From Eunapius fragilis (lineage: Eukaryota > Porifera > Demospongiae > Spongillida > Spongillidae), in the NCBI GenBank assembly GCA_963681505.1, contig OY811973.1, forward strand, positions 7,108,673 to 7,172,672: 64,000 nucleotides of DNA. The letters are read 5' to 3'. Both the position numbers and the translations under genes were made by a program. The notes beneath the pieces were generated by a model. The model did not search any database and was not told the DNA's origin. It saw only the letters and a program-made list of their open reading frames with translations. Below are positions 1 to 64,000 of the stretch, one piece after another (position 1 is the stretch's first letter; the number at the start of each line of letters is the position of its first letter).

Positions 1-36
1 ACTTCAAAATGCCTCTGTTCCTGGCAATGTTGTCAT

Positions 37-543
37 CTACCTAGGGCTGAACAATGCCGGAAGATTTTTCTCTGGATGTTTCACAGAGTGCACTAGCTGC
101 TCTGCCAATTGAAGAGAGCACTCGTGGTAGCTGGTCTTCTCATAGCTTGAAAACTTTTCTGATTTCTTCTGCCATGTCTGAAATGGCTTGGTGACAAGTG
201 CACCAGAACCCTTGCCAGTAGAGTCCGACATACCATTGAAAAGCAAACATGGCATGCAGAAAGCACCATTCAACTTTACGCTGTAGCACAGCCACTTATG
301 CTGGTCCAGCCAGACATAGTTAAAACTACGCTTGCATCCTCCAATGAATGTTCTCGGGAATTCGAACTGTGGATCAGGCTTAGAATGTTGACGCAGGTAC
401 GCAAACTTGTCATTTATTGACAGCGCTTGGACTTTCTGAGAAAGATCGGCTTCCATGGAGCAAGCAGAAACCAGATTGCCGATATAGAGTGACAATTGCC
501 CATCTGCGATGCCTGTGTTGTCACTCTTTGGAACACTTAACAC
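37..543 (-). mobile_element. hAT-type transposase fragment, TTF zinc-finger exon
   Basis: About 168 residues are open on the minus strand. The protein carries a TTF/ZMYM-type zinc finger: FPRTFIGG, then CKRSFNYVWL, WLCYS and FCMPCLLF, followed by a W..W..KSEKF..YE....H block. This module is found at the N-terminus of hAT transposases and of domesticated ZMYM/52-kDa-repressor-like proteins. The catalytic RNase H-like and C-terminal dimerisation regions would lie further along the minus strand, outside the window. The 3' end (LPALFSPR) is followed by a possible splice donor (AG/GTAGAT at about 38-43), so this may be one exon. The frame is also open upstream to about 590. The hAT assignment is by family resemblance; a host gene derived from one cannot be excluded. 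Confidence 0.6.
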
Positions 544-1123
544 ATCCGGATCTGGTTCTTCAAAATTCCCAGGTTCTATAAAAGTACATGTACGTGCGGC
601 GCAGTGATTTCTGGCTCGTTGGAATCCAATGCAACCAATTCACTAGCTTCGCACTCATCATCTCTACATTCCACTGCGGCAGCATTTGCTTCTGCGGAGC
701 TGGCTGTTGCCCATCACCCGTTGCCTTTCGTTTTGCAAAAAGGCATCAAGCGTCTGGCAAAAGGCAGTGGCTCGTTCACGCTCTCTTTTCTTTACCTGGG
801 AGCAACCCGGCATTGCCGATCGGTATATATATGTCCCGATTCTTAATAAATAAAGTATAACACTAATATTATAGTAAACTAAAATTGAACACTTCTACTG
901 TACTAGTATAGACGGGCCGGTCCTGGTGCGGATTGGTTAACCGTTTTCGGTTTAACTTGCAGGCAGCACTGGAATACATGTATAATTATTATACAGGTCA
1001 GAAGGCCTCTAATCGCCTCGGAGAGCGGCCGGGACCTGTACCATACTTCCGCATAAGCGGACCTTGACCTTCTGAGGGGGGGTTCGATCGAACTCCCCGA
1101 ACCCCCCCTGGCTACGGGCATGC
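544..1123. other. Spacer between two transposon pieces; GC-rich repeat end
   Basis: Positions 550-860 may hold the 5' part of the minus-strand hAT gene (an acidic stretch reading ALDSNEPEITAP), but no start is clear. Positions 1010-1121 are GC-rich with a near-palindrome (GGGTTCGATCGAACTCC at about 1079-1096) and a CCCCCCTGGCTACGGGC end, resembling the ends of the dispersed palindromes at 8850 and 37325. No host gene is seen. Confidence 0.35.
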
Positions 1124-1948
1124 CTATGGGTTAGTACTTGGACTGGACACACTTTGTTGAGAAGAGTTGGAGTCAACTACTCGTCGTTCCTGATTTTTCC
1201 ACTGTGAAACAGGGCCCCGCCTATCAATGTAGTATTCCAGACCAGTTCCATTTTTCTTTTTACGCACAATGTCATAAAGGCCACGAATATGAGTGCGTTC
1301 AGCAGCAGTATGGCTGGGGCGCACAAAAACGTTTTTGAATTTATCAGACTCTTTCAGAATCTTTGCCTTGCGTAGAACCACAGACCTCTGAGCAGCGTTG
1401 GCAACACGGACCTTGACTAAACGCGGTTTGACATTTGATCCCCCGTTTGTCTCTTTCCCTAGTCGAAAGGCATCAATTAGAAAAACACTATCTTCGCTCA
1501 ACGAATCAAAAATTTCTTTCACAAGGGCCTTATCTGTAACAGCACTGCCAGTTTCCTGAACTCCAGAAAGAATAATGCACAGCTTTTCGTCATGGGCCGA
1601 GATAGCCTCCTTTACCGCCTTGTCAACATCCACACCAGTATTACATACCGCTCCACATTGTGCAGGCAAAGACCCTCCAATAACCGCCTCAGTCTTTGCC
1701 ACAAACTCCACAAATTTCTGCTCAAGGTTAGAAACCCTGAGCGGCAAGTTCTTCAGTGAGGTTTCACAACTCGGACAAGGAGTACACACCTTCTTTACTA
1801 TAGGTAGGACGTCGCAACTAACCTTGGAAAACGTACTCGAACATTCAGAGTGAAAGTACAAACCACAGTAAGTGCAAGCCGATCCGTTCGGCTTTGTTAC
1901 GTCCACAGACTTACGCTCACAGACTAAGCACTGTTTACCCGGCGCCAT
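1124..1948 (-). mobile_element. Non-LTR retrotransposon ORF1 protein with PHD-like zinc finger
   Basis: The 274-residue reading frame starts with a Cys/His cluster at residues 8-60 (CLVC, CTYC, then H..C, then CTPCPSC) that has PHD-finger spacing. A short coiled segment follows (LPLRVSNLEQKFVEFVAKTE). The C-terminal half (about residues 122-225) reads LSGVQETG, FRLGKE, KPRLVKVRV and VFVRPSHTAAER, the RRM-like nucleic-acid-binding fold seen in ORF1 proteins of CR1/L2/L1-type LINEs. Such proteins bind the element RNA and form the particle used in target-primed reverse transcription. No reverse transcriptase frame lies beside it here, so this is an isolated or 5' piece. The ATG at 1946-1948 is a natural start because the zinc finger begins eight residues later. 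Confidence 0.75.
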
Positions 1949-2040
1949 TTTTTCAACATCAGTAGTGCTTAAGTATTTCTTCCATATTGTCTAGTCCATG
2001 CCATGTACATGTACATGCTGGGGGTATACAACTTTAGTGG

Positions 2041-2160
2041 TCAACATATTAACAATTTCTCTTTCTTTTCATTATGTGAATCCCACTCATCCATCATCAG
2101 TGGGTAAGTTATCCATGTGGACAGGATTTGTATTGATGATTGAGTAGCTTTCATTTGGAG
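2041..2160 (+). repeat. Intronic cassette with facing splice sites 3 nt apart (copy 1 of 6)
   Basis: A pyrimidine tract (TTTCTCTTTCTTTTC) leads to TCATCAG (ends 2100), then the triplet TGG, then GTAAGTTAT. Related copies with the same layout end their CAG at about 4789, 5317, 5709, 34052 and 34628, each followed by exactly three bases and GTAAGTT. Two further copies are altered: about 4477 has lost the CAG and triplet, and 34350 has a poor donor. The surrounding 100 bp or so is also repeated. Confidence 0.6.
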
Positions 2161-2476
2161 TGCTCAAAAAGTATGTTAGAACAAAGAAATCAGTAAAAAA
2201 TTTTTTTCTTAAGGATAACGAATGTATGTACTGCTGTGACCATCACCAAGCCTGCAGATGATGATAGAACAGATATGTGTAATCGTCATGTATTAATGTG
2301 TTAATAATTTAATTTCTTTGTGGGACTGTCCTGTGCACAGCCCTTTTCAGTTAGACATTAATAGAGGACAATGAGGACACCAGTCGCTATACACTTGCAT
2401 CAATTCAAGGTGTTAACTAAATATTTCTTCCATATGTCTAGTGCCATGTAAATATACATGCTGGGGGTATACAATA

Positions 2477-2955
2477 CCCGGGTGAAAAAATACACGTTGT
2501 AACGCGTTATAACGCGTGAAAATGGGACATAAATAACGCCAAACACGCGATTTTCAAGATGATTATCTCCTTGATTGTGCAATACAATGGAGTAGAATTT
2601 TGCCTATACACAAAGCGGTCCAGTGTGTATAAAGTTCCAAAGACTGGTTGGTTTGGCATGCATCGCTCCGATGATATTCACATTCAATGTACTAGCTTAA
2701 TTTCGCGGGCTTTTGTATACTTTCCCGCGAAATCAAGTTCGTACTTGAATGTGAATATCTTCGGAATGATGCATGCCAAACCAACCAGTCTTTGGAACTT
2801 TATACACACTGGACCGCTTTGTGTATAGGCAAAATTCTACTCTATTGTATTGCACAATCAAGGAGATAATCATCTTGAAAATCGCGTGTTTTGGCGTTAT
2901 TTATGTCCCATTTTCACGCGTTATAACGCGTTACAACGTGTATTTTTCACCCGGG
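2477..2955. mobile_element. Foldback MITE, about 479 bp, TA target duplication
   Basis: The two halves are near-perfect reverse complements, about 220 bp per arm around a short centre near 2700-2730. The ends read CCCGGGTGAAAAA and TTTTTCACCCGGG and are flanked on both sides by TA. The flanks match sequence that is continuous at about 4170-4215 and 6515-6560, which supports insertion into a pre-existing repeat. No transposase is encoded. TA duplication fits a Tc1/mariner-type mobiliser, but the family is not identified. Confidence 0.8.
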
Positions 2956-3203
2956 TAGTTAATGAGGAGAGTAGTTTGTATGTAGAGTGGTCTAAAAGTA
3001 GTAATGGGGAGGTGGTGACTGCATATCAACTGCTGCTATGGGAAGAACGGACATGTTTATTTATGTGTTTATGGGAATATCATGTGCAAGAAAGAATATT
3101 ACCTATTGGTATGTAGTGTTGAATTAGTTAATTTAACATGTTGTCACCTCATTGATGCATGTGTATTGCACTGCTTTTCTTTACCCTCACCTCCCATATG
3201 TAG

Positions 3204-3287
3204 GGGACACCACTGTATATGGCAGCTCAAAATGGTCATACAGCTGTGGTGGAGATCCTTGTAAAGGCAGGAGCTGATGTGAACGAA
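3204..3287 (+). CDS. Ankyrin-repeat exon, kinase gene I (copy a)
   Basis: This 84-bp exon encodes 28 residues: TPLYMAAQNGHTAVVEILV followed by KAGADVNE. That is most of one ankyrin repeat (TPLxxAAxxGH, VVxxLLxxGADVN). The acceptor is CATATGTAG at 3203 and the donor is GTGAGTGA at 3288. Both ends are phase 0, so the exon can be added or skipped without changing frame. Nearly identical exons lie at 3950, 6278 and 35835. It belongs to the ankyrin/coiled-coil/kinase gene that ends at 18366; ankyrin repeats there would mediate protein-protein contacts. The first exons of gene I were not found upstream, where transposon sequence fills the window. Confidence 0.8.
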
Positions 3288-3439
3288 GTGAGTGATGTAG
3301 GGTGTGGTGAAGTACTAACAAGCAGAAGAAGAAGGGTTGATCCAAATACATTGTATTCATTGTCTTGCAGCAATGCACGGTCTTTCTTCCATATTGTCTA
3401 GTCCATGCCATGTGGTGGTTTGATGTTTTGGTGAATGAT

Positions 3440-3830
3440 AATGTGCTAAATAACCCTGAGGGGGAACATCCCCTGGGCAAAGGCCTCACTTCCATTCAAC
3501 CATTTCCCTTCAGTTAACCCCAATCTAACATTATGTCCACTACTACAGTTTTGACTTGGTTCTGTGTCATAACAAAAATACTTGTGCCCACGTCTTGCAC
3601 TCTGTTCACCTGTTATTTGCTGCCATTTTTCTTCTTATCCTTCATTCTGCCACAAAGAACTGGAGCTAGTAACGTTGTCCAAGAACCTTAACAGCACCAA
3701 TCGCTTCAGCATATATCTGGATTTTATCTTTAGTTCTCCTATATGTCACCGACTTTCTCACAAAGAATGTTTTTACAAGAATTGGTTTTGTCCTCATGCT
3801 TGTAGTTTCCATGCTCATTGCCACTAGATT
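3440..3830. repeat. Inter-unit marker repeat with MITE end
   Basis: The segment beginning GTGCTAAATAACCCTGAGGG recurs at 31136 and 60430 in the same orientation, so it marks equivalent points of the three tandem units. It contains a pyrimidine-rich stretch and, at about 3735-3780, a piece of the foldback MITE end (ACTTTCTCACAAAGAATGTTTTT) that is complete at 14014. No coding evidence. Confidence 0.6.
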
Positions 3831-3949
3831 TTGTTCGATCTGATGTGAATGTGAACAACAATCAGTGCATTGTTTAATTCCACATGTTGTCACCTCATTG
3901 ATACATGTGTATTGCACTACTTTTCTTTACCCTCACCTCCCATATGTAG

Positions 3950-4033
3950 AGGACACCATTGTATGTGGCAGCTCAAAATGGTCATACAGCTGTGGTGGAG
4001 ATCCTTGTAAAGGCAGGAGCTGATGTGAACACA
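3950..4033 (+). CDS. Ankyrin-repeat exon, kinase gene I (copy b)
   Basis: A second 84-bp ankyrin exon encodes TPLYVAAQNGHTAVVEILV then KAGADVNT. Acceptor CATATGTAG ends at 3949 and donor GTGAGTG begins at 4034; phase 0 at both ends. It differs from the exon at 3204 at only a few codons, which points to recent local duplication of exon plus flanking intron. If all three gene I copies are spliced in, they add three near-identical repeats in tandem. Confidence 0.8.
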
Positions 4034-6277
4034 GTGAGTGATGTAGGGTGTGGTGAAGTACTAACAGGCAGAAGAAGAAGGGTTGATCCAAATACATTGT
4101 ATTCATTGTCTTGCATCAATACAAGGTGCTATCTTCCATATTGTCTAGTCCATACCATGTACATGTACATGCTGGGGGTATACAACATTAGTGGTATTTG
4201 TAATGAGGAGAGTAGTTTGTATGTAAAGTGATCTATAAGTAGTAATGGGGAGGTGGTGACTACATATCAACAGCTGCTATGAGAACAGACATGTTTTTTC
4301 ATGTGTTAATAACATTTTTATGGGAATGTCATGTGCAATAAAGAGTATTACCTACATGTATGTGTATGTTAAATGGTTAAATAACTCCTGTTATTCATTT
4401 ATATGCTGGGGAAGTACAAAAAAACACTGGTCAACACATTAACAATTTCTCTTTCTTTTCATTATGTGAATCCCACTCACCCATCATAAGTTATGCATGT
4501 GGACAGTATTTGTATTGATGATTGAGTAGTTTGTGTATAGAGTGATCCAAAAGTAGCAATGGGGAGGTGGGGACTGCATATAAATCATTCATCAGGTTCA
4601 TTAATAACTGGCTGCATCATTGCATCAATCCTATATTTGTTCATGCAATACATGTATGTGAGTAGTAATTATTATATTTATCCAAATGGACTTAGTGTTA
4701 AATTATACCCGAGTGTCTTGTATACTTGGTAATAGCCTTTGTTTCTTTCCTGCATATGACATCTGTGAATGTCACTCATCCATCATCAGGTGGTAAGTTA
4801 TGCATGTGGACAGGATTTGTATTGATGATTGAGTAGCTTTCATTTAGAGTGCTCAAAAAGTATGTAAAAACCAAGAAAACCAGTAAAAGAATTAGCGTAT
4901 TGATAATGTACGTATGTACTGCTTTGACCTGCATATGACCATCACTAAGCTGGTAGAACAGACATATGTGTAATTGTCATGTATTAATGTTAATTTCTTT
5001 GTTGGACTGTCCTGTGCTCAGCCCTTTTCAGCTGGACATTAGGGTCCATAATTAGACTATACCATATACCAACAAAATCCATTGTGCCTTGATGCACCAC
5101 CACCTCATTATAATGGTGCTTTTTGAAGGAGCTGTATCACGTTCATCTTATCATCAAATGCCTGTTACACCATCAAATGGAATATCGTCATAGTAGTTAC
5201 TATACCATATGTGTACTCATCATATTTTAATGCATGGTTTTATGCTAGAGAACATTGGTCTACACATTAACAATTTCTCTTTCTTTTCATTATGTGAATC
5301 ACACTCATCCATCATCAGGAGGTAAGTTATGCATGTGGACAGGATTTGTATTGATGATTGAGTAGTTTTTATGTACAGTGGTCTAAAAGTAATTAATCAT
5401 AATGTTTTTATCTGTAAAAATTCATTTGGATAACGGCCAGTCGAGATCTATGGTTATAGATACATGACAGCAGTAAGGTTGTGCTATGAACACCATGTAA
5501 GGTGTGGTGAAGTACTAAAAGTGATGGTTATCCAAGTAGGATGTATCAAGGCAAAATTAAATTTTTATTAGTACTGCTTAAGTATTTCTTCCATATTGTC
5601 TAGTCCATGCCATGTACATGTACATGCTGGGGGTATACAACTTTAGTGGTCAACATATTAACAATTTCTCTTTCTTTTCATTATGTGAATCCCACTCATC
5701 CATCACCAGGGGGTAAGTTATGCATGTGGACAGGATTTGTATTGATGATTGAGTAGCTTTCATTTGGAGTGCTCAAAAAGTATGTTAGAACAAAGAAATC
5801 AGTAAAAAAAATTTGCTTAAGGATAACGTACGTATGTACTGCTTTGACCATCACCAAGCCTGCAGATGATGATAGAACAGACATGTGTAATCGTCATGTA
5901 TTAATGTGTTAATAATTTCTCTGTGGGACTGTCCTGTGCACAGCCCTTTTCAGCTAGACATTAATAGAGGACAATGAGGACACCAGTCGCTATACACTTG
6001 CTGCATGCATCAGGCTTGGCCTTTATACATGACTGTCCCAGTGAGATTTTGGTGATAACAAAATTATAGTTACTATTTGTAAGGATATGATATACTGGTA
6101 GTATTAATGTTACCAAAGAATTGGTTTTGTCCTTATGCTTGTAGTTTCCATGCTCATTGCCACTAGATTTTGTTCCATCTGATGTGAATGTGAACAACAA
6201 TCAGTGCATTGTTTAATTCCACATGTTGTCACCTCATTGATGCATATGTATTGCTTTCTTTACCCTCCCATATGTAG
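4034..6277 (+). other. Intron of kinase gene I, built from repeated blocks
   Basis: No exon is recognised. The intron is made of blocks repeated elsewhere in the ankyrin introns: the three-base splice-site cassette (about 4789, 5317, 5709), a block beginning CTTCCATATTGTCTAGTCCATG (1980, 3386, 4135, 5590) and a block ending in CCTGTGCACAGCCC (about 2340, 5940). A block at 5968-6060 matches the end of the candidate exon at 35330. Confidence 0.5.
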
Positions 6278-6361
6278 AGGACACCACTGTATTTGGCAGC
6301 TCAAAATGGTCATACAGCTGTGGTGGAGATTCTTGTAAAGGCAGGAGCTGATGTGAACAAA
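6278..6361 (+). CDS. Ankyrin-repeat exon, kinase gene I (copy c)
   Basis: A third 84-bp ankyrin exon encodes TPLYLAAQNGHTAVVEILV then KAGADVNK. Acceptor TATGTAG ends at 6277 and donor GTGAGTG starts at 6362; phase 0 at both ends. It occupies the position corresponding to 35835 in gene II, so copies a and b are extra in gene I. Confidence 0.8.
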
Positions 6362-7650
6362 GTGAGTGATGTAGGGTGTGGTGAAGTACTAACAAGCAGA
6401 AGAAGAAGGGTTGATCCAAATACATTGTATTCATTGTCTTGCATCAATGCAAGGTGTTAACTAAATATTTTGGTCCATATGTCTAGTCCATGCCATGTAC
6501 GTGTACATGCTGGGGGTATACAACACTAGTCGTATTTGTAATGAGGAGAGTAGTTTGTATGTAGAGTGATCTAAAAGTAGTAATGGGAAGGTGGTGACTA
6601 CATATCAACTGCTGCTATGGGAAGAACAGACATGTTTAATTATGTGTTTATGGGAATGTCATGTGCAAGTAAGAATATTACCTATTGGTATGTAGTGTTC
6701 ATGTTTGTGGACAGTCATGATTGTGTGCTTGTAGAATGATCTAAAAGTAGCAATGTGGAGGTGGTGACTATCATCAGGTTAAAAAATAACTGTAGGCTAC
6801 TTAATTATGTTAATCAATGTGTACTTTTTTATTCAACATGGAATCGAGTATGATCTACCGCATATTATAAAATATTGTCATTAAAATGTATCACGGTTAA
6901 ATCGCTATAACATCCCAACGGTTAACGCTATACACTTCCTATTTTCAATACTTCATACTACACCATTTCTCTGATTTTGGGGTCTTGCACTAGCTTTGTG
7001 CCATTGTTGCAATGTTCGATACCCCTTGGGGTTCAAACAGGTCGTATCTTCCTGCAGGAAAGTTCAACTCATTTGTTATATACTTAGAGAGATCCTGTAT
7101 CCATTGATGTATCCTGTTCGTGAAATTTTCCTTGATCCGTTACAGAGATATTGCTGTGCAAATTTTATGTTCAATCCGTACCATTGTATAAGCATGATTA
7201 TTCAAGCTTCGTTGATAACCTACGCCTACATAACATCACATGAGTGTATTAGTACACTACACCAATGCCACGTGATTTATAACATGGTATGAATAATTCA
7301 AGCTTGACAACCACGGCAATGTCATGTGATCATGCTAGAGCTCTATTCTAATCCAACAACTTATTTATGTCGACTAGTTCAATTTGCATGTGCGTGCGCG
7401 GGGAGGGGGGGGGGGGGAGTTTTCCCTCCCTCAAATGAGGTCACCTTCACCATACCGTACAGGAGCGGATAATTCAGAGCCTGAAACGTACAGCACCCCC
7501 TCACCTCCTCACCTCAAACCACCACCCACCACTTTTCATGTAGGGCGATTTTTGTATCGCAGGTCCTCCCTTCTCAAGTATTCTACATGTATATCCGCCC
7601 CTGCCATATGATGCATGTATTTGTTGTAAAGTCACCTCTTAACTAAATTC
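6362..7650 (+). other. Intron of gene I with dispersed repeat and G-rich tract
   Basis: Positions 6830-7090 hold, in reverse orientation, a dispersed repeat also present at about 10140-10300 and 38520-38700 (same orientation) and at 16060-16320, 40870-41150 and partly 41880-42010 (opposite orientation). Its core GGGTTTGAACCCC resembles a tRNA B box, so a SINE origin is possible but unproven. Positions 7398-7420 are a G-rich tract shared with 36677-36698 in unit 2. No exon is recognised. Confidence 0.4.
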
Positions 7651-8107
7651 GATGTGTAACACAACTGAAGATGAGCTCGGCTTGGTTGGTTCTGCGCATA
7701 TGAGTTCGAAAGGTACAATCATATATTGCAATTGCAGTTTTGAAGGTGGTGATGATGGCTATGATAGTGATGACTGCAGTGATGATGGTGAAAGTAGAGG
7801 TGGTAGGCCTGCTGAGTCTCCCACATTTACTCATCATTACATATAGGGTCGGATTTTCAAAAAAGGTAATTTGGGAACCCGCAATACAAAAAGCAGTGTG
7901 TGTGTGCATGTGCGAGGGGAAGAACCTTATCATATAGTTAGTAAATGCTTGAGACTCAGCAGGCCTACCACCTCTACTATAGCCATCATCACTACACTCA
8001 TCGCTATCATAGCCACCATCACCACCTTCAAAACTGCAATTGCAATATACAATCGTATGTGCAGAACCAACTGAGTCAAGCTCGTCTTTAGTTGTGTTGC
8101 ATGTCAT
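7651..8107. repeat. Inverted duplication of a small acidic coding-like segment
   Basis: Two arms of about 180 bp (7651-7830 and about 7945-8107) are inverted around a loop of about 110 bp. Both arms read the same protein outward-in: the left arm (plus strand) gives CSFEGGDDGYDSDDCSDDGE then SRGGRPAES, and the right arm (minus strand) gives CSFEGGDGGYDSDECSDDGY then SRGGRPAES. The changes between arms are in-frame substitutions. Unit 2 keeps only one arm (36925-37043). No known domain; it may be an exon fragment trapped in an inverted repeat. Confidence 0.6.
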
Positions 8108-8849
8108 CATATCACTTTTATCTACAGAATAACAGTACAACACCACAAATCATGTCAGGAAGGGGTGGGGGGAACGTTACAGTGGTAGTCAAGCTTGAAT
8201 TAGTCATACATGTTTACTGCAATACAGCTTAAATCAAATGACATTGTTGTAGTGTACTAATGCGAATACACTCTCTCATGGGTATGGATGGTTATCAACG
8301 AAGCTTGAATCTCTCATTAATGTATTCAATTGCATTTTATTCAATGACTTCCTTAACATGTTTACATGTGCATGGGTGAGCGTACCCCTGCATAGTAGCC
8401 ATTTTGTGTCATCATGATATGAATAGAAATGAAAGCACTGTGGTATTGATGTAGCGGTGATGTAGACATATATGCATTACAATTTCCATTATAAAAGGCC
8501 AATATCATTCCTTAAAATTATTAATTTAAATACATTACATTTGGCCTCCAGGACATCCTTTGATTTTGTGTATTCTCTCCTAACTATATTTCGATCCATT
8601 CACTTATGTTACAAATAAGAACATAACATTGATATGCAAGGCTAAACCATCTTTCATGATCCACTAACTGAGGTCCCTTACTGATTGATGCTTCAAATGC
8701 TTTTATTACCATAACCTGGAAACTCTGCTAAATATCCAACACCTCTGCTCATATTTATCTAATGTTATTATCAAACTTATTGTGATAATACTGTAGATGG
8801 AGGTATATTGATCCAGCACGCTCTCAGGTTTTTGTTTCTACAACTGATT
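8108..8849 (+). other. Intron of gene I, no gene seen
   Basis: AT-rich sequence shared with unit 2 from about 8560 onward (matching 37040-37320). No splice-bounded coding segment or known repeat end was recognised. Confidence 0.4.
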
Positions 8850-8971
8850 CCAGGCCCATAGCCAGAGTGGGTTCGTAACCAAGGAAACCCGTAAAATAGC
8901 TAGTATAATCTGATGTTACTAGCTATCTTAAGGGTTTCGTTGGTTACGAACCCCCTCTGACTACGGCCCTG
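8850..8971. mobile_element. 122-bp palindromic MITE
   Basis: The ends CCAGGCCCATAGCCAGAG and CTCTGACTACGGCCCTGG and the inner blocks GGTTCGTAACCAAGGAAACC / GGTTTCGTTGGTTACGAACC are reverse complements around a centre near 8915. An orthologous copy sits at 37325-37447, so insertion predates the unit duplication. Confidence 0.75.
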
Positions 8972-9356
8972 GATTCATGGCTTTCATAAAGCTGAAAGAT
9001 GTCTGCAATGTTACAACAGATAGCTACACTGTACCTAGCAACATAGTGGTTAGAGGCAGTACACCTCCTTTGGGGCTATTAGAGAGCTGTTGTAGAACAG
9101 TTTAAGTGTAGACATCTGCTTATGATGCTGGGAAGTAAACAGTGTTGTTACCAACAGAGAAACTCTCCAGGACTCATATGCTTCCCTTGTTTAATAACAG
9201 TTGGAATGTTTGATGAGGCAATGGTGGAAGAATTATACATGTAGCCCAACCTGGAAGAGCAAATTTCCATTCCCAATTGTTGCTGAATGCAATCTATCAT
9301 CAGTGTAACTATAACTGTACATGTATGAGATATATTATTGTGTTATCTCTTCCTAG

Positions 9357-9461
9357 ACCTGTGATGGGTCCACTCCACTACACATGGCTGCTGAGAAGGG
9401 TCACCATGAAGTGGTGGCAGTCCTGGTGGCATATAATGCTGACACTACCATAAAGAATAAG
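9357..9461 (+). CDS. Ankyrin-repeat exon, kinase gene I (last full repeat)
   Basis: This 105-bp exon encodes 35 residues, TCDGSTPLHMAAEKGHHEVV then AVLVAYNADTTIKNK. It is one whole ankyrin repeat (TPLHMAA, GH, VV, LV), with the terminal GAD motif weakened to NAD. Acceptor CTTCCTAG ends at 9356 and donor GTACTC starts at 9462; phase 0 at both ends. The gene II counterpart at 37851 is almost identical. The following exon continues the helix, so this is the start of the capping region. Confidence 0.85.
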
Positions 9462-9848
9462 GTACTCTACATGTGTCATGCATGATGTATGACATTCACA
9501 AGTATGCACAAGTGTGATGTAACCAGGCACTTCATGATGGATGGAATAGCATATTAATTTTCACAATGTGTGCAATAACTTCATCACCATGGATGTACAT
9601 GTACCTAATTTCTCTACTGCCAATTTCTTAGCTTTATTGATCTTAAATAATATGCAGTTGTATTGATCATATGATCATAAGCACACTGTGGAAATGGGCA
9701 CCAATAGCATTATTCCATACATACCAGATGGACATGCACAATGCATACATGGCACCACTGAGTACTATAGAAGTCATGGTCCTAATATGTACCATCACAA
9801 GTGAATGTTCATGTGCTACATATTAAGATCAACTTGTATTTCATGTAG

Positions 9849-9917
9849 GATAATAAGACGGCCTTTGATATGATGGTAAATAAATATCAACAAGAGCTTT
9901 CTCTATTATTTTCAAAG
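9849..9917 (+). CDS. Ankyrin C-cap exon, kinase gene I
   Basis: A 69-bp exon encodes 23 residues, DNKTAFDMMVNKYQQELSLL then FSK. KTAFDMM is the degenerate start of an ankyrin repeat, as expected for a C-terminal cap. Acceptor ATGTAG ends at 9848 and donor GTAAGTAAG starts at 9918; phase 0 at both ends. The counterpart is 38254-38322. Confidence 0.8.
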
Positions 9918-10309
9918 GTAAGTAAGCATTCCTGTATTTTTTATTATTCATTAAAAGAAGTACATGTACATGTATTTGAAATACTGTAGTTATCAAATGT
10001 AGATAGTCTACATGGATGAAATTTATGCATGTCCTCCGCTTATTAAACTGATAGTTATATATTTAAATTAGAGACATTTCACAAAAAAAAAACCTTCGTG
10101 TTTATTGATATAAAGTCATAAAAATGATTGATTTAAATTTGCTACATCTCCCATACGGTAAACCCTACTGACTTCCTATTTTCAACAGTTCATACTACAT
10201 GGAAAAATACATTTCGGGGTTTAGCATTAGCTTAGAGCCAGTGTTGTAATTTCCAATGCCCCGTGGGGTCCATACCCGCCATGGAAGTGTAAAATGCAAG
10301 GAAAAATGA

Positions 10310-11214
10310 CTGATTCTTCTTGGATACAATCCACTTTGCCTGTAAATTGTGGTGGGCTTGGTATTCGGAGTGCTGTGCAGTTGGCACCTTCTGCCTTCTT
10401 GGCTTCAGCTGCTGCCTCCTCTGAACTTGCTCACATGATTCTGCCGGCAATTATGCAGCCACCCCAACTCTATAACGTGGATATAGCCCTTGCGATCTGG
10501 TCTCAAGGATGCCAAGAACTACCGCCTTATGGTGTTGCTGCTCATCATCAGAAGTCATGGGATTCACTTCGACTATCTTCTATGGCAGACACACTATTGA
10601 AAAATACAACTGATCAGTTGAACAGAGCTCGCCTCCTTGCAGCAACCTGTAAGGAGTCCGGAGCATGGCTAAATGCCCTACCAATTACATCGCTGGGGCT
10701 ATGCATGGATGACACTACCATCAGAATATCCATGGGCCTTCGTCTGGGAATACCACTGTGTAGAAACCATCTCTGTCAACAATGTGGAGCTGAAGTGTCT
10801 CAATTTGCCACACATGGCTTAAGCTGCAAGAGGAGTGCTGGTCGTCATTACCGCCATTCAGCTATCAACGACATAATACACAGAGCTTTAGTGGCAGCAC
10901 ATGTTCCATCACGTCTTGGGCCTTCAGGTCTCTATCGCTCAGATGGAAAGCGACCAGATGGAATTACAATGGTTCCATGGAAATGCGGCCAACTTCTTGT
11001 GTGGGATGCCACTTGCCCAGATACGTTTGCACCTTCTTACTCCACAATCGCGGCACAACAAGTTGGAGCAGTTGCCCAACAAGCAGAGGATAAGAAGACT
11101 CAGAAGTACAAACACCTTAGCTCACACCTTTTCTTCACTCCTGTGGCAATAGAAACATCAGGAGTGTATGGCCAAAAAACAACCGATTTCATAAAGAGCT
11201 GGGACATCAGTTGA
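10310..11214 (+). mobile_element. 3' end of a retrotransposon polyprotein with nuclease-like domain
   Basis: About 300 residues are open. A post-RT segment (VNCGGLGIRSAVQLAPSAFL) leads to a zinc knuckle (CQQC...H...C), then RHYRHSAINDI, then KRPDG...GQLLVWDATC. The order Cys-Cys-His-Cys, RH(N), RPD..WD resembles the C-terminus of non-LTR elements that use a restriction-like (PD-(D/E)XK) endonuclease. The catalytic reverse transcriptase domain is absent, so this is a 5'-truncated copy. It sits inside an intron of gene I and has no counterpart at the equivalent point of gene II (about 38700). Confidence 0.65.
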
Positions 11215-11589
11215 GGCAAGTGTCAGGAGAATGTGTCTCGCAAATCACCCTTGTGGATAGTTTTTCAAGTTTTCAAAGATTTTCATTTTCCATGGACTTC
11301 AAAGAGCTTCTATCAAATGGTCCTTACACATCCTATATTGGACTCAGTATCCATCATAACGTTATTAGGCACTGAATTTATAACTAGCCACACATTTCAA
11401 TGCGAGCGTTTCTTGTCATGGAAAGTTTGCATAATAAGGGGTGATTTTGCTGGACTTTGTTCCATATATTCATAGCTGTACTATATATTATGTAAAGGAT
11501 ATTTTTTTCGTGAACTGTTCCATTCTGCCATCCTGAGGTTATGTACATTTTGACACATTTGAATGGTACATTAATATTTCATTCTCCAG

Positions 11590-11802
11590 ACAAGTACTGG
11601 TGCACAAGTTAAGAACACCAAATTCTGCACTGTTGCTGAGTTGAAATTGCTTACTACCCGTCCCCATGGTGATGGTTGTACCACTCACCCTATGGACCCC
11701 TCCCCCCATGGTGATGGCTGTACCACTCACCCTATGGACCCCTCCCTCCCCCATGGTGATGGCTGTACCACTCACCTTATGGACCCCTCCCCCCCATGGT
11801 GA
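11590..11802 (+). CDS. Truncated coiled-coil exon fused in frame to a 45-bp minisatellite
   Basis: After acceptor TTCTCCAG (ends 11589) the first 72 bases repeat the start of the real last exon at 16702: TSTGAQVKNTKFCTVAELKL then LTT. Where the real exon continues into the heptad coiled coil, this copy runs straight into the 45-bp minisatellite and reads HGDGCTTHPMDPSLP repeats until a stop at 11800. The phase matches the preceding exon (9849-9917), so it could serve as an alternative last exon producing an ankyrin protein without a kinase. A sister copy is at 41499. It may equally be an unused exon relic. Confidence 0.5.
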   Translation, partial: TSTGAQVKNTKFCTVAELKLLTTRPHGDGCTTHPMDPSPHGDGCTTHPMDPSLPHGDGCTTHLMDPSPPW

Positions 11803-13525
11803 TGGCTATACCACTCACCCTATGGACCCCTCCCTGCTCCATGGTGATGGCTGTACCACTCACCCTATGGACCCCTCCCTCCCCCATGGTGATGGCTGTA
11901 CCACTCACCCTATGGACCCCTCCCTCCCCCATGGTGATGGCTGTACCACTCACCCTATGGACCCCTCCCTCCCCCCATGGTGATGGCTGTACCACTCACT
12001 CTATGGACCCCTCCCTCCTCCATGGTGATGGCTGTACCACTCACCCTATGGACCCCTCCCTCCTCCATGGTGATGGCTGTACCACTCACCCTATGGACCC
12101 CTCCCCCCCCCATGGTGATGGCTGTACCACTCACCCTATGGACCCCTCCCTCCCCCATGGTAATGGCTGTACCACTCACCCTATGGACCCCTCCCTCCCC
12201 CATGGTGATGGTTGTACCAATCACCCTATGGACCCCCTCCCTCCCCCATGGTGATGGCTGTACCACTCACCCTATGGACCCCTCCCTCCCCCATGGTAAT
12301 GGCTGTACCACTCACCCTAAGACCCCTCCCTCCCCCCATGGTGATGGCTGTACCACTCACCCTATGAACCCTTCCCTCCCCCATGGTGATGGCTGTACCA
12401 CTCACCCTATGGATCCCTCCCCCATGGTGATGGCTGTACCACTCACCCTATGGACCCCTCCCTCCCCCATGGTGATGGCTGTACCACTCACCCTCTGGAC
12501 CCTCCCTTCCCCATGGTGATGGCTGTACCACTCACCCTATGGACCCCTCCCCCCATGGTGATGGCTGTACCACTCACCCTATGGACCCCTCCCTCCTCCA
12601 TGGTGATGGCTGTACCACTCACCCTATGAACCCCTCCCTCCCCCCATGGTGATGGCTGTACCACTCACCCTATGGACCCCTCCCCCCCCCCATGGTAATG
12701 GCTGTACCACTCACCCTATGGACCCCTCCCTCCCCCATGGTGATGGCTGTACCACTCACCCTCTGGACCCTCCCTCCCCCATGGTGATGGCTGTACCACT
12801 CACCCTATGGACCCCTCCCTCCCCCATGGTGATGGCTGTACCACTCACCCTATGGAACTTCCCTCCCCCATGGTGATGGCTGTACCACTCACCCTATGGA
12901 CCCCTCCCTCCCCCATGGTGATGGCTGTACCACTCACCCTATGGATCCCTCCCTCCCCACATGGTGATGGCTCTACCACTCACCCTATCGACCCCTCCCT
13001 CCTCCATGGTGATGGCTATACCACTCACCCTATGGACCCCTCCCTCCCTACATGGTGATGGCTGTACCACTCACCCTATGGACCCCTCCCTCCCCCCATG
13101 GTGATGGCTGTACCACTCACCCTATGGACCACTCCCTCCTCCATGGTGATGGCTGTACCACTCACCCTATGGACCCCTCCCTCCCCCATGGTGATGGCTG
13201 TACCACTCACCCTATGGATCCCTCCCCCATGGTGATGGCTGTACCACTCACCCTATGGACCCCTTCCGCCTCCATGGTGATGGCTGTACCACTCACCCTA
13301 TGAACCCCTCCCTCCCCCATGGTGATGGCTGTACCACTCACTCTATGGACCCCTCCCTCCCCCATGGTGATGGCTGTACCACTCACCCTATGAACCCCTC
13401 CATCCCCCCATGGTGATGGCTGTATCACTCACCCTATGGACCCCTCCCTCCCCCATGGTGATGGCTGTACCACTTACCCTATGGACCCCTCCTTCCCCCA
13501 TGGTGATGGCTGTACCACTATCATC
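11660..13525. repeat. 45-bp minisatellite, about 41 copies
   Basis: The unit contains CATGGTGATGGCTGTACCAC and TCACCCTATGGACCCCTCCC plus a short variable C/T tail that makes units 39-47 bp long. Because the usual length is divisible by three, long open frames appear on both strands (HGDGCTTHPMDPSLP and MVMAVPLTLWTPPSP on plus); beyond the first units these are not credible genes. Smaller arrays of the same unit are at 38970-39375 and 41570-41765. Confidence 0.9.
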
Positions 13526-13547
13526 CATCCCTTTCATTATACCATGT

Positions 13548-13580
<33 letters not shown>
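13548..13580. repeat. (CA)n microsatellite
   Basis: About 16 CA dinucleotides directly after the end of the 45-bp array. Confidence 0.9.
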
Positions 13581-13581
<1 letters not shown>

Positions 13582-14013
13582 CGCATGCTTACCCCATACT
13601 AATGTGATCCTATCCTATAACCTTGACTACATGTTATCGGAAGTTTCGTTAGAAACTTCCATATAGGATTTGACCACGACTATGAATGTCATTAAAAAAC
13701 GCGACCCGTCTGTAACAACACTCCCGACGATCGGATCGTGTAGCTTGTTTTAGCAATCGATCTAGAAGTCAAAAATGAGTAGTTTCGTTTTTGTTTCATG
13801 TCGCTGAACCGCGTGGTTGTTGAGAACAAGAGTGTACTGCCCGTCCTCGTACCCAGTCTCGGAACAAGGGGCGGGTCGTCTTCTTCTTCTCCTTCTTCTT
13901 GGCAACGCATAACTCAGGACAGGAACATTTCTAAGCGATGAAAATTTCACCAATAGCTTCAGAATCGGCTGGAGGACTCGCTTTTATATAATATATGAAA
14001 AAAAATTAAGAAA
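13581..14013. other. Intron sequence, no gene seen
   Basis: Moderately CpG-containing sequence (CGATCGGATCG, GCGACCCG) unlike the AT-rich surroundings, with a TC-rich patch at 13880-13900. The minus-strand frames here (63-72 codons) show no recognisable domain. No counterpart in unit 2 was found. Confidence 0.3.
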
Positions 14014-14289
14014 ACAAGTAAATAAAAACATTCTCTACGAGAAAGTTGGTGGGATATAGGATTTGATTATGACATTGGTGGTGTAAAAAGCAAGGAAACA
14101 AGGTCTTATCAGAAGGGAAAATGTCATAGTCCTATAGTTAGCACACAAACAACACATGCCCTAGAAATGTGCTAAATGACATTTTCCTTTCTGATAAGAC
14201 CTTGTTTCCTTGCTTTTTACACCACCAATGTCATAATCAAATCCTATATCCCACCAACTTTCTCGTAGAGAATGTTTTTATTTACTTGT
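14014..14289. mobile_element. Foldback MITE, 276 bp, type member of a family
   Basis: Long inverted repeats of about 120 bp begin ACAAGTAAATAAAAACATTC and end with its complement. Other copies are at 33446 (one end missing), 63616-63884 (full length), about 38705-38870 and 3735-3780 (partial). No coding capacity. Confidence 0.8.
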
Positions 14290-14695
14290 CTTATAGCTTC
14301 CCCATTACATGTTTGCAACCACTACATGCTTGTGTGTTTATAGCCTCCACTACATGGATCTGTCTTTTTTGAGTCACATTAGGGACGAATTGGTGGGTGG
14401 GGCCATAAATACTTTACTAAAGTGTGTATGTGTGCAAGCACAAAGATAATGTAACAGTTTTCGGATCCCTAAATGGTACCATTATTAATGAAAGGTGGTA
14501 TGCACAGATTTGTGTAGCAGTTAATTTTTTGTGATGGGCAGCTCGACTAGACATGTATGGGTACATTTAGCATCGTTTTTTTAAATTTACTATCTCTATA
14601 TAATGGAAGACTTTGATCTAGAGGTACATGTGGTGACTGTGAATATTAACAGATGTGGGCCACTGTATGTTCCTAAGCATCTGTAGAAATGGAAC

Positions 14696-14735
14696 GCACA
14701 CACGCACACACGCACACACGCACACACACACACAG
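14696..14735. repeat. CA-rich microsatellite
   Basis: Repeats of CACACGCA. The neighbouring 14305-14900 segment is shared with 39385-40000 of unit 2, which has its own CA array at 39776. Confidence 0.85.
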
Positions 14736-14969
14736 CCTATGGGTAAATATGAAGCCATGTGTGTGAATACCCCTAAGGACGCCCATTCGTTTGGGATAGG
14801 GTGGCAATAATATTCACTGCCACTATGTGGGCTTCTATTAGTATCCCAGTAAAAAGAGCAGGTCTGTGGCCTACACATCACAGAAATAAATTGCACAGCC
14901 TCCTAGAAAGTACCGTGTATGATCTATACACATAATGCACACATAAGCATACACATGTAAACAATTAAC

Positions 14970-15089
14970 ACACAAAGCACACTCACACACACACCACACA
15001 CACATGCACATACACACACACAAACACACACACACGCAAACACACACACACGCAAACACACACACACACACACAAACATGCACACACAT
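14970..15089. repeat. CA-rich microsatellite, interrupted
   Basis: CACACACA blocks separated by AAACAC and TGCACA. Cysteine/valine-rich frames on the minus strand come only from the dinucleotide repeat. Confidence 0.9.
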
Positions 15090-15093
15090 ACAC

Positions 15094-15397
15094 TGTAGTG
15101 TTTTGTAATCCGCCCTTATTTCTTTTTATTTGCAAGCTTGCCTCTGCCTAGCTTACCTTATACGAGGCTATGTGTACCTAATACCTGCCTGCTCGCTAGC
15201 TTCCTGTCATAATAAGAACGTTAACCTTGCTTTGTTACCGTGGTGGAAGAAGACACAACCTGAGTACCTAAGCTGTTGAAGCTCTTATTATGACTGCAGG
15301 CAGGTGTGAGGTACATTGTATAATGAAGGCAAGCTAGACGTAGGCAGGGCATGGAGAGCAAGCTAGCAAAAAGGGGTCAGATTACGAAGCACTACAA
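15094..15397. mobile_element. Foldback MITE, about 304 bp
   Basis: The ends are TGTAGTGTTTTGTAATC and GATTACGAAGCACTACA. Inner blocks (GCAAGCTTGC, ACCTGCCTGC, ATAATAAGA) are also inverted around a centre near 15245. It does not match the other MITE families in the window. Confidence 0.65.
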
Positions 15398-15963
15398 CGT
15401 TTTCTGTGGCCTATGAATATTAAAAGTGGTACTAATGTCGGCATGTTACATCAACTGACAGGTGCAATGCATGCTGCGTATTTTCTCCATCTGTGAGGTG
15501 TGAAAAGTCTCCATTTGTGAGTCCCCCCTCCCCACCACATACACACCATAATAGGTACATGTAAATATGAACCCTTACAAATCTTTGAGATAGGGTAACA
15601 ATAATATTCACTGCCCCTATACATGTATGTATGGTTTCAAAAGGTGTACACAACACAAAAATAAATAAATTGCAAGGCCTCCTAGAAGTGTTGTTCATTT
15701 ATCTAGATCCTTGCCAAAGGGAAGTAGTGCATTTTGAACACTAAAGTACCTCCCTATTTTGAGGCATACCAAGCACTAACTCTGGTTAAAAATTGACATT
15801 CATAATAGCTAAGCATCCTATAATACTTAACAGTGCTAACGAATGTAAATTCCAACAAAAAGAAGGGTTGCTTTTCAGCCCAGCAGTGGTTTTAACTCCA
15901 TTATACAAAATGTACTGGAGGCTACAAAACCCCCTACGTCTAGTGAGAGATGCAGGACTATTG

Positions 15964-16059
15964 TAGGCATGTATGGTTTTGTGTGTGTGTAAGTGTGCGT
16001 GTGTGTTTGTGTTGTGTGTGTTGTGTGTGTTGTGTGTGTTGTGTGTTGTGTGTGTGTGA
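15964..16059. repeat. GT-rich microsatellite with TTGTG interruptions
   Basis: The tract GTGTGTGT is followed by several GTTGTGTGT units. It lies in the last intron of gene I. Confidence 0.85.
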
Positions 16060-16701
16060 CAAATCAATAGGTACAGGATCCCTCTAGGTATAAACCAAAT
16101 TAGTAAATTGGATTCTCCTGCAGAAAGATATGCTGGGTTTGAACCAAAAGGGGTATCGAATATTGCAACACTGGCACGAAGCAAATGCAAGACGCCAACA
16201 TTCTTTTTGCCATACGAAATGATGTAGTATGATGTGTAGATAATAGGAAGTCAGTAGCATTTACGATTCGAGAGATGTAGCAATTTTAATGTGGACAAAT
16301 TTTATAACTTTATATAGGGATGGTAACTAGCCAAATCACCCATGTGGATTATTTTTCAAGTTTTCAAAGAATTTCATTTTCCATGGACTCCAAAGAGCCT
16401 CTATCAAATAGCCCTAACGCATCCTAAATTGGACTCAGTATCCATCATAAAGCTATTAGGCACTAAATTTATTATTAGCCATACATTTGTATGCAAACGT
16501 TTCTTATTTTTTGCTTGTCCTGGAAAGTTTGATAAAAAGCATCATAAGGGTGACGTTGGTGGACACCGTTCCATATATTCATAGCTGCACAATATAGCAC
16601 AATAATATATGATGTTTTTTGTGAACAGTCCTATTCTGCATTATTTTCTGAGGTTATGCACATTTTGACACATTTGTATGGTACATTATTTCATTCTCCA
16701 G

Positions 16702-18366
16702 ACAAGTACTGGTGCACAAGTTAAGAACACCAAATTCTGCACTATTGCTGAATTGAAATTGCTTACTACCCAAAAAAGAGTATCTATTGCTGAAGAGCGA
16801 GCAATGACTGCTGAAAGAAGAGCCATTATTGCAGAAGAGAGAGCTGCCACTGCTGAGGAAACTGCATCTGTCCTTGAGAAGACAGCTGCTAGTGCTGAAG
16901 AGAGAGCCATTGGAGCAGAAAGGAGAGCTACTAGTTGTGAAGAAAGTAAAAAAGTTGCAGAAAGCAGAGCCACCATGTATGAAGAGAGAGCCATTTCAGC
17001 TGAGGCAAGAGCTGCATCAGCTGAACAGGGAGCCACTGAAGCTCTACAGAGAACCATTGCAGCTGAGGGCAAAGCCACATCAGCTGAACAGAGAGCCATG
17101 ATAGCTGAAAAGGAGTGTGCTATCACAAAAGAACGATTGTCTGATGCTTTTAAACAAGTCACTGTGGCTGAAGAGAATGCCACAACAGCACAGAGGAGGG
17201 CCAGTATTGCAGAGGACAGAGCTACTGTTTCCAATAAGAAAGCCATTACAGATGAGAAGCGAGCAAACGTAGCAGAAGAACGAGCTACTGCAGCAGAGAA
17301 GAGGGCCTCTGTAGCAGAGGAGAGGGCCAAAGTAGCAGAAATGGAGGTTACTGCTGCTGTCATGAAGGCAACAGCTGCTGATACCAGAGCAAAAGGTTTG
17401 GAAGAGAGAACCAATCAAGCTGAAGGTGCAGTGAAAATGTTGCAAGAAAGTGCACACATATCTGATATCAGAATGGTAGTGCTTGTGCAAACAAATAGAG
17501 CTCTGGAGGACAGGACCACAAGAGCAGAGCAGCAGATCCAGGACCTGACCATGCAGTGCAGACAGCTACAAGACCAGCTTGACAAAGCCACTACACCATC
17601 ATGGCTTGTAAAGAAAGGTGATATTGTTCTGATGGATAAAGAGCTAGGCAGAGGAGGATGGGGTGTGGTGAAGGTAGCAAGGTACTGTGGACTTGAAGTA
17701 GCTGCTAAGCTCCTTCATGGTACAATCCTATCTCCTCACAACGAGCAGCTGTTCAAGAGAGAAATGAATATATCGGCACTGGTACGTCATCCAAACATAC
17801 TACTATTGATCGGAGCCACTTTGGATCAGCCATGTGTCATCCTCACAGAGCTGATGCACACCTCTCTAAGGGCAGTCCTAGAGGATAAGGTGCTGAAAAA
17901 GGTAACCCTCTCCCATCAGCAGGTATCCACTATAGCCATTGATGTGGGTAGAGCCCTGAATTATCTGCATTTAATGAAACCAGATGCCATCATCCACAGA
18001 GATGTAAGCAGCAGCAATGTGCTCCTTGATCCACTGGGAGGAGACATGTGGAAGGCCAAGTTGTCAGACTTTGGGTCGTCCAACTTTGCACGTCAGGTGA
18101 CCACTGTGGGCCCTGGAAATTACAGCTATGCAGCTCCTGAGAGCTCTGATCCTTCCCTGCAATCTCCCAAAATGGATGTGTTTAGCTATGGCATTCTTCT
18201 GTTGGAAATGGCAAGTGGTCAGTTTCCAGAAGTGCAAAAGAGGCTAGATGTAATGAAAAGGCTCCAGTGGTCAGCAATGAAGACATTGATTGAGCAGTGC
18301 ACAGCAAGGAGTCCAGGTGATCGTCCTAACATTGCTGATGTACTTATGAAACTTCCTATAGCTTAG
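16702..18366 (+). CDS. Last exon of kinase gene I: heptad coiled coil plus TKL-like protein kinase
   Basis: Acceptor TTCTCCAG ends at 16701; the exon runs 554 codons to TAG. Residues about 25-295 are a long coiled coil of AEERAxx heptads. A kinase domain follows from about residue 305: GRGGWGVV glycine loop, beta-3 lysine in VAAK (codon 336), HRDVSSSN catalytic loop (codons 432-439), DFG (codons 456-458), and an APE-like AAPES. All residues needed for phosphotransfer are present; the usual HRDxK lysine is serine, as in several TKL-like kinases. The protein is probably a cytosolic serine/threonine (or dual) kinase recruited through its ankyrin repeats and oligomerised by the coil. Compared with gene II the coil has three extra heptads. 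Upstream exons splice in phase 0. Confidence 0.9.
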   Translation, partial: TSTGAQVKNTKFCTIAELKLLTTQKRVSIAEERAMTAERRAIIAEERAATAEETASVLEKTAASAEERAIGAERRATSCEESKKVAESRATMYEERAISAEARAASAEQGATEALQRTIAAEGKATSAEQRAMIAEKECAITKERLSDAFKQVTVAEENATTAQRRASIAEDRATVSNKKAITDEKRANVAEERATAAEKRASVAEERAKVAEMEVTAAVMKATAADTRAKGLEERTNQAEGAVKMLQESAHISDIRMVVLVQTNRALEDRTTRAEQQIQDLTMQCRQLQDQLDKATTPSWLVKKGDIVLMDKELGRGGWGVVKVARYCGLEVAAKLLHGTILSPHNEQLFKREMNISALVRHPNILLLIGATLDQPCVILTELMHTSLRAVLEDKVLKKVTLSHQQVSTIAIDVGRALNYLHLMKPDAIIHRDVSSSNVLLDPLGGDMWKAKLSDFGSSNFARQVTTVGPGNYSYAAPESSDPSLQSPKMDVFSYGILLLEMASGQFPEVQKRLDVMKRLQWSAMKTLIEQCTARSPGDRPNIADVLMKLPIA

Positions 18367-18394
18367 TCGCATTGTTTCTTACGTTATGGACGGT

Positions 18395-18400
18395 AATAAA
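18395..18400 (+). terminator. Polyadenylation signal AATAAA, kinase gene I
   Basis: AATAAA lies 29 bases after the stop codon, and the surrounding 60 bases are conserved at 44978 in gene II, which supports use as the 3' end signal. Confidence 0.7.
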
Positions 18401-19400
18401 ACTGAGAGTGGTGTTGTCGTTTTTATTTTTATATACTTACATGAATATATATTTTTTAATTATTTTTTTCCAACTTCATTGAACTAAATGATAACACAAC
18501 ACTCATACTAAAAACTCTTCATGTTTCACAGTCCACCTTCTTTGTCCCCAACACGGAAGATGCATTGCCTCGTCGGACGGCAACTGATAGTCTCTGGTTA
18601 AGGTAAGCATAGGAGTTAGCTTCACCAGACACCTGCCTCAACCGATGGCCTAACTCTTTAAGGAACTCAGTTGTTCTTGGTCCAAAGTAATATTAACATT
18701 AATTTTGATTGCAACAAAGATGAGAATATCAAAATATAAGTAATGTACTTACAGGTCATTGTAGCTAGTTGCCTGTACCCATTCCTATTTGTACTGCACA
18801 TTAGAATCTCACTCTCTTTCTCCTCCCTCTTAAGCGTTCTTGCTGACTCACTCTGTCTTTCAAACAAGCTAGCTGAGTATGTAGAACCAGTTGTGGCTCC
18901 CTAAGAGTATGGTGGTAAGTCATCTATCTCTCCTCCCTGGTGGCTGGTTTTACAAACGATCTAGCTGAATATGAGGAAAGCTGCGGCACTTGCAGACATG
19001 GTGAGGTGTCCTCCATCTTTGCACACTCTCCAAGTGTGTTTCGCTCAGGACATGGTAGGTCTTGGGTCTTTTGCTCCTCATATAGTGTGTAATGAAGCTA
19101 GTGGTTTAGTTGTATAAGGATGAAATGAGTGGGTGGTCTAGAGGTCTGCTATATGACTAGAAGAGTACCTTTTTATTTTGCATGTCTCTTGTTATGTGTT
19201 TGTATGCATGGTATGCATTTGTATGTACATGTGTGCCCATATAATGTACATGTGTGTGTTAGTGTGTTTGGATGTTATGCGAATAGTGGAGTGTGTTGTG
19301 TGTGGTGACGTATATGATTCAATGTGTGAATTGTACCCTCTTTTAATTGACCTCTTCACTTCCTTCCCACCCCGTCCCTACCTCCCCTCCCTCCTCAAAG
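18401..19400. other. Intergenic spacer after gene I, shared with unit 2
   Basis: This segment matches 44984-45870. It includes a GT-rich, cysteine-coding-like stretch (19178-19300) and a pyrimidine tract that forms the acceptor of the transglutaminase exon at 19401. No gene is seen. Confidence 0.5.
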
Positions 19401-19541
19401 GTCAATGCTGACATAAAGAAGTTTGTCTTGGAGGATGGGGCACCTCACCTCTTCCAAGTGGATACCACTACAGTGAGTGTGGACATCTCCACCAAGGCTG
19501 TGGGCAGAGAACAGAGAGTTGATGTCACCTACTTGGTACAT
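19401..19541 (+). pseudogene. Transglutaminase core-domain exon (end of catalytic core)
   Basis: The 141-bp exon encodes 47 residues: VNADIKKFVLEDGAPHLFQV, then VDISTKAVGREQRVDVTYLV. This matches the end of the transglutaminase catalytic core (VNADVVxW, then LKISTKSVGRDERxDIT in TGM2). Acceptor CAAAG ends at 19400 and donor GTAGGT starts at 19542; both phases are 0. This exon itself is intact, but the exons holding the catalytic Cys, His and Asp are not upstream, so it cannot give an active enzyme as arranged. Called a relic by context; real splicing to distant exons cannot be excluded. Confidence 0.7.
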
Positions 19542-19971
19542 GTAGGTGGGTGCAGCAAATTGACATTTGGGTCTGGGCACTATATCAACTAACAATTTTC
19601 ACTACTTACAACAATGTTCAGAAAATGTTCAGTTAATGTTAAATGAACGCGTAGATGATTCAGAACAATTTCTCCAAAAAATAATCATTTTCTTACTGAG
19701 CCATATAAACAGGTTAAGCAACACGTGGGTAGGTAGAATTTTAGTAAACTTTACACCATCGATATATACCATACTATATACAGTTGTCTACGTGTACACG
19801 GCGATTTAACATTAATGCAGCATCATTTATGGACAGCTCAATCAATATATTTTTAAAATAATTATGCACAGTAAACTACACTATAGTAAACATAACTAAA
19901 TGCACAGTGACCTATCCTCTTTCTCCCCTAACCCGTCTCCCCCTCCCCCATCAGTAGATTCAGTACATGTA

Positions 19972-20278
19972 CAGTGGCGGATACAGGGGGGGGGGGAAAC
20001 TGGGTTTTGCCCCCCCCCCCCCCCCCCCCCCCCCCCGCCAAGTTAGAAATTAAATATTCATAGCTACAAGGGGCGGTGTCTTACGTCCCCCTGATGATAC
20101 AAATACAACGAAAACGCGCCGAAGTAACATGATAACAGTAAAAAGCGGCTGGGGCAAAGCCCCAGACCCCGGGTACATCTTCCTCTCTTACGCGCAATAT
20201 TTCGTAGCCACGCCCAAACCATGATTATTAACGCCCCTCCCCTTTGCCCCCCGCAAAAAAATTCTGGATCCGCCCCTG
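19972..20278. mobile_element. MITE with CAGNGGCGGATNCAG ends, 5-bp target duplication
   Basis: The left end reads CAGTGGCGGATACAGG and the right end CTGGATCCGCCCCTG. Both flanks carry ATGTA (19967-19971 and 20279-20283). Inside are a long C tract (20011-20036) and the block GGCTGGGGCAAAGCCCCAG. A 5-bp duplication with these ends fits a hAT5-like non-autonomous element; the family is inferred. Confidence 0.7.
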
Positions 20279-20308
20279 ATGTACTCAGACGGTTCAGACG
20301 AGCCTTGT

Positions 20309-20611
20309 CAGGGGCGGATCCAGGGGGAGGGGGGGGGGGGGGAAACTAGGGAATTCCCCCCCCCCCCCCCCCCCCCCCCCCCCGCTGGACCGCCGTAGTA
20401 ATATTCATTCACTAGATATTATATCTGCTACTACGCAATTATGCTATGTTTTGTGACTTAAAAAGTGTGAAAGTTGCAAAGCGGCTGGGGCTCCGCCCCA
20501 GACCCCGATGGGGGAGCTTACAGCGCTCCTCCATACCCCCTAGCTGTGTGGGCGTGTCCCTTACCGCGATCACTTTCCCCCCCTCGCTCCGATATCCTAG
20601 ATCCGCCCCTG
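20309..20611. mobile_element. Second copy of the CAGGGGCGGATCCAG MITE
   Basis: The left end is CAGGGGCGGATCCAGG and the right end TAGATCCGCCCCTG, flanked by CTTGT on both sides (20304-20308, 20612-20616). It holds G and C homopolymer runs and GGCTGGGGCTCCGCCCCAG. It ends only 8 bp before the next transglutaminase exon. Confidence 0.75.
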
Positions 20612-20619
20612 CTTGTTAG

Positions 20620-21126
20620 GAGCTGGTGGAGGCCAACTACGAGGTCTCCTAGCTTCCACGTACCAGAGGTCTCCCACCGTCCGGGCAGCGACATATCCCT
20701 GGAGGTCCACGTGAAGAACGTCGGCAACAAGCGCGCTGTGGACGTGTGCGGCCATGTCTCTTGCTCTGCCGTCATGTACACGGGGAGGGTCCTACGCAGC
20801 GTGGACAAGAAGGCGGTTCGTCAGCGCATCAACATCGGGGCAACGGAGGTCCTCAAGATGGAGGCCGCCGAGCGAATATTCACCGAGTTCCCCGGGGAAA
20901 GGGTGTACCTTCTCTTCGACATCCTCCTAGCTCACAGCGGGACGGTGCAGGTGTTTGAGCACAAGGTGTACGTTGGACCCACCGCCCCCCAAGATGGAGG
21001 TCCAGACCTCCTCCTCCCACCTGGGGCTTGGGGAGGAGGCCAAGGTGACCGTGCAGTTTGCCAACCCGCTCCCTTTCAAGATGGAGGCCGCCTCACTCAA
21101 CGTGGAGAACGATGGCTTGCTGCACG
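20620..21126 (+). pseudogene. Transglutaminase C-terminal beta-barrel exon(s)
   Basis: Sequence after GTTAG (ends 20619) encodes both transglutaminase C-terminal barrels. The first reads SDISLEVHVKNVGNKRAVDV and then SAVMYTGRV, and ends FEHKVYV. The second reads LGLGEEAKVTVQFANPLPFK then MEAASLNVENDGLL, matching VxVxFTNPLPxxLxxxxxxVEGAGL of the family. The frame slips by one base at a run of six Cs near 20984-20990; one C fewer would keep it open. A second slip or stop occurs at the start (about 20650). Donor GTAACC starts at 21127. Codon usage is GC-rich compared with the flanks. The shifts could be real decay or homopolymer sequencing error. Confidence 0.7.
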
Positions 21127-21480
21127 GTAACCCATGGTTACTGCATTTGTTTATAATTATATGGGACAGTGTCCAGCAAAATCACCCTTCTGGGTAGTTT
21201 TTCAAGTTTTAAAATTTTTTGATTTTCTATCTTTATGCATCCTAAATTGGGCTATCCATCATAAAGTTATACTGAATTTAATATTAGCATACATGCAAGT
21301 AGAAGTTCATCTCACTTAAGGGAGGGTGTAATGTTCACCTGCTCACTTGAGAGATGGTATAATTTTTATGTATCAGAGACATAATTCATATGCACAGTTG
21401 GTTCTGTGCACGACACCATGCTCACCTGATTTTGGGGGGGCTGACGTCTCCACTTGCTGTACGGGGGGGGGGGGGGGTAT

Positions 21481-21891
21481 GTGACGAGGCCACACCTCCT
21501 TTGTACGACACAGTGACACAGACAACGGAGAGCGCGGATGGCCCCAGTTCACTGATGGACTTCTTCATGGTTGGGGGTAAAGACCACCAGGAGAGCCTCT
21601 CCATCATGGACACCATCATTGGTGTAGACTTGAACACCTATCTCAATCGTCGGGCCCACCAGACTGACCGATATGATGGTGGTGGCCTCATCGTTAGGTG
21701 GGGACATCCCTTCACCTTCTTCCTCCTCCTGGGGAAGAGCCTCCCCTCTAGCACCAAGTTCACTGCTCAGGCCACGTTTAACCTTGGCGCTCGTAGAAGC
21801 ACCACAACTTCCAAGTGGACGCTGTAGCCGGGGTGGAAGGGAACAGGATCAGGGTGGAGCTTAGTACACCTGCTGATATCTCCATCGGAAG
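21481..21891 (+). pseudogene. Transglutaminase N-terminal domain exon, copy 1
   Basis: It encodes VDLNTYLNRRAHQTDRYDGG, GLIVRWGHPFTFFLLLGKS and later [10 protein letters not shown]. This matches the transglutaminase N-terminal beta-sandwich (NxxxHHTDxY, LIVRRGQPFxxxL, and the SPADAPIG end). The exon ends at donor GTGTGT (21892). The frame shifts by one base between the LIVRWGHPF half and the [13 protein letters not shown] half, at about 21800. The domain lies downstream of the C-terminal exons, so the gene order is scrambled. A poly-G run (21463-21477) precedes it. Confidence 0.7.
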
Positions 21892-21921
21892 GTGTGTGCT
21901 CATGTATGTGTGTATGTGTTG

Positions 21922-21924
<3 letters not shown>

Positions 21925-21981
<57 letters not shown>
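21925..21981. repeat. (GT)n microsatellite at a splice donor
   Basis: About 28 GT dinucleotides starting 34 bases after the donor of the transglutaminase exon. The copy at 23239 has only a short GT run. Confidence 0.9.
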
Positions 21982-21983
<2 letters not shown>

Positions 21984-22187
21984 CTACGGCAAGCTGTTAT
22001 CATTGGTTTTGGTCAATTGCAACAGAAATTTTTAGCAATGCATTATTGTGCAGGTGTAAATTTGGCTTTTTCTTCTATGGCCCATATTACCCGGGATGTT
22101 AATTATGGGTTTATCTTACAAACACACCCCTAATAAAGATCCAAAATTCCATGAAATTAGTATACTTCCGTTGGATTTTTTCTTGTA

Positions 22188-22237
22188 CGTGTCATTAGAT
22201 CATCGTTAGCCCCAGCGCCATTCGGATCCGAATGGCC

Positions 22238-22269
<32 letters not shown>

Positions 22270-22291
22270 CTAACAATGATGTAATGACACG
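22188..22291. mobile_element. Small palindromic element interrupted by a 28-base G run
   Basis: The ends CGTGTCATTAGATCATCGTTAG and CTAACAATGATGTAATGACACG are reverse complements. The G run (22242-22269) sits inside the right half. The G run length is unreliable in any assembly. Confidence 0.55.
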
Positions 22292-22849
22292 TTTTGACAA
22301 TACCCGGACCCCAGCATTAGTAAATAATAGAAGCAAACTAGTTGCTGTTTCACGAAATCAGAGTATAAAATAGGAAAACTGTTTAATTAAAGCATACTAC
22401 AATTTAACTACAAAAAGAAGTACATGGAGCTTCTAATCCTAACTGTGATTCATTGTGTCCATGACCCAGCAATCACGTTTGTCTCCAGCCTTGTTCCATA
22501 GGAGCACACATCATAATGGAGGGAACTGAAGTGTTTGTGAAGACCTTGCTGTATATGTAAGGTTCAAGGTACATCATGTGACAAAGTCCTTGCATGTGTT
22601 GGTCATGGTAGGCAAATTGTGCTCCGCAAGGGTTGGGTGGAAGAGGTAGCAACATCTGGATGACTATACCTTTATTATTGCTGATCTCATTTCCAGGAAA
22701 AGGTCGCAGCCACTTATTTTTTATACACTCTTTCAAATGGCAAAGCATACGCTTTTGGTCGTACCCTGATAGGGGCGCGAGATATAATTTTAGACTGATG
22801 TGGAAGGAATTGGCAATAGCGTACAGGCCATGTACCGGGGGGATTATGT

Positions 22850-23239
22850 GACGAGGCCACACCTCCTATGTACGTCACAGTGACACAAACAAAGGAGAGC
22901 GCGGAGAGTTCTTCATGGTTGGGGGTACAGACCACCAGGAAAGCCTCTCCATCATGGACACCATCATAGGTGTAGACTTGAACACCTATCTCAATCGTCG
23001 GGCCCACCAGACAGACTGATATGATGGTGGTGGCCTCATCGTTAGGTGGGGACATCCCTTCACCTTCTTCCTCCTCCTGGGGAAGAGCCTCCCCTCTAGC
23101 ACCAAGTTCACTGCTCAGGCCACGTTTAACCTCAGCGCTCGTAGAAGCACCACAACTTCCAAGTGGACGCTGTAGCCGGGGTGGAAGGGAACAGGATCAG
23201 GGTGGAGCTTAGTACACCTGCTGATATCCCCATCGGAAG
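22850..23239 (+). pseudogene. Transglutaminase N-terminal domain exon, copy 2
   Basis: This repeats 21481-21891 with about 95 percent identity over most of its length, including the same frame slip, so the slip predates this local duplication. It has additional damage: an internal deletion after GAGAGCGCGGA and a TGA in place of the CGA arginine codon in HQTDRYDGG (about 23018). It ends at the same donor, GTGTGT at 23240. Confidence 0.7.
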
Positions 23240-23990
23240 GTGTGTGCTCATGTATGTGTGTATGTGTTGTATTGTGTGTGTGTGTGTGCCCCACCCCTCA
23301 GCACCTGTTGTTTCCAGCATATGACACACACACACACTAGATTTATAACCTTGAATTGTCAACTTGTTGTGATAAGTGGTGTGTGGTGATAGGTGGAAGT
23401 GTGGTGATAGGTGGGTGGTGTGGTGATAGGTGGAAGTGTGGTGATAGGTGGGGAGGTGTGGTGATAGATGGGTGGGCAGTTGTGCATGTCTTGTTTAGTC
23501 AAATTGGCCAATCTTTTTTGTTCTATGTACATGTATGTGACCTGAACTTTCATTCTATTCAATACTTGTAGCCATAGCTTCCATTTAAAAGCTGTAAATA
23601 CCTTTTCGTTAGGGCGCTAACATTTGTTGTGTTTGCTGTAATGTTCTGATTATCTCTGACATAAGATTACCACAAAGTGTAAAAAAACACTTTGCTGTGG
23701 GTAATCGTTTTGCATACAAAATGTTTGGTTAATCAAGCTCATTACAATCAAGAATTAACATTTAATATGAATTACTTCATGGATGTGCAAATTGAAGCTA
23801 CACCTGAATTTAGAGGGCTTCATATTGTGATGTCACAACCTGTACCAGCTGATTAGGTGTGATTGCTCTTCCCTACGTTTCCTTTTCACCTTATTCCTTC
23901 TCCATCCTTCTCTTCCCTCTCCCTCCTCCCCCTCTCCCTCTCCCTCCTCCCCTCCCTCTCTTGCTCTTCTCCTTTCCTTCCGTTCATCAG
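23240..23990. other. Intron-like sequence before FAF2 last exon
   Basis: Matches 54534-55423 of unit 2. Positions 23370-23480 are a short minisatellite of GTGGTGATAGGTGG. From 23880 a long pyrimidine tract leads to the acceptor at 23990. Confidence 0.5.
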
Positions 23991-24158
23991 GGAGTATATA
24001 ACTTTGCTCACAGTTGTCCAGATGTGTCTTACGACTTCACGCTGATGTCAAACTTTCCTCGTAAGGAGCTTTGCTGCACACCTGATGGGGGTCCACTCCT
24101 CTCTGAGCTAGGTCTGGGGACCAAGTGCGCACTGTATATAAAAGATGAAAGTGCATAG
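23991..24158 (+). CDS. FAF2: FAF2 (UBXD8) last exon, end of UBX domain, unit 1
   Basis: After acceptor CATCAG this exon encodes 55 residues, GVYNFAHSCPDVSYDFTLMS then NFPRKELCCTPDGG and LGLGTKCALYIKDESA, then TAG. It aligns with the UBX C-terminus of FAF2 (FPRRVLPC, LQEAGLSHTEVLFVQD). The FPR loop that inserts into p97/VCP is intact. FAF2 recruits p97 to lipid droplets and ER-associated degradation. No other FAF2 exon lies upstream in this unit, so this intact 3' exon is either an orphan or is spliced to something not recognised. Confidence 0.75.
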   Translation, partial: GVYNFAHSCPDVSYDFTLMSNFPRKELCCTPDGGPLLSELGLGTKCALYIKDESA

Positions 24159-24239
24159 TTGTGTTGGACACAAGTGTTGTAACAAGGCCTTCATTTTACC
24201 AATCACTGAGTGAAATGTTACTGTTGTGTTTGCAAAAAC

Positions 24240-24440
24240 CTCACCAGCACTATGTACCCCTCCATTAACACCCCACCAGCACTATTTACCCCTCCATTTA
24301 CACCCCATCAGCACTATGCACCCCCTCCATTAACACTCCACCAGCACTATGTACCCCTCCATTAACACCCCACTAGCACTATGTACCCCTCCATTAACAC
24401 CCCACCAGCACTATGTACCCCTCCATTAACACTTCACACT
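24240..24440. repeat. 32-bp minisatellite, about 6 copies
   Basis: The unit contains CCACCAGCACTATGTACCCC then TCCATTAACACC. The equivalent site of unit 2 (55665-55770) has about 3 copies. Confidence 0.85.
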
Positions 24441-25799
24441 CCTTCACCAGCAACTACACACTACCCTTAATGTTTAAATGGTCAGGCGTTATCCTTGGGG
24501 AACGAATGTTCCCCAAGGGTAATGCACATTGATGGCTTGTATTTTTCATTGTACTATACATGTAAGTAGAAGATCGATTAACTGGCATGTGATGAACACA
24601 ACTCTTGACTTTCCCACCTGTGCTCTTTCTTGATTTTTGACGTTGCATTTGTCACCGCTTGTCACCGTTATTTAAGCTATTCATTGTTGAAACCGATGGC
24701 GCGGTGATTTGCCAGTAGTACAATTCAAAGCATGCAGTGTTGAGCAGGAGGAAGTATGTGTCCGTATTTTCAAGGAAAAGAACAAAGGACACTACTACTG
24801 TGTGACATGCAGTTGGCCAACAGATGGCTTTGTTGTGACTGTAGTTTGCTGTCAGAAAGTCTAGAGGATCCAGGTATGCAGCCACAAGGAGGATCCCAAT
24901 ATATGGTCTGATATCAGGAACATGAAATTCAACACTCTGAATAAGACACCTTCAGTTTTAATCATTACAATGTGTATTCCAAACAATTTTCAAAACTTGA
25001 TTATTGGGACCATGGTTACATTACCCCTGGGCAACGTGATGCTTGATAGATATTAAATATTTATTATGCAATGAGTAATGAACAAATTAATTTTAAAAGG
25101 TAAGTTAGTATACATGTTAAAGACAGAGCAGTGGTGTAGGGACTGCTTGGAGGTTTGAACTCTAACATATCAGTATGTAGTGAGCTCCAAATAGGAGCCA
25201 CAGGCAAGCAAAGGTTGGTGGAAGTAGTACCATTCCAGTTTTGTGTTTTTCTGTACTTAATAGAATTGAGATACATTCATTTTAGATCTGATTCAATGAC
25301 AAGACTTGTAGACTATTATTCTGCCTTTGTTAAAAGTTTTGTACTTTTTCAGCGTAGACAATATATTGTTTTGTGGTAAAGTTCATCGCCATATTTAGCT
25401 ACCACGTATAGGTATTACAAGTGTGCCTAGCAACCAGTAGGGAGGGGAGGGGAACTTACCATACAATGTGGGAGGCTCCTGCCTCCATGCTCATACAAGA
25501 TGACCACAATGACAACATTTAACATTGGTTTTCGTCAACTGTGCACAACAAAAAACACGTCCATCACAACTAGCTTATACATCACATCTAGACACTACAA
25601 CAATGACAGCATGGATATGTGGTGTGTGCATGTGTACCAGTCTGTGGCAGGGGCCAAATGGGTGCTATTTAGAGGAGGTAGGCCACACTCCCTCAGAGGA
25701 AAACCTCTGACTGCAGAAAAAGCCTCATTGAGGAAAAGACCCAATACATTCTGCCATTAAGCTCAGCGACCGCACTTCAGTTATCTGCATAGCCTTGGA
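24441..25799. other. Intergenic sequence shared with unit 2
   Basis: Matches 55770-57150. A minus-strand frame at 24652-24885 (77 codons, MAAYLDPLDFLTANYSHNKA) is open with the same ends in unit 2 (55981-56214), but about a tenth of residues differ and no domain is recognised. Unit 2 has a small extra segment near 56730-56780. Confidence 0.4.
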
Positions 25800-28680
25800 A
25801 CCATGCGGCGGCCTGACCCTCATGACCCTGGCTTCACCATGTGACCTGACCCTCATGACCCTGGCTTCACCATGTGACCTGACCCTCATGACCCTGGCTT
25901 CACCATGCGACCTGACCCTCATGACCTTGGCTTCACATGCGGCCTGACCCTCATGACCTTGGCTTCACATGCGGCCTGACCCTCATGACCTTGTCTTCAC
26001 CATGCGGCCTGACCTCATGACCCTGGCTTCACCATGCGACCTGACCCTCATGACCCTGGCTTCACCATGTGACCTGACCCTCATGACCCTGGCTTCACCA
26101 TGTGACCTGACCCACATGACCCTGGCTTCACCATGCGACCTGACCCTCATGACCCTGGCTTCACCATGAGACCTGACCATCATGACCCTGGCTTCACCAT
26201 GTGACCTGACCCTCATGACCCTGGCTTCACCATGTGACCTGACCCACAGAACTCTGGCTTCACCATGTGACCTGACCCTCATGACCCTGGCTTCACCATG
26301 TGACCTGACCCTCATGACCCTGGCTTCACCATGTGGCCTGACCCTCATGACCCTGGCTTCACCATGTGACCTGACCCTCATGACCCTGGCTTCACCATGT
26401 GACCTGACCCTCATGACCCTGGCTTCACCATGTGACCTGACCCTCATGACCCTGGCTTCACCATGTGACCTTACCCTCATGACCCTGGCTTCACCATGCG
26501 ACCTGATCCTCATGACCCTGGCTTCACCATGTGACCTGACCCTCAGGACCCTGGCTTCACCATGCGACCTGACCCTCATGACCCTGGCTTCACCATGAGA
26601 CCTGACCCTCATGACCCTGGCTTCACCATGTGACCTGACCCTCATGACCCTGGCTTCACCATGTGGCCTGACCTTCATGACCCTGGCTTCACCATGTGAC
26701 CTGACCCTCATGACCCTGGCTTCACCATGTGACCTGACCCTCATGACCCTGGCTTCACCATGTGACCTGACCCTCATGACCCTGGCTTCACCATGTGACC
26801 TGACCCTCATGACCCTGGCTTCACCATGCGGCCTGACCCTCGTGACCCTGGCTTCACCATGTGACCTGACCCTCATGACCCTGGCTTCACCATGTGACCT
26901 GACCCTCATGACCCTGGCTTCACCATGTGACCTGACCCTCATGACCCTGGCTTCACCATGCGGCCTGACCCTCATGACCCTGGCTTCACCATGCGACCTG
27001 ACCCTCATGACCCTGGCTTCACCATGAGACCTGACCCTCATGACCCTGGCTTCACCATGCGACCTGACCCTCATGACCCTGGCTTCACCATGTGGCCTGA
27101 CCTTCATGACCCTGGCTTCACCATGTGACCTGACCCTCATGACCCTGGCTTCACCATGCGGCCTGACCCTCATGACCCTGGCTTCACCATGCGACCTGAC
27201 CCTCATGACCCTGGCTTCACCATGTGACCTGACCCTCATGACCCTGGCTTCACCATGCGACCTGACCCTCATGACCCTGGCTTCACCATGTGACCTGATC
27301 CTCATGACCCTGGCTTCACCATGTGACCTGACCCTCATGACCCTGGCTTCACCATGTGACCTGACCCTCATGACCCTGGCTTCACCATGTGACCTGACCC
27401 TCATGACCCTGGCTTCACCATGCGGCCTGACCCTCATGACCCTGGCTTCACCATGTGACCTGACCCTCATGACCCTGGCTTCTCCATGTGACCTGACCCT
27501 CATGACCCTGGCTTCTCCATGTGACCTGACCCTCATGACCCTGGCTTCACCATGCGACCTGACCCTCATGACCCTGGCTTCACCATGTGACCTGACCCTC
27601 ATGACCCTGGCTTCACCATGCGGCCTGACCCTCATGACCCTGGCTTCACCATGTGACCTGACCCTCATGACCCTGGCTTCTCCATGTGACCTGACCCTCA
27701 TGACCCTGGCTTCTCCATGTGACCTGACCCTCATGACCCTGGCTTCACCATGTGACCTGACCCTCTTGACCCTGGCTTCACCATGTGACCTGACCCTCAT
27801 GACCCTGGCTTCTCCATGTGACCTGACCCTCATGACCCTGGCTGACCTGACCCTCATGACCCTGGCTTCACCATGTGGCCTGACCCTCATGACCCTGGCT
27901 TCACCATGTGGCCTGACCCTCATGACCCTGGCTTCACCACGTGACCTGACCCTCATGACCCTGGCTTCATCATGTGACCTGACCCTCATGACCCTGGCTT
28001 CACCATGTGACCTGACCCTCTTGACCCTGGCTTCACCATGTGACCTGACCCTCATGACCCTGGCTTCACCATGTGACCTGACCCTCATAACTCTGGCTTC
28101 ACCATGTGACCTGACCCTCATGACCCTGGCTTCACCATGCAGCCTGACCCTCATGACCCTGGCTTCACCATGTGACCTGACCCACATGACCCTGGCTTCA
28201 CCATGTGACCTGACCCTCATGACCCTGGCTTCACCATGTGACCTGACCCTCATGACCCTGGCTTCACCATGCGACCTGACCCTCATGACCCTGGCTTCAC
28301 CATGTGACCTGACCCTCATGACCCTGACTTCACCATGTGACCTGACCCTCATGACCCTGGCTTCACCATGTGACCTGACCCACATGACCCTGGCTTCACC
28401 ATGTGACCTGACCCTCATGACCCTGGCTTCACCATGTGACCTGACCCTCATGACCCTGGCTTCACCATGTGACTTGACCCACATGACCCTGGCTTCACCA
28501 TGTGACCTGACCCACATGACCCTGGCTTCACCATGTGACCTGACCCTCATGACCCTGGCTTCACCATGGGACCTGACCCTCATGACCCTGGCTTCACCAT
28601 GTGACCTGACCCTCATGACCCTGGCTTCACCATGTGACCTGACCCTCATGACCCTGGCTTCACCATGGGACCTGACCCAT
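25800..28680. repeat. 33-bp minisatellite, about 87 copies, with 429-bp higher-order period
   Basis: The unit is ATGACCCTGGCTTCACCATG plus TGACCTGACCCTC. The 33-bp length keeps both strands open: MTLASPCDLTL repeats on plus and VMRVRSHGEAR repeats (902 codons) on minus. These are consequences of the repeat. The variant CCATGAGAC occurs at 26168, 26597 and 27026, exactly 429 bp (13 units) apart. A 198-bp (6-unit) duplication with TTCTCCATG variants is at about 27480-27720. Unit 2 has about 10 copies (57150-57490). Confidence 0.95.
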
Positions 28681-29816
28681 GCTAGTAACATTTCAGGGTA
28701 TTATTGTGAAATTGAAGTTAGCATATCACCTTCACTCCCATAATCATGTTGAGGGATTGACAGAGGGGGAGGGGGTGGTGAGCTAGGGGTATACTACAAC
28801 TCCCACTCTGCACAGACTGACATCAGTTTATAATTCAGAACAGGTTGTTGTCTGTGCTGAAACAAAAGTACTCGGGCGGGGTCTTTCATTTGTACCTAAA
28901 CCAAAGTGTGTGTATCTGAAAAGATCGTTTGCTTGGAGCTGAGACTCAGTTATCAATTCAGGGGTGTGCCTATGAAGAAATCTGTATTTCAGCCTAACAG
29001 CATATAAAGGATTATTGACCAAGGGGGAGGGGTTTTGGGGAAGCGTTATATGCTCACCCAATGTGGTCTGGGGCAAAGCCCCAGCCGCTTTAACTTTTCC
29101 GTATTTGTTGCTAGCAAAACTTCCACCAGTGCATGCTACTACAATGAAGTGCTGATATAAATAGGGAATCATTTATGGATGTGAATTTTACGTGTAACGG
29201 AAATACATGTATTAATGAATTTCTATGTGCGTTAATTAATATTCATCATCCATTCATATGAATATACGCATGTAAACTGACTCAGTACCGGATCTAGTGG
29301 GGGGAGGAAGTATTTAAACCTCCCCCCTTCCCAGCCCTTCGATAATAGCAGGAAATTATAGGCAGTTTGCATTGATAGTTGTGAATAAATCATTATAAAA
29401 ACCCTCTTTACCTGCTGCCACGCTTCTTCGTATGTTCGCCCCCCCTGTGTAGTGATATACATGTCTACATATGCTAATTTGCATCGCGCAGATTTCATAA
29501 ATCGCGGCATTAATGCGCATACGTATGCAGTTCAATCACAAATTGCATTCAAATAACAACTGGTCGTCATATGAATTATGAAAACTCCAAACGTATAATT
29601 GTGACGGCTGGCATTACGGTTCATAAATTCGTTGGCAACACTTTGAATAATCACCAGATTCACAGAGGTGGTGTGGTTGGGGGGGAGGGGTGTGTGTGTG
29701 GGGGGGGGAACCAGGGGTGTACGTGTGTTCATTAATACTCACACGACAAAAACCAGTAAACGCGAGGGGAGCAGAGTATAACACGACGAACTTGTCCGGG
29801 ATAAAAAAGTGAAATT
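28681..29816. other. Upstream region of kinase gene II
   Basis: Matches 57490-58668. It contains GGGGCAAAGCCCCAGCCGCTT (29073-29093), resembling the inside of the 19972-type MITE, and a G-rich run at 29680-29710. The minus-strand frame at 28828-29172 (114 codons) is open in both units with few changes, but has no recognisable domain. The last 150 bp before 29817 must contain the gene II promoter; no clear TATA box or initiator was identified. Confidence 0.4.
28828..29172 (-). CDS. Hypothetical 114-codon frame conserved in both units
   Basis: The frame MIPYLYQHFIVVACTGGSFA ... STFVSAQTTTCSEL has the same start and end at 57654-57998, with about six residue changes. It overlaps MITE-like sequence. 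No domain, signal peptide or splice pattern supports it. Sequence identity between the young duplicates may be enough to explain the conservation. Confidence 0.2.
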   Translation of the reverse strand: MIPYLYQHFIVVACTGGSFASNKYGKVKAAGALPQTTLGEHITLPQNPSPLVNNPLYAVRLKYRFLHRHTPELITESQLQANDLFRYTHFGLGTNERPRPSTFVSAQTTTCSEL

Positions 29817-29831
29817 ATGTCCTCTGCACAG
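29817..29831 (+). CDS. First coding exon, kinase gene II (MSSAQ)
   Basis: ATGTCCTCTGCACAG is followed at once by donor GTATGTATC. The start context GTGAAATTATGTCC and the donor are conserved in gene III (58669, MSTAQ). Phase 0 leads into exon 2, which begins LVEACR. Reading through the donor gives an alternative frame of 74 codons here (116 in gene III). Confidence 0.7.
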
Positions 29832-30458
29832 GTATGTATCAGGTTTCTCGACAAGGTGAGGGTGGAAAATAAAATTTCAGTGGGAGCTGGATGCATGTAC
29901 GTGACCGTTTCATTCTTAGAAGCTGAATTGATCGCAATTGAAGTGAAGGCAAGGGGCTTGTATAACCCCCTAAGTCTTCCAGGCTTCCAGCAACCACGCC
30001 TAATTCAGATTAGTTTATTTCAAGGCTACCCAATATAATACGCCGAAGTCTTCTTACTCGCAGAAGAAATTAATGACCTTAGTAGTACTGGCTTAGTTAG
30101 TGTAACGTTACCTCTCAAAGGACAGGCTACGCCAAACTATATTACTAGTATTTACTAGCTGGCTCGCTTTCGCCTGAGCACGTGATATAAAAACCATTGA
30201 ATTGATAACTAGTAGAGAATTCACTTTCAAATGAGTAATGGTACATTTACCTCTTCCCCAGCCAGCCTTTCGTCGGTTGATTAATTGTTAGTATAACTTT
30301 TCATTATTATTGGCATGTGGTAAATCTAACTAACTTAGTAGATGTCAAGTGCTGGGCAGATATGATGTGACCATCAGTTATATTAATGCACAAATGATCA
30401 TGGTTAGGATATGTGTTATAGTACTTCATTTTCATATGTGTACATTTGTCCACTACAG

Positions 30459-30545
30459 CTAGTTGAAGCATGCAGGACTGGAGATGTGAGAGCTGTCCAA
30501 CAGCTCCTGTCACGTGGTGTTAGTGTGTATGTTAAGTCGGACGGG
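30459..30545 (+). CDS. Exon 2, first ankyrin repeat, kinase gene II
   Basis: The 87-bp exon encodes 29 residues, LVEACRTGDVRAVQQLLSRG then VSVYVKSDG, a typical N-terminal ankyrin repeat (L..A...GD...V..LL..G). Acceptor CACTACAG ends at 30458 and donor GTACGT starts at 30546; phase 0. The last codons differ from the gene III version (GVDDEYG), and the change coincides with the edge of the 31-bp minisatellite. Confidence 0.8.
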
Positions 30546-30900
30546 GTACGTACATGTGTATATGTTTAATATGGGGAGGTATGTACTTGTGTATGTTGGA
30601 TATGGGGAGGTATGTACATGTGTATGTTGAGTATGGGGAGGTATGTACATGTGTATGTTGTGTATGGGGAGGTATGTACATGTGTATATTGAGTATGTTG
30701 AGGTATGTACATGTGTATGTTTAGTATGGGGAGGTATGTACATGTGTATTTTGAGTATGGGGAGGTACGTACATGTGTGTGTTGAGTATGGGGAGGTATG
30801 TACATGTGTATGTTGAGTATGGGGAGGTATGTACATGTGTATGTTGGTATGGGGAGGTATTTACATGTGTATTTTGAGTATGGGTAGGTATGTACTTGTG
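30546..30900. repeat. 31-bp minisatellite at the donor of exon 2, about 12 copies
   Basis: The unit is GAGTATGGGGAGGTATGTAC then ATGTGTATGTT. It starts immediately at the splice donor. Every unit contains a donor-like AG/GTATGT. The array in gene III (59387) has about 27 copies. Confidence 0.9.
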
Positions 30901-31829
30901 GACTGTTTGTATTAATGGTTGAGTAGTTTTATGCATGTAACCTTTTATACTACTGTAGGCAGTTAGTAATATGATACATTTAATGCTATCATAAACATGT
31001 CAATGTCAGTTAATTTTATTACATAACTGAACTGGTTTTCTTCAAAAGCAATCATGGAGCTTATTACTGCAACCAGATCTTTGTTCATTGAACATATGAT
31101 TGTCAATTAATTGATGCTCTCATAAGGATAGGAGAGTGCTAAATAACCCTGAGGGGGAACATCCCCTGGGCAAACGCTTCACTTCCATTCAATCATCAGT
31201 CAAACACACAGTTTTGCGTTTGGTTCTGTGTCATAACAGAGAACAAAAATACTTGTGCCCACATCTCCCACTCTGTCACAACTGTTATTTGCCACCATTT
31301 TTCTTCTTCTCCTTCTCCTTCCTTCCACCACAAAGAACTCTAGCTAGAATTGTTGTCCAAGAACCTTAACAGCACCAGTGGCTTCTGCATATATCCGGAT
31401 TTTATCTTTAGTATATATGACCCATTGGGCGAAATACAATAGCAATTAGTACCTAATTTGGTATACACAGCTTGATGTACAAAACAATCTTGTACCCAGG
31501 CCATACACCTACTACGTTATTCACTGACATATGGTGACCCACACCTACCCTTTACATTGATTATTAATAGTCATCTGTTTGAAGAAATCAACAAGGCTTA
31601 AGCCCACAAGCAAAGTGAATCCCATAAAGAAGGTGTCAGCTACGAGGCTGATCCAGGAAAGAAGGACTATGAGCGTGACAGCTATGAGGCTGATCTACTT
31701 CATCAGCCATGTACATGTAAAAGTTAAAACTGTCCAATTTACTAATATAAGACCCAGATGTCCGGTCCCAAAAGATGACACACTGCCGTAGAGGTCTTAT
31801 TTCAAAATTGTGTACATGCTATCTCATCT
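30901..31829 (+). other. Intron of gene II with the inter-unit marker repeat
   Basis: Positions 31136-31420 match 3440-3740 and 60430-60715. The remainder also matches unit 3. No exon is recognised. Confidence 0.5.
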
Positions 31830-32875
31830 CATGAAGATATTAAAACCACTTGAGACACCTGTAGACATCTCTGATCCCAATTGGACACAGGCTCAATTCA
31901 GTCCCAGTATATGGGAGGTTTTGGTCTTCGTTTGTTATCAGGGCTTTCATCTCCTCTTTGGTTGCTTCGAGGTTTGGTAATCTTGATAACGTTCACTTGC
32001 AGCAGGCAGTTACCCGTTTTAACTCTCAGGTGTCTCCCCAGGATGCTGTCACAATTGAGGCGATACTTGCTTCTCCTCCACCTCAAAGTAGCTTGTCTAA
32101 GAAGGTAGATGGGCTCGCTTTTCAATCTTTACTGTCCTCCTCCTCCCATGTTAATAAGGCATGTCTCCTTTCAGTTTCAGGCCCCTGTTGCAGGTTCTTG
32201 GATATCTACTATTCCCTCCCATAGTTTGAACTTACATTTGGATTCAGCAGAATGTCAGATGGCTATCAGATGGTGGCTTGGTCTGAACACAGCAGGAGGT
32301 TCCTGTTGCCCTTTTTTGCCCGGACACGGTCCTTGACCCCCTAGGACATCATGCAGTTTCTTGTAGGCATGGAGGTTTCGTGGTCACTTGGCACAACTTC
32401 CTGCGAGGCATCCTGGCAGGATTCTGTTACCGGGCTCACCTCTCTGTGCAGATAGAGGTCGGTTACGGCTTGAGCAGGGAGAAAATCAACTCTCGCCCAG
32501 CAGACATCCTTGTTCTGGGACAGAGGCCACCCTGCTGCTTTTGATGTCACCATCACCTCACCCCTTACCCCTACCATCCCAAACATATCCAGTATCTATG
32601 AGGGAGCAGCTGGTCATGCTGCTGAAGCCAGGAAACACACCACCAATGATGCTAGGTGCCAGGATTTGGCCCAGGGGTGGTTGTGCATTCCTCTAGCAGT
32701 GGAGACGTATGGCAATGGGGGGAAGGAGGCACGTGAAGTTTTTAATCGTCTCGCATCTTTCCTTGCCTTTGGTCAGACCAGCCATAAGTCAGGTCTTGTG
32801 TTGGAGATACATAGCTATGTAAATATGTCTCTCACGAGTGTAGGTATAAAACATAGGATAGAATATTTCTAGTGA
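31830..32875 (+). mobile_element. Degraded 3' end of a retrotransposon with nuclease-like domain
   Basis: Over several frames the remnants read, in order, MGGFGLR, QAVTRFNSQVSPQDAVTIEA, LDPLGHHAVSCRHGG, VVTRHNFLRGI, NSRPADIL, AAFDVTITSPLTP, and LAVETYGNGG..A...F. This is the post-RT, His/Cys knuckle, RHN and RPAD..D series of the same element class as 10310. The copy is broken in several places and ends in an ATAATAATAA tail. The same insertion exists in unit 3 (61090-62110), so it predates the duplication. Confidence 0.6.
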
Positions 32876-33084
32876 CAATAATAATAATAATTCTGTATGA
32901 GCATTTATTCCATTCATGTATTGTCTTGTATATCTTGACATATACAAATAATAATATACATAATACATAATACATTTAGACATATGGGGTAAAAACAATA
33001 ATAATATTACACATTAGGTAAAAATGATAATGACATAAACTATTTAAGCATGACGTTCAGGCAGAGATACTAGGCAACCCTGCT

Positions 33085-33440
33085 CCATCATCCATTCCAA
33101 ATGCACTCCTCCATTTGGTGCGGGAGCCCCTCAGACAAAGGTTTGTTGCTCTGAGGATTGCAAAAGACAGTCGTGCTCTCATCCATCCCAATACCTCACT
33201 GTTTGACTTTTCCCACTTATGAGCAAGTTTCTGAGCAAGATATTTGACAAAAAAGCTTGCTTCTCAACCCAGGACTCCATCGACTGACACAACAAAGGTT
33301 GTGAATGATGCTCGGCGAAGAGCTGCTGCTTCAGAGTACTTCATTTTCTTCGCTTCCTCAGCTGAAGAGAGAATGGCAGAAACAACTCGCTGTGAATGTG
33401 ACGGGGCGTCAGTATCTTGACTAATTAATAATAATAATAG
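33085..33440 (-). mobile_element. Retrotransposon 3' fragment, opposite orientation
   Basis: The minus strand reads RRASFTTFVVSVDGVLGREA, then LAHKWEKS, and RARLSFAILRATNLCLRGSR then TKWRSAFG. This is a known region between the reverse transcriptase and nuclease-like domains of a second lineage of such elements. It is a truncated piece, not a gene. Confidence 0.55.
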
Positions 33441-33445
33441 TGAAA

Positions 33446-33650
33446 CAAGTAATAAAAACATTCTCTGTGAGAAAGTTGGTGTATAGGATTGGAAGGCAAT
33501 AGTGGTCTAAAAAAGGAGGTAACAAGGGTGAGATTAAAAGGGAAAATGTAATAGTCCTATATCTCGCCCATTTGTAGGACATTACGTTTGTGGGCAAGAT
33601 ATAGGACTATTAATTATTAGACACTTGTTTCCTCCCTTTTAACACCACTA
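33446..33650. mobile_element. Foldback MITE of the 14014 family, one end missing
   Basis: The left end ACAAGTAATAAAAACATTCTC and the inverted middle (TAGTCCTATATC / GATATAGGACTA) are present. The right arm stops at CACCACTATTGG, before the terminal repeat. The full-length relative is at 63616-63884. Confidence 0.7.
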
Positions 33651-35329
33651 TTGGCCTCGCCTAGAAGCTTTTATTTAGAGCGCTCTAAAACTAAGGAACC
33701 AGTAAAACAATTTTCGTACGTATGTACTGCTCTGACCATCACCAAGCCTGCTGATGATGATGATAGAACAGACATGTGCAATTGTCATGTATTAATGTTA
33801 ATAATTCTTTGACTGTCCTGTATTAAGTCCTTTTCAGCTGGACATTAGGGTCCATAATTAGACTATACCATAAACCAACAAAATCCATTGTACCTTGATG
33901 CACCACCACCTCATTATAATGGTGCTTTTTGAAGGAGCTGATATATACCATATGTGCACTCATCGTATTGCAATCCATGCTAGAGAACATTGGTCTACAC
34001 ATTGACAATTTCTCTTTCTTTTCATTATGTGAATCCCACACATCCATCATCAGTTGGTAAGTTATGCATGTCGACAGTATTTGTATTGATGATTGAGTAG
34101 TTTATATATAAAGTGGTCTGATTGTAGCAATGGGGAGGTGGTGACTACATATAAATGGTTCATTTATAACAGGCTGCATAATTACATCAATCCTATATTT
34201 GTTCATGCAATACATGTTGTATGTGAGTAGTAATTATTATATTTATCCAAATGAACTTACACATGCATACCCGAGTGTCTTGTATACTTGTTCATAGCCT
34301 TTGTTTCTTTTTGCATATGACATCTGTGAATTTCACTCGTCTATCATCAGTTTGTGAATTTTACTAATTTTGTATGAGGTCTAAGACTGGTCTGAATGGT
34401 TGTGATAAGCAGTGCAGTATGGGGCAGTTTGAGACCTCTTTGGGCACTTGCTAGATTTCCATTAACCAACAGTACTTAAAACTATCGATTTGGGTAGTTC
34501 ACATTGGTGACTTCTACCTAACACCTTTAATTAACTTGAACAACATCTAAGGAAGGTTACAACACTAGTTTATGTCTTGACAATTTCTCTTTCTTTTTAT
34601 TATGTGAATCTCACTCATCTATCATCAGGGGGTAAGTTATGCATGTGGATTTATGATTGAATAACTTATGTAGAGTGGTTTAGTGGTCTAAAAATAGCAA
34701 TTGGGAGGTGGTGACTGCATATCATTCAATATCAAGTTTTTAAGTATTACAAACTACTTTATTATGTATAACTATGTACATGTACTTACATGCAATTACG
34801 CTATGCATATAAGCCCATAACACACATCCTCTCAGTACTACCCTGGAGGGGCTTATCTCCTAGCACTCACCCTCCCACCACACTCCCTGTGCCTTGCATA
34901 GTTATCTGCCACACTTGCATATTTGTCTGATCCTCACACTTGTGTATTTGGCTTCCTCACAAAACTGCCTGTATGAACTTGTACTCATATGTGTATGTGT
35001 TTGCTGCTCTTTATCTCATTAAGAAATAGGTAGGCTGTTCCCTGAATCAAACAATGCTTATTACACTTCTTGTTGTTTTATATGTACTTGTTCGATGAGC
35101 TAATTTTGTATGAGGTCTAAGTTTGGTCTGAGTAGGAGTGCAGTATGGGGAAGTTTGAGACCTCCATGGGGCACTTGCTAGATTACCATTAACCAAACAG
35201 TACATAAAACTATACATTTCAGGGTTCATATTGGTTGCTTCTACCCTGACCTAATAACTTTGATCAAAATAAAACTCACTTTTTAGTGCTATGATGGTAG
35301 GGTGGGCTGCAATCACTTAGTCTATAGCC
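33651..35329 (+). other. Intron of gene II, repeated blocks
   Basis: Contains two intact copies of the three-base splice-site cassette (CAG ending 34052 and 34628) and one decayed copy (34350), matching the arrangement in gene I at 4.4-5.8 kb. No ankyrin exon was found here, whereas gene I has two extra (3204, 3950) in the comparable stretch. Confidence 0.45.
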
Positions 35330-35612
35330 TTATGTGTCTCACATGTGAGGTACTCCACCTCAAACTAATGGAGGCTTATGTCGTTGCCATGGGCAACAGA
35401 GCAGACCTCGTGGAGCAACTCCTCCAGCATGAGGCAGGGCCCGTCTGGTCTTTCTGCAATGTCTGGAGGCTGTACCAGTCTCCTAACCTCCTCTGACCCA
35501 AATGACACAGACAATGAGGACACCAGTTGCTATACACTTGATGCATCGGGCTTGGCCTCCATATGTGACTGTCCCAGCGAGATTTTGGTGATAACACATT
35601 ATTGTAGAAATA
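35330..35612 (+). pseudogene. Possible degenerate ankyrin exon, kinase gene II
   Basis: One frame reads MEAYVVAMGNRADLVEQLLQ, with the helix pattern of an ankyrin repeat (A...G....VE.LL). About 25 residues later the coding-like signal passes to another frame, SGGCTSLLTSSDPNDTDNED then TSCYTLDASGLASICDCPSE. A frame slip near 35438 would join the two. No clear acceptor or donor bounds the segment. Unit 1 keeps only the second half (about 5968-6060). It may be a lost exon; alternatively the frames are chance. Confidence 0.35.
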
Positions 35613-35834
35613 ATAGTTGCTATCGTAAGGATATGATAGTCTGGCAGTATTAATGAGACAAAAGAATTGGTTTTGTCCTCATGCTTGTAGTTTCCATGCT
35701 CATTGCCACTAGATTTTGTTCCATCTGATGTGAATGTGAACAACAATCAGTGCATTGTTTAATTCCGCATGTTGTCACCTCATTGATGCATGTGTATTGC
35801 ACTGCTTTTCTATACCCTCACCTTCCATATGTAG

Positions 35835-35918
35835 GTGACACCACTGTATGTGGCAGCTCAAAATGGTCATACAGCTGTGGTGGAGATCCTTGTAAAGGCA
35901 GGAGCTGATGTGAACAAA
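35835..35918 (+). CDS. Ankyrin-repeat exon, kinase gene II
   Basis: The 84-bp exon encodes TPLYVAAQNGHTAVVEILV then KAGADVNK. Acceptor CATATGTAG ends at 35834 and donor GTGAGTG starts at 35919; phase 0. It is the only recognised copy in gene II of the exon that occurs three times in gene I. Confidence 0.85.
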
Positions 35919-36924
35919 GTGAGTGATGTAGGGTGTGGTGAAGTACTAACAACCAGAAGAAGAAGGGTTGATCCAAATACATTGTATTGATTGTCTTGCA
36001 TCAATGCAAGGTGCTATCTTGCATATTGTCTAGTCCATGCCATGTACATGTACATGCTGGGGGTATAGAACATTAGTGGTATTTGTAATGAGGAGAGTAG
36101 TTTGTATGTAGAGTGGTCTAAAAGTAGTAATGGGGAGGTGGTGACTGCATATCAACTGCTGCTATGGGAAGAACGGACATGTTTATTCATGTATTAATAA
36201 CATTTTTATGGGAATGTCATATGCAAGAAAGAATATAATCTATTGGTATGAAGTGTTGAATTAGTTCATGTTTGTGGACAGTCATGATTGTGTGCTTTGT
36301 AGAATGATCTAAAAGTAGCAATGTGGAGATGGTGACTATCATCTGGTTTAAAAACAACTGTAGGTTATGTTAATCAATGTGTACTTGCTTTTTTATTCAG
36401 CACATTGAACATGGAATCGACTATGACCTACCGCATATTATAAAAAAATGTATCACCATTGTATTGGCATGATTATTCAAGCTTCATTGATAACCTACGC
36501 CCACATAACATCACATGAGTGTATTTGGATTAGTACACTACAACAATGCCACGTGATTTAAGCCGTAAACATGGTATGGATAATTCAAGCTTGACAACCA
36601 TGGCAATGTCACGTGGTCATGCTAGAGCTCTATCTATATGTTTATGTCGACTGGTTCAATTTGCATGTGCGTACGCGGGGGGGGGGGGGGGGGGGGGGAG
36701 TTTCTTTCTCCCTCAAATGGTCTCCTTTACCATACCGTACTGAAGCGGATAATTCAGGGCCTGAAGCGTACAGCACCCCCTCACCCCAACCCACCACCCA
36801 CCGCTGTTCATATAGGGCCCTTTTCGTATCGCAGGTTCCCCCTTCTCAAGTATTCTACATGTATATCCGCCCCTGCCGTATGATGCATGTATGTATTGTA
36901 AGGTCACCTATTAACTAAATTCGA
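35919..36924 (+). other. Intron of gene II with poly-G tract
   Basis: Matches 6362-7640. A run of about 22 Gs at 36677-36698 corresponds to a shorter interrupted run in unit 1. The glycine-rich frames around it come from the tract. No exon is recognised. Confidence 0.45.
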
Positions 36925-37043
36925 TGTGTAACACAACTGATACATGTACGAGTTTTGAAGGTGGTGATGGTGGCTATGATAGTGACGAGTGCAGTGATGA
37001 TGGTGAAAGTAGAGGTGGTAGGCCTGCTGAGTCTCCCACATTT
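36925..37043 (+). repeat. Single remaining arm of the acidic inverted duplication
   Basis: Encodes FEGGDGGYDSDECSDDGE then SRGGRPAESPTF, matching both arms of 7651-8107. The first 60 bases of the arm and the entire second arm are missing. Confidence 0.55.
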
Positions 37044-37324
37044 TTATTTTGATCCGTTCACTTATGTTACAAATAAGAATACAACATAGATATGCAAGGC
37101 AAATATACATTTAAGGTAAACCACCTTTCATGATCCACTAACTGAGGTCCCTTACTGATTGATCCTTCGAATGCTTTTATTACCATAACCTGGAAACTCT
37201 GCTAGGTATCCAACACCTCTGCCCATCTTTATCTACCGTTATTATCAAACTTATTGTGATAATACTGTAGATGGAGGCATGTTGATCCAGCATGCTCTCA
37301 GTTTTTTTGTTTCTACAACTGATT

Positions 37325-37447
37325 CCAGGCCCATAGCCAGAGGGGGTTCGTAACCAAGGAAACCCTTAAAATAGCTAGTGTAATCTGATGTTACTAACTA
37401 TCTTAAGGGTTTCCTTGGTTACGAACCCCCTCTGACTACAGCCCTGG
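37325..37447. mobile_element. Palindromic MITE, orthologue of 8850-8971
   Basis: The same palindrome at the same position relative to the ankyrin exon, with ends CCAGGCCCATAGCCAGAG and CTCTGACTACAGCCCTGG. Confidence 0.75.
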
Positions 37448-37850
37448 ATTCATGACCTTCACAAAGCTGAAAGATGTCTGCAGCTTCTGCAATGTCACAA
37501 CAGATAGCACGGCTCTTCTGAACATCCTACCTAGCAACATAGTGGTTAAAGACAGTACACCTCCTTTGGGGCTATTAGAGAGCTGTTGTAGGACGGTTTA
37601 AGTGTAGACATCTGCTTATGATGCTGGGTAGTAAACAGTGTTATTACCAACAGAGAAACTCTCCAGGACTCATATGCTTCTCTTTATAAAAGTTGGAACG
37701 TTTGATGAGGCAATGGTGGAACAATTATACATGTAGCCCAACCTGGAAGAGCAAATTTGCATTCCCAATTGTTGCTGAATGCTATCTATCATCAATGTAA
37801 CTATAACTGTATTTTATTTAGAGATATATTATTGTGTTATCTCTTCCTAG

Positions 37851-37955
37851 CCCTGTGATGGGTCCACTCCACTGCACATGGCTGCTGAGAAGGGTCACCA
37901 TGAAGTGGTGGCAGTCCTGGTGGCATATAATGCTGACACTACCATAAAGAATAAG
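37851..37955 (+). CDS. Ankyrin-repeat exon, kinase gene II (last full repeat)
   Basis: The 105-bp exon encodes PCDGSTPLHMAAEKGHHEVV then AVLVAYNADTTIKNK. Acceptor CTTCCTAG ends at 37850 and donor GTACTT starts at 37956; phase 0. It differs from gene I (9357) at one residue (P for T at the first position). Confidence 0.85.
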
Positions 37956-38253
37956 GTACTTAATTTTCACAATGTGTGCAATAACTTCATCACTATGGAT
38001 GTACCTAAATTCTCTACTGCCTGTTTCTTAACTTTATTGATCTTAAATTATATGCATTACCACATTGTTCACATGGATCAAAAGCACATAATGTGGAAAT
38101 TGACACAAATAGCATTATTCCATACATACCAGGTGGACATGCACAATGCATACATGGCACCACTGAGTACTATAGAAGTCATGGTCCTAATATGTACCAT
38201 CACAAGTGAATTTTCGTGTGCGACATATTAGGATCAACTTGTATTTCATGTAG

Positions 38254-38322
38254 GAAAAAAAGACGGCCTTTGATTTAATGATAAATAAATATCAACAAGA
38301 GCTTTCTCTATTATTTTCAAAG
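38254..38322 (+). CDS. Ankyrin C-cap exon, kinase gene II
   Basis: The 69-bp exon encodes EKKTAFDLMINKYQQELSLL then FSK. Acceptor ATGTAG ends at 38253 and donor GTAAGTAAG starts at 38323; phase 0. The next in-phase exon is either the minisatellite-fused one (41499) or the kinase exon (42427). Confidence 0.8.
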
Positions 38323-38704
38323 GTAAGTAAGCATTCCTGTATTTTTTTATTATTCATTATAAGAAGTACATGTACATGTATTTGAAATACTGTAGTTATC
38401 AAATGTAGATAGTCTGCATGAATGAAATTTATGCATGTCCTCCGCTTATAAAACTGATAGTTATATATTTAAATTAGAGACATTGCACGAAAAAAATAAC
38501 CTTCTTGTTTATTAATATAAAGTCATAAAAATGATTCACTTTATAATCGCTGCATGGTAAACGCTACTGACTTCCCATTTTCAACACTTCATACTACATG
38601 GAAAAATACATTTTGGGGTTTAGCATTAGCTTTGTGCCAATGTTATAATGTCCGATGCACCGTGGGGTTCATACCCACCATAGAAGTGTAAAATGCAAGG
38701 AGAA

Positions 38705-38870
38705 ATGACTGTCTGTAATAGTAAGGGAAAATGTGATAAGTCTTATACGAACATTGTATAGGCTATAAATGGGCTAAATATAGGACTACCACATTTTCAC
38801 CCTTTACTTCCTTCTTTAAATCCATTATATCACCATCTTCTCATAGAGAATGTTTTTAGTTACCTGCATA
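38705..38870. mobile_element. Partial foldback MITE of the 14014 family
   Basis: GGGAAAATGTGATAAGTC and the right end CATAGAGAATGTTTTTAGTT are recognisable; the left terminal repeat is missing. Confidence 0.5.
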
Positions 38871-38969
38871 ATGCACCTATTGGTTTATATGAAGAAGGGG
38901 TCATGTATACCTATTGATTTGCTCAGTTCGTTAATTTTTATGCCACCCAAAACAAAGATCCCCTCCCTC

Positions 38970-39375
38970 CCTCCCTCCCCATGGTGATGGCTGTACCACT
39001 CACCCTATGGACCCCTCCCTCCCCCATGGTGATGGCTGTACCACTCACCCTATGGACCCCTCCCTCCCCCATGGTGATGGGTGTACCACTCACCCTATGG
39101 ACCCCTCCCTCCCATGGTGATTGCTGTACCACTCACCCTATGGACCCCTCCCTCCCTTATGATGATGGTTATACCACTCACACTATGGACCCCTCCCTCA
39201 CCATGGTGATGGCTGAAACACTCACCCTACGGACCCCTCCCTCTCCCCATGGTAATGGCTGTAACACTCACCCTACGGACCCCTCCCTCCCCCATGGTGA
39301 TGGCTGTACCACTGACTCTATGGACCCCTCCCTCCCCATGGTGATGGCTGTACGACTCACCCTATGGACCCCCCA
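38970..39375. repeat. 45-bp minisatellite, about 9 copies
   Basis: Same unit as 11660-13525 but with more sequence variation. Here it is not attached to an exon start; the exon-attached array of gene II is at 41570. Confidence 0.9.
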
Positions 39376-39799
39376 ACTGCATGTTTGCAACCAGTACATG
39401 CTTGTGTTTTTATAGCCTCCACTACATGGATCTGTCTTTTTAGGGACGGATTGGTAGGTGGGGCCATAAATATTAAAGTGTGTGTGTGCATGTACATTAT
39501 GTGTGTGTGTGCATGTGTGCAAGCACAACGATAATGTAACAGCCTTCCGATTAAACCATTATTTATGAAAGGTGGCATGTACAGATTTTAGTAGCATATA
39601 ATTTTTTGTGATGTGCAGCTAGACTAGACAAGTACTGGTACATTTAGTATTGTTTTCAATTTCTCTATATAATGGAAGACTTTCATCTAGAGGTACATGT
39701 AGTGACTGTGAATATTAACATTGTGGGCCACTGTATGTTCTAAGCATATTCTACAATGGAACACACATGTGCATACACACACACACGCAAACACACACA

Positions 39800-39843
<44 letters not shown>

Positions 39844-40507
39844 ATAGGGTCATGTAAATATGAAGCCATGTGTGTGAGTACCCTCAACATAAACTTTCCA
39901 GAGGCCCAGTCCTTATGCATCTCTGAGATAGGGTTGCAGTAATATTCACTGCCCCTATACATGACACATCACAAATTGCAAGGCCTCCCAGAAGTGTTGT
40001 TCATTGCAAGCATCAGTGTGTTCATTGCAAGCATTAGTGTGTTCATTGCCCCAGTCTCCATTACATGGCTATTCAAAGAGGAGGCATACATGCATACATG
40101 TAGTGGTACATGTGGGACTAATTGCAACCACTTTCAAAGCATGCTCAAAATGGCTCACTACCATGTATAATGCCATACACACATGCACACACACACACAC
40201 AACACACCACGCACACACGCACACACGCATGTGCACACACATGCACGCATACGCACACACACACACACAGGGTAGGGAGTATGACATGCAGGTGAAACGA
40301 AAATATAGTGAGTGGTTAATACAACTGTGCGTGCAGAACGTAAATCCCACCAATGTAACAAGAAATGTTGCTTTGCAGCCCAACCGTGGTCGACCACGCC
40401 TCCACTACCGACTATGGATCTGAAGTGCTAATATAGCGTTGTGCGCCAATCAATGGCCGTGCAAGGGGTGGTACGCAAAGAGTTTCACTGAACTGACAGG
40501 CAGACAA
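39376..40507 (+). other. Intron of gene II with two CA arrays
   Basis: 39385-40000 matches 14305-14900 and 15590-15700 of gene I in rearranged order. CA microsatellites lie at 39776-39842 and 40180-40270. A three-copy short repeat (GTGTTCATTGCAAGCATTA) is at 40000-40045. No exon is recognised. Confidence 0.45.
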
Positions 40508-40738
40508 TTATGATACATGATGTTGCTTATGCACATAACTGCTAGTACGTACCGTATCAAGTACGTAAGGCGATGGCAGCTCAGTTCCATTTAGATTGCT
40601 TACAATTGCTATTGTTCGATATAGTAGTTGGTCAACAAATAATGCGACTTGAAGTGAAATCCTATTTGTTTTATGGATCACTATCTGGGCGTCATAAGGT
40701 ATGGCACGTGAAGTTCTTGCATATTCAATGAGAGACAT
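40508..40738 (-). CDS. Hypothetical minus-strand first exon inside gene II intron
   Basis: An open frame begins MSLIEYARTSRAIPYDAQIV, continues LQVALFVDQLLYRTIAIV and reaches SPYVLDT, where a strong donor (ACG/GTACGTAC at about 40560) occurs. Composition looks coding rather than repetitive. Nothing similar is present in unit 1. No domain is recognised and no following exon was found. Confidence 0.3.
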   Translation of the reverse strand: MSLIEYARTSRAIPYDAQIVIHKTNRISLQVALFVDQLLYRTIAIVSNLNGTELPSPYVLDTVRTSSYVHKQHHVS

Positions 40739-41498
40739 GATTCATGTCTTAGAGTATTAACGGGAACCAGGTTGTAATAGGTGAATGATGCAAAATGATC
40801 AAAAAATGTGCAATTACTTTTCACAGCTGTATTTCCGTAATGGATAAAGTAAAAATTAACGACCAGGACAAATCAATAGGTACAGGATCCCTCTGAGTTT
40901 TAACCAAATCAGTAAACTGGATTTTTCTGCAGAAAGATATGCCGGGTTTGAACCCCTAGGGGTATCGAACATTGCATCACTGGCATGAAGCAAATGCAAG
41001 ATGCCAGCATCTTTTTTACCATACGAAATAGTGTTGTATATGATGTGTGGGAAATAGGAAGTCAGTAACGTTTACGGTTCAGGAGATGTAGTGATTTTAA
41101 AGTGGACCAATTTTATAACTTTATATATGGGATGGTGTCTAGCAAAATCACCCTTGTGGACAGTTTTTCAAGTTTCAAAGATTTTCATTTCTAAGAGCTT
41201 ATATCAAATGGTCCTTACGCATCCTAAATTGGACTCAGTATCCATCATAACGTTATTAGGCACTGAATTTATAACTAGCCATATATTTTAATGCGAGCGT
41301 TTCTTGTCCTGGAAAGTTTGATAAAAAGCATGATAAGGGTGATTTTGCTGGACTCTGTTCCATATATTCATAGCCGTACAATATATTATGTAAAGGATAT
41401 TTTTCTCGTGAACTGTTCCATTCTGCCATCCTGAAGTAATGCACATTTTGATGCATTTGTATGGAACATTGATAGCTGATTAATATTTCATTCTCCAG

Positions 41499-41768
41499 AT
41501 AAGTACTGGTGCACAAGTTCAGAGCACCAGAATCTGGACTGTAGCTGAGTTAAAATTGCTTACTACCCGTCTAGATGGTGATGGTTGTACCACTCACCCT
41601 ATGGACCCCTCCCTCCCCCATGGTGATGACTGTACCACTTACCCAATGGACCCCTCCCTCCCCCATGGTAACCTATGGACCCCTCCCTCCCCCATGGTGA
41701 TGGCTGTACCACTGACTCTATGGACCCCTCCCTCCCCCATGGTGATGGCTGTACCAGTCACCCTATGA
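41499..41768 (+). CDS. Coiled-coil exon start fused to 45-bp minisatellite, gene II
   Basis: After acceptor TTCTCCAG (ends 41498) the frame reads ISTGAQVQSTRIWTVAELKL then LTTRLDGDGCTTHPMDPSLP, and continues through about five minisatellite units to a stop at 41766. It is the sister of 11590. The fusion therefore predates the unit duplication and has stayed open in both genes. It may be an alternative last exon or a relic. Confidence 0.5.
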   Translation: MSTGAQVQSTRIWTVAELKLLTTRLDGDGCTTHPMDPSLPHGDDCTTYPMDPSLPHGNLWTPPSPMVMAVPLTLWTPPSPMVMAVPVTL

Positions 41769-42039
41769 ATGATCGTGTTGTTCATTTATCTAGACCTTTG
41801 CCTAAGGGAAGCAGTGCATTTCTGAACACTAATGTACCTCCCTATTTTGAGTCATGCTATGCATGCATCCTTGTACTAGCAAACGCAAGACGCCAACTTT
41901 TTTTATCAAACGAAATGGTGTAGTATGATGTGTGGACATTAGGAAGTCTGTAGAATTTACAGTTCAGGAGATGTAGCAATTTTAAAGTGGACCAATTTTA
42001 TAACTTTATATATGGGATGGTGGCCAGTAAAATCACATT

Positions 42040-42195
42040 TGTGGATTCGACGTGGTCGGCGACCGCGAATATTACCATAGTATGCGGCTATGGCCTATCT
42101 TACGGTGAGCATAATGGGCACATCGTAGATGCCGCACCGTAGGTGGAGTGCCAGGATGACCCGCCTATGGCCAGTATCTGCTTCAGGGTCATTTC
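42040..42195. other. GC-rich insert of unknown origin
   Basis: Between sequence matching 16340 and 16490 lies a block of about 155 bp, CGACGTGGTCGGCGACCGCG to GCTTCAGGGTCATT, with higher GC and several short palindromes. It is missing from unit 1. No coding or known repeat signature. Confidence 0.35.
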
Positions 42196-42426
42196 AATGC
42201 AAGAGTTACTTTTTTTTGCTTGTCCTGGAAAGTTTGATAAAAATCATCATATGGGTGATTTTACTGGACACTGTTCCATATAGTCATAGCCGTACAATAT
42301 AACATAATGATATGTACGAAGGATATTTTTGTGAACTGTCCTATTCTGCCATTATTTTCTGAGGTTATGCACATTTTAACACATTTGTATGGAACATTAA
42401 AAGCTGATTAATATTTCATTCTCCAG

Positions 42427-44949
42427 ACAAGTACTGGTGCACAAGTTCAGAGCACCAAAATCTGCACTGTTGCTGAATTGAAATTGCTTACCACTCAAAA
42501 AAGAGTATCTGTTGCTGAAGAGCGAGCAATGACTGCTGAAAGAAGAGCCATTATTGCAGAAGAGAGAGCTGCCACTGCTGAGGAAACTGCATCTGTCCTT
42601 GAGAAGACAGCTGCTAATGCTGAAGAGAGAGCCATTGGAGCAGAAAGGAGAGCTACTAGTCGTGAAGAAAGTAAAAGAGTTGCAGAAAGCAGAGCCACCA
42701 TATATGAAGAGAGAGCCATTTCAGCTGAGGCAAGAGCTGCATTGGCTGAACAGAGAGCCACAATAGCTGAAAAGGAGTGTGCTATCACAAAAGAACGATT
42801 GTCTGATGCTTTTAAACAAGTCACTGTGGCTGAAGAGAATGCCACAATAGCACAGAGGAGGGCCTGTATTGCAGAGGACAGAGCTACTGTTTCCAATAAG
42901 AAAGCCATTACAGATGAGAAGAGAGCAAATGTAGCAGAAGAACGAGCTACTGCAGCAGAGAAGAGGGCCTCTGTAGCAGAGGAGAGGGCCAATGTAGCAG
43001 AAATGGAGGTTACTGCTGCTGTCATGAAAGCAACAGCTGCTGATACCAGAGTAAAAGGTTTGGAAGAGAGAACCAATCAAGCTGAAGGTGCAGTGAAAAC
43101 GTTGCAAGAAAGTGCACGCATATCTGATATCAGAATGGCAGAACTTGTGCAAACAAATAGAGGTCTGGAGGACAGGGCCACAAGAGCAGAGCAGCAGATC
43201 CAGGACCTCACCATGCAGTGCAGACAGCTACAAGAGCAGCTTGACAAAGCCACTACACCATCATGGCTTGTAAAGAAAGGTGATATTGTACTGATGGATA
43301 AAGAGCTAGGCAGAGGAGGATGGGGTGTGGTGCAGGTAGCAAGGTACTGTGGACTTGAAGTGGCTGCTAAGCTCCTTCATGGTAAAATCCTATCTCCTCA
43401 CAACGAGCAGCTGTTCAAGAGAGAAATGAATATATCGGCACTGGTACGTCATCCAAACATACTACTATTCATCGGAGCCACTTTAGATCAGCCATGTGTC
43501 ATCCTCACAGAGCTGATGCACACCTCTCTAAGGGCAGTCCTAGAGGATAAGGTGCTGAAAAAGGTAGCCCTCTCCCATCAGCAGGTATCCACTATAGCCA
43601 TTGATGTGGGTAGGGCCCTGAATTATCTGCATTTAATGAAACCAGATGCCATCATCCACAGAGATGTAAGCAGCAGCAACGTGCTCCTTGATCCACTGGG
43701 AGGAGACATGTGGAAGGCCAAGTTGTCAGACTTTGGGTCATCCAACTTTGCACGTCTGGTGACTACTGTGGGCCCTGGAAATTACAGCTATGCAGCTCCC
43801 GAGAGCCTAGATCCTTCCCTGCAATCTCCCAAAATGGATGTGTTTAGCTATGGCATTCTTCTGTTGGAAATGGCAAGTGGTCAGTTTCCAGAAATGCAAA
43901 AGAGGCTAGATGTAATGAAAAGACTCCAGTGGTCAGCAATGAAGACATTGATTGAGCAGTGCACAGCAAGGAGTCCAGGTGATCGTCCTAACATTGCTGA
44001 TGTACTTGGTGTTGTGAAAAAATTGCAAGAAAGTGCACACATATCTGATATCAGAATGGCAGAGCTTGTGCAAACAAATAGAGCTTTGGAGGACAGGGCC
44101 ACAAGAGCAGAGCAGCAGATCCAGGACCTGACCATGCAGTGCAGACAGCTACAAGAGCAGCTTGACAAAGCCACTACACCATCATGGCTTGTAAAGAAAG
44201 GTGATATTGTTCTGATGGATAAAGAGCTAGGCAGAGGAGCATGGGGTGTGGTGAAGGTAGCAAGGTACTGTGGACTTGAAGTGGCTGCTATGTTCTTTCA
44301 TGATGCCATCCTATATCCTTACAATGAGCAGGTGTTCAAGAGAGAAATGAATATATCGGCACTGGTACGTCATCCAAACATACTACTATTCATCGGAGCC
44401 ACCTTGGATCAGCCATGTGTCATCCTCACAGAGCTGATGCACACCTCTCTAAGGGCAGTCCTAGAGGATAAGGTGCTGAAAAAGGTAACCCTCTCCCATC
44501 AGCAGGTATCCACTATAGCCGTTGATGTGGGTAGGGCCCTGAATTATCTGCATTTAATGAAACCAGATGCCATCATCCACCGAGATGTAAGCAGCAGCAA
44601 CGTGCTCCTTGATCCACTGGGAGGAGACATGTGGAAGGCCAAGTTGTCAGACTTTGGGTCGTCCAACTTTGAACGTCTGGTGATTACAATGGGCCCTGGA
44701 AATTACAACTATGCAGCTCCCGAGAGCCTAGATCCTTCCCTGCAATCTCCCAAAATGGATGTGTTTAGCTATGGCATTCTTCTGTTGGAAATGGCAAGTG
44801 GTCAGTTTCCAGATGTGCAAAAGAGGCAAGATGTAATAAAATGGCTCCGGTGGTCAGCAATGAAGACATTGATTGAGCAGTGCACAGCAAGGAGTCCAAG
44901 TGATCGTCCTAACATTGCTGATGTACTTATGAAACGTCCTATAGCTTAG
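42427..44949 (+). CDS. Last exon of kinase gene II: coiled coil, kinase, then a second kinase domain lacking the beta-3 lysine
   Basis: After acceptor TTCTCCAG (ends 42426) the exon runs 840 codons to TAG. It encodes the AEERAxx coiled coil (three heptads shorter than gene I), kinase 1 with VAAK (Lys codon 315), HRDVSSSN and DFG, then ADVLGVVKKL and a second copy of the last coil segment and kinase. The repeat distance is 921 bp (ttgcaagaaag at 43102 and 44023), exactly 307 codons, so the duplication is in frame. In kinase 2 the glycine loop is GRGAWGVV and the beta-3 lysine is Met (VAAMFFHD, codon 622), while HRD and DFG remain. Kinase 2 is therefore a probable pseudokinase. With upstream exons the protein would be about 960 residues. 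Confidence 0.9.
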   Translation, partial: TSTGAQVQSTKICTVAELKLLTTQKRVSVAEERAMTAERRAIIAEERAATAEETASVLEKTAANAEERAIGAERRATSREESKRVAESRATIYEERAISAEARAALAEQRATIAEKECAITKERLSDAFKQVTVAEENATIAQRRACIAEDRATVSNKKAITDEKRANVAEERATAAEKRASVAEERANVAEMEVTAAVMKATAADTRVKGLEERTNQAEGAVKTLQESARISDIRMAELVQTNRGLEDRATRAEQQIQDLTMQCRQLQEQLDKATTPSWLVKKGDIVLMDKELGRGGWGVVQVARYCGLEVAAKLLHGKILSPHNEQLFKREMNISALVRHPNILLFIGATLDQPCVILTELMHTSLRAVLEDKVLKKVALSHQQVSTIAIDVGRALNYLHLMKPDAIIHRDVSSSNVLLDPLGGDMWKAKLSDFGSSNFARLVTTVGPGNYSYAAPESLDPSLQSPKMDVFSYGILLLEMASGQFPEMQKRLDVMKRLQWSAMKTLIEQCTARSPGDRPNIADVLGVVKKLQESAHISDIRMAELVQTNRALEDRATRAEQQIQDLTMQCRQLQEQLDKATTPSWLVKKGDIVLMDKELGRGAWGVVKVARYCGLEVAAMFFHDAILYPYNEQVFKREMNISALVRHPNILLFIGATLDQPCVILTELMHTSLRAVLEDKVLKKVTLSHQQVSTIAVDVGRALNYLHLMKPDAIIHRDVSSSNVLLDPLGGDMWKAKLSDFGSSNFERLVITMGPGNYNYAAPESLDPSLQSPKMDVFSYGILLLEMASGQFPDVQKRQDVIKWLRWSAMKTLIEQCTARSPSDRPNIADVLMKRPIA

Positions 44950-44977
44950 TCGCATTGTTTCTTACGTTATGGACGGT

Positions 44978-44983
44978 AATAAA
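44978..44983 (+). terminator. Polyadenylation signal AATAAA, kinase gene II
   Basis: AATAAA 29 bases after the stop, in the same context as 18395. Confidence 0.7.
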
Positions 44984-45890
44984 ACTGAGAGTGGTGTTGT
45001 CATTTATTTGATATGCTACATGTATTATAGTGATATATATATATATTTTAATTATTTTTTTCCAACTACATTAAACTAAATGATAACACAAAACTCATAC
45101 AACAAAACTCTTCATCATCACTGTCCACCTTCATTATCACCAACATGAATATTGAATTGCCTTTTAAGGAACTCAGTTGTCATTGGTCCAAAGTAATGTT
45201 AATATAAATTTTGATCGCAACAAAGATGAGAATATCAAAATATAAGTAATGTACTTACAGGTCATTGTAGCTGGTTGCCACAGACTGCCTGTACCCATTC
45301 CTATTTGTACTGCACATTAGAATCTCATCCTCTTTCTCCTCCCTCTTAAGCGTTCTTGCTGACACACTCTGTTTTTCAAACAAGCTAGCTGAGTATGTAG
45401 AACCAGTTGTGGCTCCCTAAGAGCATGGTGGTAAGTCATCTATCCCTCCTCCCTGCTGGCTGGTTTTCCAAATGAGCTAGCTGAATATGAGGAAATGGGC
45501 TGTGGCACTTGCAGACATGGTGAGGTGTCCTCCATCTTTGGTCACTCTCCAAGTGTGTCTCCCTCAGGACATGGTAGGTCTTGGGTCTTTTGGTGTGTTA
45601 TGGGGCTAATGGTTTAGTTGTGTAAGGATGAAACGAGTGGGTGGTGGTCTGGAGGTCTGCTATATGTTTAGGAGGGTACCTTTTTATTTTGCATGTCCCT
45701 TGTTCTGTGTTTGTATGCATGTATGCATACGTATGTACATGTTTGCCCATATAATGTACATGTGTGTGTTTGTGTGTTTAGATGTTATGCTAATAGTGGA
45801 GTGTGGGGTGTGTGGTGACGTATATGATTGTGTGTAAAGTGTACCCTCTTTTAATTCTCTTCACTTCCCTCCCCTTCTTGGTAAGGTGCT
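44984..45890. other. Intergenic spacer after gene II
   Basis: Matches 18401-19400 with small deletions. No gene is seen. It ends where unit 1 has the transglutaminase exon 19401, which is replaced here by minisatellites. Confidence 0.5.
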
Positions 45891-45990
45891 GCATGTGGAG
45901 GGTAAGGTGCTACATGTGGAGGGTAAGGGGCTACATGTGGAGGGTAAGGTGCTACATGTGGAGGGTAAGGTGCTACGTGTGGAGGGTTGA
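45891..45990. repeat. 22-bp minisatellite, about 5 copies
   Basis: The unit GGTAAGGTGCTACATGTGGA plus GG has a donor-like GGTAAGG in every copy. Confidence 0.85.
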
Positions 45991-46084
45991 TTAAGCTACT
46001 CTCTCAGTACAGGAGCAATAAGTGCTCAGTGAAGTATGGGCAGTGTTGGGTGTCCTCTGGTGTACTGACCACATGTGAGCGAAG

Positions 46085-46868
46085 GGATGGTATATGAGTG
46101 GGGGGATGAACTAAGGGTATGGGGTGAGGGGATGAACTAAGGGTACGGGGTGAGGGGATGAACTAAGGGTATGGGGTGAGGGGATGAACTAAGGGTATGG
46201 GGTGATGGGATGAACTAAGGGTATGGGGTGAGGGGATGAACTAAGGGTATGGGGTGAGGGGATGAACTAAGGGTATGGGGTGAGGGGATGAACTAAGGGT
46301 ATGGGGTGATGGGATGAACTAAGGGTATGGGGTGAGGGGATGAACTAAGGGTATGGGGTGAGGGGATGAACTAAGGGTATGGGGTGAGAGGATGAACTAA
46401 GGGTATGGGGTGAGGGGATTAACTAAGGGTATGGGGTGAGGGGATGAACTAAGGGTATGGGGTGAGGGGATGAACTAAGGGTATGGGGTGAGGGGAAGAA
46501 CTAAGGGTATGGGGGTGAAGGGATGAACTAAGGGTATGGGGTAAGGGGATGAACTAAGGGTATGAGGTGAGGGGAAGAACTAAGGGTATGGGATGAGGGG
46601 ATGAACTAAGGATATGGGGTGAGGGATGAACTAAGGGTATGGGGTGAGTGGATGAACTAAGGGTATGGGGTGTGGGGATGAACTAAGGGTGTGGGGTGAG
46701 GGGATGAACTACGAGTATTGGTGAGGGGATGAACTAAGGGTATGGGGTGTGGGGATGAACTAAGAGTATGGGGTGAGAGGATGAACTAAAGGTATGGAGG
46801 AGGGGATGAACTAAGGGTATATAGGGTGAGGGGATGAACTAAGGGTATGGGGTGAGGGGATGAACTAA
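46085..46868. repeat. 26-bp minisatellite (first kind), about 30 copies
   Basis: The unit is GGGTATGGGGTGAGGGGATG then AACTAA. It ends 20 bp before a transglutaminase core exon and occupies the position where the active-site exon would be expected. Each unit has a donor-like GGGGTGAGGG. Confidence 0.95.
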
Positions 46869-46888
46869 TCTGACCCTCCTTCCCACAG

Positions 46889-47019
46889 TCCTGCGCTCCA
46901 TAGGTATCCCCACCTGCTCAGTTACCATATATGGCTCTGCCTGCTCATCCATTGGGAAAAACATCGTTCAGTTTTTTTACTGAAGATGGTAGAGAGGTCC
47001 CCAGTCCTACTTCTGTCTG
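46889..47019 (+). pseudogene. Transglutaminase core exon following the active-site exon
   Basis: Acceptor CCCACAG ends at 46888. The exon reads (V)LRSIGIPTCSVTIYGSAC, GKNIVQFF and, after one base shift, TEDGREVPSPTSVW. It matches the family segment VLRxLGIPTRxVTNxxSAHD ... SVW. The conserved Asn, Ala, His and Asp are altered (IYGSACSS). A run of seven Ts at 46972-46978 shifts the frame; six would keep it. Donor GTTAGT starts at 47020. Confidence 0.7.
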
Positions 47020-47247
47020 GTTAGTCACTAATGTCTATGTGATCTTCTAACTCCTCCACTGACCCTCCAGTATCTCCTCCACTGTCCCCTCCACTATCTC
47101 CTCCACTGTCCCTCCACTATCTCCTCCACTGTCCCCTCCACTGTCTCCTCCACTGTCCCCTCCACGATCACTTATGCAATCTATCATCCTCTAATCCATA
47201 TGTGGCTGTCATGTGACCTACCATGTGGATGTCATGTGACCTACCAG

Positions 47248-47570
47248 GCAGTATGACGTTTTGAATGAGGTCTACCTAGTGCGCCCAGACCTACCCAACT
47301 GGCAGGTGTTGGATGCCTCACCTCACCCCAGTGGGAGGAGTCAGGAGCAAGGGGCGTGCCCTTGGGTTCCGCCCCACAGCTGGCCGTGAAGAGGGGTCTT
47401 GGAATGAAGTACAACGTGGAGAGGGTGGTCGGTGTGCTGGGAGGTTCAGTGTACTGCTACTTGCTCCACGGGGACAAGAGGTTGAGCCTTGCAGACGTAG
47501 ACCCATCTCTTGTCGGCAGGAAGGTGTGTACCAAGGCTGTGGGAGGGGGTGTGGCCCATCAGTTGAAGTT
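47248..47570 (+). pseudogene. Transglutaminase core exon, RPDL..W region
   Basis: Acceptor CTACCAG ends at 47247; the first base completes the split Trp codon of the previous exon. It reads NEVYLVRPDLPNWQVLDASP, then after a frame slip near 47352 VPLGSAPQLAVKRGLGMKYN, and ends VDPSLVGRKVCTKAVGGG. It matches NxVWMxRPDLxxGYxGWQVLDATPQ ... GPxxVxAIKEG...KYD ... LVGxxISTKAVG. The catalytic His-containing HVW is replaced (YDVLN). The 3' end is uncertain: AAG/GTGTGT at 47522 is a possible donor. Clearly transglutaminase-derived but unlikely to be active. Confidence 0.7.
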
Positions 47571-47870
47571 AAAAGAAAATTTCCATTTGGGTTTCATCAC
47601 ACAGAATCAACTGGAGAGCTGTTGTGGTCAGTACATGGGTATGGCTTCTGAATATAGCCTTCTTTCCTGTCAGGTTCATTGTCACCACAGCAGCTGACAT
47701 CCTCCATTTTTTTGTATGTCTATGCATGTACTTCCACACATGTGATGAGGTATATGTACCTATGCATGTACTTACACACATGTGATGAGGTATATGTACC
47801 TATGCATGTACTAATGTGATGAGGTATATGTGTATATGCACACTCGTTTCATTTTTCCCCTCCTCCCCAG
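47571..47870. other. Spacer with 41-bp minisatellite
   Basis: Positions 47715-47830 hold about three copies of a unit with TGCATGTACTTACACACATG and TGATGAGGTATATGTACCTA. It ends in the pyrimidine tract of the FAF2 acceptor. Confidence 0.6.
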
Positions 47871-48001
47871 TCCACCTAGTATTTGGCTACCAGCCGGCTC
47901 CTGCCCAAAACCCTACAGGGGATGTGATGCAGTTTGTAACGGAGTTTGAGAATGAGTTTGGCCCCGCCCACCCTCCCTTCCTGACCTGCAGCTACAGCCA
48001 G
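47871..48001 (+). pseudogene. FAF2: FAF2 exon, start of UAS domain
   Basis: Acceptor CTCCCCAG ends at 47870. It encodes HLVFGYQPAPAQNPTGDVMQ then FVTEFENEFGPAHPPFLTCS and YSQ. This aligns with human FAF2 PVGDVVSFMHSFEEKYGRAH then PVFYQGTYSQ. The UAS domain is a thioredoxin-like fold that senses unsaturated fatty acids. Donor GTGAGG starts at 48002. The exon itself is intact; it is called a relic because later UAS exons are missing. Confidence 0.8.
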
Positions 48002-48141
48002 GTGAGGGGGCGGGGCATGAGGGCAGCTGGGGTGGGGGCGTGGTGGGGAGGGAAGCTGGGAGGGGGTGGAGAAAGATTAAGCTGAGAGGGGCGGGGCAGG
48101 AATTACAGCCTGCTCACTCATTGTCCTTACCTCTTCCATAG

Positions 48142-48227
48142 GCTCTGGACCAAGCTAAACAGGACCTCAGGTTTCTGTTGGTATACCTTCACTCACCTGG
48201 TCACCAGGACACATTCCAGTTCTGCAT
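48142..48227 (+). pseudogene. FAF2: FAF2 exon, UAS domain continuation
   Basis: Acceptor TCCATAG ends at 48141. It encodes ALDQAKQDLRFLLVYLHSPG then HQDTFQFC, an excellent match to FAF2 ALNDAKRELRFLLVYLHGDD then HQDSDEFC. Donor GTGAGTC starts at 48228. The next FAF2 segment (the RNTLCAPEVI ... VVGRLEG part of UAS) was not found before the following exon. Confidence 0.85.
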
Positions 48228-48329
48228 GTGAGTCAGTCGTGTGTCACATGATTGGTCCATTGTCATGTGATTAATGAGCTGTGGGTCACATGATTTGGCA
48301 GTAGCTGATGACATGGCCTTTAGAGTGTC

Positions 48330-48556
48330 ACATGATCAGTGTACATGGTCAGGTGGTCAAGTACATGGTCAGGTGGTTAGTGTACATGGTGAGGTGATCA
48401 ATGTACATGTACATGTACATGATCAGGTGGTCTGGGTACATGGTCAGGTGGTCTGGATACATGGTGAGGTGGTTAGTGTACACGGTCATGTGATCAGTGT
48501 ACATGTTCAGGTGGTCAAGTGCATGGTCATGTGGTCAGGGTACATGGTCAGGCGGT
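48330..48556. repeat. About 19-bp minisatellite (GTACATGGTCAGGTGGTCA)
   Basis: About 11-12 degenerate copies fill the interval where the missing UAS exon(s) of FAF2 would be expected and run directly into the next exon, leaving no clear acceptor. Confidence 0.85.
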
Positions 48557-48641
48557 CAAGTCCCCTGAGAGAGCTGATAGCCAGACTGGCAGTGGCCGTG
48601 CGAATGAATGAGGCGGAGCTGGTGGTGGAGAGGAACGAGAG
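48557..48641 (+). pseudogene. FAF2: FAF2 exon after UAS, helical linker
   Basis: Reads SPLRELIARLAVAVRMNEAE then LVVERNER, aligning with FAF2 INQLTFIMDANQTYLVSERL then EREER. Donor GTAAGG starts at 48642, and its phase (AG/G) matches the exon at 53732. The 5' boundary is lost in the minisatellite. Confidence 0.7.
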
Positions 48642-48890
48642 GTAAGGGTCTGGGGAGGAGGTGCGAATGAGGCAGAGCTGGTGGTGGAGAGGAATGAGAG
48701 GTGAGGGTCTGGGGAGGAGGGGCAAATGAGGCAGAGCTGGTGGTGAAGAGGTGAGGGCCTGGGGAGGAGGTGCGAATGAGGCAGAGCTGGTGTGGAGTAG
48801 AACGAGAGGTAAGGGTCTGGGGAGGAGGGGCAAATGAGGCGGAGCTTGTGGTGGAGAGGAACGAGAGGTGAGGCCTTGGGAGGAGGTGGT
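48607..48890. repeat. 59-bp tandem repeat of an exon/intron junction, about 5 copies
   Basis: The last 35 coding bases of the exon (AATGAGGCGGAGCTGGTGGT...GAACGAGAG), its donor and 24 intron bases are repeated. Starts are at 48607, 48666, 48725, 48775 and 48833. Donors read GTAAGG, GTGAGG, GTGAGG, GTAAGG and GTGAGG, so several equivalent 5' splice sites stand in a row. Confidence 0.85.
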
Positions 48891-50100
48891 ATCTGGGAGG
48901 ATGGGGTGGAGGTAAAGCCTGGGGTGGTGAAGGCATGGAGGAGGTAAGGCCTGGGGAAGAGATGGGCGAATGGAAGAAGATTAAGTGCAGGCAAGCCTGG
49001 GGAGGTGGAAGCCATGTAGTGGAGGCAAGCCTGGGGAAGGGAAAGCCATGGCAGCCTGGGGAGGAGGATAATGGCAGCCTTTCATGTTTATGCTCTATTT
49101 GGTACTTTCTGCTAAGTATGCTGCTGTAGAGTCCTACCGCAGTACCTTACCTATCAATCAGTAATGCCCCAAACTGAGCCTATGTGTGCTATACTGTAGG
49201 TGTGATGCAATGTTAATGATTGGTTTGGCAACAACTGGGGACAAGGGCAAGAGTATCCCACGAGCATGTGTAACGTTCCCCAACCCCCAGCTGTGGTGGC
49301 ACCAGCTAGTGCCGCTAACCACAAGCCAGGTGGCCAGTGTGGCAAGCAAGGACGCTGGTTTAGGCTTGGCTGCAAGGCCAGTATACATGTAGTTGGGAAA
49401 GCCCTCCAGCTAAGACAGGTACCAGGGTGACGCAGGCCACTAACTGGATGACCTGTGTACCAAGCCAGGACGCTGGTCCAGGCTTGGCTAGCCAGGTTAG
49501 TAGGGACAAGCCCGTAGGGCTCCGCCCTGCCAGATTGTAATTGAAATGAATAAAAAATAGCATAGTACAACACAGCAATGCACAAAGGGAGTGGAGGGAG
49601 GGAAGCGTGAACAGTCAGGGCTGTGTCTGGTGAGTAGTGCCAGGTATTGTCGTATGCATGCTATTATACCCCATTAGTTAGCACTCCTTTTGAATCTGCT
49701 AATAAAGGCAGCGCACATGATTCAGCAGCACCCCATTTGGCGGGTGCTTTACTCATGCAACTAACAAAGCGAGCCACCATTGGTACAGTAGTGAGGGAGG
49801 CGTGGTGTGAGGCTAGGCTAAGGCTTACTAATTATAAGTCTGGTGTTAAGATGTGGTTACATGAATTACTGGTGCCCATAAGCTCTGTTTAGACCTAAAC
49901 AGTACCTTAAAACTGTAGTGTGTCTCCAGCTGGAGATGGTGCAAGCATCCGCCCCCCCCATCATCCCTAACTTAAAGTGCATCTGTTTTGAAAGGCTGAC
50001 CTACAAAGGCCTTGAGTACAAACAATGGTTACTTCCTTTGAATGGTATCAATGGTAACTTGGTACCTTGTGTCCTTCATGTATTGTACACTGAAAGTGAA
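48891..50100. other. Intron of FAF2 relic, no gene seen
   Basis: Positions 48890-49080 continue as a decayed version of the junction repeat (GGAGGTAAGGCCTGGGGAAG). 49220-49500 holds two related copies of GCAAGGACGCTGGTTTAGGC-type sequence. Proline/tryptophan-rich minus-strand frames here have no recognisable domain. Confidence 0.35.
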
Positions 50101-50117
50101 AACTACTACTCATGTTC

Positions 50118-50290
50118 TATTGCCCCCATAGTCTGGGGGGGGGGGGGGGCGCATAGTCCTAGTTCTATTGCCCCCACAGTCGCGGGGGGGGGGGGGGGGT
50201 TGATAGTTCTATTGCCCCCTCATAATCCCGGGGAGGGGGGGGGGGGGGGGGGGGGAGGGGTTGATAGTTCTATTGCCCCCATAGTTGGGG
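50118..50290. repeat. G-tract tandem repeat, about 4 copies
   Basis: Units of TTCTATTGCCCCCATAGTC are followed by 10-18 Gs. Such runs can form G-quadruplexes and are prone to length error. Confidence 0.75.
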
Positions 50291-50518
50291 GGCATGGTGT
50301 CTGACTGATGATGCACTGATGTTAAGAGACATGGTGTATTTTATGTACAGTCGAACAATAGATGTGTGCACATGTGGTCAGATATTATTTCTTATGTGTC
50401 GTTATGTAATGTAAGGTTGTTTAGCCTTTAAAAGAGATGCGTGAACACCTTCTGTTCCCATCTTTATTTCTCATTCATGCCTGCCATCCCTGATAGTACA
50501 ATAATTATTTCATCAACA

Positions 50519-53500
50519 GAAGGTGGTGATGTATCCATTGTAGAAGGGTGGTGATTTAGTAATCCATTGTAGAGGAGTGGTGAAGGGTGGTGATGTAGAA
50601 CAGTGGTGAAGGGTGGTGATGTAGAACAGTGGTGAAGGGTGGTGATGTAGAACAGTGATGAAGGGTGGTGATGTAGAACAGTGATGAAGGGTGGTGATGT
50701 AGAACAGTGGTGAAGGGTGGTGATGTAGAACAGTGGTGAAGGGTGGTGATGTAGAACAGTGGTGAAGGGTGGTGATGTAGAACAGTGATGAAGGGTGGTG
50801 ATGTAGAACAGTGGTGAAGGGTGGTGATGTACAACAGTGGTGAAGGGTGGTGATGTAGAACAGTGGTGAAGGGTGGTGATGTAGAACAGGGATGAAGGGT
50901 GGTGATGTAGAACAGGGATGAAAGGTGGTGATGTAGAACAGGGATGAAGGGTGGTGATGTAGAACAGGGATGAAGGGTGGTGATGTAGAACAGTGGTGAA
51001 GGGTGGTGATGTAGAACAGTGGTGAAGGGTGGTGACGTAGAACAGTGGTGAAGGGTGGTGACGTAGAACAGTGGTGAAGGGTGGTGATGTAGAACAGTGG
51101 TGAAGGGTGGTGAAGTAGAACAGTGGTGAAGGGTGGTGATGTAGAACAGTGGTGAAGGGTGGTGATGTAGAACAGTGGTGAGGGGTGGTGATGTAGAGGA
51201 GTGGTGAAGGGTGGTGATGTAGAACAGTGGTGAAGGGTGGTGATGTAGAACTGTGGTGAAGGGTGGTGATGTAGAACAGTGGTGAAGGGTGGTGATGTAG
51301 AACAGGGATGAAGGGTGGTGATGTAGAACAGGGATGAAGGGTGGTGATGTAGAACAGGGATGAAGGGTGGTGACATAGAACAGTGGTGAAGGGTGGTGAC
51401 GTAGAACAGTGGTGAAGGGTGGTGACGTAGAACAGTGGTGAAGGGTGGTGATGTAGAACAGTGATGAAGGGTGGTGATGTAGAACAGTGATGAAGGGTGG
51501 TGATGTAGAACAGTGGTGAAGGGTGGTGATGTAGAACAGTGGTGAAGGGTGGTGATGTAGAACAGTGGTGAAGGGTGGTGATGTAGAACAGTGATGAAGG
51601 GTGGTGATGTAGAACAGTGGTGAAGGGTGGTGATGTACAACAGTGGTGAAGGGTGGTGATGTAGAACAGTGGTGAAGGGTGGTGATGTAGAACAGGGATG
51701 AAGGGTGGTGATGTAGAACAGGGATGAAAGGTGGTGATGTAGAACAGGGATGAAGGGTGGTGATGTAGAACAGGGATGAAGGGTGGTGATGTAGAACAGT
51801 GGTGAAGGGTGGTGATGTAGAACAGTGGTGAAGGGTGGTGACGTAGAACAGTGGTGAAGGGTGGTGACGTAGAACAGTGGTGAAGGGTGGTGATGTAGAA
51901 CAGTGGTGAAGGGTGGTGAAGTAGAACAGTGGTGAAGGGTGGTGATGTAGAACAGTGGTGAAGGGTGGTGATGTAGAACAGTGGTGAGGGGTGGTGATGT
52001 AGAGGAGTGGTGAAGGGTGGTGATGTAGAACAGTGGTGAAGGGTGGTGATGTAGAACTGTGGTGAAGGGTGGTGATGTAGAACAGTGGTGAAGGGTGGTG
52101 ATGTAGAACAGGGATGAAGGGTGGTGATGTAGAACAGGGATGAAGGGTGGTGATGTAGAACAGGGATGAAGGGTGGTGATGTAGAACAGTGGTGAAGGGT
52201 GGTGATGTAGAACAGTGGTGAAGGGTGGTGACGTAGAACAGTGGTGAAGGGTGGTGACGTAGAACAGTGGTGAAGGGTGGTGATGTAGAACAGTGGTGAA
52301 GGGTGGTGAAGTAGAACAGTGGTGAAGGGTGGTGATGTAGAACAGTGGTGAAGGGTGGTGATGTAGAACAGTGGTGAGGGGTGGTGATGTAGAGGAGTGG
52401 TGAAGGGTGGTGATGTAGAACAGTGGTGAAGGGTGGTGATGTAGAACTGTGGTGAAGGGTGGTGATGTAGAACAGTGGTGAAGGGTGGTGATGTAGAACA
52501 GGGATGAAGGGTGGTGATGTAGAACAGGGATGAAGGGTGGTGATGTAGAACAGGGATGAAGGGTGGTGACATAGAACAGTGGTGAAGGGTGGTGACGTAG
52601 AACAGTGGTGAAGGGTGGTGACGTAGAACAGTGGTGAAGGGTGGTGATGTAGAACAGTGGTAAAGGGTGGTGATGTAGAACAGTGATGAAGGGTGGTGAT
52701 GTAGAACAGTGGTGAAGGGTGGTGATGTAGAACAGGGATGAAGGGTGGTGATGTAGAACAGTGGTGAAGGGTGGTGATGTACAACAGTGGTGAAGGGTGG
52801 GGATGTAGAACAGGGATGAAGGGTGGTGATGTAGAACAGGGATGAAGGGTGGTGATGTAGAACAGGGATGAAGGGTGGTGATGTAGAACAGGGATGAAGG
52901 GTGGTGATGTAGAACAGTGGTGAAGGGTGGTGATGTAGAACAGGGATGAAGGGTGGTGATGTAGAACAGTGGTGAAGGGTGGTGATGTAGAACAGTGGTG
53001 AAGGGTGGTGATGTAGAACAGTGATGAAGGGTGGTGATGTAGAACAGGGATGAAAGGTGGTGATGTAGAACAGGGAAGAAGGGTGGTGATGTAGAACAGG
53101 GATGAAGGGTGATGATGTAGAACAGGGATGAAGGGTGGTGATGTAGAACAGGGATGAAGGGTGGTGATGTAGAACAGGGATGAAGGGTGGTGATGTAGAA
53201 CAGGGATGAAGGGTGGTGATGTAGAACAGGGATGAAGGGTGGTGATGTAGAACAGGGATGAAGGGTGGTGATGTAGAACAGGGATGAAGGGTGGTGATGT
53301 AGAACAGGGATGAAGGGTGGTGATGTAGAACAGGGATGAAGGGTGGGGATGTAGAACAGGGATGAAGGGTGGTGATGTAGAACAGGGATGAAGGGTGGTG
53401 ATGTAGAACAGGGATGAAGGGTGGTGATGTAGAACAGGGATGAAGGGTGGTGACGTAGAACAGTGGTGAAGGGTGGTGATGTAGAACAGTGGTGAAGGGT

Positions 53501-53560
53501 GGTGATGTAGAACAGTGGTGAAGGGTGGTGATGTAATCCATTGTAGAAGGGTGGTGATGT
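50519..53560. repeat. 26-bp minisatellite (second kind), about 117 copies, higher-order periods 806 and 390 bp
   Basis: The unit is AGGGTGGTGATGTAGAACAG then TGGTGA. Since 26 is not divisible by three, three units (78 bp) make 26 codons; the unit has no minus-strand stop in any phase, giving three overlapping minus frames of 375-1048 codons (TSPPFTTVLHHHPSPLFY), which are artefacts. The rare variant GTAGAGGAGTGG occurs at about 51195, 52001 and 52391, spaced 806 (31 units) and 390 (15 units). The variant ACAACAG at 50831 and 51637 is also 806 apart. Confidence 0.95.
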
Positions 53561-53731
53561 AATGTCATGTCAGACATTCCACTCTCAGTATTGGTCTGAA
53601 CTGATGCCAATGTACCTGACAGTGTTACAATATCTCAATGCTCCTGGTCACCACTGAATTTATGGCTACATTGAATGTACAGATGACATCATGAATTGCG
53701 AGTTATACTACATGTAACCTTTTTTCTGAAG

Positions 53732-53936
53732 GTCCCGTTACTCAATAGACCAAAGCATTTGTGACAAACAAGATCGTGTGTACGAGGCATCTTTGAACGC
53801 TGACAGGGAAAAGGAGAAGAAGAGAATGGAGGAACTGAGGAGGGAGGAGGAGAGGAGAGGGGAGGAGGAGGAGAAGAAGAGGAAAGAGGAAGTTTGGAGA
53901 TGCGAAGAGAGTTGGGAGGAGGGAGAGGGAACCTTA
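53732..53936 (+). pseudogene. FAF2: FAF2 exon, charged coiled coil before UBX
   Basis: Acceptor TCTGAAG ends at 53731. It reads SRYSIDQSICDKQDRVYEAS then LNADREKEKKRMEELRREEE and so on, matching FAF2 LRQQQDEAYLASLRADQEKE then RKKREERERKRRKEEE. The phase matches the donor at 48642. The 3' boundary is not clear; the frame stays open to 54095 without further similarity. Confidence 0.75.
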
Positions 53937-54273
53937 TGTGTGTTCCTCATTACTTGCACAGCCATATATCCCTCAGTGCAACTGCAAACGGAGGTGTATC
54001 GTTTACCTTCTTATCCCCATGGCAACTTACAACACCCCCTCATTGGCAAATACTCTATGGCTGGACACACACTCTGGCAATATTGCAGGTGGTAATGCCT
54101 TGCAGCTTTGTGGTTTGTTTAAAGTAGGGAGGTCTACTTTGGCAGGAATTGCCATGGATAGTGTGGACCCAGCAGTAGTAGGCTAACCTCCTGGGGGTGG
54201 GGCCTTTATTGTTTATCTTTGTCTCCACGACAACTCAGCCACATGCCCTGGTATTTTGTGTCTTTGTTTGTAG

Positions 54274-54417
54274 GAATCAGCGTCCAGACGTTCCCATAGG
54301 GCCAACCTGATACCCCCTGAGCCCCTCCCAACTGATGCTGATGTGATCCATGTGGTGATCCGGGTACCAAGTGGAGAGAGACTGGAGAGAAGGTTCAGAG
54401 GGTCTGATAAGCTGGAG
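54274..54417 (+). pseudogene. FAF2: FAF2 exon, first half of UBX domain
   Basis: Acceptor TTTGTAG ends at 54273. The 144-bp exon encodes ESASRRSHRANLIPPEPLPT then DADVIHVVIRVPSGERLERR and FRGSDKLE, matching LPPEPSPDDPESVKIIFKLP then NDSRVERRFHFSQSL. Donor GTGTGG starts at 54418; phase 0, compatible with 55424. Confidence 0.8.
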
Positions 54418-55003
54418 GTGTGGCCAAGGGAGGGGGGAGGGGTCAAAGGGAGAGAGGGAGGGAGAGATATTGGTGGTGTCTGTTGTTGCAGCTATATCAC
54501 AATAGTGGTGTACATGCCCCGCCCCCTCAGAACCTGTTGTTTTTAGCATATGATACACACACACTATATTTATAACCTTGATTTGTCAACTTCTTGTGAT
54601 AAGTGGTGTGTGGTGATAGGTGGATGGTGTGGTGATAGGTGGATGGTGTGGTGATAGGTGGGTGGTGTGGTGATAGGTGGAAGTGTGGTGATAGGTGGGG
54701 AGTAAGGTGATAGGTGGGAGGTGTGGTGATAGGTGGGGAGGTGTGGTGATAGGTGGGTGGGCAGTTGTGCATGTCTTGTTTAATCAAATTGGCCAATCCT
54801 TTTTTATGTTCTATGTACATGTATGTGACCTGAACTTTCATTCTATTCAATGTGTAGCCATAGCTTCCATTTAAAAGCAGTAAATACTTTTTAGTTAGGG
54901 CGCTAACATTTGGTGTGTTTGCTGTAATGTTCTGATTATCTCTGGCATAAGATTACCACAAAGTGTAAAAAAAACGCTTTGCTGTGGGTAATCGTTTAGC
55001 ATA
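54418..55003. other. FAF2 intron with GTGGTGATAGGTGG minisatellite
   Basis: Positions 54600-54765 hold about ten copies of an 18-bp unit, also present at 23370-23480. The rest matches unit 1. Confidence 0.6.
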
Positions 55004-55163
55004 CACTGTGTGAAAAGGGTTGTTATACACTGTGTATAACATTAATTAGCAGCGTATAACATATGTATAACGGTGAGTATGGAGACGTTATATGCAATAT
55101 TACGTATAACGTCTCCATACTCACTGTTATACAGTATCGTATAACAACCCTTTTTACCCAGTG
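55004..55163. mobile_element. 160-bp foldback MITE present only in unit 2
   Basis: The ends CACTGTGTGAAAAGGGTTG and CAACCCTTTTTACCCAGTG are inverted, and an inner palindrome (GGAGACGTTATA / TATAACGTCTCC) is centred near 55098. The unit 1 site (about 23710-23722, GCATACAAAATG) is empty, so insertion followed the duplication. Confidence 0.8.
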
Positions 55164-55423
55164 AAATACAAACTGTTTGGTTGATCAAGCTCATTGCAAT
55201 CAAGAATTAACATTTAATGTCATGGATGTACAAATTGAAGTTACACCTGAATTTAGAGGGCTTCATATTGTGATGTCACAACCTGTACCAGCTGATTAGG
55301 TGTGATTGCTCTTCCCTACGTTTCCTTTTCACCTTATTCCTTCTCCATCCTTCTCTTCCCTCTCCCTCCTTCCCCTCTCCCTCCTCCCCCTGTTGCTCCT
55401 CCTTTTTTCCTTCCATTCATCAG

Positions 55424-55522
55424 GGAGTATATAACTTTGCTCACAGTTGTCCAGATGTGTCTTACGACTTCACGCTGATGTCAAACTTTCCTCATAAGGA
55501 GCTTTGCTGCACGCCTGATTGA
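55424..55522 (+). pseudogene. FAF2: FAF2 last exon, unit 2, shortened
   Basis: Acceptor CATCAG ends at 55423. It reads GVYNFAHSCPDVSYDFTLMS then NFPHKELCCTPD and meets TGA (55520). The unit 1 exon has GATGGGGGT here and continues 23 residues further. The p97-binding FPR is changed to FPH. Both changes suggest loss of UBX function in this copy. Confidence 0.8.
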
Positions 55523-55664
55523 GGTCCACTCCTCTCTGAGCTAGGTCTGGGGACCAAGTGTGCACTGTATATAAAAGATGAAAGTGCATAGTTGTGTTGG
55601 ACACAAGTGTTGTAACAAGGCCTTCATTTTACCAATCACTGAGTGAAATGTTATTGTTGTGTTT

Positions 55665-55770
55665 GCAACACCCCACCAGCACTATGTACCCCTCCATTAC
55701 CACCCCACCAGCACTATGTACCCCTCCATTAACACCCCACCAGCACTATGTACCCCTCAATTAACACTTC
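55665..55770. repeat. 32-bp minisatellite, about 3 copies
   Basis: Same unit as 24240-24440. Confidence 0.85.
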
Positions 55771-57149
55771 ACACTCCTTCACCAGCAACTACACACTACC
55801 CTTAATGTTTAAATGGTCACACGTTACCCTTTAGGAACGAATGTTCCCCAAGGGTAACGCACATTGATGGCTTGTATTTTTCATTGTACTATAAGTAGAA
55901 GATCGATTAACAGGCATGTGATGCACACAACTATTTACTTTCCCACCTGTGCTCTTTCTTGATTTTTGACGTTGCATTTGTCACCGCTTGTCACCGTTAT
56001 TTAAGCTATTCATTGTTGAAATCGATGGTGTGATGATTTGCCAGTAGTACGATTGAAAGCATGCAGTGTTGAGCAGGAGGAAGTATGTGTCCGTATTTTC
56101 AAGGAAAAGAACAATGGACACTACTACTGTGTGACGTGCAGTCGGCCAACTGATGGCTTTGTTGTGACTGTAGTTTGCTGTCAGAAAGTCTAGAGGATCC
56201 AGGTATGCAGCCACAAGGAGGATCCCAATATATGGTCTGATATCAGGAACATGAAATTCAACACTCTGAATAAGACACCTTCAGTTTTAATCATTACAAT
56301 GTGTATTCCAAACATTTTTCAAAACTTGATTATTGGGACCATGGTTACATTACCCCTGGGGAACGTGATGCTTGATAGATATTAAATACTGATTTATTAT
56401 GCTATGAGTAATGAACAATTTAATATTAAAAGGTAAGTTAGTTGACATGTTAAAGTCAAACAGTGGTGTGGGGACTGCTTGGAGGTTTGAGCTCTAACAT
56501 ATCACTAGGTAGTGCCAGGGAGTTCCAAATAGGAGCCACAGGCTAGCAAAGGTTGGTGGGAGTAGTATCATTCCAGTTTTGTGTTTTTCTGTACTTCATA
56601 GAATTGAGATCATTCATTTTAGATCTGATTCAATGACAAGACTTGTAGACTTTTTCATCATAAATAATATATTGTTTAATGGTAAAGTTCATCGCCATAT
56701 TTAGCTTACCACGTATAGGTATTACAGTAGATAGTTCACTACAAAAAACATTATTAAATGAATCAATCAAAGCACTTTAGACAAGTGTGCCTAGCAACCA
56801 GTAGGGATGGGAGGGGAACTTACCATACAATGTGGGAGGCTCCTGCCTCCATGCTCATACAAGATGACCACAATGACATCATTTAACATTGGTGTTTGTT
56901 GACTGCACAACACAAAACACGTCCATCACAACTAGCTTATACATCACATCTAGACACAACAATAATGACTGCATGAATATGTGGTGTGTGCATGTGTACC
57001 AGTCTGTGGCAGGGGCCAAATGGGTGCTATTTAGAGGAGGTAGGCCACACCTCCCTTAGGGGGAAAAAACTCCCGACCTCATTGAGGAAAAGACCCAATA
57101 CATTCTGCATTAAGTCCAGCGACTGCACTTCAGCTATCTGCATAGCCTT
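55771..57149. other. Intergenic sequence shared with unit 1
   Basis: Matches 24441-25799. The minus-strand 77-codon frame at 55981-56214 is retained. No recognised gene. Confidence 0.4.
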
Positions 57150-57490
57150 GGCACCATGTGGCCTGACCCTCATGACCCTGACTTCACCATGTGGCCTGAC
57201 CCTCATGACCCTCGCTTCACCATGTGGCCTGACCCTCATGACCCTGGCTTCACCATGCGACCTGACCCTCATGACCCTGGTTTCACCATGTGGCCTGACC
57301 CTCATGACCCTGGCTTCACCATGTGGCCTGACCCTCATGACCCTGGCTTCACCATGTGGCCTGACCCTCATGACCCTGGCTTCACCATGTGGCCTAACCC
57401 TCATGACCCTGGCTTCACCATGTGACCTGACCCTCATGACCCTGGCTTCACCATGTGGCCTGACCCTCATGACCCTGGCTTCACCACGAT
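57150..57490. repeat. 33-bp minisatellite, about 10 copies
   Basis: Same unit as 25800-28680, mostly the TGTGGCCTGACC variant. It probably approximates the pre-expansion state. Confidence 0.95.
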
Positions 57491-58668
57491 GTTCATACCA
57501 TTGGAATGGCAGTAACATTTCAGGTATTATTTTGAAATTGAAGTTAGCATATCACCTTCACTCCCATAATCATGTTGAGGGATTGACAGATGGGGAGGGG
57601 GTGGTGTGCTAGGGGTATACTACACCTCCCACTCTGCAATGACTGACATCAGTTTATAATTCAGAACAGGTTGTGGTCTGTGCTGAAACAAAAGTACTCG
57701 GGCGGGGTCTTTCATTTGTACCTAAACCAAAGTCTGTGTATCCAAAAAGATCGCTTGCTTGGAGCTGAGACTCTGTTATCAATTCAGGGGTGTGCCTATG
57801 AAGAAATCTGTATTTCAGCCTAACAGCATATAAAGGATTATTGACCAAGGGGGAGGGGTTTTGGGGAAGCGTTATATGCTCACCCAATGTGGTCTGGGGC
57901 GAAGCCCCAGCCGATTTAACTTTTCCGTATTTGTTGCTAGCAAAACTTCCACCAGCGCATGCTACTACAATGAAGTGTTGATATAAATAGGGAATCATTT
58001 ATGGAACGCATATATGTTGATGTGAATTTTACGTGTATAGGAAATACATGTATTAATGCATTTCTATGTGCGTTAATTAATTTCATCATCCATTCATATG
58101 AATATACGCATGTAAACTGACTCAGTACCGGATCTAGTGGGGGGAGGAAGTATTTAAACCTCCCCCCTTCCCAGCCCTTCGATAATAGCAGGAAATTAGG
58201 CAGTTTGCATTGATAGTTGTGAATAAATCATTATAAAAACCCTCTTTACATGCTGCCACGCTTCTTCGTATGTTCGCCCCCCCCCCTGTGTAGTGATATA
58301 CATGTCTACATATGCTAATTTGCATCGCGCAGATTTCATTAATCGCGGCATTAATGCGCATACGTATGCAGTTCAATCACAAATTGCATGCAAATAACAA
58401 CTGGTCGTCATATGAATTATGAAAACTCCAAACGTATAATTGTGACGGCTGGCATTACGGTTCATATATTCGTTGGCAACACTTTGAATAATCACCAGAT
58501 TCACAGAGGCGTTGTGGTTGGGGGGGGAGTGGGTGGGTGGGGGGGAGGGGGGGGGGGAACCAGAGGTGTACGTGTATTCATTAATACTCACGCGACAAAA
58601 ACCAGTAATAAACGCGAGAGGAGCAGAGTATAACACGACAAACTTGTCCGGGATAACAAAGTGAAATT
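57491..58668. other. Upstream region of kinase gene III
   Basis: Matches 28681-29816. It holds the 114-codon minus-strand frame (57654-57998) and a G-rich run at 58518-58557. It should contain the gene III promoter; no clear core element was identified. Confidence 0.4.
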
Positions 58669-58683
58669 ATGTCTACTGCACAG
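58669..58683 (+). CDS. First coding exon, kinase gene III (MSTAQ)
   Basis: ATGTCTACTGCACAG followed by donor GTATGTATC, as in gene II. Without splicing the frame stays open for 116 codons (to 59019) and reads VRVENKISVGAGCTYVTVSF then LEAELIAIEVKARGLYNPLS; the gene II copy has a stop after 74 codons. Confidence 0.7.
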
Positions 58684-59302
58684 GTATGTATCAGGTTTCT
58701 CGACAAGGTGAGGGTGGAAAATAAAATTTCAGTGGGAGCTGGATGCACGTACGTGACCGTTTCATTCTTAGAAGCTGAATTGATCGCAATTGAAGTGAAG
58801 GCAAGGGGCTTATATAACCCCCTAAGTCTTCCAAGCTTCCAGCAACCACGCCTAATTCAGATTAGTTTATTTCAAGGCTACCCAATAAAATACGCCGAAG
58901 TCTTCTTACTCGCAGAAGAAATTAATGACCTTAGTAGTACTGGCTTAGTTAGTGTAACGTTACCTCTCAAAGTTCAGGCTACGCCAAACTATAGTGTTTA
59001 CTGGCTCGGTTTCACCTGAGCACGTGATATAAAAACCATTGATTTGATAACTATTAGAGAATTCACTTTCAAATGAGTAATGGTACATGTACCTCTTCCC
59101 CAGCCAGCCTTTCGTCGGTTGATTAATTGTTATAGTAAAACTTTTCATTATTATTGGCATGTGGTAAATCTAACTAACTTAGTAGATGTCAAGTGCTGGG
59201 CAGATAAGATGTGATCATCAATTATATTAATACTCAAATGATCATGGTTAGGATATGTGTTATAGTACTTCATTTTCATATGTGTACATTTGTCCACTAC
59301 AG

Positions 59303-59386
59303 CTAGTTGAAGCATGCAGGGCTGGAGATGTGAGAGCTGTCCAGCAGCTCCTGTCACGTGGTGTTGGTGTGGATGATGAGTATGGG
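59303..59386 (+). CDS. Exon 2, first ankyrin repeat, kinase gene III
   Basis: The 84-bp exon encodes LVEACRAGDVRAVQQLLSRG then VGVDDEYG. Acceptor CACTACAG ends at 59302 and donor GTATGTACATG starts at 59387; phase 0. Later exons of gene III lie beyond the window, whose last 40 bases match the sequence about 200 bp upstream of the ankyrin exons at 6278 and 35835. Confidence 0.8.
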
Positions 59387-60210
59387 GTATGTACATGTGT
59401 ATGATGAGTATGGGGAGGTATGTACATGTGTATGTTGAGTATGGGGAGGTATGTACATGTGTATGTTGAGTATGGGGAGGTATGTACATGTGTATGTTGA
59501 GTATGGGGAGGTATGTACATGTGTATGTTGAGTATGGGGAGGTATGTACATGTGTATGTTGAGTATGCGGTGGTATGTACATGTGTATGTTGGTATGGGG
59601 AGGTATGTACATGTGTGTGTTGAGTATGGGGAGGTATGTACACGTGTATGTTGAGTATGGGGAGGTATGTACATGTGTATGTTGAGTAGGGGGAGGTATG
59701 TACATGTGTATGTTGAGTATGGGGAGGTATGTACATGTGTATGTTGAGTATGGGGAGGTATGTACATGTGTATGATGAGTATGGGGAGGTATGTACATGT
59801 GTATGTTGAGTATGGGGAGGTATGTACATGTGTATGTTGAGTATGGGGAGGTATGTACATGTGTATGTGTATTTTGAGTATGGGGAGGTATGTACATGTG
59901 TTTGTTGAGTATGGGGAGGTATGTACATGTGTATGTTGAGTATAGGGTGGTATGTACATGTGTATGTTGGTATGGGGAGGTATGTACATGTGTGTGTTGA
60001 GTAGGGGGAGGTATGTACATGTGTATTTTGAGTATGGGGAGGTATGTACATGTGTATGTTGAGTATGGGGAGGTATGTACATGTGTATGTTGGGTATGGG
60101 GAGGTATATACATGTGTATGTTGGGTATGGGGAGGTATGTACATGTGTATGTTGAGTATGTTAAGGTATGTACATGTGTATGTTGAGTATGTTGAGGTAT
60201 GTACATGTGG
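59387..60210. repeat. 31-bp minisatellite seeded by the exon 2 donor, about 27 copies
   Basis: The first unit begins at the donor. The exon end GATGATGAGTATGGG and donor GTATGTACATG reappear in every unit as GATGAGTATGGGG(AG)GTATGTACATG or the GTTGAG variant. Each unit is therefore an imperfect copy of the 5' splice site. Threonine/tyrosine/histidine-rich minus-strand frames (HMYIPPHTQHTHVHTSPYS) are by-products. Confidence 0.9.
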
Positions 60211-61089
60211 ACTGTTTGTATTAATGGTTGAGTAGTTTTATGCAAGTAACCTTTTATACTACAATAGGCAGTTAGTAATATGATACATTTAATGCTATCA
60301 TAAAATTGTCAATGTCAGTTTTATTACATAACTGGACTTGTTTTCTTCAAAACAAACATGGAGCTTATTACTGCAACCAGATCTTTGTTCATTGAACATA
60401 TGAATTGATGCTCTCATAAGGATAGGAGAGTGCTAAATAACCCTGAGGGGGAACATCCCCTGGACAAAGCCTCACTTCCATTCAACGTTCAGTCAAACAC
60501 ACAGTTTTGCGTTTGGTTCTGTGTCATAACAGAGAACAAAAATACTTGTGCCCACATCTCCCACTCCGTCACATCTGTTATTTGCCACCATTTTTCTTCT
60601 TCTCCTTCTCCTTCCTTCCACCACAAAGAACTCTAGCTAGAATTGTTGTTCAAGAACCTTAACAGCACCAATCGCGTCAGCATATATCTGGATTTTATCT
60701 TTAGTATATATGACCCATTGGGCGAAATACAAAAGCGATTAGTACCTAATTTGGTATACACAGCTTGATATACAAAACAATCTGGTACCCAGGCCATACA
60801 TCTACTACGTTATTCACTGACATATGGTAACCCACCTACCCTTTACGTTGGTTATTAATAGTCATCTGTTTGAAGAAATCAACAAGGCTTAAACCCACGA
60901 AGCGAATCCCATAAAGAAGGTGTCAGCTACGAGGCTGGTCCAGGAAAGAAGGACTATGAGCGTGACAGCTACGAGGCTGATCTGCTTCATCAGCCATGTA
61001 CATGTAAAATTTAAAATTGTCCAATTTGTTAATACAAGACCCAGATGTCCAGTCCCAAAAGATGACGCACTGCCGTAGGGGTCTTATTT
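60211..61089 (+). other. Intron of gene III with marker repeat
   Basis: Matches 30901-31829 including the segment GTGCTAAATAACCCTGAGGG (60430). No exon is recognised. Confidence 0.5.
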
Positions 61090-62110
61090 CAAAATTGTGT
61101 AGATGCTATCTCATCTCATGAAGAAATTAAAACCACTTGAAACAACTGTAGACATCCCTGATCCCAATTGGACACAGGCTCAACTCAGTCCCAGTATGGG
61201 AGGTTATGGTCTTCGTTCGTTATCAGGGCTTTCATCTCCTCTTTGGTTGCTTTGGGGTTTGGTAATCTTGATAACGCTCACTTGCAGCAGGCAGTTACCC
61301 GTTTCAACTCTCAGGTGTCTCCCCAGGATGCTATCACAATTGAGGCGATACTTGCTTCTCCTCCACCTCAAAGTAGCTTGTCTAAGTTGGTAGATGGGCT
61401 TGCTTTTCAATCTTTGCTGTCCTCCAGACTCCTCCTCCCAAGTTTATAAGGCACGTTTCCTTTCAGTTTAAGGCCCCTTTGCAGGTTCTTGGATATCTAC
61501 CATTCTCTCCCCAAGTTTGAACTTACATTTGGATTCAGCAGAATGTCAGATGGTGGCTTGGTCTAACACAGCAGGAGGTTTTGCCTGGACACGGTCCTTG
61601 ACCCCCTAGGACATCATGCAGTTTCTTGTAGGCATGGAGGTTTCGTGGTCACTCGGCACAACTTCCTGCGAGACATCCTGGCAGGATTCTATCATCGGGC
61701 TCACCTCTCTGTGAAGATCGGCTTGAGCAGAAAGAACATCAACTCTCGCCCAGCAGACATCCTTGTTCTGGGACAGAGGCCACCCTGCTGCTTTTGATGT
61801 CACCATCACCTCACCCCTTACCCCTGCAATCCTAAACATATCTAGTATCTATGAGGGAGCAGCTGGTCATGTTGCTGAAGCCAGGAAACACACCACCAAT
61901 GATGCTAGGTGCCAGGATTTGGGGTGGTTGTGCATTCCTCTAGCAGTGGAGACGTATGGCAATTGGGGGAAGGAGGCACGTACAGTTTTTAATCGTCTCG
62001 CATCTTTCCTTGCCTTTGGTCAGATCAACCATAAGTCAGGCCTTCTGTTGGAGATACATAGCTATGTAAATATGTCTCTCACGAGTGTAGGTATATAACA
62101 TAGGATAGAA
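61090..62110 (+). mobile_element. Degraded retrotransposon 3' end, orthologue of 31830
   Basis: The same series of remnants: MGGYGLRSL, QAVTRFNSQVSPQDAITIEA, RHN region, RPADIL, AAFDVTITSPLTP and IPLAVETYGNWG. It ends in an ATAATAATAA tail. Broken in several places. Confidence 0.6.
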
Positions 62111-62204
62111 TATTTTTAGTGACAATAATAATAATAATAATTCTGTATGAGCATTTATTCCATTCATGTATTGTCTTGTATATCTTGACTAATTAATAAT
62201 AATA

Positions 62205-62400
62205 ATTATGGCTGCTGGGGTGCCGAGGCCAGGGAAACTCCGTCCCGTCTTGCCACTCGTCTGGCCATACCTATGAGGTGTACCAAGTCCCAGGCCACTA
62301 CTTCCATTTATAGCAGACTCAGCCTCACTTTGGTGAGGTCCTCTGCAAGGGCTCTGCTGTCAAGAGCTGGACCTTCATTGGTCATCACTGGTTGACAGTA
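62205..62400 (+). mobile_element. Second retrotransposon 3' tip
   Basis: One frame reads WGAEARETPSRLATRLAIPM then SIYSRLSLTLVRSSARALLS, the extreme C-terminus of a related element, placed directly behind the previous tail. Confidence 0.5.
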
Positions 62401-62459
62401 GTTTTGTTTTTCCTTTGTTGTTTCGTGTATGTAAAAGTATACTTGTTAAGATAAATAAT

Positions 62460-62883
62460 AATAACTCCTGACCACAGCAACACACGTCCAGCAGACATCC
62501 TCATCCCTCACTGGTGCATGGGCAAGCCTGCGGCTCTGGACTTATCCGTCACTTCTCCGCTTAACCCACTTACCCTTCTGGAAGCGGGAGTGACGGCTGG
62601 TGCAGCAGCTAAGGCTACCGAGGAGAGAAAACTTAAAGCCAACATGGGCAAGTGTGCTGATTTGGGTTGGGTATGTGTCCCTGTTGTTGCGGAGTCCTAT
62701 GGGGCGTGGGGTTTGACGGCTAGGGATTTCTTTTCCAAACTTGGGTCCCGTTTGGCTACATCATTGGGAAAGTCAAAGTCAGTGGTCATCCATGAGCTGT
62801 ACGGGAGGTTGAGCATGAATCTGGTCAGGGCCAATGCCACCGCGATCCTGTCCAGGTCCATACTACCTCCTGAACGTCAGTAG
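62460..62883 (+). mobile_element. Retrotransposon nuclease-like C-terminal domain, well preserved
   Basis: An open frame reads TRPADILIPHWCMGKPAALD, LSVTSPLNPLTLLEAGVTAG, CADLGWVCVPVVAESYGAWG and LYGRLSMNLVRANATAILSR, then a stop. RPAD..D..V resembles a PD-(D/E)XK core. It is a 5'-truncated copy followed by an ATAATAATAAT tail. It has no counterpart in unit 2. Confidence 0.65.
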
Positions 62884-63049
62884 GCTAGCAACTTGTTTTT
62901 GTGCGTATCATGTGTCTGTGTGATGTATTTATATGCTTGTACTGTATCAATAATAAATAATAATAATAATGAACAATTAAAAAAATGAAACAAAATAACA
63001 TGAATATACAAAAACAACACTGATTAAATACAAAGTACAGCTCTACAGT

Positions 63050-63700
63050 ACATGAATTATCATAGAGAGGATAGCTGTAGCATTAGCCCTGACCAGGTTG
63101 AGATTCAGTCGGCCATAGATCTCATTAAGTACGATGGGCTTTGGCCGACACATGGAGGTGGCAAGTCTAGAGGTTACAGAGGAGATAATGGCAGTGGCTT
63201 CTTTTCCCCAAGCTCCATATGTTTCAACTACCGTAGGGACACATACCCATCCTAGATCTGAGCGCTTGGGGTCATTGGCGTGGTGCTTCCTAGACTCAGT
63301 GGCCTGGCAGCAGCTGTGGCCAACACTCCCGCTTCCAACAAATTAACAGGGTTTAGCGGTGAGGTGATGGACACATCTAATGCTGCTGTTGTGCCCAAAA
63401 ACCAGTTAGTTAGCTGGACCGGTCTTACTGTGGTCTCTACTTAGGTTGTTGCTGACTTCCACCTTAACCCCTATGTGAGCCCGACGACATGTCTCCACCA
63501 GGATGTCCCTAATCATGTTATGCCGAGTTACCACATCTCCACCATACTTGCAGGTAACTGCATGGTGGCCAAGGTGGTCAAGCGTACTACCTGGACAGCT
63601 CTGAAACATCAAGGCCAAGTAATAAAAAAATTCTCTGTGAGAAAGTTGGTATATAGGATTGGAAGGCAATAGTGGTCTAAAAAGGGAGGAAACAAGGGTC
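63050..63700 (-). mobile_element. Inverted retrotransposon 3' end facing the previous one
   Basis: The minus strand reads LDHLGHHAVTCKYGGDVVTR then HNMIRDILVETCRRAHIGVK, then AALDVSITSPLNPVNLLEAG, LGWVCVPTVVETYGAWGKEA and IYGRLNLNLVRANATAILS. Same domain order as the plus-strand copies; degraded. Its 3' end points toward 62883, so the two copies are convergent. The MITE at 63616 lies at its 5' side. Confidence 0.6.
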
Positions 63701-63884
63701 AAATTAAAAGGGAAATGTAATACTCCTATATCTCACCCATTTGTAGGACATTATGTTCGTGTGCAATATATAGGACTATTATATCTTCTCTTTTTATTAG
63801 TCCCTTGCTTCCTCCCTTTTAACACCACTGTTGGCTTCTCCTATATGTCACCAACTTTTTCATAGAGAATGTTTTTATTACCTG
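63616..63884. mobile_element. Foldback MITE of the 14014 family, full length
   Basis: The left end CAAGTAATAAAAAAATTCTC and right end GAGAATGTTTTTATTACCTG are inverted, with the inner TAGTGGTCTAAAAAGGGAGG / CCTCCCTTTTAACACCACT pair. It is more complete than 33446. Confidence 0.75.
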
Positions 63885-64000
63885 TTTTACAAGATTATTG
63901 TTTTCATAGAGGATTGGAAATCATTGGTCCCTTGGAAACATGCATAATGGTAGAGTCCAATACGACAGTCTGGCAATATTAATGGAACCAAAGAATTGGT

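Follow-up and report, generated by a model that had tools for sequence, protein, structure and literature searches.

The tandem kinase exon and its surroundings

The window analyzed here, a 64,000 bp stretch of the genome of the sponge Eunapius fragilis (contig C3, positions 7108673-7172672), contains on its plus strand a single exon, hereinafter gene II (42427..44949), that encodes, in this order, a coiled coil, a kinase domain (K1), a short coil and a second kinase domain (K2), and ends with a stop codon. The reading frame is open over 845 codons (42412-44949, with the stop at 44947-44949), and the exon could start at 42427 because a splice acceptor AG is present at 42425-42426. A search against Pfam detected two Pkinase stretches in the single predicted protein (E = 3.5e-65 for the whole), and PK_Tyr_Ser-Thr was likewise found as two stretches; in both halves, the match runs across the N-lobe and the C-lobe, as in members of the protein kinase superfamily. 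NCBIfam yielded only weak, general kinase matches, far under the cut-off. The initial annotation, which described one exon with a coiled coil, a kinase, a short coil and another kinase, the second of them a pseudokinase within the same frame, is borne out by these observations, and the predicted product of gene II is a coiled-coil, kinase, coil, pseudokinase protein.

The outer coiled coil (42439..43086, plus strand), which is built of EERAxxAE repeats, is 63 bp shorter in gene II than in most of the copies measured; the short form recurs in two other loci, L002 and L003. Next comes a 921-bp unit in two head-to-tail copies, of which the first (43087..44007) comprises the end of the coil and K1, with the catalytic lysine, HRD and DFG all intact, and the second (44008..44928) comprises the inner coil and K2. 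The copies have exactly the same length, as had been noted at the outset, align without gaps and are 95.44% identical; the 42 differing bases fall in 37 codons, and in 27 of these the amino acid is changed. At the junction (44002..44030), the second unit has near-private bases in its codons 2 and 5. The codon for the beta-3 catalytic lysine, which is AAG in K1, is ATG (Met) in K2 (44290..44292; codon 622 counted from 42427), so that K2, having lost one catalytic motif, falls under the definition of a pseudokinase (at least one such motif lost), and it retains HRD, DFG and APE. The loss of this lysine and the persistence of HRD and DFG had both been recognized at the outset, as had the divergence of the neighboring stretch, MFFHDAILYPYNEQV, which is real: 10 changes that are derived on the K2 side are packed into 45 bp (scan test, p = 5e-5), giving a tight cluster of substitutions, the beta3-alphaC run (44291..44332). 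A search for a gene conversion donor of this run found no other match in the genome to a 36-base piece at up to 3 mismatches.

Upstream of gene II, on the same strand, lie an ankyrin-repeat exon stretch (35844..35939; Pfam Ank, frame scan) and an ankyrin-repeat exon of phase 0 that lies between an AG and a GT (37851..37955; Pfam Ank, sequence and BLAST) and is 99% identical to its gene I counterpart at 9358-9461. The phase 0 end of the latter exon at its GT agrees with the phase 0 start of the kinase exon after its AG, and ankyrin exons are probably spliced to the kinase exon of gene II, which would place ankyrin repeats in front of the coil. No FERM or SH2 match was detected by Pfam in the gene II exon or in the plus-strand frames of 33000-42410.

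Gene I (16702..18366, plus strand) is a sister exon that, as originally described, ends after a single kinase. The two genes occupy the two halves of a segmental tandem duplication of approximately 23 kb, in which about 2960-26133 is matched to 33716-57486, at 85-94% identity in most of the aligned stretches and 73-80% in some. Several repeat arrays were observed in the window. The intron that precedes the kinase exon harbors a 45-bp minisatellite (11662-13519, 41.5 copies, and 38969-39372, 9.1 copies), similar sequence being present also upstream of L002; a 33-bp array is found at 25812-28678 (87 copies, traversed by a 905-codon minus-strand frame) and at 57152-57486 (10 copies), and a 26-bp array of 115 copies with a GC skew of about 0.7 at 50568-53561. 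Stretches at 47269-48000 look transglutaminase-like by eye; Pfam searches of two of the three plus-strand frames of 45000-59400 found nothing, this region included.

The unit family and a second tandem gene

The genome (218.9 Mb in 24 contigs) is most likely that of a demosponge by its silicatein motif as well: ten places match a degenerate active-site pattern of silicatein, against none for the control pattern, and the eight translated ones look like silicatein. With an identity threshold of 90%, a DNA search of this genome detected at least 34 unit copies, a lower bound, all located on contig C3 between 4.71 and 8.76 Mb and on both strands. Thirty of these are single, that is, contain the same unit as gene II with one kinase each, and the other four make up gene II (L001) and L002, the only tandem genes found in the genome. 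In 23 of the 30 single copies, the unit contains no stop or gap, and all 23 keep the lysine, HRD and DFG, although the coil of L006, which belongs to this group, is interrupted early on by a stop; a further six carry a stop or a frameshift inside the unit, which neither second kinase does. The remaining copy, L037 (C3:5983000-5989500), resembles K2 of gene II in that the beta-3 lysine of its single kinase is replaced with Met while the kinase frame is open; it has a 9-bp in-frame gap in the kinase and a frame break in the upstream coil.

Gene II and the single-kinase ankyrin-coil-kinase copies have the HRDVSSSN signature in common. Two positions after HRD, serine occupies a site that is lysine in most Ser/Thr kinases; this holds for every one of the cluster's 34 units and for 12 of the 14 fetched distant relatives, so the activity of K1 itself is only predicted. 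The distant relatives (35-58% identity) are located on six other contigs, and each of the 14 fetched ones gave one kinase match per stretch of 4-4.5 kb. In two of them, L050 and L051 on contig C2, HRD is changed to HQH and DFG to AYG, and the family therefore includes pseudokinases with a single domain as well. A scan of viral contigs and of bacterial and archaeal genome contigs produced no confirmed relatives.

The strongest evidence, which lay outside the view of the initial annotation, is a sister gene whose second kinase is dead through other lesions. L002 (C3:7005749-7008256), located 143 kb from gene II, is open throughout and matches gene II at 91% identity across the full 836 residues. 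Its second kinase has threonine in place of the lysine (VAAT) and RFG in place of DFG and so is a pseudokinase by the same definition as K2. In both genes, the first kinase is canonical at the inspected motifs, and the second kinase contains neither an indel nor a stop. Over the 34 units, the beta-3 lysine is missing in both second kinases as opposed to one of the 32 other units, namely L037 (p = 0.005). Pfam detected no ankyrin repeats in the 5.7 kb upstream of L002; BLAST located one ankyrin exon approximately 8.6 kb upstream of the L002 exon.

The two tandem genes have in common the 921-bp period, the place of the junction, the near-private bases of the second unit (codons 2 and 5) and the coil that is shorter by 63 bp. 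Given these shared features, a single fusion in the short-coil lineage, which also includes L003 with its short coil and one kinase, appears likely, and the kinase-kinase layout most likely predates the split between gene II and L002. The description of the pair as newly born thus appears too strong, all the more so because dS values are similar for K1 and K2 (0.067), for gene I and K1 (0.060) and for gene I and K2 (0.068). Neither is K2 a simple copy of K1, as had been assumed: the unit nearest to K2 is L004 (96.5%) rather than K1 (95.4%). The 3' flank of gene II, over 1.1 kb past the stop, is 98.3% identical to that of L004, and changes in the K2 activation segment are also present in L004, L026 and, in part, L009; it follows from these similarities that sequence from single-kinase copies has since been mixed in by gene conversion or recombination. 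Sites shared by both kinases of one gene and by at most one other unit, of which there are five in L002 and one in gene II, could reflect either later homogenization or two separate duplications. A tree of the units without L034, L035 and L037, 31 in all, has 3 well-supported inner branches out of 28 and does not separate one tandem event from two; the common junction and the shorter coil favor one. The lysine could have been lost either once, with Met and Thr then one transition apart, or twice.

Retention or decay of the second kinase

The dead second domain may have been retained for a non-enzymatic job, as suggested by L002, in which the layout recurs and the second kinase is broken in another way. 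The wider reading, that K2 is kept for binding, as a regulator acting in cis, is in our assessment an even bet. Within it, the mechanism we commit to is a fused, RAF-KSR-like pair: K2, which is predicted to no longer transfer phosphate, would stay as a folded binding module and would position or restrain K1 or its substrate in cis, as KSR does beside RAF, the coils would hold the two domains together, and diversifying pressure on the surface of K2 would account for the excess of amino acid changes. The main rival is relaxed decay, whereby K2 is a redundant passenger from which the catalytic residues drift away, the frame being open by luck and youth; we consider this a serious possibility, albeit one that falls well short of an even chance.

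A relative-rate test with gene I as the outgroup assigns 29 derived changes to K2 and 12 to K1 (p = 0.012); for amino acid changes, p = 0.003, or 0.078 without the beta3-alphaC run. When the changes are polarized by gene I alone, the ratio of nonsynonymous to synonymous changes (N:S) is 24:5 in K2, which is near neutral as decay predicts, and 7:5 in K1, a difference that is not significant (p = 0.12). For the kinase part, dN/dS is 0.23 between gene I and K1, 0.63 between gene I and K2, and 0.86 between K1 and K2, and the value of 0.63, which indicates weak purifying selection of the kind that decay would give, counts against the binding reading. K1 is constrained in the tandem genes as well (dN/dS of 0.23 between gene II and L002). 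For the outer coil, the same comparison gives 0.87; this near-neutral evolution in both tandem genes speaks for decay and implies that relaxation may reach beyond K2.

Most of the changes in the activation segment that appeared to be new in K2 when gene I served as the sole polarizer turned out to be present also in L004, L026 and, in part, L009. Because polarization by gene I is misleading on this segment, we counted private changes, that is, those found in one unit only, over all 34 units. The private N:S is 23:1 in the two second kinases (18:1 in the kinase part), 7:3 in the two first kinases, 80:45 in the 23 single copies whose unit has neither a stop nor a gap, and 55:18 in the remaining seven. 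Under random change, the neutral share of nonsynonymous changes is 0.70-0.76, and the probability of at least 23 of 24 is then 0.002-0.011. The second kinases differ from the 23 copies (Fisher p = 0.0013) and weakly from the seven broken copies, in a direction that goes against decay (23 of 24 nonsynonymous compared to 55 of 73; p = 0.036, or 0.10 for the kinase part alone and 0.055 without L037, that is, with the six copies that contain a stop or frameshift). When the doubly hit DFG codon of L002 is counted once, the p values against the 23 and against the seven copies are 0.0024 and 0.037, respectively. Taken alone against the 23 copies, the second kinase of L002 (14:0) gives p = 0.005, and K2 of gene II (9:1) gives p = 0.16. 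The private changes of the former are scattered across the inner coil and the kinase, which is what decay would be expected to produce.

Measured against the 23 copies, K2 of gene II has a mean pN/pS of 0.66 and the second kinase of L002 one of 0.36; the corresponding values are 0.35 and 0.21 for the two first kinases, 0.21-0.54 for five of the seven other copies and 0.25 among the 23 copies themselves. The resemblance of the L002 value to those of the broken copies is at odds with the binding reading, and so is L037, which is not tandem and lacks the lysine yet has an open kinase frame. Decay is, moreover, common in the cluster, given that the unit is hit by a stop or frameshift in six single copies and the coil by a frameshift in a seventh, L037. 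Against decay, both second kinases are open and free of indels. With the indel rate derived from the segmental copies (35 frameshifting gaps per 365 substitutions in seven of the eight aligned stretches, some of them overlapping, the one with a poor alignment being excluded), the K2 branch of gene II should have acquired approximately 2.9 frameshifts in the absence of selection, and none is seen (chance of 0.056), although this expectation is rough because it takes all 29 changes as K2's own, which is too many given the sharing with L004. The chance of a stop on the same branch without selection is 0.61-0.68.

The other explanations fare worse. K2 could be an integrated decoy, a mimic of the kinases of the cluster that lures a factor of microbial or viral origin, K1 being the signaling half. 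A decoy model has been put forward for wheat tandem kinases in PMC8956640, and both the many young copies in one cluster and the excess of amino acid changes in the second kinases would fit it; however, nothing in this analysis ties the ankyrin-coil-kinase family to immunity, there is no known attacker, and we consider this scenario improbable. Even more doubtful is that K2 is catalytically active through another lysine, in the manner of WNK, in which, according to PMC3014569, the lysine of the VAIK motif is replaceable from subdomain I. HRD and DFG are indeed intact in the gene II copy, but its glycine loop contains no new lysine, the lysine at codon 83 of the unit is the family state rather than a compensatory change, and the second kinase of L002 lacks the DFG aspartate as well. 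An assembly artefact or a false haplotype duplication, for which one could invoke the repetitive cluster and the fact that the window is itself a segmental duplication, is very unlikely, and the least probable of all these explanations, because the junction and period recur, with different mutations, at a second locus 143 kb away, the alignment of K1 with K2 has 42 mismatches in 921 bases and no gap, and the 34 copies are spread across 4 Mb on both strands.

Comparison with known kinase-pseudokinase systems

Among proteins with solved structures (PDB), the best matches of the gene II kinases are mostly of the TKL type, namely CTR1, which is the best for both K1 and K2, MLK, TAK1 and TNNI3K; B-RAF ranks lower, among the 60 matches listed, and MKK6 and plant receptor kinases are matched too. 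The gene II kinases thus appear to be TKL-like, by best hits that are not all of this type.

The closest layout is that of the plant tandem kinase-pseudokinases, and the closest logic is that of RAF and KSR. In the plant proteins, as in gene II, the kinase comes first and the pseudokinase second within one chain. Examples are WTK1 (Yr15) and Pm24. Of a wider set of 92 such proteins, 52 have been attributed to the duplication of one kinase, and further conserved domains are reported for none (PMC6170490). Gene II is a kinase-pseudokinase tandem in the same sense but differs from these proteins in that it comes from a sponge rather than from plant kinase families and possesses coiled coils and upstream ankyrin exons, that is, further domains. 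The domains also differ in divergence: among five cloned tandem kinases covered in PMC8956640, none is reported to have domains more than 80% identical in DNA, compared to 95.4% for K1 and K2 of gene II. The similarity of layout brings up a bolder scenario, in which a single fusion created a sponge kinase-pseudokinase sensor, the animal equivalent of the tandem kinase immune receptors of plants, the dead half of which, inactivated by different lesions in the two sister genes, is under diversifying selection within a fast-turning ankyrin-coil-kinase cluster; we consider this combination unlikely, though not far-fetched.

KSR, like the second kinases of both tandem genes, lacks the beta-3 lysine. 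RAF and KSR are TKL kinases, and the best solved matches of gene II are mostly of this type. The KSR pseudokinases are described as forming complexes with RAF, whose kinase domains form side-to-side dimers close to the regulatory helix (PMC3014569). In contrast to KSR and RAF, which are separate proteins, the gene II pair is fused.

The Janus kinases resemble gene II in that a kinase and a pseudokinase are fused in one animal protein. However, in JAKs, the JH2 pseudokinase precedes the JH1 tyrosine kinase, and FERM and SH2 domains are present, whereas in gene II, the order is reversed, with the kinase first and the pseudokinase second, the best hits are of the TKL type, FERM and SH2 were not found, and the duplication is a separate one. 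The view that the order is opposite to that in JAKs and that the two layouts originated separately is accordingly supported, the solved matches being mostly TKL-type.

A search of the open-licence PMC literature found no sponge kinase-pseudokinase tandem among the matches listed. Gene II adds a variant to the known kinase-pseudokinase tandems and is well suited to observing how a pseudokinase originates: with a pair of domains that are 95% identical, two sister genes that differ in their lesions and 30 single-kinase controls, the early steps from a duplicated enzyme to a possible regulator can be traced directly in gene II and L002. These genes would add an animal, non-JAK case of a layout known from plant resistance proteins.
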